Shown here piece by piece: positions 1 to 52,298 of a DNA stretch of 52,298 nt. The notes under the pieces were generated by a model, which was not told where the DNA came from, did no database searches, and worked only from the letters and a program-made list of their open reading frames with translations. Origin of the DNA: Bacillota bacterium (GTDB lineage Bacteria > Bacillota > Bacilli > Alicyclobacillales > SLC66); NCBI GenBank assembly GCA_021793015.1, contig JAJYTO010000004.1, positions 1-52,298 of the forward strand. The letters are read 5' to 3'. The position numbers and the translations under genes are program-made. Each line of letters begins with the position of its first letter. Positions within the stretch are counted from its first letter, which is position 1.

Positions 1-15
1 GCCATCAAAACATCG

Positions 16-390
16 GTGCGGGGCGGTCAGCCTGTCGCCGATGTCAAGGTTCAGTTGACAGGAACGTTGGCCGTGTATCAGGGAGAACACCGCCTCGACA
101 AGCCGGATATCAAACAGCTCGAAGTCATGGCCAACCGAGTCTTTCGCCAGAAGTTGATCCGCGTGGTCAAGAAGACACAAGCGATGAAAGCGGATCCGGC
201 GGGGTTTGGCGTACTGGTTCGGGCGAAGGTGGGGTCTGCTGTTTGGCGCAAGCGCTACGCACACTGGAGTGAGGAGGGGTATCCGCAGATGGCGGTCCAC
301 ATTCAGATCAAGACACACATCAGCAGTTCAGAAGCGACAACCGATCCCATCAGTGTAGAGCAAACGGAAAGCGGATCGCCGCAATCATGA
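16..390 (+). CDS. Ger(x)C family spore germination protein, C-terminal fragment (gene truncated by window start)
   Basis: ORF open to the left edge; C-terminal pattern typical of GerAC-like lipoproteins (DIKQLEVMANRVFRQKLIRVVKKTQ...DPAGFGVLVRAK...W). Confidence 0.7.
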   Translation: MRGGQPVADVKVQLTGTLAVYQGEHRLDKPDIKQLEVMANRVFRQKLIRVVKKTQAMKADPAGFGVLVRAKVGSAVWRKRYAHWSEEGYPQMAVHIQIKTHISSSEATTDPISVEQTESGSPQS

Positions 391-614
391 TTCTCATGGC
401 CCTGATTCTGTGTGTAATCGCCGTCATCCAATACTTTGCGAGCATGACGCAACGAAAGATGAGCGAAAAGATCACGTTCGGAGTGTCGTGGGCGATAGCG
501 GTGGCGGCCTCTCTCTTGGGGCTCGTCGTCGATCCGGCGCTGGACGTCACGAACCTGCTGGAACCAAGCTTGGGGCATTTCATGCACACCGTCTACGAGC
601 AGTGGCTGAAATGA
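387..614 (+). CDS. small membrane protein downstream of Ger(x)C gene
   Basis: 75 aa, two hydrophobic segments, overlaps the preceding stop (ATGA). Confidence 0.55.
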   Translation: MILMALILCVIAVIQYFASMTQRKMSEKITFGVSWAIAVAASLLGLVVDPALDVTNLLEPSLGHFMHTVYEQWLK

Positions 615-688
615 AGTAAAATATCACCCACGCTTGCACCCGCGCTGGCGGCCGGCGCCGGCGGGAGACGCATGAGGGACGCCGCCTG

Positions 689-1063
689 TCAGTAACCGAG
701 GGCGCCCCCAAAGCTCATGATCCATATCGAACTGGCGATCACGACAAATGTGAAAAACATCCCCAGACCGAGTATCCACAGATTGAATTGCGGCCGCGGG
801 CTCTCCGTGACATGCATGAAGAAGAACATCTGCACGCCGATCTGCAGAATCGCCAAAATCAAAATGACGGTCAGAAGCGCTTCGGTGGAGAACTGCCGGG
901 CGAGCGCCAGCCACAGCGCGCCCAGGGTGAGCGCGATGGATATGACAAAACCGGCGATATACATCCAGGGCGATCCCGAAGGGGGATTCGAGGCGTGACT
1001 GGAAGCGCGATCGGCGGCGTGACTGGAAGCGTGATCCGACGGGCGGTCCGGATGCTGCGACAT
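689..1063 (-). CDS. qoxD: cytochrome aa3/bo3-type quinol oxidase subunit IV (CyoD/QoxD-like)
   Basis: Start chosen at MSQHPDRPSDHASS, TAATG overlap with subunit III; LGALWLALARQFSTEALLTVILILAILQIGVQMFFFMHVTE motif. Confidence 0.85.
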   Translation of the reverse strand: MSQHPDRPSDHASSHAADRASSHASNPPSGSPWMYIAGFVISIALTLGALWLALARQFSTEALLTVILILAILQIGVQMFFFMHVTESPRPQFNLWILGLGMFFTFVVIASSIWIMSFGGALGY

Positions 1064-1698
1064 TAGCCCATCACCCCATTCAGATAGACCACACTGAAGA
1101 TAAACACCCACACGATATCGAGAAAATGCCAATACAGTCCGACGATAAACACTTTGCGCGCAGTGATCGCCGTGACGCCCCTGCGCGCGAGTTGATAGAG
1201 AATCGACAGCATCCACAGGATGCCCAGTGAGACGTGGCAACCATGAGTGCCGACGAGAGTGAAAAACGCGGACAGAAACGCGCTTCTCTGCAGGGGGGCG
1301 CCGTGTGTGGCGTAGGCGGCGAACTCCCTGACTTCAAGCCCGATGAACGACAGTCCGAGCAGCACTGTGACGATCATCCAGGCGATCAGTCCCCGTTTAC
1401 TCCCTTGGTGCATGGCATAGGTGCCGAGGCCGCCCGTGAAGCTGCTCGTCAGAAGAATCAGCGTCTCTGCCGTAAATGTCGGGACGTCAAACAGTTGCAT
1501 CTCCGTCGGCCCGCCGGCGGTGTTGTCGCGCAGGATGACGTAGGTGGCAAATAGGCAGGCGAACAACACCAAGTCGGTCGCCAGGAACAGCCAGAATCCA
1601 AAGATGCGCAGCGCGCCCTCTTCAAGGCTGTATTCCAGAGGCGTATCGCGGTCGGCGCGGGTTTCGCGCGCAGGAAGCCTGTCGTGCGCAATCGTCAT
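1063..1698 (-). CDS. qoxC: quinol oxidase subunit III
   Basis: LRIFGFWLFLATDLVLFACLFATYVILRDNTAGGP; multi-TM; operon context. Confidence 0.9.
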   Translation of the reverse strand: MTIAHDRLPARETRADRDTPLEYSLEEGALRIFGFWLFLATDLVLFACLFATYVILRDNTAGGPTEMQLFDVPTFTAETLILLTSSFTGGLGTYAMHQGSKRGLIAWMIVTVLLGLSFIGLEVREFAAYATHGAPLQRSAFLSAFFTLVGTHGCHVSLGILWMLSILYQLARRGVTAITARKVFIVGLYWHFLDIVWVFIFSVVYLNGVMG

Positions 1699-1700
1699 TC

Positions 1701-3668
1701 TTATGCCCTCCTCAGAGTTGCTTCCGTGTGTTCAATCTCTTCGATCGGCACATAGTAATCCGTATCGTAGTCCAGCGAACGCAGCAACAGGTTGACGAGA
1801 ATGCCGAGCAAGGCCAGGAGACCCAGTACATACCAGTTGAACACCAGACCGAATCCGCCGATGAAAAAGATGACGGCGAGAATGAATGGCCCGCCTGAAT
1901 TCTTCGGCATGTGGATAGGCTGCAATGGTTCGGGCGGCGCAGGAGCATCGCCTTTCGCGCGCGCCTGTTTGCCTGTCCACCAGGCGTCCCGGCTTGTCAC
2001 CGTCGGGATGCGGGCGAAATTGTAGTGCGGCGCTGGCGAGGGAAGGGACCATTCCAGCGTGCGGCCGTTCCATGGGTCGCCCGTGACATCGCGTTCTCCA
2101 TAGCGGATGCTGTAGACCACATCGAGCACGAGCACGATAAACCCGACGCCCATGACATAGGCGCCGATCGTCGAAATGAAGTTGAGCGCATTCCACCCCA
2201 TATCGGCGGGATAGGTGTACATCCTGCGCGTCATGCCCATGAGCCCGAGCAGGTACTGCGGCAGGAAGGTGACATAAAAGCCGCCGTTGAAAAGCCAGAA
2301 CGCCCACCGCCCGATGCGCTCGTTCAGCATGTAGCCAAACATCTTCGGCCACCAGTAGTACATTCCGGCCAGCATCCCGAACACTGTTCCGCCGATCAGC
2401 ACCTGATGAAAATGGGCGATCAGGAAGAAGCTGTTGTGGTACTGGTAATCGGCGGGCGCCGCGGCCAGCATCACGCCGGTGGCGCCGCCGATGGCGAAGA
2501 TCGGAATGAAGGCGATCGCCCAGAGCATCGGCACAGTGAGGCGGATTCTGCCGCGATACATGGTGAACAGCCAATTGAACACCTTCACGCCGGTCGGGAT
2601 GCCGACGGACATGGTGGCGACCGCGAAAAAACTGTTGACGCCCGGGCCTGCGCCCATGGTGTAAAAGTGGTGCACCCACAGCAGATAGCTGATGACCGAT
2701 ATGGTCATCAGCGAGGCGACCATCGAGCTGTAGCCGAAGATGCGCTTGCCGGAGAAGGTGCTGACCACTTCGGAAAAAATGCCGAACGCCGGCAGGATGA
2801 CGATGTAAACCTCGGGGTGGCCCCAGATCCAGAAGAGATTGACGTACATCATTGGATTGCCGCCCTGCAGCATCGTGAAGAAATGGGCGCCGGCCAGACG
2901 GTCGACCAGCAGAAGGGCAAGCGCGACGGTGAGCACCGGAAAGGCAAAGATGATGAGAATCGACGACGCCAACACTGACCAGGAAAACAGTGGCATGCGC
3001 ATGAGCGTCATGCCGGGCGCCCGCATCTTGAGGATGGTGACCATGAAATTGATCCCGGTCGCCATGCTGCCGATCCCTGTGATCTGAAGGGACAGCAGAT
3101 AGAAGTTTTCGCCCGGTCCAGGATCAAATTCCAGTCCGGCGAGCGGCGGGTAGCTCACCCAGCCGGCGTCGGGCGATCCGCCGATGACAAACGACAGGTT
3201 GAAGAGCAGCGCGGCGAAGAAATACAGCCAGAAGCTGACGGCGTTCAGATACGGGAACGCGACGTCGCGCGCCCCGATCTGCAGGGGAACGGCGATGTTG
3301 AACATGGCGAAGATGAACGGCATCGCCATGAAGAGAATCATGATCGTGCCATGGGTGGTGAAGATCTGGTTGTAATGCTCAGCCTGAAGAAAATGCATGT
3401 TGGGTTGCATCAGTTGCGTGCGCATCAGCATCGCGTCGACGCCGCCCCGAAAAAACATCAGCAGCGCAGCGATCAGATACATGACGGCGATTTTCTTGTG
3501 GTCGACGGTGGTCAGCCATTCACGCCACAGCCACCGCCATTTCTTAAAGTACGTGAGAACGAACAGAATCCCCACAGTGGCGAGCACGATGGAGACCTCC
3601 GCGCCATAGATCAGCGGATTGCCAGTTACAATGAAGGTTGCCGGAAAATGCGGCAGGAGTGTCGGCAT
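1701..3668 (-). CDS. qoxB: quinol oxidase subunit I (heme-copper oxidase)
   Basis: WGHPEVYIVILPAFGIFSEVV and HFHQVLIGGTVFGMLAGMYYWWPK signatures; likely start MPTLLPHFPATFIVTG (ORF extends to 3812). Confidence 0.95.
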   Translation of the reverse strand: MPTLLPHFPATFIVTGNPLIYGAEVSIVLATVGILFVLTYFKKWRWLWREWLTTVDHKKIAVMYLIAALLMFFRGGVDAMLMRTQLMQPNMHFLQAEHYNQIFTTHGTIMILFMAMPFIFAMFNIAVPLQIGARDVAFPYLNAVSFWLYFFAALLFNLSFVIGGSPDAGWVSYPPLAGLEFDPGPGENFYLLSLQITGIGSMATGINFMVTILKMRAPGMTLMRMPLFSWSVLASSILIIFAFPVLTVALALLLVDRLAGAHFFTMLQGGNPMMYVNLFWIWGHPEVYIVILPAFGIFSEVVSTFSGKRIFGYSSMVASLMTISVISYLLWVHHFYTMGAGPGVNSFFAVATMSVGIPTGVKVFNWLFTMYRGRIRLTVPMLWAIAFIPIFAIGGATGVMLAAAPADYQYHNSFFLIAHFHQVLIGGTVFGMLAGMYYWWPKMFGYMLNERIGRWAFWLFNGGFYVTFLPQYLLGLMGMTRRMYTYPADMGWNALNFISTIGAYVMGVGFIVLVLDVVYSIRYGERDVTGDPWNGRTLEWSLPSPAPHYNFARIPTVTSRDAWWTGKQARAKGDAPAPPEPLQPIHMPKNSGGPFILAVIFFIGGFGLVFNWYVLGLLALLGILVNLLLRSLDYDTDYYVPIEEIEHTEATLRRA

Positions 3669-3824
3669 GATGGTCCCTCTTTCTGCTCTCTGTGCGTCTT
3701 CGCGCGTCTTGTCTTGGTGAAGCTGCGCGCGTGCGGGAGATCCTGTCGTCTGACGTTCCTCCATGGCTGTACCAGACGGCCGCGTACAGCCGCATGGACG
3801 GCAGGACGGCAAGATCCTGCCGTC

Positions 3825-4766
3825 CTAAGTTCCTCCGCGGCGGTGGATTTTGTCGAGTATCGTCAGATCCCGTTTCATGTACATGCCGCTCTCTTTGAGC
3901 AGGGCGGTTTCAAAGATGCCAGGCGCGTAGGCGGAAAAGGACATTGGCGCCACGACGCCCGGATGGACGAGATTCTGGTAGCCGATTTTCGTCAAAACAG
4001 GAGCGCGACGGCGGACCTGCCGCACCCACGCGTCAAATTCCGTGCGCGGACGCGCGATCACATGGAACGCCATGTGCGCGAAGCCGCGTCCGGTAAAATT
4101 CGCGCCGTGCCCGTAATACACGCCGGCCCGGTTGGCCTGCAGCCACAGGCGCATGGCCATGCCTGGCATGGCGTATTCCTGGCCGCCCAGTTGCGGAACC
4201 CAGAATGAATTCATCGGACCATTTGCAGACAGGATGAACTGAATAGGTCGGTTGACCGGAATTTCGCAGAAGTTGACCGTCGCTATTTTTTGATCCGGGT
4301 ATTGAAACAGCCACTTCCAGTTGAGCGACGTGACCTGCACCGTTAACGGCGCCGCCGTTTTCTCGGGAGGTTTGGTCAGGTGAAATGTATCCCGCACCGT
4401 GAAGGCGCCGAGTATCCCGACAATGACGATGGGAATGCCCCACCAGATCACCTCCAGCACATGGCTTTCGGACCACTCCGGATCATACGGCGCGGGGTTG
4501 CCGGGCACATCGCGGTACCGCCATACGATGTGCCAGAGCAGGAGGATGACGGGAATGATCACGATCAATACAAGAATGATCGAGAGTATGATGAGATCTT
4601 TTTCCACCTGGCCGACTGGACCGACGGGACGAAAGACCAGATAGCGCTCCCCACAGCCCGTCGTGAGCAGGGAAAACCCGGCCATGGCCGCCAATGCGGG
4701 CAGGAAGGTTATTTTACGCGCGCGCGGCGCGCCACGCCGCGGTGGATTGGCGAGACGTGATCGCAT
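3825..4766 (-). CDS. qoxA: quinol oxidase subunit II, lipoprotein (CyoA/QoxA-like)
   Basis: Lipobox LLTTGCG; NSFWVPQLGGQEYAMPGMAMRLWLQA; no CuA Cys pair, so quinol type. Confidence 0.9.
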   Translation of the reverse strand: MRSRLANPPRRGAPRARKITFLPALAAMAGFSLLTTGCGERYLVFRPVGPVGQVEKDLIILSIILVLIVIIPVILLLWHIVWRYRDVPGNPAPYDPEWSESHVLEVIWWGIPIVIVGILGAFTVRDTFHLTKPPEKTAAPLTVQVTSLNWKWLFQYPDQKIATVNFCEIPVNRPIQFILSANGPMNSFWVPQLGGQEYAMPGMAMRLWLQANRAGVYYGHGANFTGRGFAHMAFHVIARPRTEFDAWVRQVRRRAPVLTKIGYQNLVHPGVVAPMSFSAYAPGIFETALLKESGMYMKRDLTILDKIHRRGGT

Positions 4767-4881
4767 ACTCTCATCGTGGCTTCGGTTGTTGTCGTCGTGA
4801 GTCAAGCCGTGTAGCACGGATGATGAGCCTCCTCTGCCGCGTTTGCTCCGTCTGTCGCGTCTGCCACGTCTGCCGCGTCGC

Positions 4882-5013
4882 CTACCGAAAAGCCGAGAGC
4901 ATCAGATACTTTCGAAACTCCAACAGCAAAACCAGAATCGCGAACAGCAACAGCAGCGCAATGGTGATGGCCATCCGCGTTCGCGAGCGTGTGCGGCGGG
5001 GTGTGTTGTCCAA
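4882..5013 (-). CDS. small single-TM protein upstream of qoxA (not in ORF track)
   Basis: Manual translation from TTG: LDNTPRRTRSRTRMAITIALLLLFAILVLLLEFRKYLMLSAFR*, AAGAAGG about 8 nt upstream; basic N-terminus then TM. Confidence 0.4.
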   Translation of the reverse strand: MDNTPRRTRSRTRMAITIALLLLFAILVLLLEFRKYLMLSAFR

Positions 5014-5106
5014 TGGGGCATACCTTCTTTCCGTTTGTGTCATACGAGTGGGTATTGGCAATCAAACCATAGATTTCCCAACCGTGGAGCATGTATGCGC
5101 GCCAGT

Positions 5107-5218
5107 CCGGAAAATGATGGTCCCTGCCGGTCGGAGTCATATACTGTGCCCCTGCTCAGACACCGCTGTCGCTAAACTCGCGACGGGCACAGTATATGAC
5201 TCCTCCCCAAGCGAGTCT
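5107..5218. repeat. palindromic repeat element, copy A
   Basis: GGAGTCATATACTGTGCCC ... GGGCACAGTATATGACTCC inverted repeat; loop TCGCGAGTTTAGCGACAGCGGTGTCTGAGC (rc) shared with 11140-11290. Confidence 0.75.
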
Positions 5219-5261
5219 TTCATATCTTGCATGTCATGCGGCGACACGGCGCTGGATGCTG

Positions 5262-5399
5262 TTATTTGTGAAGTATGTAGCCGTCAAACCACCAGAGAAC
5301 GCCGCCCAACACAGTAAGCACGGCCATTGTCACGATGAGCGTCCAGTAGACTTTGGACAGTCCTTCGTTTGCATTCCGCTTCACGCGCGTCAACTCCAT
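5262..5399 (-). CDS. small single-TM protein upstream of qox genes
   Basis: MELTRVKRNANEGLSKVYWTLIVTMAVLTVLGGVLWWFDGYILHK; codirectional with qox operon. Confidence 0.35.
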   Translation of the reverse strand: MELTRVKRNANEGLSKVYWTLIVTMAVLTVLGGVLWWFDGYILHK

Positions 5400-5580
5400 C
5401 TCGAACCAGCTTTGGCGTGCATTTAGTATGTCTTGACAGGCGGGCGGGTACACGCGGATGGTGCGCAGTTTTGAGCAAAGGGCGATGTGCCCGCATATAA
5501 TGAGCAAACATTTTATAATTTGCGGCTTATGATGTGATAAAATATATCAACTCGCGAAAGGGGCGTGCGAATCAATCATC

Positions 5581-7125
5581 ATGGAACTTTACGGGAGCAG
5601 CCGAGTGCTTGCAAACGGGGAACTGGCCATTGGGGGCTGCGCTGTGACACGGCTCGTCCAGGAGTTTGACACGCCTCTGTATGTGTATGACGAAGTTCTG
5701 ATTCGCGATCTCATGAGAACGTATCGACAGCCGTTTGAGGAACGGGGAATCCGTTCCCGGATCGCATACGCCTGCAAGGCGTTCTGCACTGTGGGGATGT
5801 GCCAGATCGCAGACGAGGAGGGGCTCTGGCTGGATGTGGTGTCGGCGGGAGAACTGCATACGGCGCTGGCGGCGGGTTTTGACCCCGCGCGCATCTGTTT
5901 GCATGGAAACAACAAAACCGACACGGAACTTCAGTTTGCCATAGCCGAGGGTATTGGCGTGATCGTCATTGACAATTTCCATGAAATCGAAACGCTGCAT
6001 GACCTGTTGGAACGCGCGGGGAAGGCTGTGGACGTGATGTTGCGCGTTGCCCCCGGCGTCGATGCGCATACGCATGAATTCATATCGACAGGCCAGCAGG
6101 ACTCAAAATTTGGTTTCGATCTGTACAGTGGGCAGATCGAGCAGGCGGCGGCGCTCGTTCGGGAGCATCCCGCGTTGCGTTTTGTGGGCCTGCACTCGCA
6201 CATCGGTTCGCAGATTTTTGACGTGGAAGGATTCCGGTTGGCCGCCGAGCGGCTGGCGCAACTGTGCGTTCTTCTGCGCACAAAATACGGAATGTCCACG
6301 GAGGTTCTGAATCTCGGCGGCGGGCTTGGCGTCCGGTATACCGCCAAAGACACGCCGACTGCGATTTTGACGCTTGTGCGCGAGTTGATCCAGGTGACCG
6401 AGAGCGCGTTTGCAAGCCACAACATGGCGTTGCCCCTGCTCATGCTGGAACCCGGCCGCAGCATTGTCGCGCAGGCGGGAACCACGCTCTACCGGATGGG
6501 GAGCCGCAAAGAAATTCCGGGCGTCAGGACGTATGTGGCGGTGGACGGCGGCATGACCGACAATCCTCGCCCGGCGCTGTACGGGGCAAAGTACGAGGCG
6601 GCGGTCGCCAATCGCATGCGCGATCCTGCGGACGATCTGGTGTCGATTGCCGGAAAATGTTGCGAAAGCGGCGACATGCTCGTATGGGATGCGCTCTTGC
6701 CCCGTGCGAATCCGGGCGACATTGTGGCGGTGTCATGCACCGGCGCCTACAATTATTCGATGGCCAGCAATTATAATCGAATTCCGCGCCCTGCGGCCGT
6801 ATTGGTGGCCCATGGTCGCGCCCGTGTGCTGGTGAGGAGAGAACAGGCCAGCGACATGCATCGACTGGATGCGCCGCTCACGGGTGCGGGCGCTCTGCCA
6901 GGCGTGGACTTGGGCGTTGGGACGTTGGCGGCTGAGGCGGCTGGGGCCGCTGAGGAGCATGCGGGTGCACGGCCGATGACGGCTGGGGCCGCTGAGGGGC
7001 ATGCGGGCGCGCGGCCGATGACGGCTGGGGCCGCTGAGGGGCATGCGGGCGCGCGGCCGATGACGGCTGGGGCCGCCGAGGCGAATGCGGGCGCTCTGCC
7101 GAATACGGATGTGGGGATACTGTGA
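5581..7125 (+). CDS. lysA: diaminopimelate decarboxylase with C-terminal repeat extension
   Basis: YACKAF, HSHIGSQI, GGGLGVRYT, LEPGRSIV, CESGDML motifs. Confidence 0.95.
   Translation: MELYGSSRVLANGELAIGGCAVTRLVQEFDTPLYVYDEVLIRDLMRTYRQPFEERGIRSRIAYACKAFCTVGMCQIADEEGLWLDVVSAGELHTALAAGFDPARICLHGNNKTDTELQFAIAEGIGVIVIDNFHEIETLHDLLERAGKAVDVMLRVAPGVDAHTHEFISTGQQDSKFGFDLYSGQIEQAAALVREHPALRFVGLHSHIGSQIFDVEGFRLAAERLAQLCVLLRTKYGMSTEVLNLGGGLGVRYTAKDTPTAILTLVRELIQVTESAFASHNMALPLLMLEPGRSIVAQAGTTLYRMGSRKEIPGVRTYVAVDGGMTDNPRPALYGAKYEAAVANRMRDPADDLVSIAGKCCESGDMLVWDALLPRANPGDIVAVSCTGAYNYSMASNYNRIPRPAAVLVAHGRARVLVRREQASDMHRLDAPLTGAGALPGVDLGVGTLAAEAAGAAEEHAGARPMTAGAAEGHAGARPMTAGAAEGHAGARPMTAGAAEANAGALPNTDVGIL
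6959..7090 (+). repeat. 42-bp in-frame tandem repeat in lysA 3' end
   Basis: gctggggccgctgaggggcatgcgggcgcgcggccgatgacg, about 3-4 units; encodes AGAAEGHAGARPMT. Confidence 0.9.
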
Positions 7126-7622
7126 CAGCAAGAGACTGTTCACCGTTTGAGCATGCGTCGCCTGTGGCCACGGAACTGACCTATGAAGCGGGCGTGGCCA
7201 GCGTGGCGTTGCTTGGCGTATCGTCTTACGCGAAGACGCTTGTGGGCGCCTTTTCCGTTCTTGCCGCTGAACATATTCCCGTCCTCATGATCGCATACAG
7301 CGAGACTGCGACAGGGCACGACATCTCGATTGCCCTGAAGGAGGCGTATGCGGCGAGGGCCTACAGGGCGTTTCACTCAGTCGCCGACCAGTTGTCCTAC
7401 CAAACGCTGGTGGAGGAGACAGGACTGGCCCGCATTTCCCTCAGTGGAGTGGGAATGGTCAGCAATCCCGGCGTGGCGTCTCGCATGTTTATCGCCCTGC
7501 AGGACGTGCGGGCGACTGTCCGCATGCTCAGCACATCGGAGATGAAGATCTCATGCGTCATTGAGGGACGTTTGCTGAACAGGGCGGTGCGCAGTGTCGG
7601 CAAGGCATTTTCGGTCCCATAA
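7122..7622 (+). CDS. free-standing tandem ACT-domain protein resembling aspartokinase regulatory region
   Basis: VASVALLGVSSYAKTLVGAFSVLAAEHIPVLMIAYSETATGHDISIAL ... ARISLSGVGMVSNPGVASRMFIALQD; no kinase domain. Confidence 0.65.
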   Translation: MTARDCSPFEHASPVATELTYEAGVASVALLGVSSYAKTLVGAFSVLAAEHIPVLMIAYSETATGHDISIALKEAYAARAYRAFHSVADQLSYQTLVEETGLARISLSGVGMVSNPGVASRMFIALQDVRATVRMLSTSEMKISCVIEGRLLNRAVRSVGKAFSVP

Positions 7623-7726
7623 CCGATCGCCTGGCATGACCAGCGGTCAGCGCCCAGCGTCCGAGCATGACCAGCGCCGAGCGCCCAGTGCCCAGTGCCG
7701 AGCGCCCAGCGTCCGATGGTCAACGA

Positions 7727-8701
7727 TCACTGGTCAGACATATCAAGTCTGTGTGAGATTGTATCCCAGGACCGGATGATCGTTCCGTCCAGTGGTTTAT
7801 CTGTCATTTGTTTGACTGCCCGCAGCACCGCCCCGGTCGCTGGACTGTGCGCCAACAGGCGAAATGCGCGATCGGGCAGCCGATGCTGCAACTCTGTGAG
7901 CCAATGGTCGTTATGTGCGTATAAGCCGCCCCCGAGTACGATCGGATCGTCACATTTATTCTGCGATTGCGCGATGACCGATTCGACAAGAGCCGCATGC
8001 GCATCGAGGGCGGCTGTGACAATACCCGCTGCGACAGGGTCATGCGCCGCATTCCGGATCACGGAGGGCGCAAACGCAGCGACTCTTGCGACGGGATGAT
8101 CGCTGCGATAAATCACAGTGACGGCGTCGTCCGGATGCATAGTTTCACAAAATTGACATAACTGATCCTCCAGAGTAGTCGTTGGGCCCCTGCGTTCAAA
8201 GGATTGCAGGGCGGCCATGACGCCGCGTCTGCCGATGTCGAAGCCGCTTCCCTCATCGCCGATCAGGTACCCGTGTCCGCCCGCGCGCCTTACGGTTCCG
8301 GAGCGGTCCTCGCTGATTGCGATCGTGCCCGTGCCCGCGATCAGCGCGACGCCTGGACGCGCTTCCGTACCCGCCGACAGGGCGGCCAGTGCGTCTGGAA
8401 CAACCTGTATGCGGGCACCCGGAAACAACGCGTGAAGTTCCTGTTCCATGCGTTGGCTTGCCTCCCGGGAACTGACGCCCGAAAGCGCGGCGCACAGTGA
8501 CTGAAGGTGAAGCGCCTGCGCCCCGAGTTGCGTCAGACCGTTTTCGATCAGTTCGCGAATTCGCGTCAGGGCGACGTCCCAGCCCACGCTGTTTGGATTG
8601 CTCGCTCCGCCGGATACGGCAATTCCCTGCTGCGAGACGAGATCCATCACGGCCACCCGTGTTTTTGAGCCGCCTCCGTCAATGCCGACGTACAGTTCCA
8701 T
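7727..8701 (-). CDS. BadF/BadG/BcrA/BcrD-family sugar kinase (GlcNAc/MurNAc kinase-like)
   Basis: MELYVGIDGGGSKTRVAVMD, LIAGTGTIAISEDRSG, GHGYLIGDEGSGFDIGR; SD AAAGGGTG. Confidence 0.85.
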   Translation of the reverse strand: MELYVGIDGGGSKTRVAVMDLVSQQGIAVSGGASNPNSVGWDVALTRIRELIENGLTQLGAQALHLQSLCAALSGVSSREASQRMEQELHALFPGARIQVVPDALAALSAGTEARPGVALIAGTGTIAISEDRSGTVRRAGGHGYLIGDEGSGFDIGRRGVMAALQSFERRGPTTTLEDQLCQFCETMHPDDAVTVIYRSDHPVARVAAFAPSVIRNAAHDPVAAGIVTAALDAHAALVESVIAQSQNKCDDPIVLGGGLYAHNDHWLTELQHRLPDRAFRLLAHSPATGAVLRAVKQMTDKPLDGTIIRSWDTISHRLDMSDQ

Positions 8702-8976
8702 GTGCGTCACCCTTTTTGAACAGTTTCTTTACTGCGGGTCAGTTACCTATGAACGTTACTACCTGCGTGTGGAGAGTGTCAATGAGAGAATGCCTTCCAG
8801 ACGCCCGTCCTCGCGCTGGGCCCGGGCGCTCGCGTACATTGGGCGTTTTCCGTTTGCAGATATGGCGATGATGGGACGACGTAGGATGGTCAATATGGTA
8901 TTGTGAAAATGAGTTTCAACATTCTGTGGCAAGAGATTTCATAAAACGGCGAACGATACAGCGAAAGGAGTTTTCC

Positions 8977-9834
8977 ATGGCACTCGACGGCGGATTGGTC
9001 AGATTGCGTCAGGCGCAGGAATTGGCGCCTTCAGAACGCAAGATCGCGGACTTCATTCTACAGGATCCGGGTTCATTTCTTAAGATGAACCTGGCGGAAT
9101 TGGCGGAGCAGAGCGGTTCGAGCAGTGCTGCCGTGGTGCGGTTGTGGCAGTCGCTCAAATTTGACGGATTCCACGATCTGAAACTGCGCGTCGCCGGAGA
9201 CTATCAGAAGGAACAGACGCAATCTCCCAAACTCTATGAGGAGATTGAACAGGGCTCGGATTTGGAGACCATTGTTCACGCTGTGAAGGAGCGGTCCCTT
9301 CAGGGCATTCAGCATACCGCCAGTCTGGTGGACGTGAATACGCTGGGCAGGGCTGTCGAGAAGCTGGCCGGGGCGCGGCGCATCTGCCTGTTCGGTGTCG
9401 GAGCTTCCGGCATTATCGCGGAAGATATGGCCACGAAGCTGCTGCGCATCGGATTGTCGGCGATGTCTTTTCGAGATTACCATCAGAGTGTCATCTATGC
9501 GACGCAGCTATGCGACAAGGATGTTCTTCTTGGCGTGTCCTATTCGGGGTTTACGACTGACACTCTGGAGGTTGCGCAGATTGCCAGGGGGCGCGGGGCG
9601 ACATTGATTACGGTGACACAGTACAGAAAAAATCCGCTGCGTGAACTCGCGGACATCGCCCTCTATGTATCGGCGGACGAATCGGTGATTCGCGCAGCGG
9701 CCATGACCTCGCGGTTAAACTCATTATTTGTAATGGATCTGTTGTTCACCGGCGTCGCCAGCCGGAAGTTTGAGGAGAGTATTGACATCCTGGATGCGAC
9801 GGGAGCAGCGGCGGCGAGGCATCGCAAGAGCTAG
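8977..9834 (+). CDS. RpiR-family regulator (HTH + SIS), MurR-like
   Basis: LAPSERKIADFILQDP...LAEQSGSSSAAVVRLWQSLKFDGFHDLKL; SIS GVGASGIIAEDMATKLLRIG; SD gaaaggag. Confidence 0.9.
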   Translation: MALDGGLVRLRQAQELAPSERKIADFILQDPGSFLKMNLAELAEQSGSSSAAVVRLWQSLKFDGFHDLKLRVAGDYQKEQTQSPKLYEEIEQGSDLETIVHAVKERSLQGIQHTASLVDVNTLGRAVEKLAGARRICLFGVGASGIIAEDMATKLLRIGLSAMSFRDYHQSVIYATQLCDKDVLLGVSYSGFTTDTLEVAQIARGRGATLITVTQYRKNPLRELADIALYVSADESVIRAAAMTSRLNSLFVMDLLFTGVASRKFEESIDILDATGAAAARHRKS

Positions 9835-9961
9835 CCGCGACCGTCTGCCTCCCGCGCTTCGCCGATGGATCGCAAATGTGAGCGCCGCGCAGGCGTTGTG
9901 GGTCGTCCCCGTACCCGATCGTGGGATTGCCGACGGTGAAATGTGAAAGGGAGGTTGGCGC

Positions 9962-11098
9962 TTGGATATCGAGATAGATCGTGAGGCGCTGGCAGTCACC
10001 TCATTTTCGGAGGACAGGCTTCGTCTGGTGGGGGACCGCCTTTTGCGGGCGACGGGCTTGAAAGAGACGCCGGGCGCGGTCCTTGTCCTTGGTCAGGGTG
10101 ATGCGACCGTGTGCACCGTGGTGTCCGGAATGGAGATCGACCTTCCGGACCAGCGGCGGGAGATGACGGTGAAGACGATTTTCGATCTCGCGTCATTGAC
10201 GAAAGTGTGTGCGACGCTGCCGGCCATCCTGTTGTTGATCGATCGCGGCGAAGTGCTGCTTTCCGATCGACTTGAGACGTATTTCCCGGAATATGGAGAC
10301 GGAATCAAGCGTATGGTGACTGTCAAACATTTGCTTGCGCATTCATCGGGACTGCCCCCAGGCGATTCTTTGCCTGCTCTTCCGGATGTCGGGGCGCGTT
10401 GGCGTCGCGTGGCCCAGATTCCTCTTGTCTGCGAGCCTGGTCACCGCGTCGTGTACAGCGATATCGGATTCATGCTGTTGGGCCGCTTGGTGGAACTGAT
10501 TTCCGGACAGCCGCTCGACGAGTTTGTCAAGAAGAACGTCTTTCTGCCGCTCGGCATGAATGAGACGTCGTTTCGACCCACCCGCGCTCTGGCGGAACCG
10601 GGAGAGGATGCGTGGGGCGAAACGCCCTACAGTCCGCCTGGCTTTGCCGCGACAGAGATTGTCAAAGGCAACGGGCGCGCCGCTTACGCTTTTGTGCACG
10701 ATGAGAACGCGTATTCGCTTGGGGGCGTTTGTGGACACGCCGGATTGTTCAGTTCGGCGCACGATGTTGCGCGGTATGCCCGCATGTGGCTTGGCAACGG
10801 TCCGCAGGTACTGTCCCGCCGGGCGATGGAGACGGCGTTGCAATGTTTCACCGAGGGGCTTGACGGACGCCGTGGACTGGGATGGTGCCTCCGGGGAGAC
10901 GCGTATGATCACATGGGGGACCTGTGGTCACCGTCCAGCTTCGGCCACACCGGATTTACCGGCACCTCAATCTCCATCGACCGCGCGGAACAGGTCTGGA
11001 TGGTGCTGCTCACCAACCGCGTTCATTACGGCCGCGAAGGGGATCCTCTGCGACTGCGCAGATCGCTGCACAATCTGGTGATGCGCGCCCTCCTGTGA
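9962..11098 (+). CDS. beta-lactamase-family serine hydrolase (AmiE/PBP4*-like)
   Basis: SLTK (SxxK), YSD, HTG motifs; context with NamZ. Confidence 0.8.
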   Translation: MDIEIDREALAVTSFSEDRLRLVGDRLLRATGLKETPGAVLVLGQGDATVCTVVSGMEIDLPDQRREMTVKTIFDLASLTKVCATLPAILLLIDRGEVLLSDRLETYFPEYGDGIKRMVTVKHLLAHSSGLPPGDSLPALPDVGARWRRVAQIPLVCEPGHRVVYSDIGFMLLGRLVELISGQPLDEFVKKNVFLPLGMNETSFRPTRALAEPGEDAWGETPYSPPGFAATEIVKGNGRAAYAFVHDENAYSLGGVCGHAGLFSSAHDVARYARMWLGNGPQVLSRRAMETALQCFTEGLDGRRGLGWCLRGDAYDHMGDLWSPSSFGHTGFTGTSISIDRAEQVWMVLLTNRVHYGREGDPLRLRRSLHNLVMRALL

Positions 11099-11139
11099 AA
11101 CGGGCGCCGCGAAGTCTTTCACAGTTACAAGGCCCACTC

Positions 11140-11305
11140 GGGGAGGAGTCCTGTATTGTGCCCGTCGCGAGTTTAGCGACAGCGCTGGACTCCCGCCAGG
11201 ACGGATCATGCATGCCGCTGCAGCGAGTATTAGCGGCCTTCAGGCCGCGGCTGTCTGAGCGGCAGCGGCATGCATGATCCGTCCTGACAGGCAGGGACCA
11301 CCGTG
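11140..11305. repeat. palindromic repeat element, copy B (composite)
   Basis: GGACGGATCATGCATGCCGCTGC ... GCAGCGGCATGCATGATCCGTCC; preceded by GGAGGAGTCCTGTATTGTGCCCGTCGCGAGTTTAGCGACAGCG as in copy A. Confidence 0.8.
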
Positions 11306-11390
11306 TTTTTATACGGCAACTTGTCAGGCGCGTCTGGCAAGTTGCCATGGTTGGCGGTGGCCGTCAGGCCATGTTGGTTTTGGGATAGAC
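11300..11390 (+). ncRNA. repeated structured hairpin module, copy 1 (unclassified; RNA status unproven)
   Basis: TTTTTATACGGCAACTTGTCAGGCGCGTCTGGCAAGTTGCCATGGTTGGCGGTGGCCGTCAGGCCATGTTGGTTTTGGGA; homologous to 28163-28212 and to the minus strand at 33090-33180. Confidence 0.4.
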
Positions 11391-11497
11391 ATCCATGCCT
11401 GAGTTTTGCGAGGCAAAATCTCACTTGCGCAGCACCAACAACCGGGAAGAAAAATACGCCTGCGGCGATATTTCGGGATAAGGAGGCTTCAGGACGC

Positions 11498-13075
11498 ATG
11501 ACGCTTGGCAGGTCAGGCAAGGCTACGCGTGTTGTGGCAGCGGCGGCGCTGGCAGCGGCGGCGGTCGTGTGGGTCGCCGGCCCCGCGCAGGAACCGTACG
11601 CCAGACACACGGGCCGCGCGCCGAACACCCACGCCAGACACACGGGCGGCGTGCCGAACACCCACGGCAGTTACACGGGCGGCGTGCCGAATATCCACGG
11701 CAGTCGCGCGTCTGTGGACCGCCGTGCCCCATCAATCCCCGGTCCGTCCTTTCTGGCAGGGGTTGTGGAAGGATTCTACGGACCCTCCTGGAGTGTGCGC
11801 GACACACTTCATATGTTTCGCTTCATGCATCAGCATGATATGAACGCGTTTGTGTATGCGCCAAAAAACGATCCATATGAACGGGTCGACTGGCGTCAAC
11901 TCTATCCCGCGTCCGCCTGGCGAACGATGCGGACACTGATTGCCGGGGCGCGGGCGAACGGGATTCAGTTTGTGTATTCGATCAGTCCCGGTCTGAGCAT
12001 CACCTACAGTTCCCAAACCGACCGCACGCTCCTGATTCGAAAAATAAACCAGCTCCGGGCGGCGGGAGTCAATACGTTTATGCTGAGTTTCGACGACATT
12101 ACAGGAACGCTCAATCACGCGGACGCGGTGCGCTACGGCGGCAATCTGGCGCGCGCCCAATCGTCCTTGGCAGACTATGTGTGGCGGACAGAACGGGCCA
12201 GGGATCCCCAATTTCGTCTGCTGCTCGCGGAGACGATGTACTTTGGCACACGGGACATCCCCTATTGGTCCGGGCTGAAGAAGTACCTGTTGCCTGCGAT
12301 TGAGCCGATCTGGACCGGTCCGTGGGTTCTCTCAAACTCGATGACGGCCGCTCAGGTGCGGGCTGTTGAGAACGATATGGGACATCGCATCGTGATCTGG
12401 GACAACTATCCAGTCAATGACTTTACCTACGTTGTGGCGCACAAACCGGAATTATTCATGGGTCCGCTTATCGGCCGCGCGCCGGGTATCCCTAAACTCG
12501 TCGCCGGTTATCTTTTCAATCCCATGCTTCAGGCGCGCGCATCGGAGGTGGCGTTGTGGACAGCCGCGAGCTATCTTCATAATCCGGCGCACTATCGACC
12601 TTACGCATCCTGGAATGCGGCGCTAAAAGCGATTGGGGGTCCGGCGTACGCCGACTTTCGGTTATTTGCAGAGAACGAAAATTCCCGCTACTACGACAAT
12701 CTGCAACCTGTACTGCTGGCGAGAGCGGTATCGGCTTTCTGGAAACAGGAGTCTGTCACACGATCCCTGACCGACACGCTCCTGTACAGCCAGTTTCATG
12801 CCATGGCGGCGGTCAATGCGGCCTTGGCGCAGCGACTCCCCGATCATGCGCTGTACGAAGAAATCGCTCCTTTTGCCCAATTGTTGTCTTTTCAAGGCAG
12901 ATTGGGAATGGCGGCTATTCTTGCGGCGCAACAGGAAAAGCGCGGCGCCCTTCCGGCGCCGCAGGTCCGCCGGCTCAGGAGCGGCCTCCATGAACTGCAG
13001 CGCAATCCCGATGTGATCGCGGGAACTGTGGTTGAGTCGTTTGTGTCGCGTGTTCTTGCCCAGGCTGGCCAATGA
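11498..13075 (+). CDS. secreted GH84-family beta-N-acetylglucosaminidase-like protein
   Basis: Signal peptide; GVVEGFYGPSWS, MLSFDDI (tandem acidic pair), IWDNYPVNDF. Confidence 0.85.
   Translation: MTLGRSGKATRVVAAAALAAAAVVWVAGPAQEPYARHTGRAPNTHARHTGGVPNTHGSYTGGVPNIHGSRASVDRRAPSIPGPSFLAGVVEGFYGPSWSVRDTLHMFRFMHQHDMNAFVYAPKNDPYERVDWRQLYPASAWRTMRTLIAGARANGIQFVYSISPGLSITYSSQTDRTLLIRKINQLRAAGVNTFMLSFDDITGTLNHADAVRYGGNLARAQSSLADYVWRTERARDPQFRLLLAETMYFGTRDIPYWSGLKKYLLPAIEPIWTGPWVLSNSMTAAQVRAVENDMGHRIVIWDNYPVNDFTYVVAHKPELFMGPLIGRAPGIPKLVAGYLFNPMLQARASEVALWTAASYLHNPAHYRPYASWNAALKAIGGPAYADFRLFAENENSRYYDNLQPVLLARAVSAFWKQESVTRSLTDTLLYSQFHAMAAVNAALAQRLPDHALYEEIAPFAQLLSFQGRLGMAAILAAQQEKRGALPAPQVRRLRSGLHELQRNPDVIAGTVVESFVSRVLAQAGQ
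11599..11703 (+). repeat. 33-bp in-frame tandem repeat in GH84 gene
   Basis: RHTGRAPNTHA RHTGGVPNTHG SYTGGVPNIHG. Confidence 0.85.
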
Positions 13076-13121
13076 TGATGGAGGACAGGGCACAGGGCAT
13101 AGGGCGGGTGGGGTGTGCGGA

Positions 13122-13175
13122 GGCGCTGCCTGGCAATGCGCCGGGGAGTTCTGACCTCTTTTTGAACAACCTCTA
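13122..13175. repeat. partial copy of the 18305-18571 MITE end
   Basis: GGCGCTGCCTGGCAATGCGCCGGGGAGTTCTGACCTCTTTTTGAACAACCTCTAA vs 18525-18579. Confidence 0.8.
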
Positions 13176-13197
13176 AGGGTCAAAGGGGAGATATGGC

Positions 13198-14049
13198 GTG
13201 CGAATCTATATCAGCGCAGACGGTGAAGGCGTATCGGCCGTGGTCAGCGGCGACGAAATGTTTCCCGGCGCTGCGGAATACGCGTTTTTTCGGGAGATGA
13301 TGACTGCGGATGTCAATGCGGCGATAGCGGGAGCTTTTGCGGGGGGAGCCACCTCTGTCGTGGTCAACGACACACATTGGTCGAAGCGCAATCTCCTGCC
13401 CGACAGACTGGATCCGCGCGCCGATCTCATGCGCGGCAGCGGCAAACCGCTCTCCATGATGGACGGCGTCGGGGCCGGGTATGACGGCGCGTTCTTTGTG
13501 GGCTACCACGCGCGAGTGGGCGGATCCGTCGGCGTCGCCAATGAGACCGTGATGGGTCGCCAGATCTATGACGTCCGAATCAACGGCCGTTCCGTGGGCG
13601 AACTGGAGATCAATGCGGCGATCGCCGCTCATTTCGGCGTTCCCGTCATTCTCGTCACTGGCGACGACAAACTAGCGGTCGAAACCGCCGCTGCGCTGCC
13701 TGACGCAGAGACTGCGATCGTCAAGTACGCGATCGAACGCTGGTCGGCGCGGTGTCTCAGCCCGCAAAGAGCGCAGGCGCTGATCCGTCAACGCGCGGAA
13801 ACCGCGGTGGTCAGACTCAGAACGCAAGGGCACTTCGCGGCTTTCCGATTGGAGATGCAGGATTCACTGCGCTGCGAAGTCGAATTTATCTCGACAGCGC
13901 AGGCTGGCGCTGCCCATCTGATGCCCGGAACGAAACGGATTGGCGCCCGCACCGTCATGTATGAGGCAGGCGATGCGGTGACCGCCGCGCGCGCCATATT
14001 GGCCATGATGTTTCTCGGCTGCCGGGCGACCGATGAGGTGTACGGCTAA
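13198..14049 (+). CDS. dppA: M55-family D-aminopeptidase (DppA-like)
   Basis: RIYISADGEGVSAVV, NDTHWSKRNLLPDRL, GAGYDGAFFVGYHAR; GTG start. Confidence 0.9.
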   Translation: MRIYISADGEGVSAVVSGDEMFPGAAEYAFFREMMTADVNAAIAGAFAGGATSVVVNDTHWSKRNLLPDRLDPRADLMRGSGKPLSMMDGVGAGYDGAFFVGYHARVGGSVGVANETVMGRQIYDVRINGRSVGELEINAAIAAHFGVPVILVTGDDKLAVETAAALPDAETAIVKYAIERWSARCLSPQRAQALIRQRAETAVVRLRTQGHFAAFRLEMQDSLRCEVEFISTAQAGAAHLMPGTKRIGARTVMYEAGDAVTAARAILAMMFLGCRATDEVYG

Positions 14050-14186
14050 CGGTTTCGGAATACAATTTCAATCACCAGATCCGTTTTTGCGACGGGAAAC
14101 ATCCGCAATGTGCCGGGATCACCATGAATACGGTTTCCGTTTTCGATGCGACGTTTTGAGTCTGCATGCAGGGGAGGTGCGTCACC

Positions 14187-15338
14187 ATGGTGAAACTGGG
14201 CGTCGAGGTCCTCTTTGAAAGCGAACGCAAGACCATCCATGGGCGGAGGGTGGGACTGGTCAGCAACTATGCCATGACAGACAGTCGGTTGACGCCCGTC
14301 ATCGACCTGTTCTTGGGCGATTCTGACTGTCGATTGGTCAAGCTTTACGGTCCCGAGCATGGCGTCCGCAACAGCGCCAAAGAGGGTGAACATGTCGACT
14401 TCGCCGTTGACCGGCACTCGGGCCTGCCTGCATACAGCCTGTACGGCGACGCCAAAAAACCAACACTTGCCATGCTGTCTGGAATCGATGTGCTCGTCAT
14501 CGATTTGCAGGACATTGGCTGCCGGTATTACACCAACATGAATACGACCGCCCTGTGCCTGGATGCGTGCGCGCAAGCGGGCTTGCCCTGCGTGGTCCTG
14601 GATCGTCCGAATCCCATCGGCGCGAGTCGCGAGGGCTACGCGATGCCCGCGGAGTTCGCTTCCTTCGTCGGCATGCGCGGAATACCGAACCGGCACGGAC
14701 TGACCATGGGCGAACTCGCGCGCTTCCACCAGTCAGGAATGGCCGCTCCGGTTGATTTGACGGTTGTGCCCCTGAAGGGCTGGAGACGGTCGATGCTCTT
14801 TGGCGAAACCGGCTTGCCGTTTGTGTCTCCGTCGCCCAACACATCGACGCCGGAGATGACGCTCCTGTATCCTGGCACGTGCCTGTTTGAGGGGACCAAT
14901 GTGAGCGTGGGCCGCGGAACCGGTCGACCCTTTGAAATGATTGGCGCCCCCTGGATTGACGGGCACGCGCTGGCCAAGCGGTTCAACGCCCTTGCAGCGC
15001 CGGGCGTGGCCGCGCGGCCCGTCTATTTTTCCCCGCATGATTCCGTCTATGCCGGCGAACTGTGTGAGGGTGTCCAGTTGCATATCACCGATGCGCGTGC
15101 GATCCACGCTCTCAAGACGGGTATCCTCCTGCTTCAGGAGGTCGCTTTTCTATACGCGGGCGATTTTCGGTTTCTCTCTGTACAATCAGGCGCCCGTCCT
15201 TTTTTCGACCTCCTGGCTGGGGACGATCGTTTGCGCGCGGCCATCATCGACGGCGCGGCGCGGAGTTATCTGACGGACGAGAGCGAGGCGCTGTCGCAGT
15301 TTGCGCGGCAAGTGCGCGATGCAGAACTGTACGACTAG
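14187..15338 (+). CDS. namZ: DUF1343 protein (NamZ/YbbC-like exo-beta-N-acetylmuramidase)
   Basis: KLYGPEHGVRNSAKEGE, DLQDIGCRYYTNMNTT, VLDRPNPIG, TNVSVGRGTGRPFEMIGAPW. Confidence 0.88.
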   Translation: MVKLGVEVLFESERKTIHGRRVGLVSNYAMTDSRLTPVIDLFLGDSDCRLVKLYGPEHGVRNSAKEGEHVDFAVDRHSGLPAYSLYGDAKKPTLAMLSGIDVLVIDLQDIGCRYYTNMNTTALCLDACAQAGLPCVVLDRPNPIGASREGYAMPAEFASFVGMRGIPNRHGLTMGELARFHQSGMAAPVDLTVVPLKGWRRSMLFGETGLPFVSPSPNTSTPEMTLLYPGTCLFEGTNVSVGRGTGRPFEMIGAPWIDGHALAKRFNALAAPGVAARPVYFSPHDSVYAGELCEGVQLHITDARAIHALKTGILLLQEVAFLYAGDFRFLSVQSGARPFFDLLAGDDRLRAAIIDGAARSYLTDESEALSQFARQVRDAELYD

Positions 15339-15487
15339 GGGTCGGGCGGCATTCGATCGCTCCGGCGCCAACAGCCGGATGAAAAGGCATCGGCGGTGTT
15401 CTTGGCGGATGCATAAGCCGTCCGACTGGCACGGACTACCGTGATTTTCCGGGACAGGATTAGGGAACAACGGAATGAGAGGATGAG

Positions 15488-16441
15488 GTGAGTGTCTTGA
15501 TCCGGACTTATCAAGGCGGCGACGAAGAAGGAATCGTCGCAGTGTGGAATCGGTCGATGCCCCAGGATCCGATCTCGGGCGCGGTATTTATGAAACGGGT
15601 ATTGGCGGACGTGAACTTTGATCCCGCAGGGCTGTTCGTCGCCCTGCGCGACGGAAGGGTCGCGGGCGCGCTGTTCGCGGTCGTGCGGTCGACACCCATG
15701 TGGGGCTCCGATTTGGAACCTGGCTCCGCCTGGATTACGTTCTTTTGCGTGGATCCGGACTATCGGCGGCAGGGTATCGGTCGGGCGCTGTTTGCTGCTG
15801 CAAGGGACTATTGTTCAGCACGGGATCGAAAGACTGTCTACTTCTCGTCTTACGCGCCGAACTATTTTCTTCCGGGAATCGACGCCGTCGCGTATCCGGC
15901 GGGGAAGCTGCTGCTGGAAGCGGCGGGATTCCGGGTCTACTATGGCTGCGCCGCCATGGACAAGGGATTGGTTGGCTACGAGATTCCGGACGATGTCAGG
16001 CAGTTGGAAGTCTTGCGCAGGTCGGAAGGCTATGATTTCGGGCCGTTGACCATGCCCTATTTGACACAGGTGATCGACTTCAGCACGCGGGTGTTCAACG
16101 CCGACTGGGGTCGGGCCATCCGCGAGGCGCTCGTCCAGGGGGTTCCCATGCACCGGTTTCTCGTTGCGGTGCGGCAGGGGATTGTGGAAGGGTTCTGCAT
16201 GTACGGTGGATACGATGGAATCGCCGAGCGGTTTGGTCCCTTCGGCGTCGATCCGCAGCGGCAGGGCGCAGGGTTGGGGAAAATTCTGCTCTATCGCTGC
16301 ATGGAGGCCATGCGGGCCGAGGGATTGCACACAGCATGGTTCTTGTGGACTGGGGAGACATCGCCCGCGGGACATCTGTATCTGAGGGCTGGGTTTGCTG
16401 TCACGCGTCGGTTTGAAGTCATGCGTTTGATGCTGGACTGA
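15488..16441 (+). CDS. tandem GNAT-domain N-acetyltransferase (YbbJ-like context)
   Basis: VDPDYRRQGIGRALF and VDPQRQGAGLGKILL motifs. Confidence 0.85.
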   Translation: MSVLIRTYQGGDEEGIVAVWNRSMPQDPISGAVFMKRVLADVNFDPAGLFVALRDGRVAGALFAVVRSTPMWGSDLEPGSAWITFFCVDPDYRRQGIGRALFAAARDYCSARDRKTVYFSSYAPNYFLPGIDAVAYPAGKLLLEAAGFRVYYGCAAMDKGLVGYEIPDDVRQLEVLRRSEGYDFGPLTMPYLTQVIDFSTRVFNADWGRAIREALVQGVPMHRFLVAVRQGIVEGFCMYGGYDGIAERFGPFGVDPQRQGAGLGKILLYRCMEAMRAEGLHTAWFLWTGETSPAGHLYLRAGFAVTRRFEVMRLMLD

Positions 16442-16461
16442 CGCATGGCCTGAACTGACAA

Positions 16462-17178
16462 TTGAGAGAACGGGAGTGGATCCATTTGAATATACTGGCG
16501 ATCGGCGGGCACGCGGGAGACATGGATTTGACGGCGGGAGCGGTGTTGGCGGAGCATGTGCTTCAGGGGCATTCCGTGACCATGCTGCATTTGACGCCCG
16601 GTGAAAAAGGCCACCCCCGGCTGTCGCCGGCCGAATATGGAGAGCAAAAGCGCGCGGAAGCACTGCGTTTTGCGGGGCACATCGGCGCCGCTGTCCGATT
16701 TTTAGACTATAAGGACGGTGAACTGCCGGTCGACGACGAGGTCAAGTATGCCGTGTGCGATGTCATTCGGGAAGTCAAGCCGAATGTCTTGATCACGCAC
16801 TGGAAGGAAAGTATGCACAAGGATCACGCAAATACGCACTTGATCGTTCAGGACGCACGGTTTTATGCAGGATTGAAGACCATCGAGCGGGCGCTGCCCG
16901 CGCACTGGGCGGGGCAATTATACTATGCGGACAATTGGGAAGATCCCTACGGCTATCATCCCGAAGTATTCGTAAGAGTGGGAGAAGAGGCATACCAGCG
17001 GTGGGTCGATGGGATGGCGGAATACGCGTATGCGCGGGGTGAGACGTCCAACTTTCCATTCATCGAGTACTACAAGGCGTTGACGGTCGTTCGGGGCGCC
17101 CCGAACGGATTCAAGCGCGCGCAAGCGTTCGCCGTTGCGCCCGGCGCGCTTGACAGGAAGCTGCATTCCTTCCAGTAG
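16462..17178 (+). CDS. PIG-L/LmbE-family deacetylase
   Basis: AIGGHAGDMDLTAGAVLA, HLTPGEKGHPR, ITHWKESMHKDHANTH. Confidence 0.88.
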   Translation: MREREWIHLNILAIGGHAGDMDLTAGAVLAEHVLQGHSVTMLHLTPGEKGHPRLSPAEYGEQKRAEALRFAGHIGAAVRFLDYKDGELPVDDEVKYAVCDVIREVKPNVLITHWKESMHKDHANTHLIVQDARFYAGLKTIERALPAHWAGQLYYADNWEDPYGYHPEVFVRVGEEAYQRWVDGMAEYAYARGETSNFPFIEYYKALTVVRGAPNGFKRAQAFAVAPGALDRKLHSFQ

Positions 17179-17310
17179 CGTGAACGGGCGCGGCGCGGAT
17201 CACAGCATCGGGAGGAGAGTCATGCATCATGAGCATCGGGATAGATTCATTGGCAACTGAACGCCGCAATCCGCAGTCGGCGGAACTGGACAGTCTCTCC
17301 GCTCCGATCC

Positions 17311-17380
17311 GGGACTCCCGTCTTTCCTGCCCAAGCAGACGCGGCTCACGCCGCTGTAATCGCAGGAAGGACGGGAGCCT
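17311..17380. repeat. nested hairpin (REP-like)
   Basis: CTCCCGTCTTTCCTGC/GCAGGAAGGACGGGAG (15 of 16) enclosing GCGGC-TCAC-GCCGC. Confidence 0.8.
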
Positions 17381-17521
17381 CAGAGCAAACTGTTCAGCGT
17401 CCGGGAGAGCATGACTGGCGTCTCGATCGAATCTGAGGTTCATTGTATGCGTGTGGTATGTATGTCAGAGGTGTGACGCGTGCTATAATAAGGCACTAAT
17501 GCACACAGGAAATGATAGGGG

Positions 17522-17791
17522 GTGAAGATTGTGCAGTCCATTAAAACCATTGGGAATAACGGTCAAATATCGCTCGGAAAGGAATATGCGGGACGACTCG
17601 TAGTTGTTGACGAGATTGAGCCTGGCGTATGGGTGGTTAAGATGGGGGAATTTGTGCCCGATAGCGAGCGGTGGCTGTACAAACCGGACGTGAAGCAGGC
17701 TGTGGATGAAGCCTTGGAATGGACAAAACACAATCCACCAGTTGAGTCGAATCTCGATGATCTGGAAAGGCGAATTAGAGATGGACGATGA
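17522..17791 (+). CDS. candidate AbrB/MazE-like antitoxin
   Basis: SIKTIGNNGQISLGKEYAGRLVVVDEIEPGVWVVKMGEFVPDSERWL; overlaps next ORF by 11 nt. Confidence 0.55.
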   Translation: MKIVQSIKTIGNNGQISLGKEYAGRLVVVDEIEPGVWVVKMGEFVPDSERWLYKPDVKQAVDEALEWTKHNPPVESNLDDLERRIRDGR

Positions 17792-18092
17792 TGTGTCTCT
17801 GCGTCTGGATCTCAATAACCCCGCATTTCAACGCGGGCTTCTTGGCCCGCAAAAAGCAGAGCAACTCGCGATTTTAGGAACGCTGCGAAAATTGTCGGAA
17901 ATGACATGGAACCAGGTGTATCGTGACACGGGCCTACGGTGGGAGGTCATTCACTCACGGTCCGGTCCGAATGGAGCACGGGTATATAGTTTTAGAATCG
18001 TACGCGGGTTTCGCGCGTTGGCTTATCGTGATGAACAGTGGATGCGGATTCTGTCGCTGCACGCCGACCATAACTCGGCATATGGGTCATAG
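17781..18092 (+). CDS. candidate toxin partner (about 103 aa)
   Basis: Translationally coupled to small AbrB-like ORF; KAEQLAILGTLRKLSEMTWNQVYRDTGLRWEVIHS. Confidence 0.5.
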   Translation: MDDDVSLRLDLNNPAFQRGLLGPQKAEQLAILGTLRKLSEMTWNQVYRDTGLRWEVIHSRSGPNGARVYSFRIVRGFRALAYRDEQWMRILSLHADHNSAYGS

Positions 18093-18304
18093 AACACATT
18101 GCTAAGGCTGGGAGCTTTACGCATCCTATACAGCCATGATCAATGTGCGCAGGCTGCAGCGAAGTGACACAGGATCTCTTCATTGCCTGCGCGACGCGAA
18201 GTGTGCTAGTCTTGCCGTGGGGGGCATTGTTGACCCAAAAGCCGCCGCGAGCCCCTGGCTAAAGCCTTTGGGGAGCGGTTCAGCCGCACAATTTTATAAA
18301 GCCT

Positions 18305-18571
18305 GTTCAAAAAGGGGGCAGGTAAGACCCGCGCAGTGCAAGGAAGCGAGCCAAGAATGCGGACCGAGCGTACGTTTTGGGTACGTGAGGGAGCATTCCA
18401 GGGGAGCAGTGATAAAGTCCTCGATGCAGGCGCAGTGATTCCAGATATAGCGTCCGAGGCTTTAGTCGGACGCTATATGCACCGCTTCGCGCCTGCCCTA
18501 ATTTGGGTTATCACTGCTCCCCTTGGCGCTGACGCGGTAATGCGCCGGGGAGTTCTGACCCCTTTTTGAAC
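18305..18571. mobile_element. hairpin MITE-like element
   Basis: Terminal GTTCAAAAAGGGG/CCCCTTTTTGAAC; internal AGGGGAGCAGTGATAA/TTATCACTGCTCCCCT and perfect ATATAGCGTCCGA/TCGGACGCTATAT. Confidence 0.8.
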
Positions 18572-18587
18572 AACCTCTTATAGCTTC

Positions 18588-18765
18588 GGAAAAGGTGTTC
18601 ACTCTCGGGTGAACTCAATAGGGAAATCGGTGAAAATCCGATGCGGTCCCGCCACTGTAAAGGTGAGCCTCGATTCGACACCACTGAGCGCGTCTGCTTG
18701 GGAAGGGAATGGGAGGCGTTGAACCTGAGCCAGGAGACCTGCCTTTTTGGAACACCACTGTAACC
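18588..18765 (+). promoter_or_regulatory. cobalamin riboswitch
   Basis: aatagggaaatcggtgaaaatccgatgcggtcccGCCACTGTaaaggtgag ... gagccaggagacctgcc. Confidence 0.93.
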
Positions 18766-18810
18766 TACGGTCGATAGGGAGGTGTTTGCGGACGAATCGT
18801 GTTCGTTTGC

Positions 18811-18848
18811 AGGCACTCCACCGTGTTGGTGGGAGTGCCCTTGTTTTT
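18811..18848 (+). terminator. Rho-independent terminator of the riboswitch expression platform
   Basis: aGGCACTCCaccgtgttggtGGGAGTGCCcttgttttt. Confidence 0.8.
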
Positions 18849-18956
18849 CTCGGTTGCGGTCATCGTCTTCATGATCAAATGGACGGCAAGAGGTGCGGGC
18901 GCGCAGCGTTCCGGGAGATCGCATGGCAAGTCAGCACATCCTGGAGTGAACCGTAG

Positions 18957-20558
18957 ATGGCCAGAAGTCTCATGTTTGTCGGAACCGCCTCGAATGTCGG
19001 CAAGAGTGTGATCTGCACTGCCATGTGTCGCATTCTGCACAGAGATGGGCATCGCGTGGCGCCCTTCAAATCGCAGAATATGTCTCTCAACTCGGCGGTT
19101 ACGCCGTCCGGGCGCGAGATTGGCAGGGCGCAGGCCGTTCAGGCGGAGGCGTGCGGGATTCTGCCCAATGAGCACATGAACCCCGTGCTGCTCAAGCCGA
19201 TTGGAGGGTCGCGTTCACAGGTCATCGTTCAGGGACGCGTTCACGATACACGCTCGGCCCGCGATTACTTTTTCGACCGCAAGGAAGAAATTTGGGAAGC
19301 GGTGCTGGAGAGCTACAGATTTCTCGCGCAGCGGTACGATGTCATTGTGATCGAAGGCGCCGGCAGTCCCGTGGAAATGAATCTGAAGTCGCAGGAGATC
19401 GCGAATATGCGCACCGCCGAAATGGCCGATGCATCCGTCATCCTCGTGGCCGACATCGACCGGGGCGGAGTCTTTGCCTCTGTTGTGGGAACGCTGCAAC
19501 TTCTTGAACCGCATGAACGCGCGCGGGTCAAAGGCGTCATTGTCAACAAGTTTCGCGGCGATCCTGGCCTGTTTGAGGAGGGCCGCAGGATGCTCGGGGA
19601 GTATGCGGGCGTTCCCGTGCTTGGAGTCATTCCCTATATACGCGATCTCGGCATTGATGAAGAGGACTCCGTGGGTCTCGCAGCGGAGCGCTATCGGGGA
19701 TCCAGCCGTTCCGTTGCGGACCAGGATCTGTCGATGGACCGCCGCGTGGACGACCACACGAATGACCGCACGCATGACCGCACGAACGGCCCTGCAGGCG
19801 CTGACTTCCTGCGCATCGCGATTGTGGACGTGCCGCACATCGCCAATTTCACAGATTTCGACCCTCTTTTTCTGGAGCCTTGCGTGCAGGCTTATTTCTG
19901 CCGTAAACCGGAAGATATGCGCGGAGCCGACGCCGTGATTCTCCCCGGCACCAAGAGCACCATGGGTGATCTGGAATGGCTTTGGACCGGAGGGTGGGCG
20001 GCTGTGCTGCGTGAAGCCCAGGCGTGTGGCGTGTGGCTGTTTGGCATCTGCGGGGGGTACCAGATGCTAGGCGCACGCGTGTGCGATCCGTATCTTCAGG
20101 AATCGGACGCGGCGGTCGAATATCCTGGACTGGGACTGCTGGACGGCGTCACCACGCTGTTTCCGGAGAAAGTTACGGTGTTGGTGGACGGTGAGCTCAG
20201 CGAAGATTTTCTGGGTATCGCAGTACATGGATACGAGATTCATATGGGCCGCACAGTGCATGGCGATGCGCGACGGCCGTTTGCGCAGACGCGCAGTCTG
20301 TCTGCCGAAGGAGGACAGATGGAGGGCGCCGTCTCGGCTGACGGTCGGACGATTGGCACGTATCTGCATGGGATCTTCCACAATGATGTATTTCGCACGG
20401 CATGGCTCAATCGTATCCGCAGTGAGCGGGGCCTGCCCGAACAGGAAGTGTCCGTTCGGGTTCAGGAGACGCGGGATGCAGCCTACGATCGACTGGAGAC
20501 CGTGATGCGCGAGCATCTTGATCCAGAATATATCTATCGACAGTGTCTCAGACAATAG
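18957..20558 (+). CDS. cobQ: cobyric acid synthase
   Basis: FVGTASNVGKSVICTAMCRILHRDG, QNMSLNSAVT, GAGSPVEMNL, GICGGYQMLG, LHGIFHND. Confidence 0.95.
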   Translation: MARSLMFVGTASNVGKSVICTAMCRILHRDGHRVAPFKSQNMSLNSAVTPSGREIGRAQAVQAEACGILPNEHMNPVLLKPIGGSRSQVIVQGRVHDTRSARDYFFDRKEEIWEAVLESYRFLAQRYDVIVIEGAGSPVEMNLKSQEIANMRTAEMADASVILVADIDRGGVFASVVGTLQLLEPHERARVKGVIVNKFRGDPGLFEEGRRMLGEYAGVPVLGVIPYIRDLGIDEEDSVGLAAERYRGSSRSVADQDLSMDRRVDDHTNDRTHDRTNGPAGADFLRIAIVDVPHIANFTDFDPLFLEPCVQAYFCRKPEDMRGADAVILPGTKSTMGDLEWLWTGGWAAVLREAQACGVWLFGICGGYQMLGARVCDPYLQESDAAVEYPGLGLLDGVTTLFPEKVTVLVDGELSEDFLGIAVHGYEIHMGRTVHGDARRPFAQTRSLSAEGGQMEGAVSADGRTIGTYLHGIFHNDVFRTAWLNRIRSERGLPEQEVSVRVQETRDAAYDRLETVMREHLDPEYIYRQCLRQ

Positions 20559-20686
20559 AACCGCGTGGTTGGCGAATCGCAAATCGCAGTCGCTGCACGC
20601 GTGGCCGGCTGGGTCGAGGCGCCGGCCATACGCCAGGGCGGGCTTGTCCGAACATACAGCACAGCGCAATAAGGGGAGGAATCGCT

Positions 20687-21253
20687 ATGCGGATCTACAC
20701 TCGCGGCGGTGATCAGGGAAAGACGGGATTGATTGGCGGCGTACGGCGCTACAAGGATGATGCAAGAGTGGAAGCCTACGGGTCGGTTGACGAGGCAGGC
20801 GCTTTCATCGGTCTCGCCGTTAGCCAGCTCGATGCAGGTCGGGACGCGGACATCATGGATCTGCTCATTGCGGCGCAGCAGCGTTTGTGGGATGTGGGCG
20901 CCGATCTGGCCGCCGCGAACCCTGAGAACTACGCATACAGAACGCCCGCCGATGCGGCGGCGGAATTGGAGCCGCACATCGACCGCTATAATGAAGAATC
21001 CGAACAGGTCACGAAATTTGTGCTGCGCGGCGGCGTGCAGCCGTCCGCCGGCCTGCACGCCGCCTGCACGGTGGTGCGCCGGGCGGAACGGCGTGTGGTC
21101 AGCCTGATGCAGCAGGAGTCCATTCATCCGCCGACTCTCCAGTATCTCAACCGACTGTCCGACCTCCTGTTCGTGTTGGCGCGGACGGTCAACGCGAGAG
21201 CCAACAAGAGCGATATTGTCTATCAGAACAGTACGGACGTGTTTCGCAATTGA
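20687..21253 (+). CDS. PduO-type cob(I)yrinic acid a,c-diamide adenosyltransferase
   Basis: MRIYTRGGDQGKTGLIGG...RVEAYGSVDEAGAFIG; VRRAERRVVSL. Confidence 0.93.
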   Translation: MRIYTRGGDQGKTGLIGGVRRYKDDARVEAYGSVDEAGAFIGLAVSQLDAGRDADIMDLLIAAQQRLWDVGADLAAANPENYAYRTPADAAAELEPHIDRYNEESEQVTKFVLRGGVQPSAGLHAACTVVRRAERRVVSLMQQESIHPPTLQYLNRLSDLLFVLARTVNARANKSDIVYQNSTDVFRN

Positions 21254-23091
21254 CGGGGGACCATGCCAGCATGCAGCGCTGCGCGGAGCGGCTGGCCAAC
21301 CTGACCGTGCCGCTTGGGGGATTGGGGCAACTGGAGGATGTTCTCATCCGGTTGGCGGGGATGTCGGGCCGCGTGATACCCGCGGTGCAAAAACCGGCTA
21401 TGTTGATCTTTGCGGCTGATCATGGTGTGAGCGCGGAGGGAGTGTCCGCCTACGATCGTGAGGTCACCGAACAGATGGCGGTCAATGTCTGCATGGGAAG
21501 CGCCGTGAGCAGTGTGCTGGCCCGTCGTCTACAGGTGCCCCTGCAGTTGATCGATGTGGGGGTGGCCTCGCCTGTCAGACATCCGTACGCCATCGTGCGA
21601 AAAGTAATGGCCGGCACCAACAATATGGCCCATGGGCCGGCCATGTCGAGAGAGCAGGCGAAGCAGGCTGCGGCCATTGGCGCGGAGGGTGCCGCGCTCC
21701 AGATACGCGATGGTTGTGACATGATCTTGATCGGCGAACTGGGGATTGGCAATACCACAGTGGCTGCTGCGATGGCGTGCGCCATGCTGGGGCTCACCCC
21801 CGACGAGGCTGTGGGCGCGGGCGCGGGTGTGTCGGAGCAGGGGATTCTGAACAAACGTGCGATCGTATCGCGAATCCTGCGCGTTCACGGGGCCTCCACA
21901 GAAGATCCGTGGGATCTGATGGCGGCCATGGGAGGTCTGGAGATCGCCGCGCTGGCGGGGGCCATAGGGGAGGCTGCGACGGCCGGCGTTCCGGTTCTTC
22001 TGGATGGAGTGACGACGACGGTCGCGGCCGTTTGGGCGCATCGTCTCAATCCGGACATCCGTCATGTCCTGGTTGCCTCCCATCTGTCTCCCGAACCTGC
22101 TCATTCCCGTCTGCTTGACCATCTCGGCCTGTCGCCGCTCATCTCTCTGGGACTGCGAATCGGGGAGGGCGCCGGAGGACTCTTTGCATTGCCGCTCATT
22201 CAAAACGCATGTCGCGTGCTGGCGGAGACGGCTACATTTGCGGATGCGCGGGTGGCGAATCCGCATCAGACTGGCGAAGGGCTCGCGAACCCTGACGAAA
22301 GGCCCTCGAACCTTGGCGAAGGCGGCATGCATGAGGACGTGCAAGAAGGCATGCATGAAGGCACGCAAGAAGGCATGCATGAAGACGGCGGTTCTGCCGC
22401 AGGGAAGCGGCCAGTCGCATCTGATTTTACGGTTCAGGAGCGGGACGCGGTATACAAGACCATTGCCGCCAGGCGGGATATGCGCGTGTTTTTGCCTGAT
22501 CCGCTGCCAGAGGATGTGATCGCCCGGATTTTCTGGGCGGCGCATCACGCTCCGTCGGTCGGGTATATGCAGCCATGGAATTTCATAGCGGTGACCGACA
22601 GGGCTATTCTGCAGCGGCTGCAGGAAGTCGTGGAGAGAGAGCGGGTGCGCGCCTCCGACAACTATAAAGAGTTGCGGCAGGCTTACTATCTGCGGCTGAA
22701 AATCGAAGGCATCGCGCAGGCGCCGCTGACGGTCTGCGTCACCAACGATTCCTCGCGCGGAGGTCCGCACGTCCTGGGGCGCAACACGATTCCGGAGACT
22801 GATCTCATGTCCACCGCCTGCGCCATTGAAAATATGTGGCTGGCGGCGCGAGCGGAAGGGATAGGCATGGGATGGGTCAGTTTTTATCGCAAAGAGGATG
22901 TCAGAAGGATTTTATCCATACCGGATGAGGTGGACCCGATCGCTCTCCTGACCTTTGGATTTACGCCCCATTTTCCGGACATTCCCGTTCTGGAGCGTAT
23001 TGGATGGGGTCAGCGGCTGGATTTGGAGGAATTGGTGTTTGACAATACATGGGGAACGGTTCGCCAGACGTCCGGCGGCAGTCACGGGTAA
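21250..23091 (+). CDS. cobT-bluB: fused CobT (DMB phosphoribosyltransferase)-BluB (DMB synthase)
   Basis: N-term FAADHGVSAEGVSAYDREVT, GELGIGNTTVAAAM; C-term RRDMRVFLPDPLPEDVIARIFWAAHHAPSVGYMQPWNF...ENMWLAARAEGIGMGWVSF; one uninterrupted ORF. Confidence 0.93.
   Translation: MTGDHASMQRCAERLANLTVPLGGLGQLEDVLIRLAGMSGRVIPAVQKPAMLIFAADHGVSAEGVSAYDREVTEQMAVNVCMGSAVSSVLARRLQVPLQLIDVGVASPVRHPYAIVRKVMAGTNNMAHGPAMSREQAKQAAAIGAEGAALQIRDGCDMILIGELGIGNTTVAAAMACAMLGLTPDEAVGAGAGVSEQGILNKRAIVSRILRVHGASTEDPWDLMAAMGGLEIAALAGAIGEAATAGVPVLLDGVTTTVAAVWAHRLNPDIRHVLVASHLSPEPAHSRLLDHLGLSPLISLGLRIGEGAGGLFALPLIQNACRVLAETATFADARVANPHQTGEGLANPDERPSNLGEGGMHEDVQEGMHEGTQEGMHEDGGSAAGKRPVASDFTVQERDAVYKTIAARRDMRVFLPDPLPEDVIARIFWAAHHAPSVGYMQPWNFIAVTDRAILQRLQEVVERERVRASDNYKELRQAYYLRLKIEGIAQAPLTVCVTNDSSRGGPHVLGRNTIPETDLMSTACAIENMWLAARAEGIGMGWVSFYRKEDVRRILSIPDEVDPIALLTFGFTPHFPDIPVLERIGWGQRLDLEELVFDNTWGTVRQTSGGSHG
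22326..22392 (+). repeat. 24-bp in-frame tandem repeat in the CobT-BluB linker
   Basis: GMHEDVQE GMHEGTQE GMHEDGG. Confidence 0.9.
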
Positions 23092-23202
23092 ATGCTGCGC
23101 TGTCACAAGGTTGCGGACTCCGCGTGGAAGTCCTGCGAAGGATGCATCAGGGGGATGCATCGCAGGGATGTGAACAGCCGCAAAATGGAGGGATTCTGCT
23201 TT

Positions 23203-23748
23203 ATGGCGGTGGCGTTTGTATTTGGCGGCGCGCGCAGCGGCAAGAGTGCGATCGCAGAGCGATTGGCCGCATCGAAACAAGAGGGGCGGGCCGATTCGGT
23301 GCTGTATATAGCCACGGCCCAGGCCAGCGACGGGGAGATGGCCGAGCGCATCCGGAGGCATCAAGCCGCCCGGCCCCGTGATTGGCTGACCGTGGAGGAA
23401 CCTTTGCAGGTGGCCGGCGAGGTGCGAAAGCACGCAGATGTTCCGGTGATCCTCATCGATTGCCTGTCCCTGCTCGTCAACAATTGGATGTTTTTGGAGC
23501 GCTGCGATGGGGCGGGATTTGAATATAGAAAACAGGAATTGATCGCGGCTCTGCAGGATTTTCACGGACTGGCCGTCTGCGTCAGCAATGAAGTCGGTCA
23601 GGGCATCGTGCCCGCCGACGCAGCCACGCGGCAGTACAGGGATTGGCTGGGCTGGCTCAATCAGGCGGTCGCCGCCGTCGCCGACCCTGTCTACTGGGTT
23701 GCGGCGGGCATCCCCGTAGACGTGCGCTCGTTCGAGGCGCAGCTGTGA
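23203..23748 (+). CDS. cobU: adenosylcobinamide kinase/guanylyltransferase
   Basis: VFGGARSGKSAIAERLA; LIDCLSLLVNNWM; SNEVGQGIVP. Confidence 0.93.
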   Translation: MAVAFVFGGARSGKSAIAERLAASKQEGRADSVLYIATAQASDGEMAERIRRHQAARPRDWLTVEEPLQVAGEVRKHADVPVILIDCLSLLVNNWMFLERCDGAGFEYRKQELIAALQDFHGLAVCVSNEVGQGIVPADAATRQYRDWLGWLNQAVAAVADPVYWVAAGIPVDVRSFEAQL

Positions 23749-24704
23749 ACGGGTTTTTCCTGGCGTGCGCAGCGCTTGTCGTCGATCGGCTGGTCGGCGA
23801 TCCCGTCTGGCTTCCACACCCTGTGGTGGGTATGGGACGCTTCATCAAAGCGCTGGAGGGCGCCTTGAATCGGCCGGAAGCGAATCGGTCGCTGGCACGG
23901 GTTTTGGGGGTCGTGACCGTATGCTGCACGGTCGGGGCCGTCTGGACCGTCTCATTTGCTGTCCTGCAATGGGTGCGCGCGCTGTCACCCTGGGCGTTCG
24001 CGGCGGCGTCGGTTGCTCTGATGTGGACAACATTGGCGTGGAAAGGATTGCGGGCGGCAGGCGAGGATGTCTACAGGGCGCTGACAGGGCCGGGGCTCTT
24101 GGAGGCCCGCCGGCGGATCGGGCGGTATGTGGGCCGGGACACGGGCGCGCTCAGCGAAACGGAAGTGATCCGCGCCGCAGTGGAAACGGTGGCGGAAAAC
24201 ACCGTCGACGCGGTTGTCTCTCCCCTTTTCTTTGCGTGTCTCGGCGGCGCTCCCCTGGCCCTGGCCTATCGGGCGGTCAATACGCTGGACAGCATGCTCG
24301 GCCACCAAAGCGAACGGTATCGAGACTTTGGCTGGGCGGCGGCACGGCTCGATGATGTGGTCAACTATGTTCCCGCCCGGTTGTGCGGTGCGTTGCTGCT
24401 GGTCGCCATTCGGCTGTCCGGGTTGCAGGCATTAAGGGCGTGGCGCGTCATGCGACGGGACGCGCATAAGCATCCGAGTCCCAACGGGGGGATTCCGGAG
24501 TCACTTGCGGCGGGCGCTCTGGGGGTGCAACTGGGCGGCGTCAACGTGTACGGCGGCGTACCGCAAAGGCGCGCCCTGCTGGGAGATCCACGGCGCAGTC
24601 TCGAATCCGGGGACATTCGCAGGGTCACCCGCGTTCTTGAGTGGCTGGGATGGCTCTGCGTGGCGCTCACCGCAGGCGGCGGCCTGCTTTGCGCCCGCCT
24701 TTGA
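23745..24704 (+). CDS. cbiB: adenosylcobinamide-phosphate synthase
   Basis: DRLVGDPVWLPHPVVGMGRFI; ETVAENTVDAVVSPLFF; GTGA overlap with cobU. Confidence 0.93.
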   Translation: MNGFFLACAALVVDRLVGDPVWLPHPVVGMGRFIKALEGALNRPEANRSLARVLGVVTVCCTVGAVWTVSFAVLQWVRALSPWAFAAASVALMWTTLAWKGLRAAGEDVYRALTGPGLLEARRRIGRYVGRDTGALSETEVIRAAVETVAENTVDAVVSPLFFACLGGAPLALAYRAVNTLDSMLGHQSERYRDFGWAAARLDDVVNYVPARLCGALLLVAIRLSGLQALRAWRVMRRDAHKHPSPNGGIPESLAAGALGVQLGGVNVYGGVPQRRALLGDPRRSLESGDIRRVTRVLEWLGWLCVALTAGGGLLCARL

Positions 24705-24734
24705 ACAGCCGCAGTCCGGGAAGGGGCGAAGCGA

Positions 24735-25487
24735 GTGGGGAGATCTTTGTATCGACAGGCGATGCTGGCCGTGCAGTTCGCCACGGTGTTTCCGACACCG
24801 CAACTGGTCGGTGTGACGGACGATGAAGTGCGCCGCAGCATGGCCTGGTTGCCAGTGCTGGGGGCGGTGCTGGGCGCCCTTCTGTGGCTGCTGAATCTTG
24901 GTCTGCGAAGGGGTCTGGCGCCCTGGCCGGCCACGGTTGTCTCGTTGGCCCTTTACACAGGCAGCACGGGGGCCCTGCACCTGGATGGACTGCTGGACAC
25001 GGCGGACGCGGTGGGGAGTCGCGCCAGAGGTGAACGGGCGCTGGCGATCATGAAGGACAGCCGGGTGGGCGCGATGGGCGCGGTGGCGGGATGTCTTGTC
25101 CTGCTTGGAAAGGCCGCCGCCCTGTCTGCGCTGCTTCCGCAGTCGCCAGGACCGTTCATCGTGATGCCCGCTCTGTCGCGCATGGCGATGCTCTGGGCCA
25201 TGGGCTGGGCGCCAGCCGCACGATCGACGGGTCTCGCCGGTTTGTTCGCCCGGCGGATGCCTGCGTCAGCCACTGGGATCGCAACGGTGTGCGCGTGCGC
25301 GTTCTCTCTGTGGCTGTTGCCCTGGCGGGAGGCGTTGATCGCGATCATGGGCGTCTTTGCGTTCTCCTTTGTCGTGACACGGTGGTTGCATCGACGTTTC
25401 GGCGGATTGACGGGGGATTCGTATGGGGCGATCAATGAACTGATTGAATGGCTGGGCTGGACGGCTTTATCAGTTCATGGCTGGTAG
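24735..25487 (+). CDS. cobS: cobalamin-5'-phosphate synthase
   Basis: GALHLDGLLDTADAVGSRARGERALAIMKDSRVGAMG. Confidence 0.93.
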   Translation: MGRSLYRQAMLAVQFATVFPTPQLVGVTDDEVRRSMAWLPVLGAVLGALLWLLNLGLRRGLAPWPATVVSLALYTGSTGALHLDGLLDTADAVGSRARGERALAIMKDSRVGAMGAVAGCLVLLGKAAALSALLPQSPGPFIVMPALSRMAMLWAMGWAPAARSTGLAGLFARRMPASATGIATVCACAFSLWLLPWREALIAIMGVFAFSFVVTRWLHRRFGGLTGDSYGAINELIEWLGWTALSVHGW

Positions 25488-25498
25488 CGACTGCGGAA

Positions 25499-26614
25499 AT
25501 GGACAAAGTGGGGGTGAACCACCTGGAACACGGGGGGCGAATCGACGATTACTCAGCGCAAACAGGCAAAGAGGCTGGCGATATTCTCGATTGCAGCGCC
25601 AATATCCATCCTTTGGGGCCGCCCGCCAGCGTCATGGAAGCGATCGAGCGGTCCCTGTCCGGGATCCGTCACTATCCCGATCCACGACATCGGCAGGTGA
25701 AGAAGGCGTTGGCGCAACGTTTTCAGATTGAGCCCGAGAGTGTCCTGTGCGGCAATGGGGCCACGGAATGCATGGAACTGCTCGTTCGCTGGCTGCGTCC
25801 AAGCCGCTGTGTCATCCTGGACCCGGCGTTTGGGGAATACGAGGCGATCGCTCAACGTTACGATCGTCCCATCCTGCGCCTGTCGCTCTTCGACGGCTCG
25901 CGGTTTGCCCTGCCGCTCTCAGCGCTGGATCAGGCGCTCTGCCCCGGAGATCTGCTGTTTCTCAATCATCCTCACAATCCGTCAGGCTCCTCCTGGCCCG
26001 TCGCCGAGTGGTTGCCCTTCGCGCAGGCGTGGGCGCAGACCGGGGTGCATGTGATCATCGATGAGTCGTTTGTCGACTTTCTGCCGCAGGCGGACGCGCA
26101 GAGCGCCCTTCGCTGCGCGACGCTTTCCCCAAACCTGTACGTCGTCAGATCGGCCACCAAAATGTTTTCCATACCGGGACTGCGTTTCGGATTTGCAGTC
26201 GGAATGCCGCGAGTTCTCGGCGAGTTGGAAGAACAGCGCGATCCCTGGAGCGTCAATCATCTGGCGCAGTGCGCCGCCGCTGCCGCCTACCTTGATGGAT
26301 CGTTTGCGGAACTCACGGCGGACTGGCTGAGTCGCGCGCAGGCACGGCAAAAGGAAACGTGGGCCGCTCATCCGGCATGGACGGTCTTTCCGACGTCCGT
26401 CAATTTCTTTCTGGTGCGGTTTGCGTCCTGCGAACAATCCCTCCAGATCCAGGATGGGCTCCGCAGGGAAGCCATATTTCTGCGGTCCTGCGGAAACTTC
26501 TTGGGACTGTCGGACGCTTACGCGCGCATCGCCCTGCGGACCGAGGACGAGAACGAACGTGTGTGGTCAGCGGTGACGCGGATCGCGAGCGCGGGCGATG
26601 TCTGCCGCGAGTGA
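25499..26614 (+). CDS. cobD: threonine-phosphate decarboxylase-like PLP aminotransferase
   Basis: NHLEHGGRI...DCSANIHPLGPP; FLNHPHNPSGS; VRSATKMFSIPGLRFGFAVG. Confidence 0.88.
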   Translation: MDKVGVNHLEHGGRIDDYSAQTGKEAGDILDCSANIHPLGPPASVMEAIERSLSGIRHYPDPRHRQVKKALAQRFQIEPESVLCGNGATECMELLVRWLRPSRCVILDPAFGEYEAIAQRYDRPILRLSLFDGSRFALPLSALDQALCPGDLLFLNHPHNPSGSSWPVAEWLPFAQAWAQTGVHVIIDESFVDFLPQADAQSALRCATLSPNLYVVRSATKMFSIPGLRFGFAVGMPRVLGELEEQRDPWSVNHLAQCAAAAAYLDGSFAELTADWLSRAQARQKETWAAHPAWTVFPTSVNFFLVRFASCEQSLQIQDGLRREAIFLRSCGNFLGLSDAYARIALRTEDENERVWSAVTRIASAGDVCRE

Positions 26615-27238
26615 CGCCGGCATGTGGCTCATGTCGCCGCGCTTTTGCACATCGGCGCCGCCGTCGCTGCGCATGCGCGCGCGTGTAATGGACGCATGGG
26701 GCGGCTGCCACTCCCGGAACCGGGCGAGCGGTTGGTCGTGCAATCGGGCAAGCCACAGTCCGAGGACGCCTCCGTGAGTCACTATGCAAAGGGGGCCCGA
26801 CGCGACGGCCGCGAGTGTCTGCAGCGCGTCCTGGAATCGCTGGAGGGCGTCCATGCGCCGTTCACCCTCCGGCAGGGAAAATTCGTCCGGCGCATCCATG
26901 GACAGTGCCTGATCCATGAGTTCACGGTGTTGTTCGTAGGCGGCCAATGACGACATGCCATCCAGTATCCCGAGATCGAGTTCACGCAGATCCGGGACAT
27001 CCACCACGGCGGGGGCAGTTCGCTGCGCCTCTGCGATAGCGACAGCAGTGTCGTGCGCCCGCCGCAATGGACTGGTGTAGATCGCGTCAAACTCGATCGT
27101 TCGCAGCGCAGCCGCTGCAGCGGCCGCCTGAGTCTGTCCAAGGGGATGCAGGGGAGGATTCGAGCGGCCGATCAGGGTGTAACGGAGATTTTCTTCGGTC
27201 ACGGCGTGGCGAATGAAGTATACGTCTGCATCCTGCAT
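26567..27238 (-). CDS. cobC: histidine phosphatase (alpha-ribazole phosphatase-like)
   Basis: VYFIRHAVTEENLRYTLIGRSNPPLHPLGQ; VTHGGVLG; tail overlaps convergent cobD. Confidence 0.75.
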   Translation of the reverse strand: MQDADVYFIRHAVTEENLRYTLIGRSNPPLHPLGQTQAAAAAAALRTIEFDAIYTSPLRRAHDTAVAIAEAQRTAPAVVDVPDLRELDLGILDGMSSLAAYEQHRELMDQALSMDAPDEFSLPEGERRMDALQRFQDALQTLAAVASGPLCIVTHGGVLGLWLARLHDQPLARFREWQPPHASITRARMRSDGGADVQKRGDMSHMPASLAADIARARDPRHR

Positions 27239-27441
27239 CCTGGCGCATCTCTCTTTCCGAGGCTGAATCCAGGGTCCTGGGAATGCGCCGCGCGACGCCT
27301 GCCAGAACATCGAGTCTCAGTGGATATGGCGATTGCCTCATAGGTATGCTAATATAATAACCGATTGCGTTTGCAGGGTGAAGATTGGAAACCCGCCGTA
27401 TCCGATTCTACTTGGGTGCGGTTTTTTGTTTGTACGAAAGG

Positions 27442-28128
27442 GTGATAGGCATAAGGGCCGTTTTGCATGTGATCAGCGATCAACAACGCCATCGTCTTCC
27501 GCTGGAACAGGCTTTGCTGCAGAGTGTGCTGGGCGGCGCGGATGTCGTGCAGGTTCGCCAGAAGAAGATGCCGGCTGCGGAGACGTACGCGTTTGTCCGA
27601 GGATTGATGGCGCAATGCCAAGAGGAGGCACTCGCCCCGCGCATCTTTGTGAACGATCGTCTGGACGTGGCGATGGCAAGCCATGCGTCAGGGGTGCATC
27701 TGGCCGCCAAGTCGATCCCCGTGGACGCCGCGCGCCAAGTTTGCCAACAAGCGCGCTGGCCCGGACTGATCGGCTGTTCGGTGCATTCGCTCGCGGAGGC
27801 CAAATCTGCGGAACGTCTTGGCGCCGATTACGTGACTTTCGGCCACGTGTTTCCGTCCCCCTCTCACTCCGCCCTGGCGCCGCAGGGAATCGGGACATTG
27901 GCGGAGATCGTGTCACAGACAGACATTCCTGTCATCGCCATAGGCGGAATCGATGAACACAACATATCTCAGGTGCTGGAAACGGGCTGCAGCGGCGTGG
28001 CGGTGATTGGCGCAGTTTTGCAAAGCGATGATCCGCGGCGCGTGGCATCCCGGTTATTGGACCGAATCGCGCGCTCCACTGTTTCGCCGCGGCGTCGTTT
28101 TCCGCATGCGGGAGAGGAAAGAGGTTAG
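27442..28128 (+). CDS. thiamine-phosphate synthase / TenI family
   Basis: GTG start with GAAAGG SD; VIGCSVHSLAEAKSAERLGADYVTFGHVFPSPSHSA; VIAIGGID; VAVIGAVLQSDDP. Confidence 0.85.
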   Translation: MIGIRAVLHVISDQQRHRLPLEQALLQSVLGGADVVQVRQKKMPAAETYAFVRGLMAQCQEEALAPRIFVNDRLDVAMASHASGVHLAAKSIPVDAARQVCQQARWPGLIGCSVHSLAEAKSAERLGADYVTFGHVFPSPSHSALAPQGIGTLAEIVSQTDIPVIAIGGIDEHNISQVLETGCSGVAVIGAVLQSDDPRRVASRLLDRIARSTVSPRRRFPHAGEERG

Positions 28129-28162
28129 CATGCAGCCTTGCCATGATGCCGTCGTCGCGTCG

Positions 28163-28212
28163 GACAAGTTGCCATGCTTGGCGATGGCCGCAAGGCCATG
28201 TTTTTTCGGGAG
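28163..28212 (+). terminator. repeated hairpin module, copy 2, terminator-like, between tenI/thiE and thiS
   Basis: GACAAGTTGCCATGCTTGGCGATGGCCGCAAGGCCATGTTTTTTCGGGA; ATGGCC-GCAA-GGCCAT stem then T6. Confidence 0.6.
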
Positions 28213-28222
28213 CTGATCAATT

Positions 28223-28423
28223 GTGCTGGTGATTGTCAATGGCATGGATAGAGAGGTAACAACGGATTGCACGGTGGCCGAGTTGCTGGATGAACTTGCA
28301 TTGACAGAGGATCGTGTGGCTGTGGAGAGAAATGGAGAAGTCATCGCTCGACAGGAATTGACCGCAACCCGCCTTTGCGCGGGAGACATCGTTGAAATCG
28401 TACGATTTGTTGGAGGGGGATAG
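28223..28423 (+). CDS. thiS: sulfur carrier protein ThiS
   Basis: [23 protein letters not shown]...[13 protein letters not shown] (C-terminal GG). Confidence 0.92.
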
Positions 28424-28427
28424 GGTC

Positions 28428-29204
28428 GTGGGAGACACATGGACGATTGCGGGCAGGAGTTTTCGTTCGCGATTGATGGTTGGCACGGGAAAATACGACT
28501 CGATGACACAGATGAAAGAAGCGCTGGACGCTGCGGGCGCCGAGATTGTGACGGTGGCGGTCCGACGCGTGAATCTGGACCGGAAAGAGGAATCACTGCT
28601 TGATTATATCGATCTCGACCGGTATTTTTTGTTGCCGAACACGGCCGGCTGTCAAACTGCGGAAGAGGCGGTCAGGACGGCGCGTCTCGCTAGGGCGGCG
28701 GGGCTGTCCAATTGGGTTAAATTAGAGGTGATCCCCGGAGACGGGACCCTGCTTCCTGATCCCATGGCCACGGTGGAAGCCGCCAGCCTGTTGGTGCAGG
28801 AAGGATTCGTCGTCTTGCCGTATACGACCGACGACCACATGATCGCCAAGCGGCTGCTCGCTGTGGGATGCGCGGCGATCATGCCTTACGGTTCAGCGAT
28901 CGGAACCGGGTTGGGTCTCACATCCCCAGATCGCTTGCGCAGGATCATCGATCTGGTGGGCGGTCGGGTGCCCGTGGTTGTGGACGCGGGCATTGGAGCG
29001 CCGTCGGACGCGTCCCTGGCGATGGAACTGGGTGCGGACGCGGTGCTGGTCAACACGGCGATTGCCAGGGCCCGCGACCCCGTTTCGATGGCAAGGGCGA
29101 TGGCGCTCGGCGTGGAGGCGGGTCGAACAGCCTGGGCGGCCGGGATCATGCCAAAGTCGCACACGGCGAGTCCAAGCAGCCCGCCGGAAGGGAAGATCGG
29201 TTGA
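28428..29204 (+). CDS. thiG: thiazole synthase ThiG
   Basis: [64 protein letters not shown]. Confidence 0.95.
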
Positions 29205-29231
29205 CATAACGATGACAGAAACGGAACACGT

Positions 29232-29363
29232 GACTAGGCAATAGCAGCAGGGATCGGCCGACGGGACTACGCAACAGCAGCAGGGATCGGCCGACGGGAC
29301 TACGCAACAGCAGCAGGGATCGGCCTACGTGACTACCCAACAGCAACAGGGACCGATCCACGG
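29232..29363. repeat. 33-bp tandem repeat, 4 units, after thiG
   Basis: gactacgcaacagcagcagggatcggccgacgg, contiguous, no spacers. Confidence 0.92.
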
Positions 29364-29374
29364 AACTGGCGCAA

Positions 29375-29425
29375 CAGGGAAAGACCAGCGGGTATGAGCA
29401 CTTCACCCCTGCAGGTCTTTCCCTG
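29375..29425 (+). terminator. long hairpin, probable terminator of thi operon
   Basis: CAGGGAAAGACC ... GGTCTTTCCCTG perfect 12-bp arms, then short T-rich tail. Confidence 0.65.
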
Positions 29426-29721
29426 TTTCGTGTATCTGCAATGGAGCCGCCGCTCATAGGGCGCAGCCGAAAGGCCGCAACACTCGCCGCCGCTCATAAG
29501 TGCGCACCTCGACTGTCGCGACTTTCGCCGCCGCGCAACGTCCGTCCCTTGCCGCACGCGCCGTCGCGCCGCGCATGATCCGTCGCATACTTGTGATGAA
29601 TCACCCCCGTGTTATGCCTGTACCAATCGCTCCTCATTTTCATACCGTGGATAACATCAGGGGAATTGAGAGTGAGTGCTGGCATTGACCGATTCGAGTC
29701 ATGGGAAGGGAGCAGGAAGAC

Positions 29722-30465
29722 ATGAGTTCCATGATTGACATCGTGGTGGTGAGCTACAACACGAGAGACATTCTTCTGGCGTGTTTGAACAGTCTGCGTG
29801 TGCATACGCCGGAGGATCATCGCCTTATCGTCGTCGACAATGGAAGCCGCGACGATTCTGTTCAGGCGGTTCGCGCACTTGCCTGGGAGCATCTTCTCAT
29901 CATTGCCAACAGCGAAAACCGAGGCTACGCCAAAGCGTGCAATCAGGGCATTCTGGCGGGGAGCAGCCCGTTCATCATTCTTCTCAACAGTGACATCGTC
30001 GTCACGCAGGGTTGGCTGTCCCCCTTGCTTCAATGCATGCAAGGGGATCCCCGGATCGCTGTCGTCGGTCCCAAATTGATCGATCGGCGGGGGCGCATCA
30101 CTGGGGCGGGAATTGTCGGCACAAACGAAAATCATTGGCCAAGAGGCTACATGGAGCAGGATCAGCCGGGTAAATTTGATCAGCAGGAGGATTGTATCAG
30201 CGTCTGTGGCGCCGCGTACCTCATCCGTCGCGATCTCATTCCTGAACTGGGCCTGTTTGACGAAAATTATGTCTTCTACTTCGAAGAAACCGACTATTCA
30301 TTTCAGGCCAGGAGCAAGGGATACCGCGTCGTGTACTGTCCACAGTCGAAAATCTATCACCTGTCCGGTCAAAGCAATCGCAACCATCAGCAGTTGCGCG
30401 TTCTGTTTGAAGAGAGTGAACGTTACTTTCGCGCGAAATGGCTTCATGTGATGGACCATGTCTAG
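29722..30465 (+). CDS. GT2-family glycosyltransferase
   Basis: IDIVVVSYNTRDILLACLNSL; LNSDIVVTQGWLSPLL; DENYVFYFEETDYSFQAR. Confidence 0.88.
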   Translation: MSSMIDIVVVSYNTRDILLACLNSLRVHTPEDHRLIVVDNGSRDDSVQAVRALAWEHLLIIANSENRGYAKACNQGILAGSSPFIILLNSDIVVTQGWLSPLLQCMQGDPRIAVVGPKLIDRRGRITGAGIVGTNENHWPRGYMEQDQPGKFDQQEDCISVCGAAYLIRRDLIPELGLFDENYVFYFEETDYSFQARSKGYRVVYCPQSKIYHLSGQSNRNHQQLRVLFEESERYFRAKWLHVMDHV

Positions 30466-30484
30466 GTGCGGGGAGCAGGGTATC

Positions 30485-31207
30485 ATGAAATTGCCGAGAA
30501 AGACTGAGGGCAACAAGTTGACGGCCATGATGCAGGTTCGAAATGAAGCCGATCGTTATTTGCACATGGTGCTGAATGACGTGTCGGAGTATGTCGACGA
30601 GATTGTGATACTGGACGATGGTTCCACGGACAATACCGCGGAGATCTGTTCATCCTACGACAAGGTGGTGTCGCTCGGAACATCGGACACCTCCCTGTAT
30701 GGAGTCAACGAGGCCGCTCTCAAGCGGCGCCTGTTTCACCGTACGGTCGCAAGCCGTCCCGACTGGATTCTGGCTGTTGACGCCGATGAGATATTTGAGT
30801 CCCGCTTCAAGGTACAGGTGAGAGCTATGATCAATCAATCACAGATTGATTGGTACGGGTTTAGATTTTATCATTTCTGGGGCTCCATGACCCACTACCG
30901 GACGGACAAACTGTGGGCGCCCACCCAGTACGGACCCCGTCTGTTCCGGTATATGGCAAACGCGGTATACCAGTGGAACGATCAGGCGCTGCACGGAGGC
31001 AGCATACCCGCCAACCTGACCTCTGACTTTCCCGGCGAAAATTCCGACATTCGCATCAAACATTTCGGCTACGCCGGCGCCACGGACGACATCGAACGCA
31101 AATACCGCTTCTATGTGAGTCGCGATCCCAAATCTGAATTCTGTCCGCGCAGCCACTATGAATCCATGCTGGATGCGCATCCCGTTCTGGAAGAGTGGGT
31201 GGAGTAG
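30485..31207 (+). CDS. GT2-family glycosyltransferase
   Basis: LTAMMQVRNEADRYLHMVLNDVSEYVDEIVILDDGSTDNT; LAVDADEIFE. Confidence 0.85.
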   Translation: MKLPRKTEGNKLTAMMQVRNEADRYLHMVLNDVSEYVDEIVILDDGSTDNTAEICSSYDKVVSLGTSDTSLYGVNEAALKRRLFHRTVASRPDWILAVDADEIFESRFKVQVRAMINQSQIDWYGFRFYHFWGSMTHYRTDKLWAPTQYGPRLFRYMANAVYQWNDQALHGGSIPANLTSDFPGENSDIRIKHFGYAGATDDIERKYRFYVSRDPKSEFCPRSHYESMLDAHPVLEEWVE

Positions 31208-31209
31208 CC

Positions 31210-32064
31210 GTGTCCAACGAACTGTTCATCATGGTCGTCAGTTTCAACACCTGCGAGAAAACCAGGCGTTGTCTTCAGTGCCTGGTTGCGCACACGGACA
31301 GACCCTATCAGATCGGCGTGGTCGACAACGCGTCGACCGACGGATCATGGACGATGCTGCAGGAGTTCGCAAGGCAGTACCCAAACCGGATTGTCATTTT
31401 GCGCAACCCCTCAAATTATGGCTATACGCGCGCTGTGGCGAATCTGTACCCGCTGCTCACGCCTGGCAGCGATCTCTGCCATGTGAACTCCGACGTGTAT
31501 GTGGGACCGGCTTGGGCCAGCCGATTGCAGCAACATCTGTATCGGGAACCGAGCATCGCTGCCGTTGCTCCCGTGGCGCACGGTATTGGCGGCTGGCAGG
31601 ATTTTCAGATCCATCATGCGTCCAATCGCCCGGATCATTACCCGAACCAGTACGATGAAGCTGTCGTGGCCGACATCAACCAGCGTGTGCGGGATATCTG
31701 TCCGAGCGCCATTACGGCAAAGTCCCTGCAGGGCACGATCTGGATGATCAAGAGAGACGCGTATGAACGTCTCGGCCCCTTGGACACGGGTTGCGAGTGT
31801 GGAGCCGATGACGCGGACTGGAGCCTGCGGGCGCGTGTGCAAGGATGGAAGCTGCTGGTGGCCTTTAATACATTCGTATGGCATGACGACCACAGTTCAT
31901 TCTCCACGATGCCAGACCGCGGCGAACGCTGGATTGACCGCAGTTGGTCCTATTTCAATCACAAATGGACAGGTCAATTCGACCATTTGTCATGGAGCGA
32001 TTTGATGGAGAACACAGTCGCCACTTCCTTTCCCCGTTACCAGTATGAAGAATTTTGCCCATGA
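31210..32064 (+). CDS. GT2-family glycosyltransferase
   Basis: LFIMVVSFNTCEKTRRCL; VVDNASTDGSW; VNSDVYVGPAWASRL. Confidence 0.85.
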   Translation: MSNELFIMVVSFNTCEKTRRCLQCLVAHTDRPYQIGVVDNASTDGSWTMLQEFARQYPNRIVILRNPSNYGYTRAVANLYPLLTPGSDLCHVNSDVYVGPAWASRLQQHLYREPSIAAVAPVAHGIGGWQDFQIHHASNRPDHYPNQYDEAVVADINQRVRDICPSAITAKSLQGTIWMIKRDAYERLGPLDTGCECGADDADWSLRARVQGWKLLVAFNTFVWHDDHSSFSTMPDRGERWIDRSWSYFNHKWTGQFDHLSWSDLMENTVATSFPRYQYEEFCP

Positions 32065-32184
32065 GCCCTTTTCTCTGTATATGAGCGGAGAATCATCAAA
32101 TTGATAGGCGATGGTGGACACCGGAGGCGGAATGGGAAAATATGATTATACGATAAGTCAGATCTTGAGGAGATGAAGATTTCT

Positions 32185-32802
32185 ATGGGCAGTGTCCAGA
32201 CGACCCTGCGCGTGGGCGCCATTCGCACACGCAGGATCGAAGCCAATACCCTGCGCATCATCAGAGTGCCACAAGGCAACGCGTTGTTGCTCGCGCAATT
32301 GCGGGAACTCCGGCGCAGAGTCCGGAAACTTCAACAGGCCGTTCGTGAATTGCGGCTGGAGGTGCAGCACGACAGGCGGCATCTGGAACATCAGATTCAT
32401 GAGTTGCAAGAAGCGGTCATTGGTCTGCAGACGCAGATCAGCGAGTTGCAAGCCGCGACAGCCAGCCTGCAAACACAGATCAATGAGTTGCAAACCGCCG
32501 TTGCCAGCCTGCAGACGCAGATCAACGCATTGCAAACCACGGTCGCCGTCCAGCAGACGCAGATCAACGAATTGCAAGCCACTACGGTCAGCCTGCAGGA
32601 TCAGATCACAAGCGGTCAGCCGAACAATGCAACTTTGCAAGAGCTGTTTACCGACAAATTGGGGCAAGTGGCGACCGTTACCGTCAGTTCGGCCACACTC
32701 ACCGGAACCGTTGCGGCAGCAGGAACAAACGTTGTGGAACTGACCGAGAGCAACGGCGACATCCTGATCATTCCATACAGCAGCATCACAGCGGTACTAT
32801 AA
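32185..32802 (+). CDS. coiled-coil repeat protein with DUF2642-like C-terminus (candidate spore-surface protein)
   Basis: 14-residue repeats LQTQINELQTAVAS; C-term VATVTVSSATLTGTVAAAGTNVVELTESNGDILIIPYSSITAV. Confidence 0.6.
   Translation: MGSVQTTLRVGAIRTRRIEANTLRIIRVPQGNALLLAQLRELRRRVRKLQQAVRELRLEVQHDRRHLEHQIHELQEAVIGLQTQISELQAATASLQTQINELQTAVASLQTQINALQTTVAVQQTQINELQATTVSLQDQITSGQPNNATLQELFTDKLGQVATVTVSSATLTGTVAAAGTNVVELTESNGDILIIPYSSITAVL
32425..32605 (+). repeat. 42-bp in-frame repeat (two heptads per unit)
   Basis: LQTQISELQAATAS LQTQINELQTAVAS LQTQINALQTTVAV QQTQINELQATTVS. Confidence 0.9.
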
Positions 32803-32818
32803 CCCGTGAAAGGAAGAA

Positions 32819-33022
32819 ATGACCGTGACCTTTCAAGTCCTGCTCGCCAGTTTTATAGGGAGTACGGTTGAAATTTTTGTGCCGGGATCGATGTTTGAGG
32901 GTACTTTGACGGCGGTTCAGACTGGCGCCGTTGAAGTTCAGGAATCTCCTGTCATATACAGCAAACCAGTTCTGGTCACCATCCCGACACCCAGTATTGA
33001 GTATGTCCGGGTCCTGGTGTAG
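32819..33022 (+). CDS. small DUF2642-like protein
   Basis: LLASFIGSTVEIFVPGSMFEGTLTAVQTGAVEVQES...VTIPTPSIEYVRVL; same fold pattern as preceding C-terminus. Confidence 0.5.
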   Translation: MTVTFQVLLASFIGSTVEIFVPGSMFEGTLTAVQTGAVEVQESPVIYSKPVLVTIPTPSIEYVRVLV

Positions 33023-33079
33023 CGCATGGCAGAGCGGCCATCACATTGATGCGCGAGTCAATGGATGGCCGCAGGGCGA

Positions 33080-33215
33080 GTTGCACAGGATCCCGAAACC
33101 AACATGGCCTGACAGCTACCGCCAGCCATGGCAACTGCCCAGAAGCGACAGGCAAGGTGCCGTATAAAAATGGGTTGTCCCTTCCGGGCCAGGGACGGAT
33201 CATACATGACGCACC
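33080..33215 (-). repeat. repeated hairpin module, copy 3, with palindrome remnant
   Basis: Minus strand: CATGTATGATCCGTCC...ATTTTTATACGGCACCTTGCCTGTCGCTTCTGGGCAGTTGCCATGGCTGGCGGTAGCTGTCAGGCCATGTTGGTTTCGGGA; matches 11265-11390. Confidence 0.75.
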
Positions 33216-33228
33216 AGCGCACCGAGGT

Positions 33229-34422
33229 CTACCGCAGACAGGCGCGGAAGTCCTGAATCCATGTTCGGTAAGTCTGATCGCTCCGTTGGCTGACGCTTCC
33301 AGGGCGTATGACCCTATGATAGAGCGGCGGATCCAGAAACTCGATCCCGCCGGATCTCAGGTAGCGAAGGGTCATGGCCACATCTTCAAAGATTCTTCCC
33401 TGCGACCGGTCGTGAGTCGGCCAGCCTCCCAGAGCCGTCAGGTCAACAGTTCTGTAGCAACGAGGTATGGGGACGCGCGCGTACGAGACAGTGACTTCCG
33501 CCGGTTCGCCCCCGTGAACTCCTCTGTAGACCAATTCGCCGCGGCGTGAACACCGCCACATGTGATAGCGCGAGGAGAGAAGCACCGTGGGTTGAGTGTT
33601 CGCGGCCATGGCGCCGCACAGCGTTTCGAGCGCTCCGGCGTCCAGCCAGTCGTCGGCGTCCAGTTCCACCGCGCACCGGCCTTTGGCCAGGACCAGCGCA
33701 TGGTTGAGGGCCGCGGATTTCCCGTGATTCTCTTTCACCGTCTCCACGCGGATGCGCGGGTCGTCAAACACTTTCGCCATGGCCGCCGTATCGTCTGTCG
33801 AACCGTCGTCCACCACGATGATCTCCCAGTCGCTTCGGGTTTGCGCCAACACGGAACGAATGGCCCAGCCAATCCGCGACGCTTCGTTATACGCGCAGAT
33901 GATGACGGTGACAAGCGGCGGCGCATGAGTCACCGGGCACATGGTTGGGGGGCTGTCGAAAAGCGGCAAAATGAAGCGTAAGTCGCGCGCATGGAGGCTT
34001 CCCTGGCGGTGGAACGCCCACGGTTCTTTGGTTGGCGTCACCTCCAGGGATGAGGGGCGCTGTGTTTCCATCCGCAGGGCAATCTGATAGGGCAGGTGGG
34101 AAACAGACGGGGGGAAATACCTGATCTCGCGGAGAGTGTCCAGCAACCGACCGCGGTTCCAGGCGTAGGGCGCCCCTCTCCCGGCGATGAAATAGTCCAT
34201 CCAGGACATCTCCTGTGGCCGGGGTTGACCGGCGACGCAACAATCAGGATGGTTGCCATTTTGCAGCGTCTCACCCAAACCATCCACAAGACGCTGCGGC
34301 AAACAGCCGGGTTGCCAGACCACCCATGGTTCCCGCCCCTCAAGCAGCTTGTCTGTCAAGGTCCGCAGGTATACGGATGCGTCGGTCCTGTCCGCGCCAT
34401 CGTCGATGATCTTCAGTCTCAT
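33229..34422 (-). CDS. GT2-family glycosyltransferase with N-terminal extension
   Basis: PLVTVIICAYNEASRIGWAIRSVLAQTRSDWEIIVVDDGSTDDTAAMA; VELDADDWLD. Confidence 0.88.
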   Translation of the reverse strand: MRLKIIDDGADRTDASVYLRTLTDKLLEGREPWVVWQPGCLPQRLVDGLGETLQNGNHPDCCVAGQPRPQEMSWMDYFIAGRGAPYAWNRGRLLDTLREIRYFPPSVSHLPYQIALRMETQRPSSLEVTPTKEPWAFHRQGSLHARDLRFILPLFDSPPTMCPVTHAPPLVTVIICAYNEASRIGWAIRSVLAQTRSDWEIIVVDDGSTDDTAAMAKVFDDPRIRVETVKENHGKSAALNHALVLAKGRCAVELDADDWLDAGALETLCGAMAANTQPTVLLSSRYHMWRCSRRGELVYRGVHGGEPAEVTVSYARVPIPRCYRTVDLTALGGWPTHDRSQGRIFEDVAMTLRYLRSGGIEFLDPPLYHRVIRPGSVSQRSDQTYRTWIQDFRACLR

Positions 34423-34817
34423 GGGGTTCCATCACACTCCTGAGTCACAACGCAAGTGGAGGCCGTTTCCGGGGCCGCGTATTGCCTGGGATTGCGCTCG
34501 CCGCATGCAACAGTATCGCGTGCAACCGCGCCGCGCGCCACAGCGTCGGGCGTCACAGTGTCGCCTGCAACAGTGTATGGATGTCGTTTGTTTGCGTTCC
34601 TGTTCTCTTGTATTTTGCCAGTTGCGTCTGCACCAGATCGGGCGGCGCTTGTTGCAATCGAGTGCGGTGGATTCGCGCAACGGCAGATTTGCCACTGCGC
34701 GGCCTATTGCAGTTGAATTGTGAATTACGTGAAACTGTCGTACTATGACGTTGTGCACAGTCAGTATTCTGTTCGTCAGCAAATGAATTTTAGCGACAGT
34801 CATGGAGATGTGCGTCT

Positions 34818-35573
34818 GTGGAAGATGAAACCGATGCTGCCAAGGGGCATATGTTAGATCCGCAACGACCGGTGCCGTTGCATTATCAATTGCGGCAAAT
34901 TCTCAAATACCAAGCTCTTAACGGCAGCCTCGCCGATGACAGCGGAAGAGTTCCCACCGAAGCGGAACTGTCCAAACGATTCAAGGTCAGTCGAATTACT
35001 GTCCGGCGCGCATTGAGAGAGTTGGAAAACCAGGGGCTGTTATTGCGGGAACGGGGACGCGGAACATTTCTCAAGAGCAATGACGTCGAAAATTGGAGTG
35101 GGCAACTGCTGGGATTCACGGAGGCCATCCAGGCGGCTGGGTTTGAACCGGGGTCGAAGATACTGCGCCGGGGATTCGTTGAGAATCCTCAAGGGAAAGT
35201 CCAGAAGGTTTTTTTGGGTGAACGGGTGTGGGAACTGAAACGCCTTCGCCTTGCAGATCGTCAGCCCATAGCGATTGAACATGCATTTTTCCCGAAAAAT
35301 GTGGGGATGGAACTGGAGAAACATGATCTGAATGCGATTTCTCTGTACAGGTTCATGGAGACCGACATGAATCTTATCCTCCATGAAGGCAAGCAAACCA
35401 TCAGCGCGGTCAATGCAACCAGAGAGGAAGCAGACATTTTGGAGGTGGCGGAAGGCCGCTCCCTGCTTTATATGGAGCGAGTCACGTATTCTCTTGAGGG
35501 CGGTCCGGTTGAGTTCTTGATCGCAGTGTACAGGCCGGATTACTTTCAATACTCGATTCGCTTGAAAAGATAA
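34818..35573 (+). CDS. GntR/HutC-family transcriptional regulator (UTRA domain)
   Basis: PLHYQLRQIL...GRVPTEAELSKRFKVSRITVRRALRELENQGLLLRERGRGTFL. Confidence 0.93.
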   Translation: MEDETDAAKGHMLDPQRPVPLHYQLRQILKYQALNGSLADDSGRVPTEAELSKRFKVSRITVRRALRELENQGLLLRERGRGTFLKSNDVENWSGQLLGFTEAIQAAGFEPGSKILRRGFVENPQGKVQKVFLGERVWELKRLRLADRQPIAIEHAFFPKNVGMELEKHDLNAISLYRFMETDMNLILHEGKQTISAVNATREEADILEVAEGRSLLYMERVTYSLEGGPVEFLIAVYRPDYFQYSIRLKR

Positions 35574-35655
35574 CCGGGTGTATCAGTTGTCGGGCCAGTT
35601 GGGTGCGCGTCCATAAAGCACGGACGATGATGCGCGAAAGCGCGAAAGAAAGCGG

Positions 35656-35685
35656 TTGACATCTGACCGCCGTCCATATTACTAT
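35656..35685 (+). promoter_or_regulatory. candidate sigma-A promoter for sulfatase 1
   Basis: TTGACA-18-TACTAT about 75 nt upstream of ATG 35760. Confidence 0.45.
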
Positions 35686-35759
35686 GGGAGCGCATAAAGT
35701 TATAACAATATACAATTGATCCGAGCGATCGAATCAATTCATGAGGGGGAGAAGATTGC

Positions 35760-37376
35760 ATGCCAATCAGACCGAATATTCTACTGATTCTCAATGATGA
35801 CATGGGTTATTCAGATATCGGCTGCTTTGGAGGTGAAGTTGATACGCCGAATTTGGATCGTTTGGCTGCACATGGAGTGCGATTCACCCAGTTTTACAGT
35901 ACGGCGAGATGCAGTCCCTCACGGGCGTCATTGCTTACCGGGCTGCATCCACACCAGACAGGCATAGGCGTTTTGACCTACGATCAAGGGCCGGAAGGAT
36001 ATCCCGGAAATTTGAACAAAAATTGTATTACTATACCGGAGGTTCTGAAAAACAGCGGGTATCGGACGTATATGAGCGGGAAATGGCATATAGCCCGCGA
36101 TTTGCGGCAACCATCGGATGCGTGGCCGAAGCAGCGAGGATTTGACCATTTTTATGGAACAATCATTGGCGCGGGAAGTTATTTCGATCCAAATACACTC
36201 ACTCGCGACAATGAGAACATTGAAAGTGAGGCATTGTCTGACGAGGATTTTTACTATACAGATGCGATCAGCGACCAAGCGACGCGATACATTCGCGAGC
36301 ACTCGCAGGATAATCCGGACGTCCCTTTCTTTCTCTATGTGGCTTACACCGCTCCTCATTGGCCGTTGCACGCCAGGGAAGAAGACGCGGCAAAATATGA
36401 GGGGAGATTCGACGTAGGCTGGGATCGACTCAGAGAAGAACGGATGCGGAGAATGGTTGATATGGGGATTATTGATCGGAGCTGGAAACTGACAGACCGG
36501 GATCCAACACAGCCTGAGTGGGAAGCGGCCGAAAACAAGGAATGGCTACTGCGCTGCATGCAGGTGTACGCAGCGCAGATAGACAGCATGGATCAAGGAA
36601 TTGGACGGATCCTTGGGATGCTGGAAGAAACGGGACAGTTGGAAAATACCATGATTATATTTCTTTCCGACAATGGGGCGTGCGCGGAACCGATTCCCGA
36701 AGATGTGGATCCTGATGAGTTGGTTGACAGTCTTGCGATTGCCAGACGGCATACGCGCAAGGGCGAAGAAGTCCGGTTTGGCAACGATCCAAGCATTATC
36801 CCCGGACAGGAGAATACCTACCAGAGTTATGGCGTCGCCTGGGCCAATCTGTCCAATACGCCGTTTCGCCTATATAAACACTGGGTGCATGAAGGCGGCA
36901 TTGCGACCCCCTTCATCGTTCATTGGCCGCAAGGAATTCATGACAAAGGATCGCTGCGGCATACGCCGGCGCAGCTCACAGATGTGATGGCGACTGTACT
37001 GGAGGCCAGTGGCGCCGTGTATCCTGAATCCTATCAAGGGAATAAAATTTTACCGCTGGAGGGGCAGAGTCTTTTGCCGGTCTTTGGGAGGGATACGCTG
37101 GAGCGGGGTACTCTCTATTGGGAGCACGAAGGGAACGCCGCTGTGCGCAGCGGAAAATGGAAATTGGTCAGGAATTATCCGGGCCCATGGGAACTGTACG
37201 ACATGGAACAGGATCGCACTGAGATGAATGATCTCGCGCAGCAATATCCGGAGCAGGTCGTGAAGATGAGCGCTTTGTACTGGGCTTGGGCAAAACGTTG
37301 TGGGGTCATCCCTCGCGAAAAAATCTTGGATATCATCAAAAATAGCGCAGCAAAGGCATTTTGGGAAGAGGAGTAA
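35760..37376 (+). CDS. Cys-type sulfatase (arylsulfatase family), no signal peptide
   Basis: NILLILNDDMGYSDIGCFGGE; active-site CSPSRASLLTG; MSGKWH. Confidence 0.93.
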   Translation: MPIRPNILLILNDDMGYSDIGCFGGEVDTPNLDRLAAHGVRFTQFYSTARCSPSRASLLTGLHPHQTGIGVLTYDQGPEGYPGNLNKNCITIPEVLKNSGYRTYMSGKWHIARDLRQPSDAWPKQRGFDHFYGTIIGAGSYFDPNTLTRDNENIESEALSDEDFYYTDAISDQATRYIREHSQDNPDVPFFLYVAYTAPHWPLHAREEDAAKYEGRFDVGWDRLREERMRRMVDMGIIDRSWKLTDRDPTQPEWEAAENKEWLLRCMQVYAAQIDSMDQGIGRILGMLEETGQLENTMIIFLSDNGACAEPIPEDVDPDELVDSLAIARRHTRKGEEVRFGNDPSIIPGQENTYQSYGVAWANLSNTPFRLYKHWVHEGGIATPFIVHWPQGIHDKGSLRHTPAQLTDVMATVLEASGAVYPESYQGNKILPLEGQSLLPVFGRDTLERGTLYWEHEGNAAVRSGKWKLVRNYPGPWELYDMEQDRTEMNDLAQQYPEQVVKMSALYWAWAKRCGVIPREKILDIIKNSAAKAFWEEE

Positions 37377-37684
37377 CGCCCCGTGGGTCCCCGGGCCGCG
37401 GGGCTATGAGTTCCGCTGTAACGATGACGGCAATCGTCGCTGCTGGGCTCGATATTCCGACAGACTGGCGCATGTATCATAGGGTTACGACAGCACATGT
37501 CATTCGCGACATTATGAAAACGGTTCCAATGTGATTGTTCTGGCACGATGAAAAGGGGTGATGAAAACTGAAATTATTGAATTTTGAGGGGGAATACGCG
37601 CGTTTTGTCCGCGGGATTTATGAGAGAAGGTGATTCGCGAGACAGTTGGAGGGCTTGACAAATAGATTCTTGAGGGGGATCTTG

Positions 37685-38902
37685 ATGAAGGTACAGTATA
37701 ACCAAGGATCGGATTGGGATAGATACGCCAGAAAAGTTCTGTTCTGGAATTGGCTGACCTGGTTTTTCAACTTTATGGACCGGGGCCTCATTGGGCCGCT
37801 TCTGCCTCTGATTGTGCTGTACTTCCATTTGTCGCTGACAGCGGCAGGAGGTATAGTTTCGTTATTTTTTGTAGGGTACTTGTCGACGTTTTTGGGAGGC
37901 TTCCTGTCCGACAAACTTGGACGCAAGAGAGTGATATCCCCCTCAGTCATTGGCTTTGGGGTGGTCACCAGCCTTACTGCGCTCGCAAGGTCCGTGCCAT
38001 GGCTTGCAACGACGCGGATAGTGACCGGCGTGTTTGAGGGCTTTCAGTATTCAACCGGCGCCGCATGGTTGAGCGAAACCTATCCTTATGCAAAGCGGGG
38101 AAAGGCGCTGGCCCTGTGGGAAACGGGATACAGTATTGGAACTTTGGGCGGGATGGTTCTTGCCACGCTGCTGGCGGCCCGTTGGGGATGGCGCGCGCCG
38201 TGGCCGGTCGCCGGTTTCTTGAGTATCCTGGCGGGTGTGTTGATGATGATATTCGTCAAAGAGAGGCCACAGATCAGTACCCCTGGGTACGACGAAATGA
38301 AAGTTTTTACTGCCGGTGCAGCGCCAAAAATACGAGATGTGTTTCGCATGCGCAATGTGTGGGTCGTTTTCATCCTGCACGGACTGTACAATTTTACGTT
38401 TTGGATGGCGGGCGCATGGATAACCACTTACGCGATTAAGGTGAAGCATCTCTCCTTTGTCAACGGAGGGTTGCTTTCAGCGGTATTGTTCGCCGGAATT
38501 ACCATCGGACTTCTTTTGAACGGGGCGGTTGCCGATCGGATCGGGCGTGTCAAAGCGATCAGTCTCCTGTCTTTTGTCTCAGCATTGATCATGCTTGTGT
38601 TTACTCAAGTTTCTTCACCCGTATTGCTGTATGTTTGCATCGTCCTCGCCGGTATTTTTGGAGCGTATATCTCGTCCGCGATCGCCCTTGTCACAGACAC
38701 CTCAGGACCTGAGATCGCAGGCACAGCATTTGGGATCGCAACTTTCGGAGGGGAAATGGGCGCTATATTGGGCCCGCTCATGGGTGGATTTGTGGCGCAG
38801 TATTTTGGTTTTCAGACCGCTTTCTATATGTTGCCGATATCCTTGGTGGTGTCTAGTATTGTCGTATGGGTTGCGCGTGACGTGCATCACAGGTATCGCT
38901 GA
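37685..38902 (+). CDS. MFS transporter
   Basis: 12-TM pattern; GGFLSDKLGRKRV; DRIGRVKAISLL; SD gaggggg. Confidence 0.9.
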   Translation: MKVQYNQGSDWDRYARKVLFWNWLTWFFNFMDRGLIGPLLPLIVLYFHLSLTAAGGIVSLFFVGYLSTFLGGFLSDKLGRKRVISPSVIGFGVVTSLTALARSVPWLATTRIVTGVFEGFQYSTGAAWLSETYPYAKRGKALALWETGYSIGTLGGMVLATLLAARWGWRAPWPVAGFLSILAGVLMMIFVKERPQISTPGYDEMKVFTAGAAPKIRDVFRMRNVWVVFILHGLYNFTFWMAGAWITTYAIKVKHLSFVNGGLLSAVLFAGITIGLLLNGAVADRIGRVKAISLLSFVSALIMLVFTQVSSPVLLYVCIVLAGIFGAYISSAIALVTDTSGPEIAGTAFGIATFGGEMGAILGPLMGGFVAQYFGFQTAFYMLPISLVVSSIVVWVARDVHHRYR

Positions 38903-38942
38903 GTCCACGTGGCCCCGACGCAACGGAAGGGGGGTTCTGATC

Positions 38943-40193
38943 ATGGCGATCAGCGTCATGTGGAAGACGGTCTCAGAGGCTTGCAACTTGGCCTGCGATT
39001 ATTGCTATTACAGCCATTGCGGAGGCCAGCCAAAAGACATTCAACGCATCGAACCCCATGTGCTTGAGACGTTCATCCGCGACTACATGGGGCTGTCAAA
39101 CGGGGTTGCCGCCTTCGCCTGGCAGGGGGGAGAGCCCCTCCTGGCCGGCCTCCCGTTTTTTGAACAGGTGGTCTCTCTGCAAGCGCGTTACGCGCCTCCC
39201 GGCACGTCCATCGCCAATGCGGTCCAAACCAACGGCACGCTGATCACGGAGGAATGGGCCCGCTTTTTTAAACGGTACAACTTTCTGGTCGGCGTGAGCA
39301 TTGACGGCCCCAAATCCATTCACGACGCGCGGCGGGTGACGCACGCGGGGGGCGGTTCCTTTGACCGCGTCATGCGCGGCGTCGACCGTCTGAATGCGCA
39401 CCAGGTGGAGTACAACGTGCTCACCGTCATCCATCCCGGCAATGTCGGGCGCGTGAAGGAATTGTTGGATTTTTATCGAGACCACGAGTTCCGCTGGGTT
39501 CAATTCATTCCCGCGATGGCCTTCGCGGCGCAACATGTGGAACAGACCGGATCGTATGAGATCACGCCCGAGCAGTACGGCGAGTTTCTCTGTCAGGCAT
39601 TCGACGAGTGGTACGACGAAGAGTTTCCCCGCTTCTCAATTCGGACGTTTGACAGCGTCCTGTCGCTGTATATGAACCGCGATCCGGGATTCTGCGTGCT
39701 GTCGAAAACGTGCGGGCAAACCCTGGTTCTGGAGCAGAACGGCGATGCGTACCCGTGCGATTTCTTCATGAACGAGGACTGGAAATTGGGCAATGTGGCG
39801 CAGGACTCGATCGCAGAGCTTCTCGCGAGTCCTGCGATGCGTCGTTTCGCGACCTTAAAACCGACTCTTCCCACGGAATGCCAGATTTGCAAGTGGAAGA
39901 GCGTCTGTCACGGGGGATGCCCGCGCAACCGCGTGTACGGCGACGGCGGGGAAGTGGCGCCAGATTATTTTTGCTCGGCGTACAAGCGGTTTTACAGCTA
40001 TGCGGAGGAGCGCATGCAGCGATTGGCGCTGCGGCTGCGCAAACGGTTGTTTGACGAGGGGATCGATTCGATGCGGGATCGGGAGGTGGGCAGGAACGAT
40101 CCCTGCCCGTGCGGCAGCGGCCAGAAGTTCAAACGTTGCTGCCAGCCTCTGCAAGAAGCTGGCTGGCGATCCCTCAGCGTTTATTCTGGATAG
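38943..40193 (+). CDS. anaerobic sulfatase-maturating enzyme-like radical SAM/SPASM protein with C-terminal SEC-C motif
   Basis: CNLACDYCYY; FAWQGGEPLLAG; SPASM CX..CPCDFF...CQICKWKSVCHGGCPRNR; GRNDPCPCGSGQKFKRCC. Confidence 0.9.
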   Translation: MAISVMWKTVSEACNLACDYCYYSHCGGQPKDIQRIEPHVLETFIRDYMGLSNGVAAFAWQGGEPLLAGLPFFEQVVSLQARYAPPGTSIANAVQTNGTLITEEWARFFKRYNFLVGVSIDGPKSIHDARRVTHAGGGSFDRVMRGVDRLNAHQVEYNVLTVIHPGNVGRVKELLDFYRDHEFRWVQFIPAMAFAAQHVEQTGSYEITPEQYGEFLCQAFDEWYDEEFPRFSIRTFDSVLSLYMNRDPGFCVLSKTCGQTLVLEQNGDAYPCDFFMNEDWKLGNVAQDSIAELLASPAMRRFATLKPTLPTECQICKWKSVCHGGCPRNRVYGDGGEVAPDYFCSAYKRFYSYAEERMQRLALRLRKRLFDEGIDSMRDREVGRNDPCPCGSGQKFKRCCQPLQEAGWRSLSVYSG

Positions 40194-40234
40194 ACCGTCA
40201 CGCTGCAACCCATTCGTGCGAGGGAGGGACGAAG

Positions 40235-40615
40235 ATGATCATCCAGCGAATCGATCACTTTGTAATGACCGTCAGAGATATTGACGCGACCTGCGATTTT
40301 TACGCCAAAGTACTTGGCATGGATGTGGCGACATTTGGGGCCGGGCGAAAAGCTTTAGTGTTTGGGACGCAAAAAATCAATCTGCATGCCGTCGGCAAGG
40401 AATTCGATCCGAAAGCGCTCAGACCCACTCCGGGAGCGGTCGATGTGTGTTTCATTACTGAGAATCCTCTTGAGGGAGTGATAAAGGAACTGCATTCATT
40501 GGGTGTAGTCATCGAAGAGGGCCCAGTCAAACGAACTGGCGCCACGGGCGACATCCTGTCTGTATACTTGCGGGATCCGGACGGTAATCTGGTCGAAATA
40601 TCCAACTATTTGTGA
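40235..40615 (+). CDS. VOC (glyoxalase/bleomycin-resistance) family protein
   Basis: IQRIDHFVMTVRDIDATCDFYAKVLGMDV; YLRDPDGNLVEISNY. Confidence 0.9.
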   Translation: MIIQRIDHFVMTVRDIDATCDFYAKVLGMDVATFGAGRKALVFGTQKINLHAVGKEFDPKALRPTPGAVDVCFITENPLEGVIKELHSLGVVIEEGPVKRTGATGDILSVYLRDPDGNLVEISNYL

Positions 40616-40907
40616 GGCTTCGAGTATACTTTTCTTGATCTCAGGAGTCGCAGCGAAATAACCTGGCAATCATATGGCCGTGCCAGTGAGTGCTGGCGAG
40701 CAATGCAGGTGCGCGCAAGATAGCTGTTGAGACACTTATTTCATCGCGGTTCCTCAGCTTGAAACGGGAGAGAAAGGTCTCAGTTTGGGGCGGGAGAGAA
40801 AACGATTGTGGACAGTCACGTTGTCGAACCGTATACGAGAGTGTCGCCGTCTTATCTTGCAGTTCCGCCGCCCCGCTATAATACGGCTCGCGAGGGGATG
40901 AACCGCC

Positions 40908-42503
40908 ATTCTGATCCTTTCAAATATTGACGGTTTCGCGCTTGACCCAGGCGGCGATCGGTTTGACGGCGTTGCGATCGCGGACGGACGTATCACCGCG
41001 GTCGGAGCCGCCGCAGACTTGTTTGACCGCTATCGACAGTTGCGCCCTGAGCGCTTGGACGCGCACGGCGCCGTAGTCTTGCCGGGATTCATCGATTCGC
41101 ACCTGCATGTGTCGGGCGTCGCGTCGAGTCTCGCGGAACTCGACGTCTCAGACGCTCACTCGGTCGACGATCTCCTTGACCGCATCGCGGTCTACGCGCG
41201 AACCCGCGCGCCGGGACAATGGATCGTGGGCGGCGGATTCGACGAGAACCGTTTTCCCGAAAGCCGGCTGCCGACCCTGGCGGAACTCGATGAAGCGTCA
41301 TCGGCCGCGCCGCTCTTTCTTGCCCGCGCATGCAGGCACGTCTATCTGGCGAACAGCGCCGCGTTTGCAGTCGCAGGCGTGAGACGCGATTCCCCCGATC
41401 CGGACGCCGGTTTTTTTGGACGGGACGCGCGCGGCGAATGGACCGGCGCGGTTTACGAACAGGCTGCGCTGCCGTTCTTTGCTGTCCTGCCGGATCGCTC
41501 CGATGACGAGTGGGTCGAGATTCTGTCACGCGCCCTGTCGCAACTCGCCCGTCTTGGAATCACAGAGATTCATTCGGATGACTGCCGCTATCTGGGCGGG
41601 CTTCTGCGCACGAGAACGCTTCTGTCGCGCGCCCAGCAGCGGGCGCCCATCCGCATCCACGAGTTGCTTTCTTTTGAGGATTGGCGGCAGGGGCGTTTGA
41701 CGCGAACGCCTCTGCCCGTTAGAACAGAGGACGGGCTGCTTTCGTTTGGCGCAGTCAAACTCTTTGCCGACGGTTCCTTTGGCGGTCGAACCGCCTGGCT
41801 CAAGGAACCGTACGAAGACGCCCCGCACGCGGGGCAACCGACGTATACCAGCATGGAACTTCGGCGTCTGGTGGAAGCGATTCACACCGACGGATTTGCG
41901 GTTGCGATTCACGCCATAGGCGATGCGGCGCTCGACGCCGTGCTTGACGCTTTGGAGGCCCACCCGCCCGCCTCTGACGCAATTCTTCCCGATCGCATCG
42001 TACACGCCTCTCTTTTCAGTGAGGAGGCTGCGGCCCGCGCCGCAAGACTCGCGGTTGCCATAGACGTGCAGCCGCGCTTCATCACGTCGGATCTGCCATG
42101 GCTCAGGGAACGAATCGGAGCCCATCGCGTCAGACGCGCCTACCCCTTTCGATCACTCCTGCAAGCGGGACTCAAATTGGCAGGTGGATCCGATGCGCCA
42201 GTGGAACCGGCTTCTCCACTGCTTGGTATGCACGCCGCCGCCACGCGGCGCATCTTGGGGCATGCCGAGGTTCACGGCGCGGACGAAAGCCTGACGGTCG
42301 ATCAGGCGGTTCGTCTCTATACCACAGGCGGGGCAGTCGCGCGCGGGGGAGACAAGCGCGCCTTCGAACCGGGATCTCCCGCCGACCTGGTGCTCCTTGC
42401 GAGAAACCCATTGGGTTGTCAAGACGCGGACGAGTTGCCGCAGATCCAGATTCTCGGCACTGTCGTCGCCGGACGCCCGGTTTATTGGGCGGCGCGAGAA
42501 TGA
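40908..42503 (+). CDS. amidohydrolase (YtcJ-like); start codon unclear
   Basis: In-frame homology-like N-term ILILSNIDGFALDPGGDRFDGVAIADGRITAVGA precedes track start 41019; PGFIDSHLHVSG; GGSDAPVEP. Confidence 0.85.
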   Translation: MLILSNIDGFALDPGGDRFDGVAIADGRITAVGAAADLFDRYRQLRPERLDAHGAVVLPGFIDSHLHVSGVASSLAELDVSDAHSVDDLLDRIAVYARTRAPGQWIVGGGFDENRFPESRLPTLAELDEASSAAPLFLARACRHVYLANSAAFAVAGVRRDSPDPDAGFFGRDARGEWTGAVYEQAALPFFAVLPDRSDDEWVEILSRALSQLARLGITEIHSDDCRYLGGLLRTRTLLSRAQQRAPIRIHELLSFEDWRQGRLTRTPLPVRTEDGLLSFGAVKLFADGSFGGRTAWLKEPYEDAPHAGQPTYTSMELRRLVEAIHTDGFAVAIHAIGDAALDAVLDALEAHPPASDAILPDRIVHASLFSEEAAARAARLAVAIDVQPRFITSDLPWLRERIGAHRVRRAYPFRSLLQAGLKLAGGSDAPVEPASPLLGMHAAATRRILGHAEVHGADESLTVDQAVRLYTTGGAVARGGDKRAFEPGSPADLVLLARNPLGCQDADELPQIQILGTVVAGRPVYWAARE

Positions 42504-43480
42504 ATCATCCAATCGCACTGCGGGCCGTGAACTGGCGACCGACGATTCACCCTAGTCCGCGCGCGCTGTTGGCGGATCTGGAGCAGCGCTGCGGAGGCCG
42601 GATCGACGCGAAAGGGCGTCCCACCCTGACGGACGCCTCAGATGACAGCGTGCCGATCGCCGCCATCGTTCTGCCCGCCCACTTCTTCAGTTGCGCTGTC
42701 GCGGAAGTCCTGGGTCTGCAACCGACTGACCGCACTGCCTTGCGGGCGGTGGCCAACGCGCCTCGCTTCGCGTGGGAAGAGGCGCTCGACCTGTGCGCAC
42801 AAACGGCGCGGCGAACGCGAAGCATGCTCGTTCCCGGCACACACGTCCGCGCGTTCGGGAGTTCAACCCGCCATGGCGCCTATGTCATTGCGGCAGACGG
42901 ATCCGTCTTGGCGCAGGTGTGGCAAACTCATCGGTCCCGTGGCGAGGAGTGGCTCTTTGACGAGCGCGGCGACGAGTTGCCAATCTTCGAAACACCTTTC
43001 GGAAACATCGGCGTCATCGTCGGCAGGGATGCCTATTATCCAGAAACCGCGCGCATGTTGGCGCTGCGCGGGGCGGATGTGATCCTGTCGCCGCAAGCGA
43101 CGGCGGCCCCATTTAACCCGTGGCGGCAACTGTCGGGCGTGTGGAAAGACGCGCAACAAAACCAGGTGTTCGCCGTTGAGGCGCACGTGCAAGGGACCCT
43201 TTGGGGACAATCCTTTGAAGGGCGTTCCGCCATTCTCGCTCCCTGCGAAATCACGCCGGATGGAAGCGGCTTTCTCTCGGAATCGGGCGACGCTTTTTTA
43301 CAGTCCGCACATTCGGACAGCGAACCGCTGATGTGGGAGGCGCAGGTGAGCCTAAACGATCGCTCGCGGGCGCAGGCCATCTTTCCGGTTCTTCCGCACT
43401 TGAATCCAGTGTTGTACAAAAATCAACCCTGGTGGAGGACGCCAGAAACGCCAGAGGAACCTGGGGGTGAGCGGTCGTGA
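42500..43480 (+). CDS. carbon-nitrogen hydrolase-fold protein, apparently catalytically degenerate
   Basis: ETPFGNIGVIVGRDAYYPETARMLALRGADVILSPQATA; ATGA overlap with amidohydrolase; Glu/Lys/Cys positions substituted. Confidence 0.8.
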   Translation: MNHPIALRAVNWRPTIHPSPRALLADLEQRCGGRIDAKGRPTLTDASDDSVPIAAIVLPAHFFSCAVAEVLGLQPTDRTALRAVANAPRFAWEEALDLCAQTARRTRSMLVPGTHVRAFGSSTRHGAYVIAADGSVLAQVWQTHRSRGEEWLFDERGDELPIFETPFGNIGVIVGRDAYYPETARMLALRGADVILSPQATAAPFNPWRQLSGVWKDAQQNQVFAVEAHVQGTLWGQSFEGRSAILAPCEITPDGSGFLSESGDAFLQSAHSDSEPLMWEAQVSLNDRSRAQAIFPVLPHLNPVLYKNQPWWRTPETPEEPGGERS

Positions 43481-44778
43481 AGACGTCGGCGAATGGACGC
43501 GGACCCATCCCCGCGATCGTTGCGCGCGCGATTCTGTCCATGCTGCTGTCCGCCGCGCGCGGCGCGGTCGCCTGGAAGACTCGGCCAGCGGCCATCCGCG
43601 ACGCCTTGACGCGGCTGTCGCCTGGTATCGCTGCGCGCGACAGCACTGCAAACCGCGTGCGGGTTGCGGCCGTGCAGTGGCGAATCACCCTCGCGGCGAC
43701 GGTCGCAGACTACGTCACGGAGATGGACGCGATCGTTCGCGAGAGCGCAAGCCTCGGCGCAACCGTCGTGGCCTTCCCCGAAAATAACGGTCTGGCCCTG
43801 CTCGGACTCATCCCAGGCGTGAAACGGCTCGCGCGCGCCGCGCTTTCCCAACCGGGCAGAAAGAATGCCGACAACTCTTGCGATCCGCCGGGCCCTGCGC
43901 GTGAGTCTGATTCCTGGCGATCGTCGGACTCTACACAAGAGTTTCGTGCTCCGCGTGAGTCGGATTCCTGGCGGCCGCCGGACTCTGTGCAAGAGCCTCG
44001 TTCTCCGCATTCACCGGACTCCCCACAAAAGAGCGCCTTGGTGTCGCCGCTCGACGTATTTCGCATGATGAGTCCTTTTGTCGATCGCGTAGCTCGCACG
44101 GTCTTTTCAGAACTGGCCAAACGGCATCGGATGGTCATCATGGCAGGCAGTTTTCTCGTGGCTGACGGGGAGGGAAACGTTTGCAATACGGCCTATTTGT
44201 TTGACGAGACGGGCCGCTTGATGGGAACCCAGGATAAGCTGCATCTCGTCGAGGCAGAGTCAACGTGGGGTCTGGCGCCGGGGCGAACGCTCACAGCGTT
44301 TTCCACACCTTTTGGAACGCTCGCCGCGCCTGTGTGCATGGACGCGACGTATTTTGAAACCTTTCGGATTTTGCTGTCGCTTGGCGTTGACATTGCCCTC
44401 CTGCCGATCGGAGACGCGGCGGAATACCGCGCTTTCTATGCTCTGCGAGGCATCTGGCCGCGCGTGCAGGAGAGTCCGATGTACGGAGTGAAGGCGGCCC
44501 TCGTCGGAAATCTGTTTGGGCAGACGTTCACCGGCAAAGCGGGCGTGGTTGCCCCCATCTCCCTCACCCCGCAGCAAAACGGCGTGTTGGCCGAAGCAAA
44601 AACGTATGATCGTTCGGAAATCGTGGTGGCTGATTTGGACATCCAACGGCTCCACACTTATCGGGAACAGGAGTGGGAAGACAACGACATTCGGCCATCC
44701 CTCTACGAACGAGACTTGTCCGAATTATACGCGAGGATGCAACTGGAAGTGGAATTGGCCAGTCCCGGACAACCATGA
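43477..44778 (+). CDS. carbon-nitrogen hydrolase (nitrilase superfamily), triad intact, with repeat insertion
   Basis: VVAFPENNG (E), GTQDKLHLVEAE (K), LAAPVCMDATYFE (C). Confidence 0.88.
   Translation: MKTSANGRGPIPAIVARAILSMLLSAARGAVAWKTRPAAIRDALTRLSPGIAARDSTANRVRVAAVQWRITLAATVADYVTEMDAIVRESASLGATVVAFPENNGLALLGLIPGVKRLARAALSQPGRKNADNSCDPPGPARESDSWRSSDSTQEFRAPRESDSWRPPDSVQEPRSPHSPDSPQKSALVSPLDVFRMMSPFVDRVARTVFSELAKRHRMVIMAGSFLVADGEGNVCNTAYLFDETGRLMGTQDKLHLVEAESTWGLAPGRTLTAFSTPFGTLAAPVCMDATYFETFRILLSLGVDIALLPIGDAAEYRAFYALRGIWPRVQESPMYGVKAALVGNLFGQTFTGKAGVVAPISLTPQQNGVLAEAKTYDRSEIVVADLDIQRLHTYREQEWEDNDIRPSLYERDLSELYARMQLEVELASPGQP
43899..44030 (+). repeat. 54-bp in-frame imperfect repeat inside nitrilase domain
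   Basis: RESDSWRSSDSTQEFRAP RESDSWRPPDSVQEPRSP HSPDSPQK. Confidence 0.85.
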
Positions 44779-44889
44779 TGCTTGGCCTTGATGGCTATGC
44801 GGCCTGTCCGAACAGAGGACACTGCTGCGTCCGAGCGAACAGGTTGCAGTACGCGCCAGCCAGAGTGATGAACTATGGACATATTCTCC

Positions 44890-44919
44890 TTGATTTATTA
44901 AATCCAATGGATATAATAA
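44890..44919 (+). promoter_or_regulatory. ROK promoter overlapped by palindromic operator
   Basis: TTGATT-16-TATAAT; TTATTAAATCC-aat-GGATATAATAA palindrome at 44895-44919. Confidence 0.65.
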
Positions 44920-44924
44920 TAGAT

Positions 44925-46109
44925 ATGAATACTAAAACAACTCGTCTAGTGGGAACGAATCAAAAACATGGACAGGATTATAACAAATCCGTGGTATTTG
45001 AACATATTCGCTTGTTTGGCCCAATTTCCCGCGCCGATATTTCCGCGAGGACTTTGCTTGTGCCTCAAACAGTGTCCAACCTTGTTCGAAACTTGATTGA
45101 AGGGGGGCTCGTCGTCGAGTTGCAGGAGTCTGGAGTTGCTCGCAAACGGGGGGCGCATCCAACTCAGTTAGCCGTTAATGAAAACGCTCTCTTTACAGTG
45201 GGTGTGCAAGTGCAATATAGCCGGATATTTGCGGCTCTCGTGAATCTGGGAGGAAAGATTGTCAGGAGTGCTGAGCGACATTGGAATCTGCCGAGTGACT
45301 TTGAGACCTTCGTTAAAGGACTGGTGACTATGAGTGAAGAGCTAGTCGTTGGCGTGGATGGGATCAGGTCGATTACCGAATTGCAGGGTATCGGGATAGG
45401 CGTGCCTCGACTTTATGGAAAGATGTTTGGCAACCTTCCGGCGCCGAGTTGGCCATCTCAAATTGTGTTAAAGAAATACCTGGAGGAAAATGTTGATTGC
45501 GAAGTTATCGTCGCGAATAATGCCCATTTGGCGGCTGTCGGTGAGTACTGGATGGGGCGAGGGAAGGTGCCTGCCACTTTTCTGTACGTATACCTTGGTG
45601 ACAATGTCGGAGGCGGTTTGATTGTCGATGGTGAGGAATATGTCGGTGTAAGCGGAAAAGCAATCGAATTGGGTCACGTCCAGTATATGCCGGGCGGGAT
45701 ATCCTGCTATTGCGGTTCTAAGGGGTGTCTGGATCAGTATGGCAGTGTCAACGCCCTAAGAAGACGGCTGTCTGTGGCGAGAGATGCGCCGCTCGGTGAA
45801 GTCTTGAATACTGCAAATGAGCAACAACTTACCATCATTCACGAGGGGATGGAGGCGTTAGCCGCCAGTATCATCAGTGTTTTGTCTGTTCTGGATGTCT
45901 CCACATGCGTGATTGGAGGTCCTCATGCCAAGGATCTGTTCTCCCTGTTGCTCATTCCTTTGGAAAGCAAGATTCGCGAAAGAGAGTATGCAGTGGAGGT
46001 CAGGTGTTCGAACATTGATATCCACGCGGGAGCCATTGGGGCGGCGTCGACTGTATTTCATGATGCGCTTTGGTGCAAGACCTCCAACTTGCTCAAGGCG
46101 GAATCTTGA
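44925..46109 (+). CDS. ROK-family transcriptional repressor (NagC/XylR type)
   Basis: N-term wHTH FEHIRLFGPISRADISARTLLVPQTVSNLVRNLIEGGLV; ROK zinc motif ELGHVQYMPGGISCYCGSKGCLDQYGS. Confidence 0.92.
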   Translation: MNTKTTRLVGTNQKHGQDYNKSVVFEHIRLFGPISRADISARTLLVPQTVSNLVRNLIEGGLVVELQESGVARKRGAHPTQLAVNENALFTVGVQVQYSRIFAALVNLGGKIVRSAERHWNLPSDFETFVKGLVTMSEELVVGVDGIRSITELQGIGIGVPRLYGKMFGNLPAPSWPSQIVLKKYLEENVDCEVIVANNAHLAAVGEYWMGRGKVPATFLYVYLGDNVGGGLIVDGEEYVGVSGKAIELGHVQYMPGGISCYCGSKGCLDQYGSVNALRRRLSVARDAPLGEVLNTANEQQLTIIHEGMEALAASIISVLSVLDVSTCVIGGPHAKDLFSLLLIPLESKIREREYAVEVRCSNIDIHAGAIGAASTVFHDALWCKTSNLLKAES

Positions 46110-46151
46110 TAAACAAAAATACCTTGGAGAAATGAGAGAGGGGGGGCGGCA

Positions 46152-46913
46152 ATGCGCAAAACTTTCAAATTCTCACAAAGTTTGATCAGCATACTTTCCA
46201 TAATCGTAGGCTTAGGATTATGGCAAATTGCTGAGTTAACACTTCCCGCCTTGGTAGCTGGGCCGATCCAAGTTATTCAAGCATTTGGGGAAGGGATTCA
46301 AAACGGAACTTTAGTCCCTGATATTTCCATTAGTCTGGGAAGGGTTTTGGAAGGTTTTATTCTGGCTCTTGCAAGCGCTGTCGTATTTGGATTTATTCTC
46401 GGATGGTATCAGCCCGTGCGCTTGATGTTGAACCCATGGCTTCAATTTTTGCGCATGATTCCTCCCATTGCTCTCATTCCTCTCGTTGTTGTGTATCTGG
46501 GCGTGGGTCAGCCTGCAAAAGTGTTCGTTATTTTCTTTGCCGCATTCTTGGTGATGTTGGTCACGATCTACCAAGGCGTCCGACAAGTCGATCTCACGTT
46601 GATCCGTGCGGCGCGTGTGCTTGGGTGCAATGATTGGATTCTGTTTTCTCGAGTAATTCTCCCTGCTTCTGTACCTCACATTTTTACGGCCATGCGTCTG
46701 GGGATTGCCGCGGCGTGGACGACACTGGTTGCGGCGGAGCTTATTGCCGCGTCACATGGATTGGGATTCATGATTGAGCAGGCAAGCAATTACTTTGAAA
46801 TGCCAGTTGTGTATCTCGGGATTACCATCATAGGGATCTTGGGTATAGCGATGGATCGAGGTATTTTGGCAATGGAAAGAAAATTCACATTATGGCAGGA
46901 GAAAATCCAATGA
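46152..46913 (+). CDS. ABC transporter permease (SsuC/TauC-like)
   Basis: FLRMIPPIALIPLVVVYLGVGQPAKVFVIFFAAFLVMLVTIYQGVRQVDLTLIRAARVLG. Confidence 0.92.
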   Translation: MRKTFKFSQSLISILSIIVGLGLWQIAELTLPALVAGPIQVIQAFGEGIQNGTLVPDISISLGRVLEGFILALASAVVFGFILGWYQPVRLMLNPWLQFLRMIPPIALIPLVVVYLGVGQPAKVFVIFFAAFLVMLVTIYQGVRQVDLTLIRAARVLGCNDWILFSRVILPASVPHIFTAMRLGIAAAWTTLVAAELIAASHGLGFMIEQASNYFEMPVVYLGITIIGILGIAMDRGILAMERKFTLWQEKIQ

Positions 46914-47710
46914 CGGCCGTACAAGAGTGCAAGATACACGTCGATCATGTTGAGAAGCGTTATCAGGTAGGTGAGCGTCAGATCGTGGCTCTTAGCGAGA
47001 CCAACATTAAAGTGAATGAGGGGGAATTCATATGCCTGGTGGGGCCCACGGGATGTGGAAAGACCACGCTGCTTAATATGATTGCGGGCCTTGAACCTGT
47101 CACATCGGGCAAAATCGTCGTGAGCGGCAGGGAAGTGCAAAAACCAGGACGGGATCGGGGAGTTGTATTTCAACAATATGCGTTATTTCCTTGGCTGACT
47201 GTCAGAAAAAATGTTGAGTTCGCACTGTCGATGCGAGGGATAAGAGGAACGGAACGGTCCAAGATGGCTCGCGAGTTTCTTGCGTTAGTCAATTTGGAGG
47301 AATTCGAAAATGCTCTGCCCAAGCAATTGTCTGGTGGGATGAAACAACGCGTTGCGCTTGCTCGAGCCTATGCGGCTCAGCCGGATGTCCTGTTGATGGA
47401 TGAGCCCTTTGGAGCGTTGGATGCTGACACAAAAGCCCAATTACAAGAGGATTTACTTACCAGTTGGCGTCAACTTAAAACCACGATCATCTTTATCACT
47501 CACGACGTAGAGGAAGCTGTATTTCTCGCGCAACGAGTGATCGTAATGGCGGCAAGACCCGGAAGGGTCAAGGCGGAAGTGGACGTGCAACTACCGTTAG
47601 TACGGGACCATACTGTCCGATTCGGTCCCGAGTTGCTTGTCTATAAGAATGACATTTGGAATAGACTGCACGCGCAACGTGTCGATGAGGAATCGATTCA
47701 TGAGAATTAA
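46910..47710 (+). CDS. ABC transporter ATP-binding protein (SsuB/TauB-like)
   Basis: Walker A GPTGCGKTT; LSGGMKQRVALARA; LLMDEPFGALDADTK. Confidence 0.93.
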   Translation: MTAVQECKIHVDHVEKRYQVGERQIVALSETNIKVNEGEFICLVGPTGCGKTTLLNMIAGLEPVTSGKIVVSGREVQKPGRDRGVVFQQYALFPWLTVRKNVEFALSMRGIRGTERSKMAREFLALVNLEEFENALPKQLSGGMKQRVALARAYAAQPDVLLMDEPFGALDADTKAQLQEDLLTSWRQLKTTIIFITHDVEEAVFLAQRVIVMAARPGRVKAEVDVQLPLVRDHTVRFGPELLVYKNDIWNRLHAQRVDEESIHEN

Positions 47711-47765
47711 GGAGGTGATATAGCACGGTTGTCGTGATTTTAAAAAAAACCAGGGGGTTTTGAAC

Positions 47766-48785
47766 GTGAAATTGCACGCAAAGAAAATTGTTTCCATGTT
47801 GTCTGCGGGAGCACTTACACTACTAGCAGTTGGGACGTCCGTTCCCACCGCAATGGCCGCAAGCAGTAGTCAACCGACAACAATTACCGTCGCGTATATG
47901 GCCAATATGGGCGGGGCGAGCACCTTGGCGGTAGCAGAACAGATGGGGTACTTCAAGAAGGCTGGACTTAACGTACACCTGGATCTCTTTCAAACCGGTC
48001 CGGCAGAGCTGGACGCGATGGCATCCGGCACCGTAAATATCGCCTACATTGGCTCTGGGGCCGCGTTCTTGCCCATGAAGGGGTTAGCAAAGATCTTCTT
48101 TATCGACAGCATAGGGCTTGGGGATGGCGTCGTCGTGTCCAAGACATCAGGTGTGCATACACTGGCCCAATTAAAAGGGAAAAGCATCCTGCTTCCTATG
48201 GGAACAACCGCGGAGATCATTTTGTACGAGGCTCTGAAGAAGGCCGGCCTAACCTTGAATGATGTTCACTTGGTGAATACGAGTCCTTCTTCTGAGGTCC
48301 CCGCCTTTCTCTCAGGGAGAGCTCCGATTATGGCGGGATGGGATCCGAATCTTCAAGTGGTATTGCATAAATCACCTGGTTCTAAATTGTTGGCGAGTGA
48401 CAGGATGTTCTATCCACAGGTGTCTCTTCCAGGTATTTGGACCGCATCAAACTCTTTTGCGAAGACTGGTGTTCCGACGCTGTCCAAGTTTACCTGGGCC
48501 ATGTTGCAGGCAGTTAATTACAAATCGTCGCACATGTCGCAGGCGGTTTCATGGACCTCCAAAATGACTGGTGTCCCGGATAATTTGCTTGCACAATCGG
48601 TCAAAGACTCCATCTTTCCAACAGAGTCGACCCTGATCAAGTATTACACGTCAGGCGATGTTGCGAAGTGGTTCAATACGCTCGGGTCAACGTTTGTGGC
48701 CATGAAGGCTTTGCCCAAAGCGCCCGCGTATTCTTCCTATTCGTTGCCGAATCTCGTATTGCAGGCCAGTAAACTCAAACTGTAA
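47766..48785 (+). CDS. ABC substrate-binding protein (SsuA/TauA/NMT1-like)
   Basis: Signal peptide; ITVAYMANMGGASTLAVAEQMGYFKKAGLNVHLDLFQTGPAELDAMASGTVNIAYIGSG. Confidence 0.9.
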   Translation: MKLHAKKIVSMLSAGALTLLAVGTSVPTAMAASSSQPTTITVAYMANMGGASTLAVAEQMGYFKKAGLNVHLDLFQTGPAELDAMASGTVNIAYIGSGAAFLPMKGLAKIFFIDSIGLGDGVVVSKTSGVHTLAQLKGKSILLPMGTTAEIILYEALKKAGLTLNDVHLVNTSPSSEVPAFLSGRAPIMAGWDPNLQVVLHKSPGSKLLASDRMFYPQVSLPGIWTASNSFAKTGVPTLSKFTWAMLQAVNYKSSHMSQAVSWTSKMTGVPDNLLAQSVKDSIFPTESTLIKYYTSGDVAKWFNTLGSTFVAMKALPKAPAYSSYSLPNLVLQASKLKL

Positions 48786-48798
48786 ATCGGTATGCAAT

Positions 48799-48821
48799 TA
48801 GGCCGATATCATGTCGGCCTA
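48799..48821 (+). other. perfect hairpin between SBP gene and sulfatase 2
   Basis: TAGGCCGA-tatcatg-TCGGCCTA, no immediate U-tract. Confidence 0.75.
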
Positions 48822-48854
48822 TGCACTCATCCATTTTTCTTAGGAGTGGAACCA

Positions 48855-50231
48855 ATGAAAGTGATTTATATAGACATTGACAGTCTCAGACCGGATCACC
48901 TGCATTGCTATGGGTACCAAAGGTCCACATCTCCAAACATTGACCGGTTAGCTGCGCAAAGCGTGCGATTTACACAGTGTTTCACTTCAGACAGCCCTTG
49001 CATGCCTTCACGAGCGGCGATGATCAGCGGGACTTTCGGAATCAAGAATGGAATCGTTACGCATGGCAGTGATGGACTGGCAATGCCGCTGAAAACCCGC
49101 ACGATACCTGCGTTACTCAGAGAAAATGGGGTGCGGACCACAGCATTTTCAACATTCGGGAGGCACCCTTCTCCGTGGTTTTACATGGAATGGGAGGAGT
49201 TTCACGATCCAAAGGGATGGCGCTTTCAGCAAACCCCCGCTTGGAAGATGAATGAGCAGGTCCTTCCGTGGATTGAGGAAAATGCTCAAGACGACTTCTT
49301 CCTCTATGTGCAATACTGGGATCCTCATGCGATATATGATGCTCCCCTATCCTTAGTAAAGGCCATGGGAGAATATGATTTGCCCTCCTTTCCTGATGAT
49401 AAAGCAATCGAGGGCCATCAGCAGGATCGCTTTTGGCACTCCGCCAGCATGATGGGCGTCGATTCCTATGACAAGTATGCGGCGATGGTCAATGAGTACG
49501 ATGCCGAGATACGATATGTGGACTATCATGTGGGACAGTTGCTTACTGCGTTGGAACGAAAGGGAATTCTTGATGAGACCATGATCATAATCGCAGCTGA
49601 TCACGGTGAGGGGTTAGGGGAGCATGGAGTCTATGTGGAGCATTGGAGTGTCATGGACACGGTCAACCACATCCCGCTTATTGTGAAATTTCCACACAGC
49701 GCAGGCGCAGGGCGTGCATGTCCTGCTTTAGTCTATCAGTTCGATATTGCGGCCACAGTGTGCGAGGCATTCCAGATTTCAAAACCTGCGGAATGGGATA
49801 GCGAATCATTGTGGCCTTTCATCGATGAAAAGGCATTTGCGGGCCGTTCACACCTTGTGATCGGACATGGTCTATACACCGCCCAGCGTGCGGTCGTCAC
49901 GGATCAGTGGAAGTTAATTCGAACATTGCACAGTGGTGAGTGGCGCTATCCGCCGCAGCAACTCTTTGATCGCCAGGTGGATATTTATGAACAGACCGAT
50001 GTATGGTCCACTCATCAAGACATCGCAAAGTCGCTTAACGGATTGTTGACTGATTGGGAATACCTGAACCGCCCGACTCTAGGGTATGACCCGTTAGTTG
50101 TCACAGCGCATCAGGGTCCTCCGGGATTGGACTTGTATGGGAAAGAAACCATGGAAGATTATTATGTCAGGGGAATCCCTCAAACCGTTGCTTATTTGGA
50201 CAGGAAACCAGACGTTCCCGCACTGGAGTAG
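48855..50231 (+). CDS. Cys-type sulfatase 2, no signal peptide
   Basis: VIYIDIDSLRPDHLHCYGYQRSTSPNIDRLA; active-site CMPSRAAMISG; AADHGEGLGEHG; SD aggagtgg. Confidence 0.92.
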   Translation: MKVIYIDIDSLRPDHLHCYGYQRSTSPNIDRLAAQSVRFTQCFTSDSPCMPSRAAMISGTFGIKNGIVTHGSDGLAMPLKTRTIPALLRENGVRTTAFSTFGRHPSPWFYMEWEEFHDPKGWRFQQTPAWKMNEQVLPWIEENAQDDFFLYVQYWDPHAIYDAPLSLVKAMGEYDLPSFPDDKAIEGHQQDRFWHSASMMGVDSYDKYAAMVNEYDAEIRYVDYHVGQLLTALERKGILDETMIIIAADHGEGLGEHGVYVEHWSVMDTVNHIPLIVKFPHSAGAGRACPALVYQFDIAATVCEAFQISKPAEWDSESLWPFIDEKAFAGRSHLVIGHGLYTAQRAVVTDQWKLIRTLHSGEWRYPPQQLFDRQVDIYEQTDVWSTHQDIAKSLNGLLTDWEYLNRPTLGYDPLVVTAHQGPPGLDLYGKETMEDYYVRGIPQTVAYLDRKPDVPALE

Positions 50232-50253
50232 ATGCAGAGGGAGTGTGTTACAA

Positions 50254-51552
50254 ATGGGGTTGACGCCGCCCGTATTGTTTTACAAGGAGCATCTGGAAAA
50301 GGTAATTCTTCCGTTTTGGACGAAAAATGCATTGGACCTAGAAAACGGCGGCGTTTACACCTGTTTCAGCATGGATGGGGCCACACTGATCAGCCGCGAC
50401 AAGTATACCTGGTCGCAGGGACGGTTCCTGTGGCTCGCATCACGCCTTGTCAGAATAGCTAGGGCCGGGGAACTGGATGTGGATATGGATTTATTTCTAG
50501 AGGTGGCCGAAAAGACGGCATCCTTCTTGTTTTCTCATGTGTTTTTGGACAATGGCCATTGTGCGTTCGTATTGTCCAATCAAGGTGTTCCCAAATTAGT
50601 TGGTAATCAAGAAAGACTGGATGCCAGTATGTATGCGGACTGTTTTGTATGCCTGGGGTTTACAGAATATGCGAGTGTGACAGGGGATCTGGAATTATTG
50701 AACCGAGCATGGGATCTCTATCTATCCGTTTTGGATAGGGCAGAGACTGGCGATATAGTGACTGAGCCATACACCGTGCCGTCTGAATTGACCGTTCATG
50801 GAATACCCATGATTCTACTCAATCTCAGTTACGAACTATACAGAGTGTTTAAGGAAAAAGGCGATCCACGCACTGAGACCGCCATGAGTCACAGTCAAAC
50901 TCATATTAATTCCCTCTGGCTTCAGTACGATGTGGAGGCTAAGGTTCTTCGAGAACACACGGTAAAGCCACCCTTTCCGAAGGAAGGGTGGGAGGGGACA
51001 CTCCTTTGCGAACATATAGCTCCGGGACATACAGCCGAGACACTGTGGATGATGATGGAGTTTGCACGTGATTTGTCCGATTGGGATTTAATCGATCGCT
51101 GCTTGGCAGCGTTGAAGCAGACATTTCGTCTTGCATGGGACGATCAGTTTGGAGGACTATTTCGGTTTGTGGGGTTACGTGGAGGAGCACCTAACGGCAG
51201 GATGATGGGAACTTCCTACGAAGATCAAGTTCTGGATACATGGGACATGAAGTTATGGTGGGTGCACACAGAGTTTCTGTATGCGGCTTACTTGGGATGG
51301 AGTCTGACGCAGGATCAGGAATGTCGTGCAATGGCGGAGCAAATTCATCAGTACACGTTTACTACTTTCCCCAATCCTAATGAGACGCTGGGGGAATGGC
51401 TGCAAAAGAGGGATCGCCAAGGCTTGCCCCAAGATAAAATTGTGGCTTTGCCCGTTAAAGATCCGTACCATATTGCGCGTGATCTCTTATTATTGATGAG
51501 TTTGTCGAGGGATGACTCAAATATTGAGCCGCACGCTATGCGTGGGAACTGA
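50254..51552 (+). CDS. N-acylglucosamine 2-epimerase (AGE)-family protein
   Basis: LPFWTKNALDLENGGVYTCFSMDG...WSQGRFLWLASRL; HIAPGHTAETLWMMMEF; DMKLWWVHTEFLYAAYLGW; DPYHIARDLLLL. Confidence 0.85.
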   Translation: MGLTPPVLFYKEHLEKVILPFWTKNALDLENGGVYTCFSMDGATLISRDKYTWSQGRFLWLASRLVRIARAGELDVDMDLFLEVAEKTASFLFSHVFLDNGHCAFVLSNQGVPKLVGNQERLDASMYADCFVCLGFTEYASVTGDLELLNRAWDLYLSVLDRAETGDIVTEPYTVPSELTVHGIPMILLNLSYELYRVFKEKGDPRTETAMSHSQTHINSLWLQYDVEAKVLREHTVKPPFPKEGWEGTLLCEHIAPGHTAETLWMMMEFARDLSDWDLIDRCLAALKQTFRLAWDDQFGGLFRFVGLRGGAPNGRMMGTSYEDQVLDTWDMKLWWVHTEFLYAAYLGWSLTQDQECRAMAEQIHQYTFTTFPNPNETLGEWLQKRDRQGLPQDKIVALPVKDPYHIARDLLLLMSLSRDDSNIEPHAMRGN

Positions 51553-51720
51553 ACAGGATGAGCCGTGAGGTATGATGCAAAAGTCCTTCATGAGTAACGA
51601 CTGATCTCGGGAACGTGGACATGCAGACATCGCATACTGACACCTTGGACATGGAAAAAAGGATGGGCATCACGATCCAGTCTTTCACGCGTCATGACAA
51701 AATCATGTCCAAAACACATT

Positions 51721-51760
51721 TTATCCGGGTAATATTTATTTTTCATTTTTATCCGGGTAA
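51721..51760 (+). promoter_or_regulatory. pair of TTATCCGGGTAA boxes upstream of DUF2239-like gene
   Basis: Identical 12-mers at 51721-51732 and 51749-51760, near-palindromic. Confidence 0.6.
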
Positions 51761-51794
51761 AATAACTGGTGTGGTTTTACGAAGGGGGGCTATC

Positions 51795-52298
51795 ATGCCA
51801 AGCGACTTGACGGAGATCGCCTGCACGGCTTTTCTCGGTGAACGAGCGATCGCTTCCGGTACCTTAGCGCACGTTGTTTCAATGGTGAAAGATGCCTTCG
51901 ATGATCCCCATCTTTCGCCAATACTCATATTCGATGACACTACGAGCCAGCAAATAGAAATTGATTTTCGTGGAACGAAGGATGCGGTGTTGAAACGGTT
52001 GTCACGACATCCAGATACCGGTTCCGCGATGGATCAAGCGGGCTCGCCGCCTCGTGTCGGTCGACCTAAGCTCGGCGTTGTACCGGGAGAGGTCACATTG
52101 CTGCCGAGGCATTGGGAGTGGCTCAAGAGTCAGCCTGGAGGGGCTTCCGTCACTTTACGCAAGATCATTGATGAAGCGCGACATGTTCGTGAGAAGCAAA
52201 ACACAATGCGAGAAGCGCAGGAAGCCACCTATCGTTTTATGACAGCCATGGCTGGTGATTTCCCTCACTACGAAGATGCCCTGCGGGCGCTGTACACG
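51795..52298 (+). CDS. DUF2239-like protein, truncated by window end
   Basis: Manual translation MPSDLTEIACTAFLGERAIASGTLAHVVSMVKDAFDDPHLSPILIFDDTTSQQIEIDFRG...GRPKLGVVPGEVTLLPRHWEWLKSQPGGASVTLRKIIDEAR; SD aagggggg. Confidence 0.8.
   Translation, partial: MPSDLTEIACTAFLGERAIASGTLAHVVSMVKDAFDDPHLSPILIFDDTTSQQIEIDFRGTKDAVLKRLSRHPDTGSAMDQAGSPPRVGRPKLGVVPGEVTLLPRHWEWLKSQPGGASVTLRKIIDEARHVREKQNTMREAQEATYRFMTAMAGDFPHYEDALRALYT

Follow-up and report, generated by a model that had tools for sequence, protein, structure and literature searches.

The two neighboring sulfatase systems described here, from an acidophilic bacterium, are organized as two transcription modules, GntR-S1-MFS-anSME (module 1) and ROK-SsuC-SsuB-SsuA-S2-AGE (module 2), and appear to encode a conserved intracellular sulfate-ester pathway in which the types of parts are known but the combination of importer, sulfatase and epimerase would be new. 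The locus occupies part of the plus strand of the window, by which we mean the whole analyzed stretch of 52,298 nt, and its genes follow one another in the order GntR/UTRA regulator, sulfatase S1, MFS transporter, anSME, VOC-fold protein, amidohydrolase, two carbon-nitrogen hydrolases, ROK regulator, SsuC, SsuB, SsuA, sulfatase S2 and AGE-superfamily epimerase. Support at the sequence level comes from this gene content, from sulfatases without export signals, from the conservation of the operons, from candidate operators and from the class of the maturase. The Ssu/Tau-like ABC system and the MFS, GntR, ROK and AGE genes named in a preliminary description of this DNA were all recovered in place, with some starts adjusted: the likely starts were revised to 37685 for the MFS gene, 38943 for anSME, about 44925 for ROK, 46910 for SsuB, 48855 for S2 and 50254 for AGE, and Shine-Dalgarno sequences precede most of them. 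ROK and SsuC-SsuB-SsuA-S2-AGE appear to form one transcription unit, judging from the short distances between the genes and from the Shine-Dalgarno sequences at their starts. GC content is 0.51-0.54 in module 1 and 0.49-0.50 in module 2; the intervening amidohydrolase and two carbon-nitrogen hydrolases, with a GC content of 0.61-0.64, were not counted in either module.

Module 1 opens with a GntR/UTRA regulator of the HutC type (34818..35573; PF07702, 109.7 bits; PF00392, 49.6 bits), followed by sulfatase S1 (35760..37376; PF00884, 220 bits), whose best PDB matches are 7all and 1hdh. The latter is P. aeruginosa AtsA, an S1_4 enzyme (PMC5066984), with which S1 scores 319.7 bits over residues 3-517; S1 is thus closest to characterized enzymes of the SulfAtlas subfamily S1_4, as judged by best match. 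Its FGly-site Cys51 lies within CSPSR (codon 35910-35912), and K108/H110 (GKWH), H200 and D304-N305 are invariant among four homologues, so that the GK-x-H motif is kept. The MFS transporter (37685..38902) has the D-galactonate/anion symporters as its nearest subfamilies, although its TIGR00893 score (133 bits) is below the cut-off. The anSME (38943..40193), with radical SAM, SPASM and C-terminal SEC-C domains (PF04055, PF13186 and PF02810), clears the curated TIGR03942 cut-off (402 vs. 349 bits), which bears out its original identification as an anSME-like maturase, and lies between S1 and S2. A glyoxalase/VOC-fold protein (40235..40615; PF00903, 54.8 bits) begins 41 bp past it; the VOC gene also follows anSME in G001, and is absent from that place in G049 and G053.

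Sulfatase S2 (48855..50231; PF00884, 132 bits) carries its FGly-site Cys in CMPSR (codon 48999-49001). In both proteins, which had first been recognized as Cys-type sulfatases from their CxPSR motifs, the motif coincides with the FGly site near the N-terminus of the PF00884 fold. The motifs of the FGRHPSPWFY type and GHGLYTAQR are invariant in the S2 alignment, whereas the GK-x-H lysine motif kept by S1 and companion sulfatases has no clear counterpart in S2, the conserved FGRHPSPWFY motif being present instead. The AlphaFold2 model of S2 (pLDDT 90) gave its highest TM-scores, 0.73-0.79, with S1_11 sulfatases at about 18% identity, other subfamilies being comparable by sequence. The modeled fold would accordingly place S2 nearest to 6-O-sulfo-hexose exo-sulfatases, but at only about 18% identity to S1_11 enzymes the transfer of a substrate is weak. 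Direct reading and hydropathy of the N-termini showed no hydrophobic segment and no Sec, Tat or lipoprotein signal in either sulfatase, in agreement with the earlier reading; S1 opens at the first fold strand (NILLILNDD) and S2 likewise begins at its first strand (MKVIYIDIDS). SsuA, by contrast, has a Sec signal.

The remainder of module 2 consists of a ROK-family transcriptional regulator (44925..46109; PF00480, 120 bits), an SsuC/TauC-type ABC permease (46152..46913; 150 bits with the models for TauC and SaoP, short of their cut-offs), an SsuB/TauB-type ATPase (46910..47710; SaoA 264 and TauB 244 bits, below cut-offs), an SsuA/TauA-type substrate-binding protein (47760..48785; Sec signal peptide, no lipobox) and an AGE-superfamily 2-epimerase (50254..51552; PF07221, 67.8 bits). 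Permease, ATPase and binding protein are all members of the Ssu/Tau/NrtA family, as in SsuABC and TauABC, but here they fall under every characterized equivalog cut-off (SsuC 105/347, TauC 150/342, TauB 244/357 and SsuA_fam, i.e., TIGR01728, 125/163.5 bits), share an operon with a sulfatase and have no monooxygenase partner, no SsuD/TauD oxygenase being present among the ORFs of the locus. The best PDB matches of the AGE protein are 2gz6, 6f04 and 1fp3, with which its Arg, His-x-x-Glu and C-terminal His motifs align; it scores 181 bits against the NCBIfam N-acylglucosamine 2-epimerase equivalog, for which the cut-off of 600 is not reached, with active-site motifs conserved.

The gene order GntR-S1-MFS-anSME is repeated in two related genomes, G049 and G053 (identities of 60-61, 71, 75 and 56-58%, respectively), without module 2 beside it. 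The full ROK-SsuCBA-S2-AGE operon is present in four genomes (G000, G001, G007 and G014); S2 identity is 97% in G001 and 83-84% in G007 and G014, where ROK (72%) and AGE (68-70%) homologues occupy the same places and module 1 is missing beside the operon. S2 homologues with 54-57% identity adjoin SsuC, SsuB and SsuA in G027, G033, G042, G049 and G147, the last belonging to another family, which brings the S2-SsuCBA core to nine genomes in three families, with S2 before or after the ABC genes. In the S2 tree, these nine group with G053, where a sugar-porter MFS and an aldose epimerase replace SsuABC, as a single clade with support. The co-occurrence check proposed in the preliminary description therefore held for both modules, while its view of the gene combination as unusual proved only half right, since several lineages pair S2 with an importer of the Ssu type.

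Beyond this clade, S2 has a sister clade (47-52% identity) whose members adjoin a GH38 alpha-mannosidase in all four genomes, two of which show a GH38-GH76-GH125-S2 row. SsuCBA also stands beside more distant kin sulfatases in Paenibacillus thalictri and on a plasmid of Arthrobacter citreus NEB 577, in the latter case together with GH20, indicating that the pairing arose or moved more than once. A 40% homologue on a Haloarcula plasmid is accompanied by an epimerase of the AGE family, a PfkB kinase and a sugar ABC transporter. Paenibacillus and Bacillus have clade C homologues (about 30-34%), which were set aside, as those read have PTEVAH replacing CxPSR and are thus not FGly sulfatases.

Each module has its own candidate operator. 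The 15-bp sequence GTTATAACAATATAC (35699..35713, plus strand), about 46 bp upstream of S1, is a candidate GntR operator that is identical in three genomes though the flanks have diverged; a scan of the window allowing up to 2 mismatches returned 1 match vs. 0.02 expected. At the ROK start, the imperfect 25-bp palindrome TTATTAAATCCAATGGATATAATAA (44895..44919, plus strand) is a candidate ROK operator, identical in G000, G001, G007 and G014 with exactly one site per genome; no site was found in G002, a sister genome without the operon, or with reversed-pattern controls. Because the palindrome is unique to the ROK operon, the modules would be separately controlled; with a single site per genome, the ROK regulator probably acts on this operon alone and leaves the maturase out. 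A search for an operator common to the two modules found none. Alternatively, the two modules may be chance neighbors without any functional link, a serious possibility that falls only somewhat short of being probable. Their separate regulators and operator candidates, the high-GC block between them and the occurrence of each in relatives without the other adjoining are what such a reading would predict; on the other side, anSME and module 2 also adjoin in G001, although S1 was not found there.

Of the earlier proposal of two modules sharing one maturase, the two modules are supported and the sharing is conjectural. The genome to which the window belongs has a second anSME (contig C184, 85% identical) and about 10 sulfatase genes in total, so the anSME of the locus is not the sole maturase; elsewhere an anSME or FGE accompanies either module, and the S2 module occurs in two genomes without a recognized maturase. 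At the end of the S2 operon we found an aerobic FGE in G027 and G042 and an anSME in G049. This exchange of anSME and FGE at the same position indicates that the sulfatases are tied to FGly maturation and that their products need formylglycine in those hosts.

The two genomes without a recognized maturase (G007 and G014, 96 and 100% complete) are of the Ferroacidibacillus type, the S2 contig of G007 matching Ferroacidibacillus organovorans SLC66, and in each S2 is the only PF00884 protein. Neither of these drafts yielded an FGE, and the best anSME score was 51 bits against the cut-off of 349. A radical SAM protein on contig C71 of G014 was considered as a hidden maturase and rejected, as it scored best with RiPP maturases (TIGR04463, 207 bits) and reached only 67 bits with the anSME model. 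G033 has no FGE match either, which is uninformative because the contig stops immediately past ROK. S2 retains the Cys and every clade-invariant residue in G007 and G014, and the dN/dS value of this pair (0.084, compared with 0.068 in the pair having anSME) points to purifying selection. An unknown maturation route, activity of the unmodified Cys, or a maturase missed in the drafts could each account for these genomes. How certain bacteria mature Cys-type sulfatases although neither FGE nor anSME has been identified in them is a long-standing puzzle; the activity in E. coli has been called elusive, and unmodified choline sulfatase retains slow turnover (PMC6189696).

These observations, together with the lack of a clear GK-x-H counterpart, would also fit an S2 that is FGly-independent, or whose substrate is an ester of phosphate, phosphonate or sulfonate; the neighboring maturase would then be irrelevant to it. 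We consider this improbable, as CMPSR has the complete FGly recognition sequence, the operon includes anSME or FGE in other lineages and both genomes are drafts. For the Ferroacidibacillus-type S2 itself, we tentatively advance, as a rather unlikely proposal, a functional and selected Cys-type sulfatase that acquires FGly by an as yet unrecognized route or does without it, and that is fed by an Ssu-type importer turned sugar-sulfate importer.

Taken together, we lean cautiously toward a separately regulated, two-module intracellular desulfation system, in which the direction of import, the substrate class, the role of the epimerase and repression are all deduced from genes and their context. 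In module 2, the compound taken up by the SsuABC-type importer would be a small sulfate ester, still intact and most likely a 6-sulfated monosaccharide of manno configuration (mannose- or ManNAc-6-sulfate). Formylglycine-bearing S2 would strip the sulfate in the cytoplasm, and AGE would convert the released sugar by C2 epimerization into its gluco form, which would enter ordinary catabolism. Through the palindrome at the start of its gene, ROK would keep its single operon repressed as long as the sugar is absent. In module 1, under GntR/UTRA control, the MFS protein would import a different anionic sulfate ester to be desulfated by S1, on which anSME would install formylglycine; the same maturase could serve S2 in this genome. 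The earlier suggestion that an intact sulfated substrate is imported and then cleaved gains support from the cytoplasmic FGly-type sulfatases, with inward transport as its predicted part.

A sugar-like substrate, also suggested at the outset, is favored because the neighbors in relatives include GH38/GH76/GH125, GH20, a sugar MFS, an aldose epimerase and AGE, and AGE homologues with 45% identity beside NagA/NagB-like genes also speak for it; a hexose or N-acetylhexosamine 6-sulfate is likely from context and modeled fold. The tension between the sugar-related genes and the sulfonate-type transporter would, we infer, be resolved if the Ssu-type importer had become adapted to sulfated sugars. 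The exact sugar is a guess: a manno-configured 6-sulfate is proposed because of the sister-clade GH38, the S1_11 folds, the conversion that AGE would perform on the product, and the precedent of PbSulf2, a proven mannose-6-sulfate sulfatase of S1_11 from a Polaribacter diatom-mannan PUL (PMC13063451). PbSulf2 is an exo-sulfatase on a hexose 6-sulfate, as S2 is proposed to be; its subfamily has the folds closest to S2 by TM-score, and the S2 sister clade has mannosidase genes as neighbors. It is, however, a periplasmic lipoprotein of Bacteroidota, whereas S2 is cytoplasmic and shares only about 18% identity with the S1_11 enzymes of solved structure. The manno assignment is doubtful, because the alpha-mannosidase context is that of the sister clade and not of the S2 operon, because AGE is nearest to N-acylglucosamine 2-epimerases, for which a mannose substrate is not required, and because Ssu/Tau importers are known for sulfonates and not, to our knowledge, for sugar-sulfate ligands. 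The GK-x-H lysine motif, without a clear counterpart in S2, also counts against the proposed pathway.

The substrate might instead be an N-acetylhexosamine sulfate such as GlcNAc-6-sulfate, with S2 freeing GlcNAc or ManNAc, AGE interconverting them and a NagK-like kinase and NagA completing the pathway. AGE is nearest to GlcNAc 2-epimerases and its relatives with 45% identity adjoin NagA/NagB-like genes, a check of nine genomes found NagA in every one, S1_11 includes GlcNAc-6-sulfatases, and the plasmid relative with GH20 fits as well. Bifidobacterium breve uses GlcNAc-6-sulfate and has a nag/sulfatase locus, Bbr_0846-0854 (PMC6045583), which shares with ours a Gram-positive sulfatase, a maturase (AtsB), a transporter and sugar catabolic genes, but its transporter is of a sugar type, not an ABC system of the Ssu type, and nagA/nagB take the place of AGE. 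We regard this route as unlikely, since a GlcNAc product needs no 2-epimerase and the sister clade of S2 is linked to alpha-mannosidases.

Among the closest known arrangements is the Pseudomonas ats cluster, a sulfur-starvation system for aryl and alkyl sulfates in which the Ssu-like ABC importer atsRBC stands next to the arylsulfatase AtsA, a cytoplasmic FGly sulfatase. Scavenging of sulfur from such esters would explain the importer class, the cytoplasmic FGly sulfatases and the S1_4-like character that S1 shares with AtsA. It is nevertheless quite improbable here: GntR/UTRA and ROK are not known as sulfur regulators, the partners include AGE, GH and sugar-transporter genes, S2 is nearest to sugar sulfatases by fold, and the host lineage includes mine acidophiles, for which inorganic sulfate would be plentiful. 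The locus also differs from ats in being controlled by ROK, in having an epimerase as partner, in its glycan-linked relatives and in the sulfatase subfamily of S2.

The puzzle of Cys-type sulfatases that lack an identified maturase finds a clean test case in two related genomes: each keeps exactly one such sulfatase, which is strongly selected, no known maturase accompanies it, and relatives use anSME or FGE. More broadly, the locus links a sulfonate importer family to what appear to be sulfated sugars, in Gram-positives of soil and acidic sites rather than in marine or gut bacteria.

The substrate-binding protein of module 2, SsuA (window 47760-48785), has no lipobox in the window lineage, nor does its counterpart in G007 and G014, two Ferroacidibacillus-type genomes with an orthologue of the module 2 sulfatase S2. 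In contrast, a lipobox is present in the SsuA orthologues of the sister family. Besides the window, this comparison covers loci L053, L054; L055, L056, L058, L059. Its absence is odd in a binding protein of a monoderm.

The maturase of module 1, anSME (window 38943-40193), carries a SEC-C motif (PF02810) at its C-terminal end, and the second anSME of this genome is flanked by two other sulfatase genes (L064 384-4520). Between the modules lies a high-GC block (window 41019-44778) with an amidohydrolase and two carbon-nitrogen hydrolases; the counterpart in the near relative G001 is without the amidohydrolase. Window 7727-17178 holds a gene block for recycling of cell-wall sugars, comprising a BadF/NagK-like kinase, an RpiR regulator, a beta-lactamase-like hydrolase, a GH84-type N-acetylglucosaminidase, a D-aminopeptidase, a NamZ muramidase, a GNAT protein and a PIG-L deacetylase.

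Among homologues, PTEVAH replaces the formylglycine motif CxPSR in three Paenibacillus loci (L079, L083, L113), making these non-FGly sulfatase-like hydrolases; they adjoin APS kinase and oxidoreductase-like genes. A Haloarcula marina plasmid (L225 8995-16199) encodes an S2-like sulfatase (40%), whose neighbours are a sugar ABC importer, a PfkB kinase, a TrmB regulator and an AGE-family epimerase.
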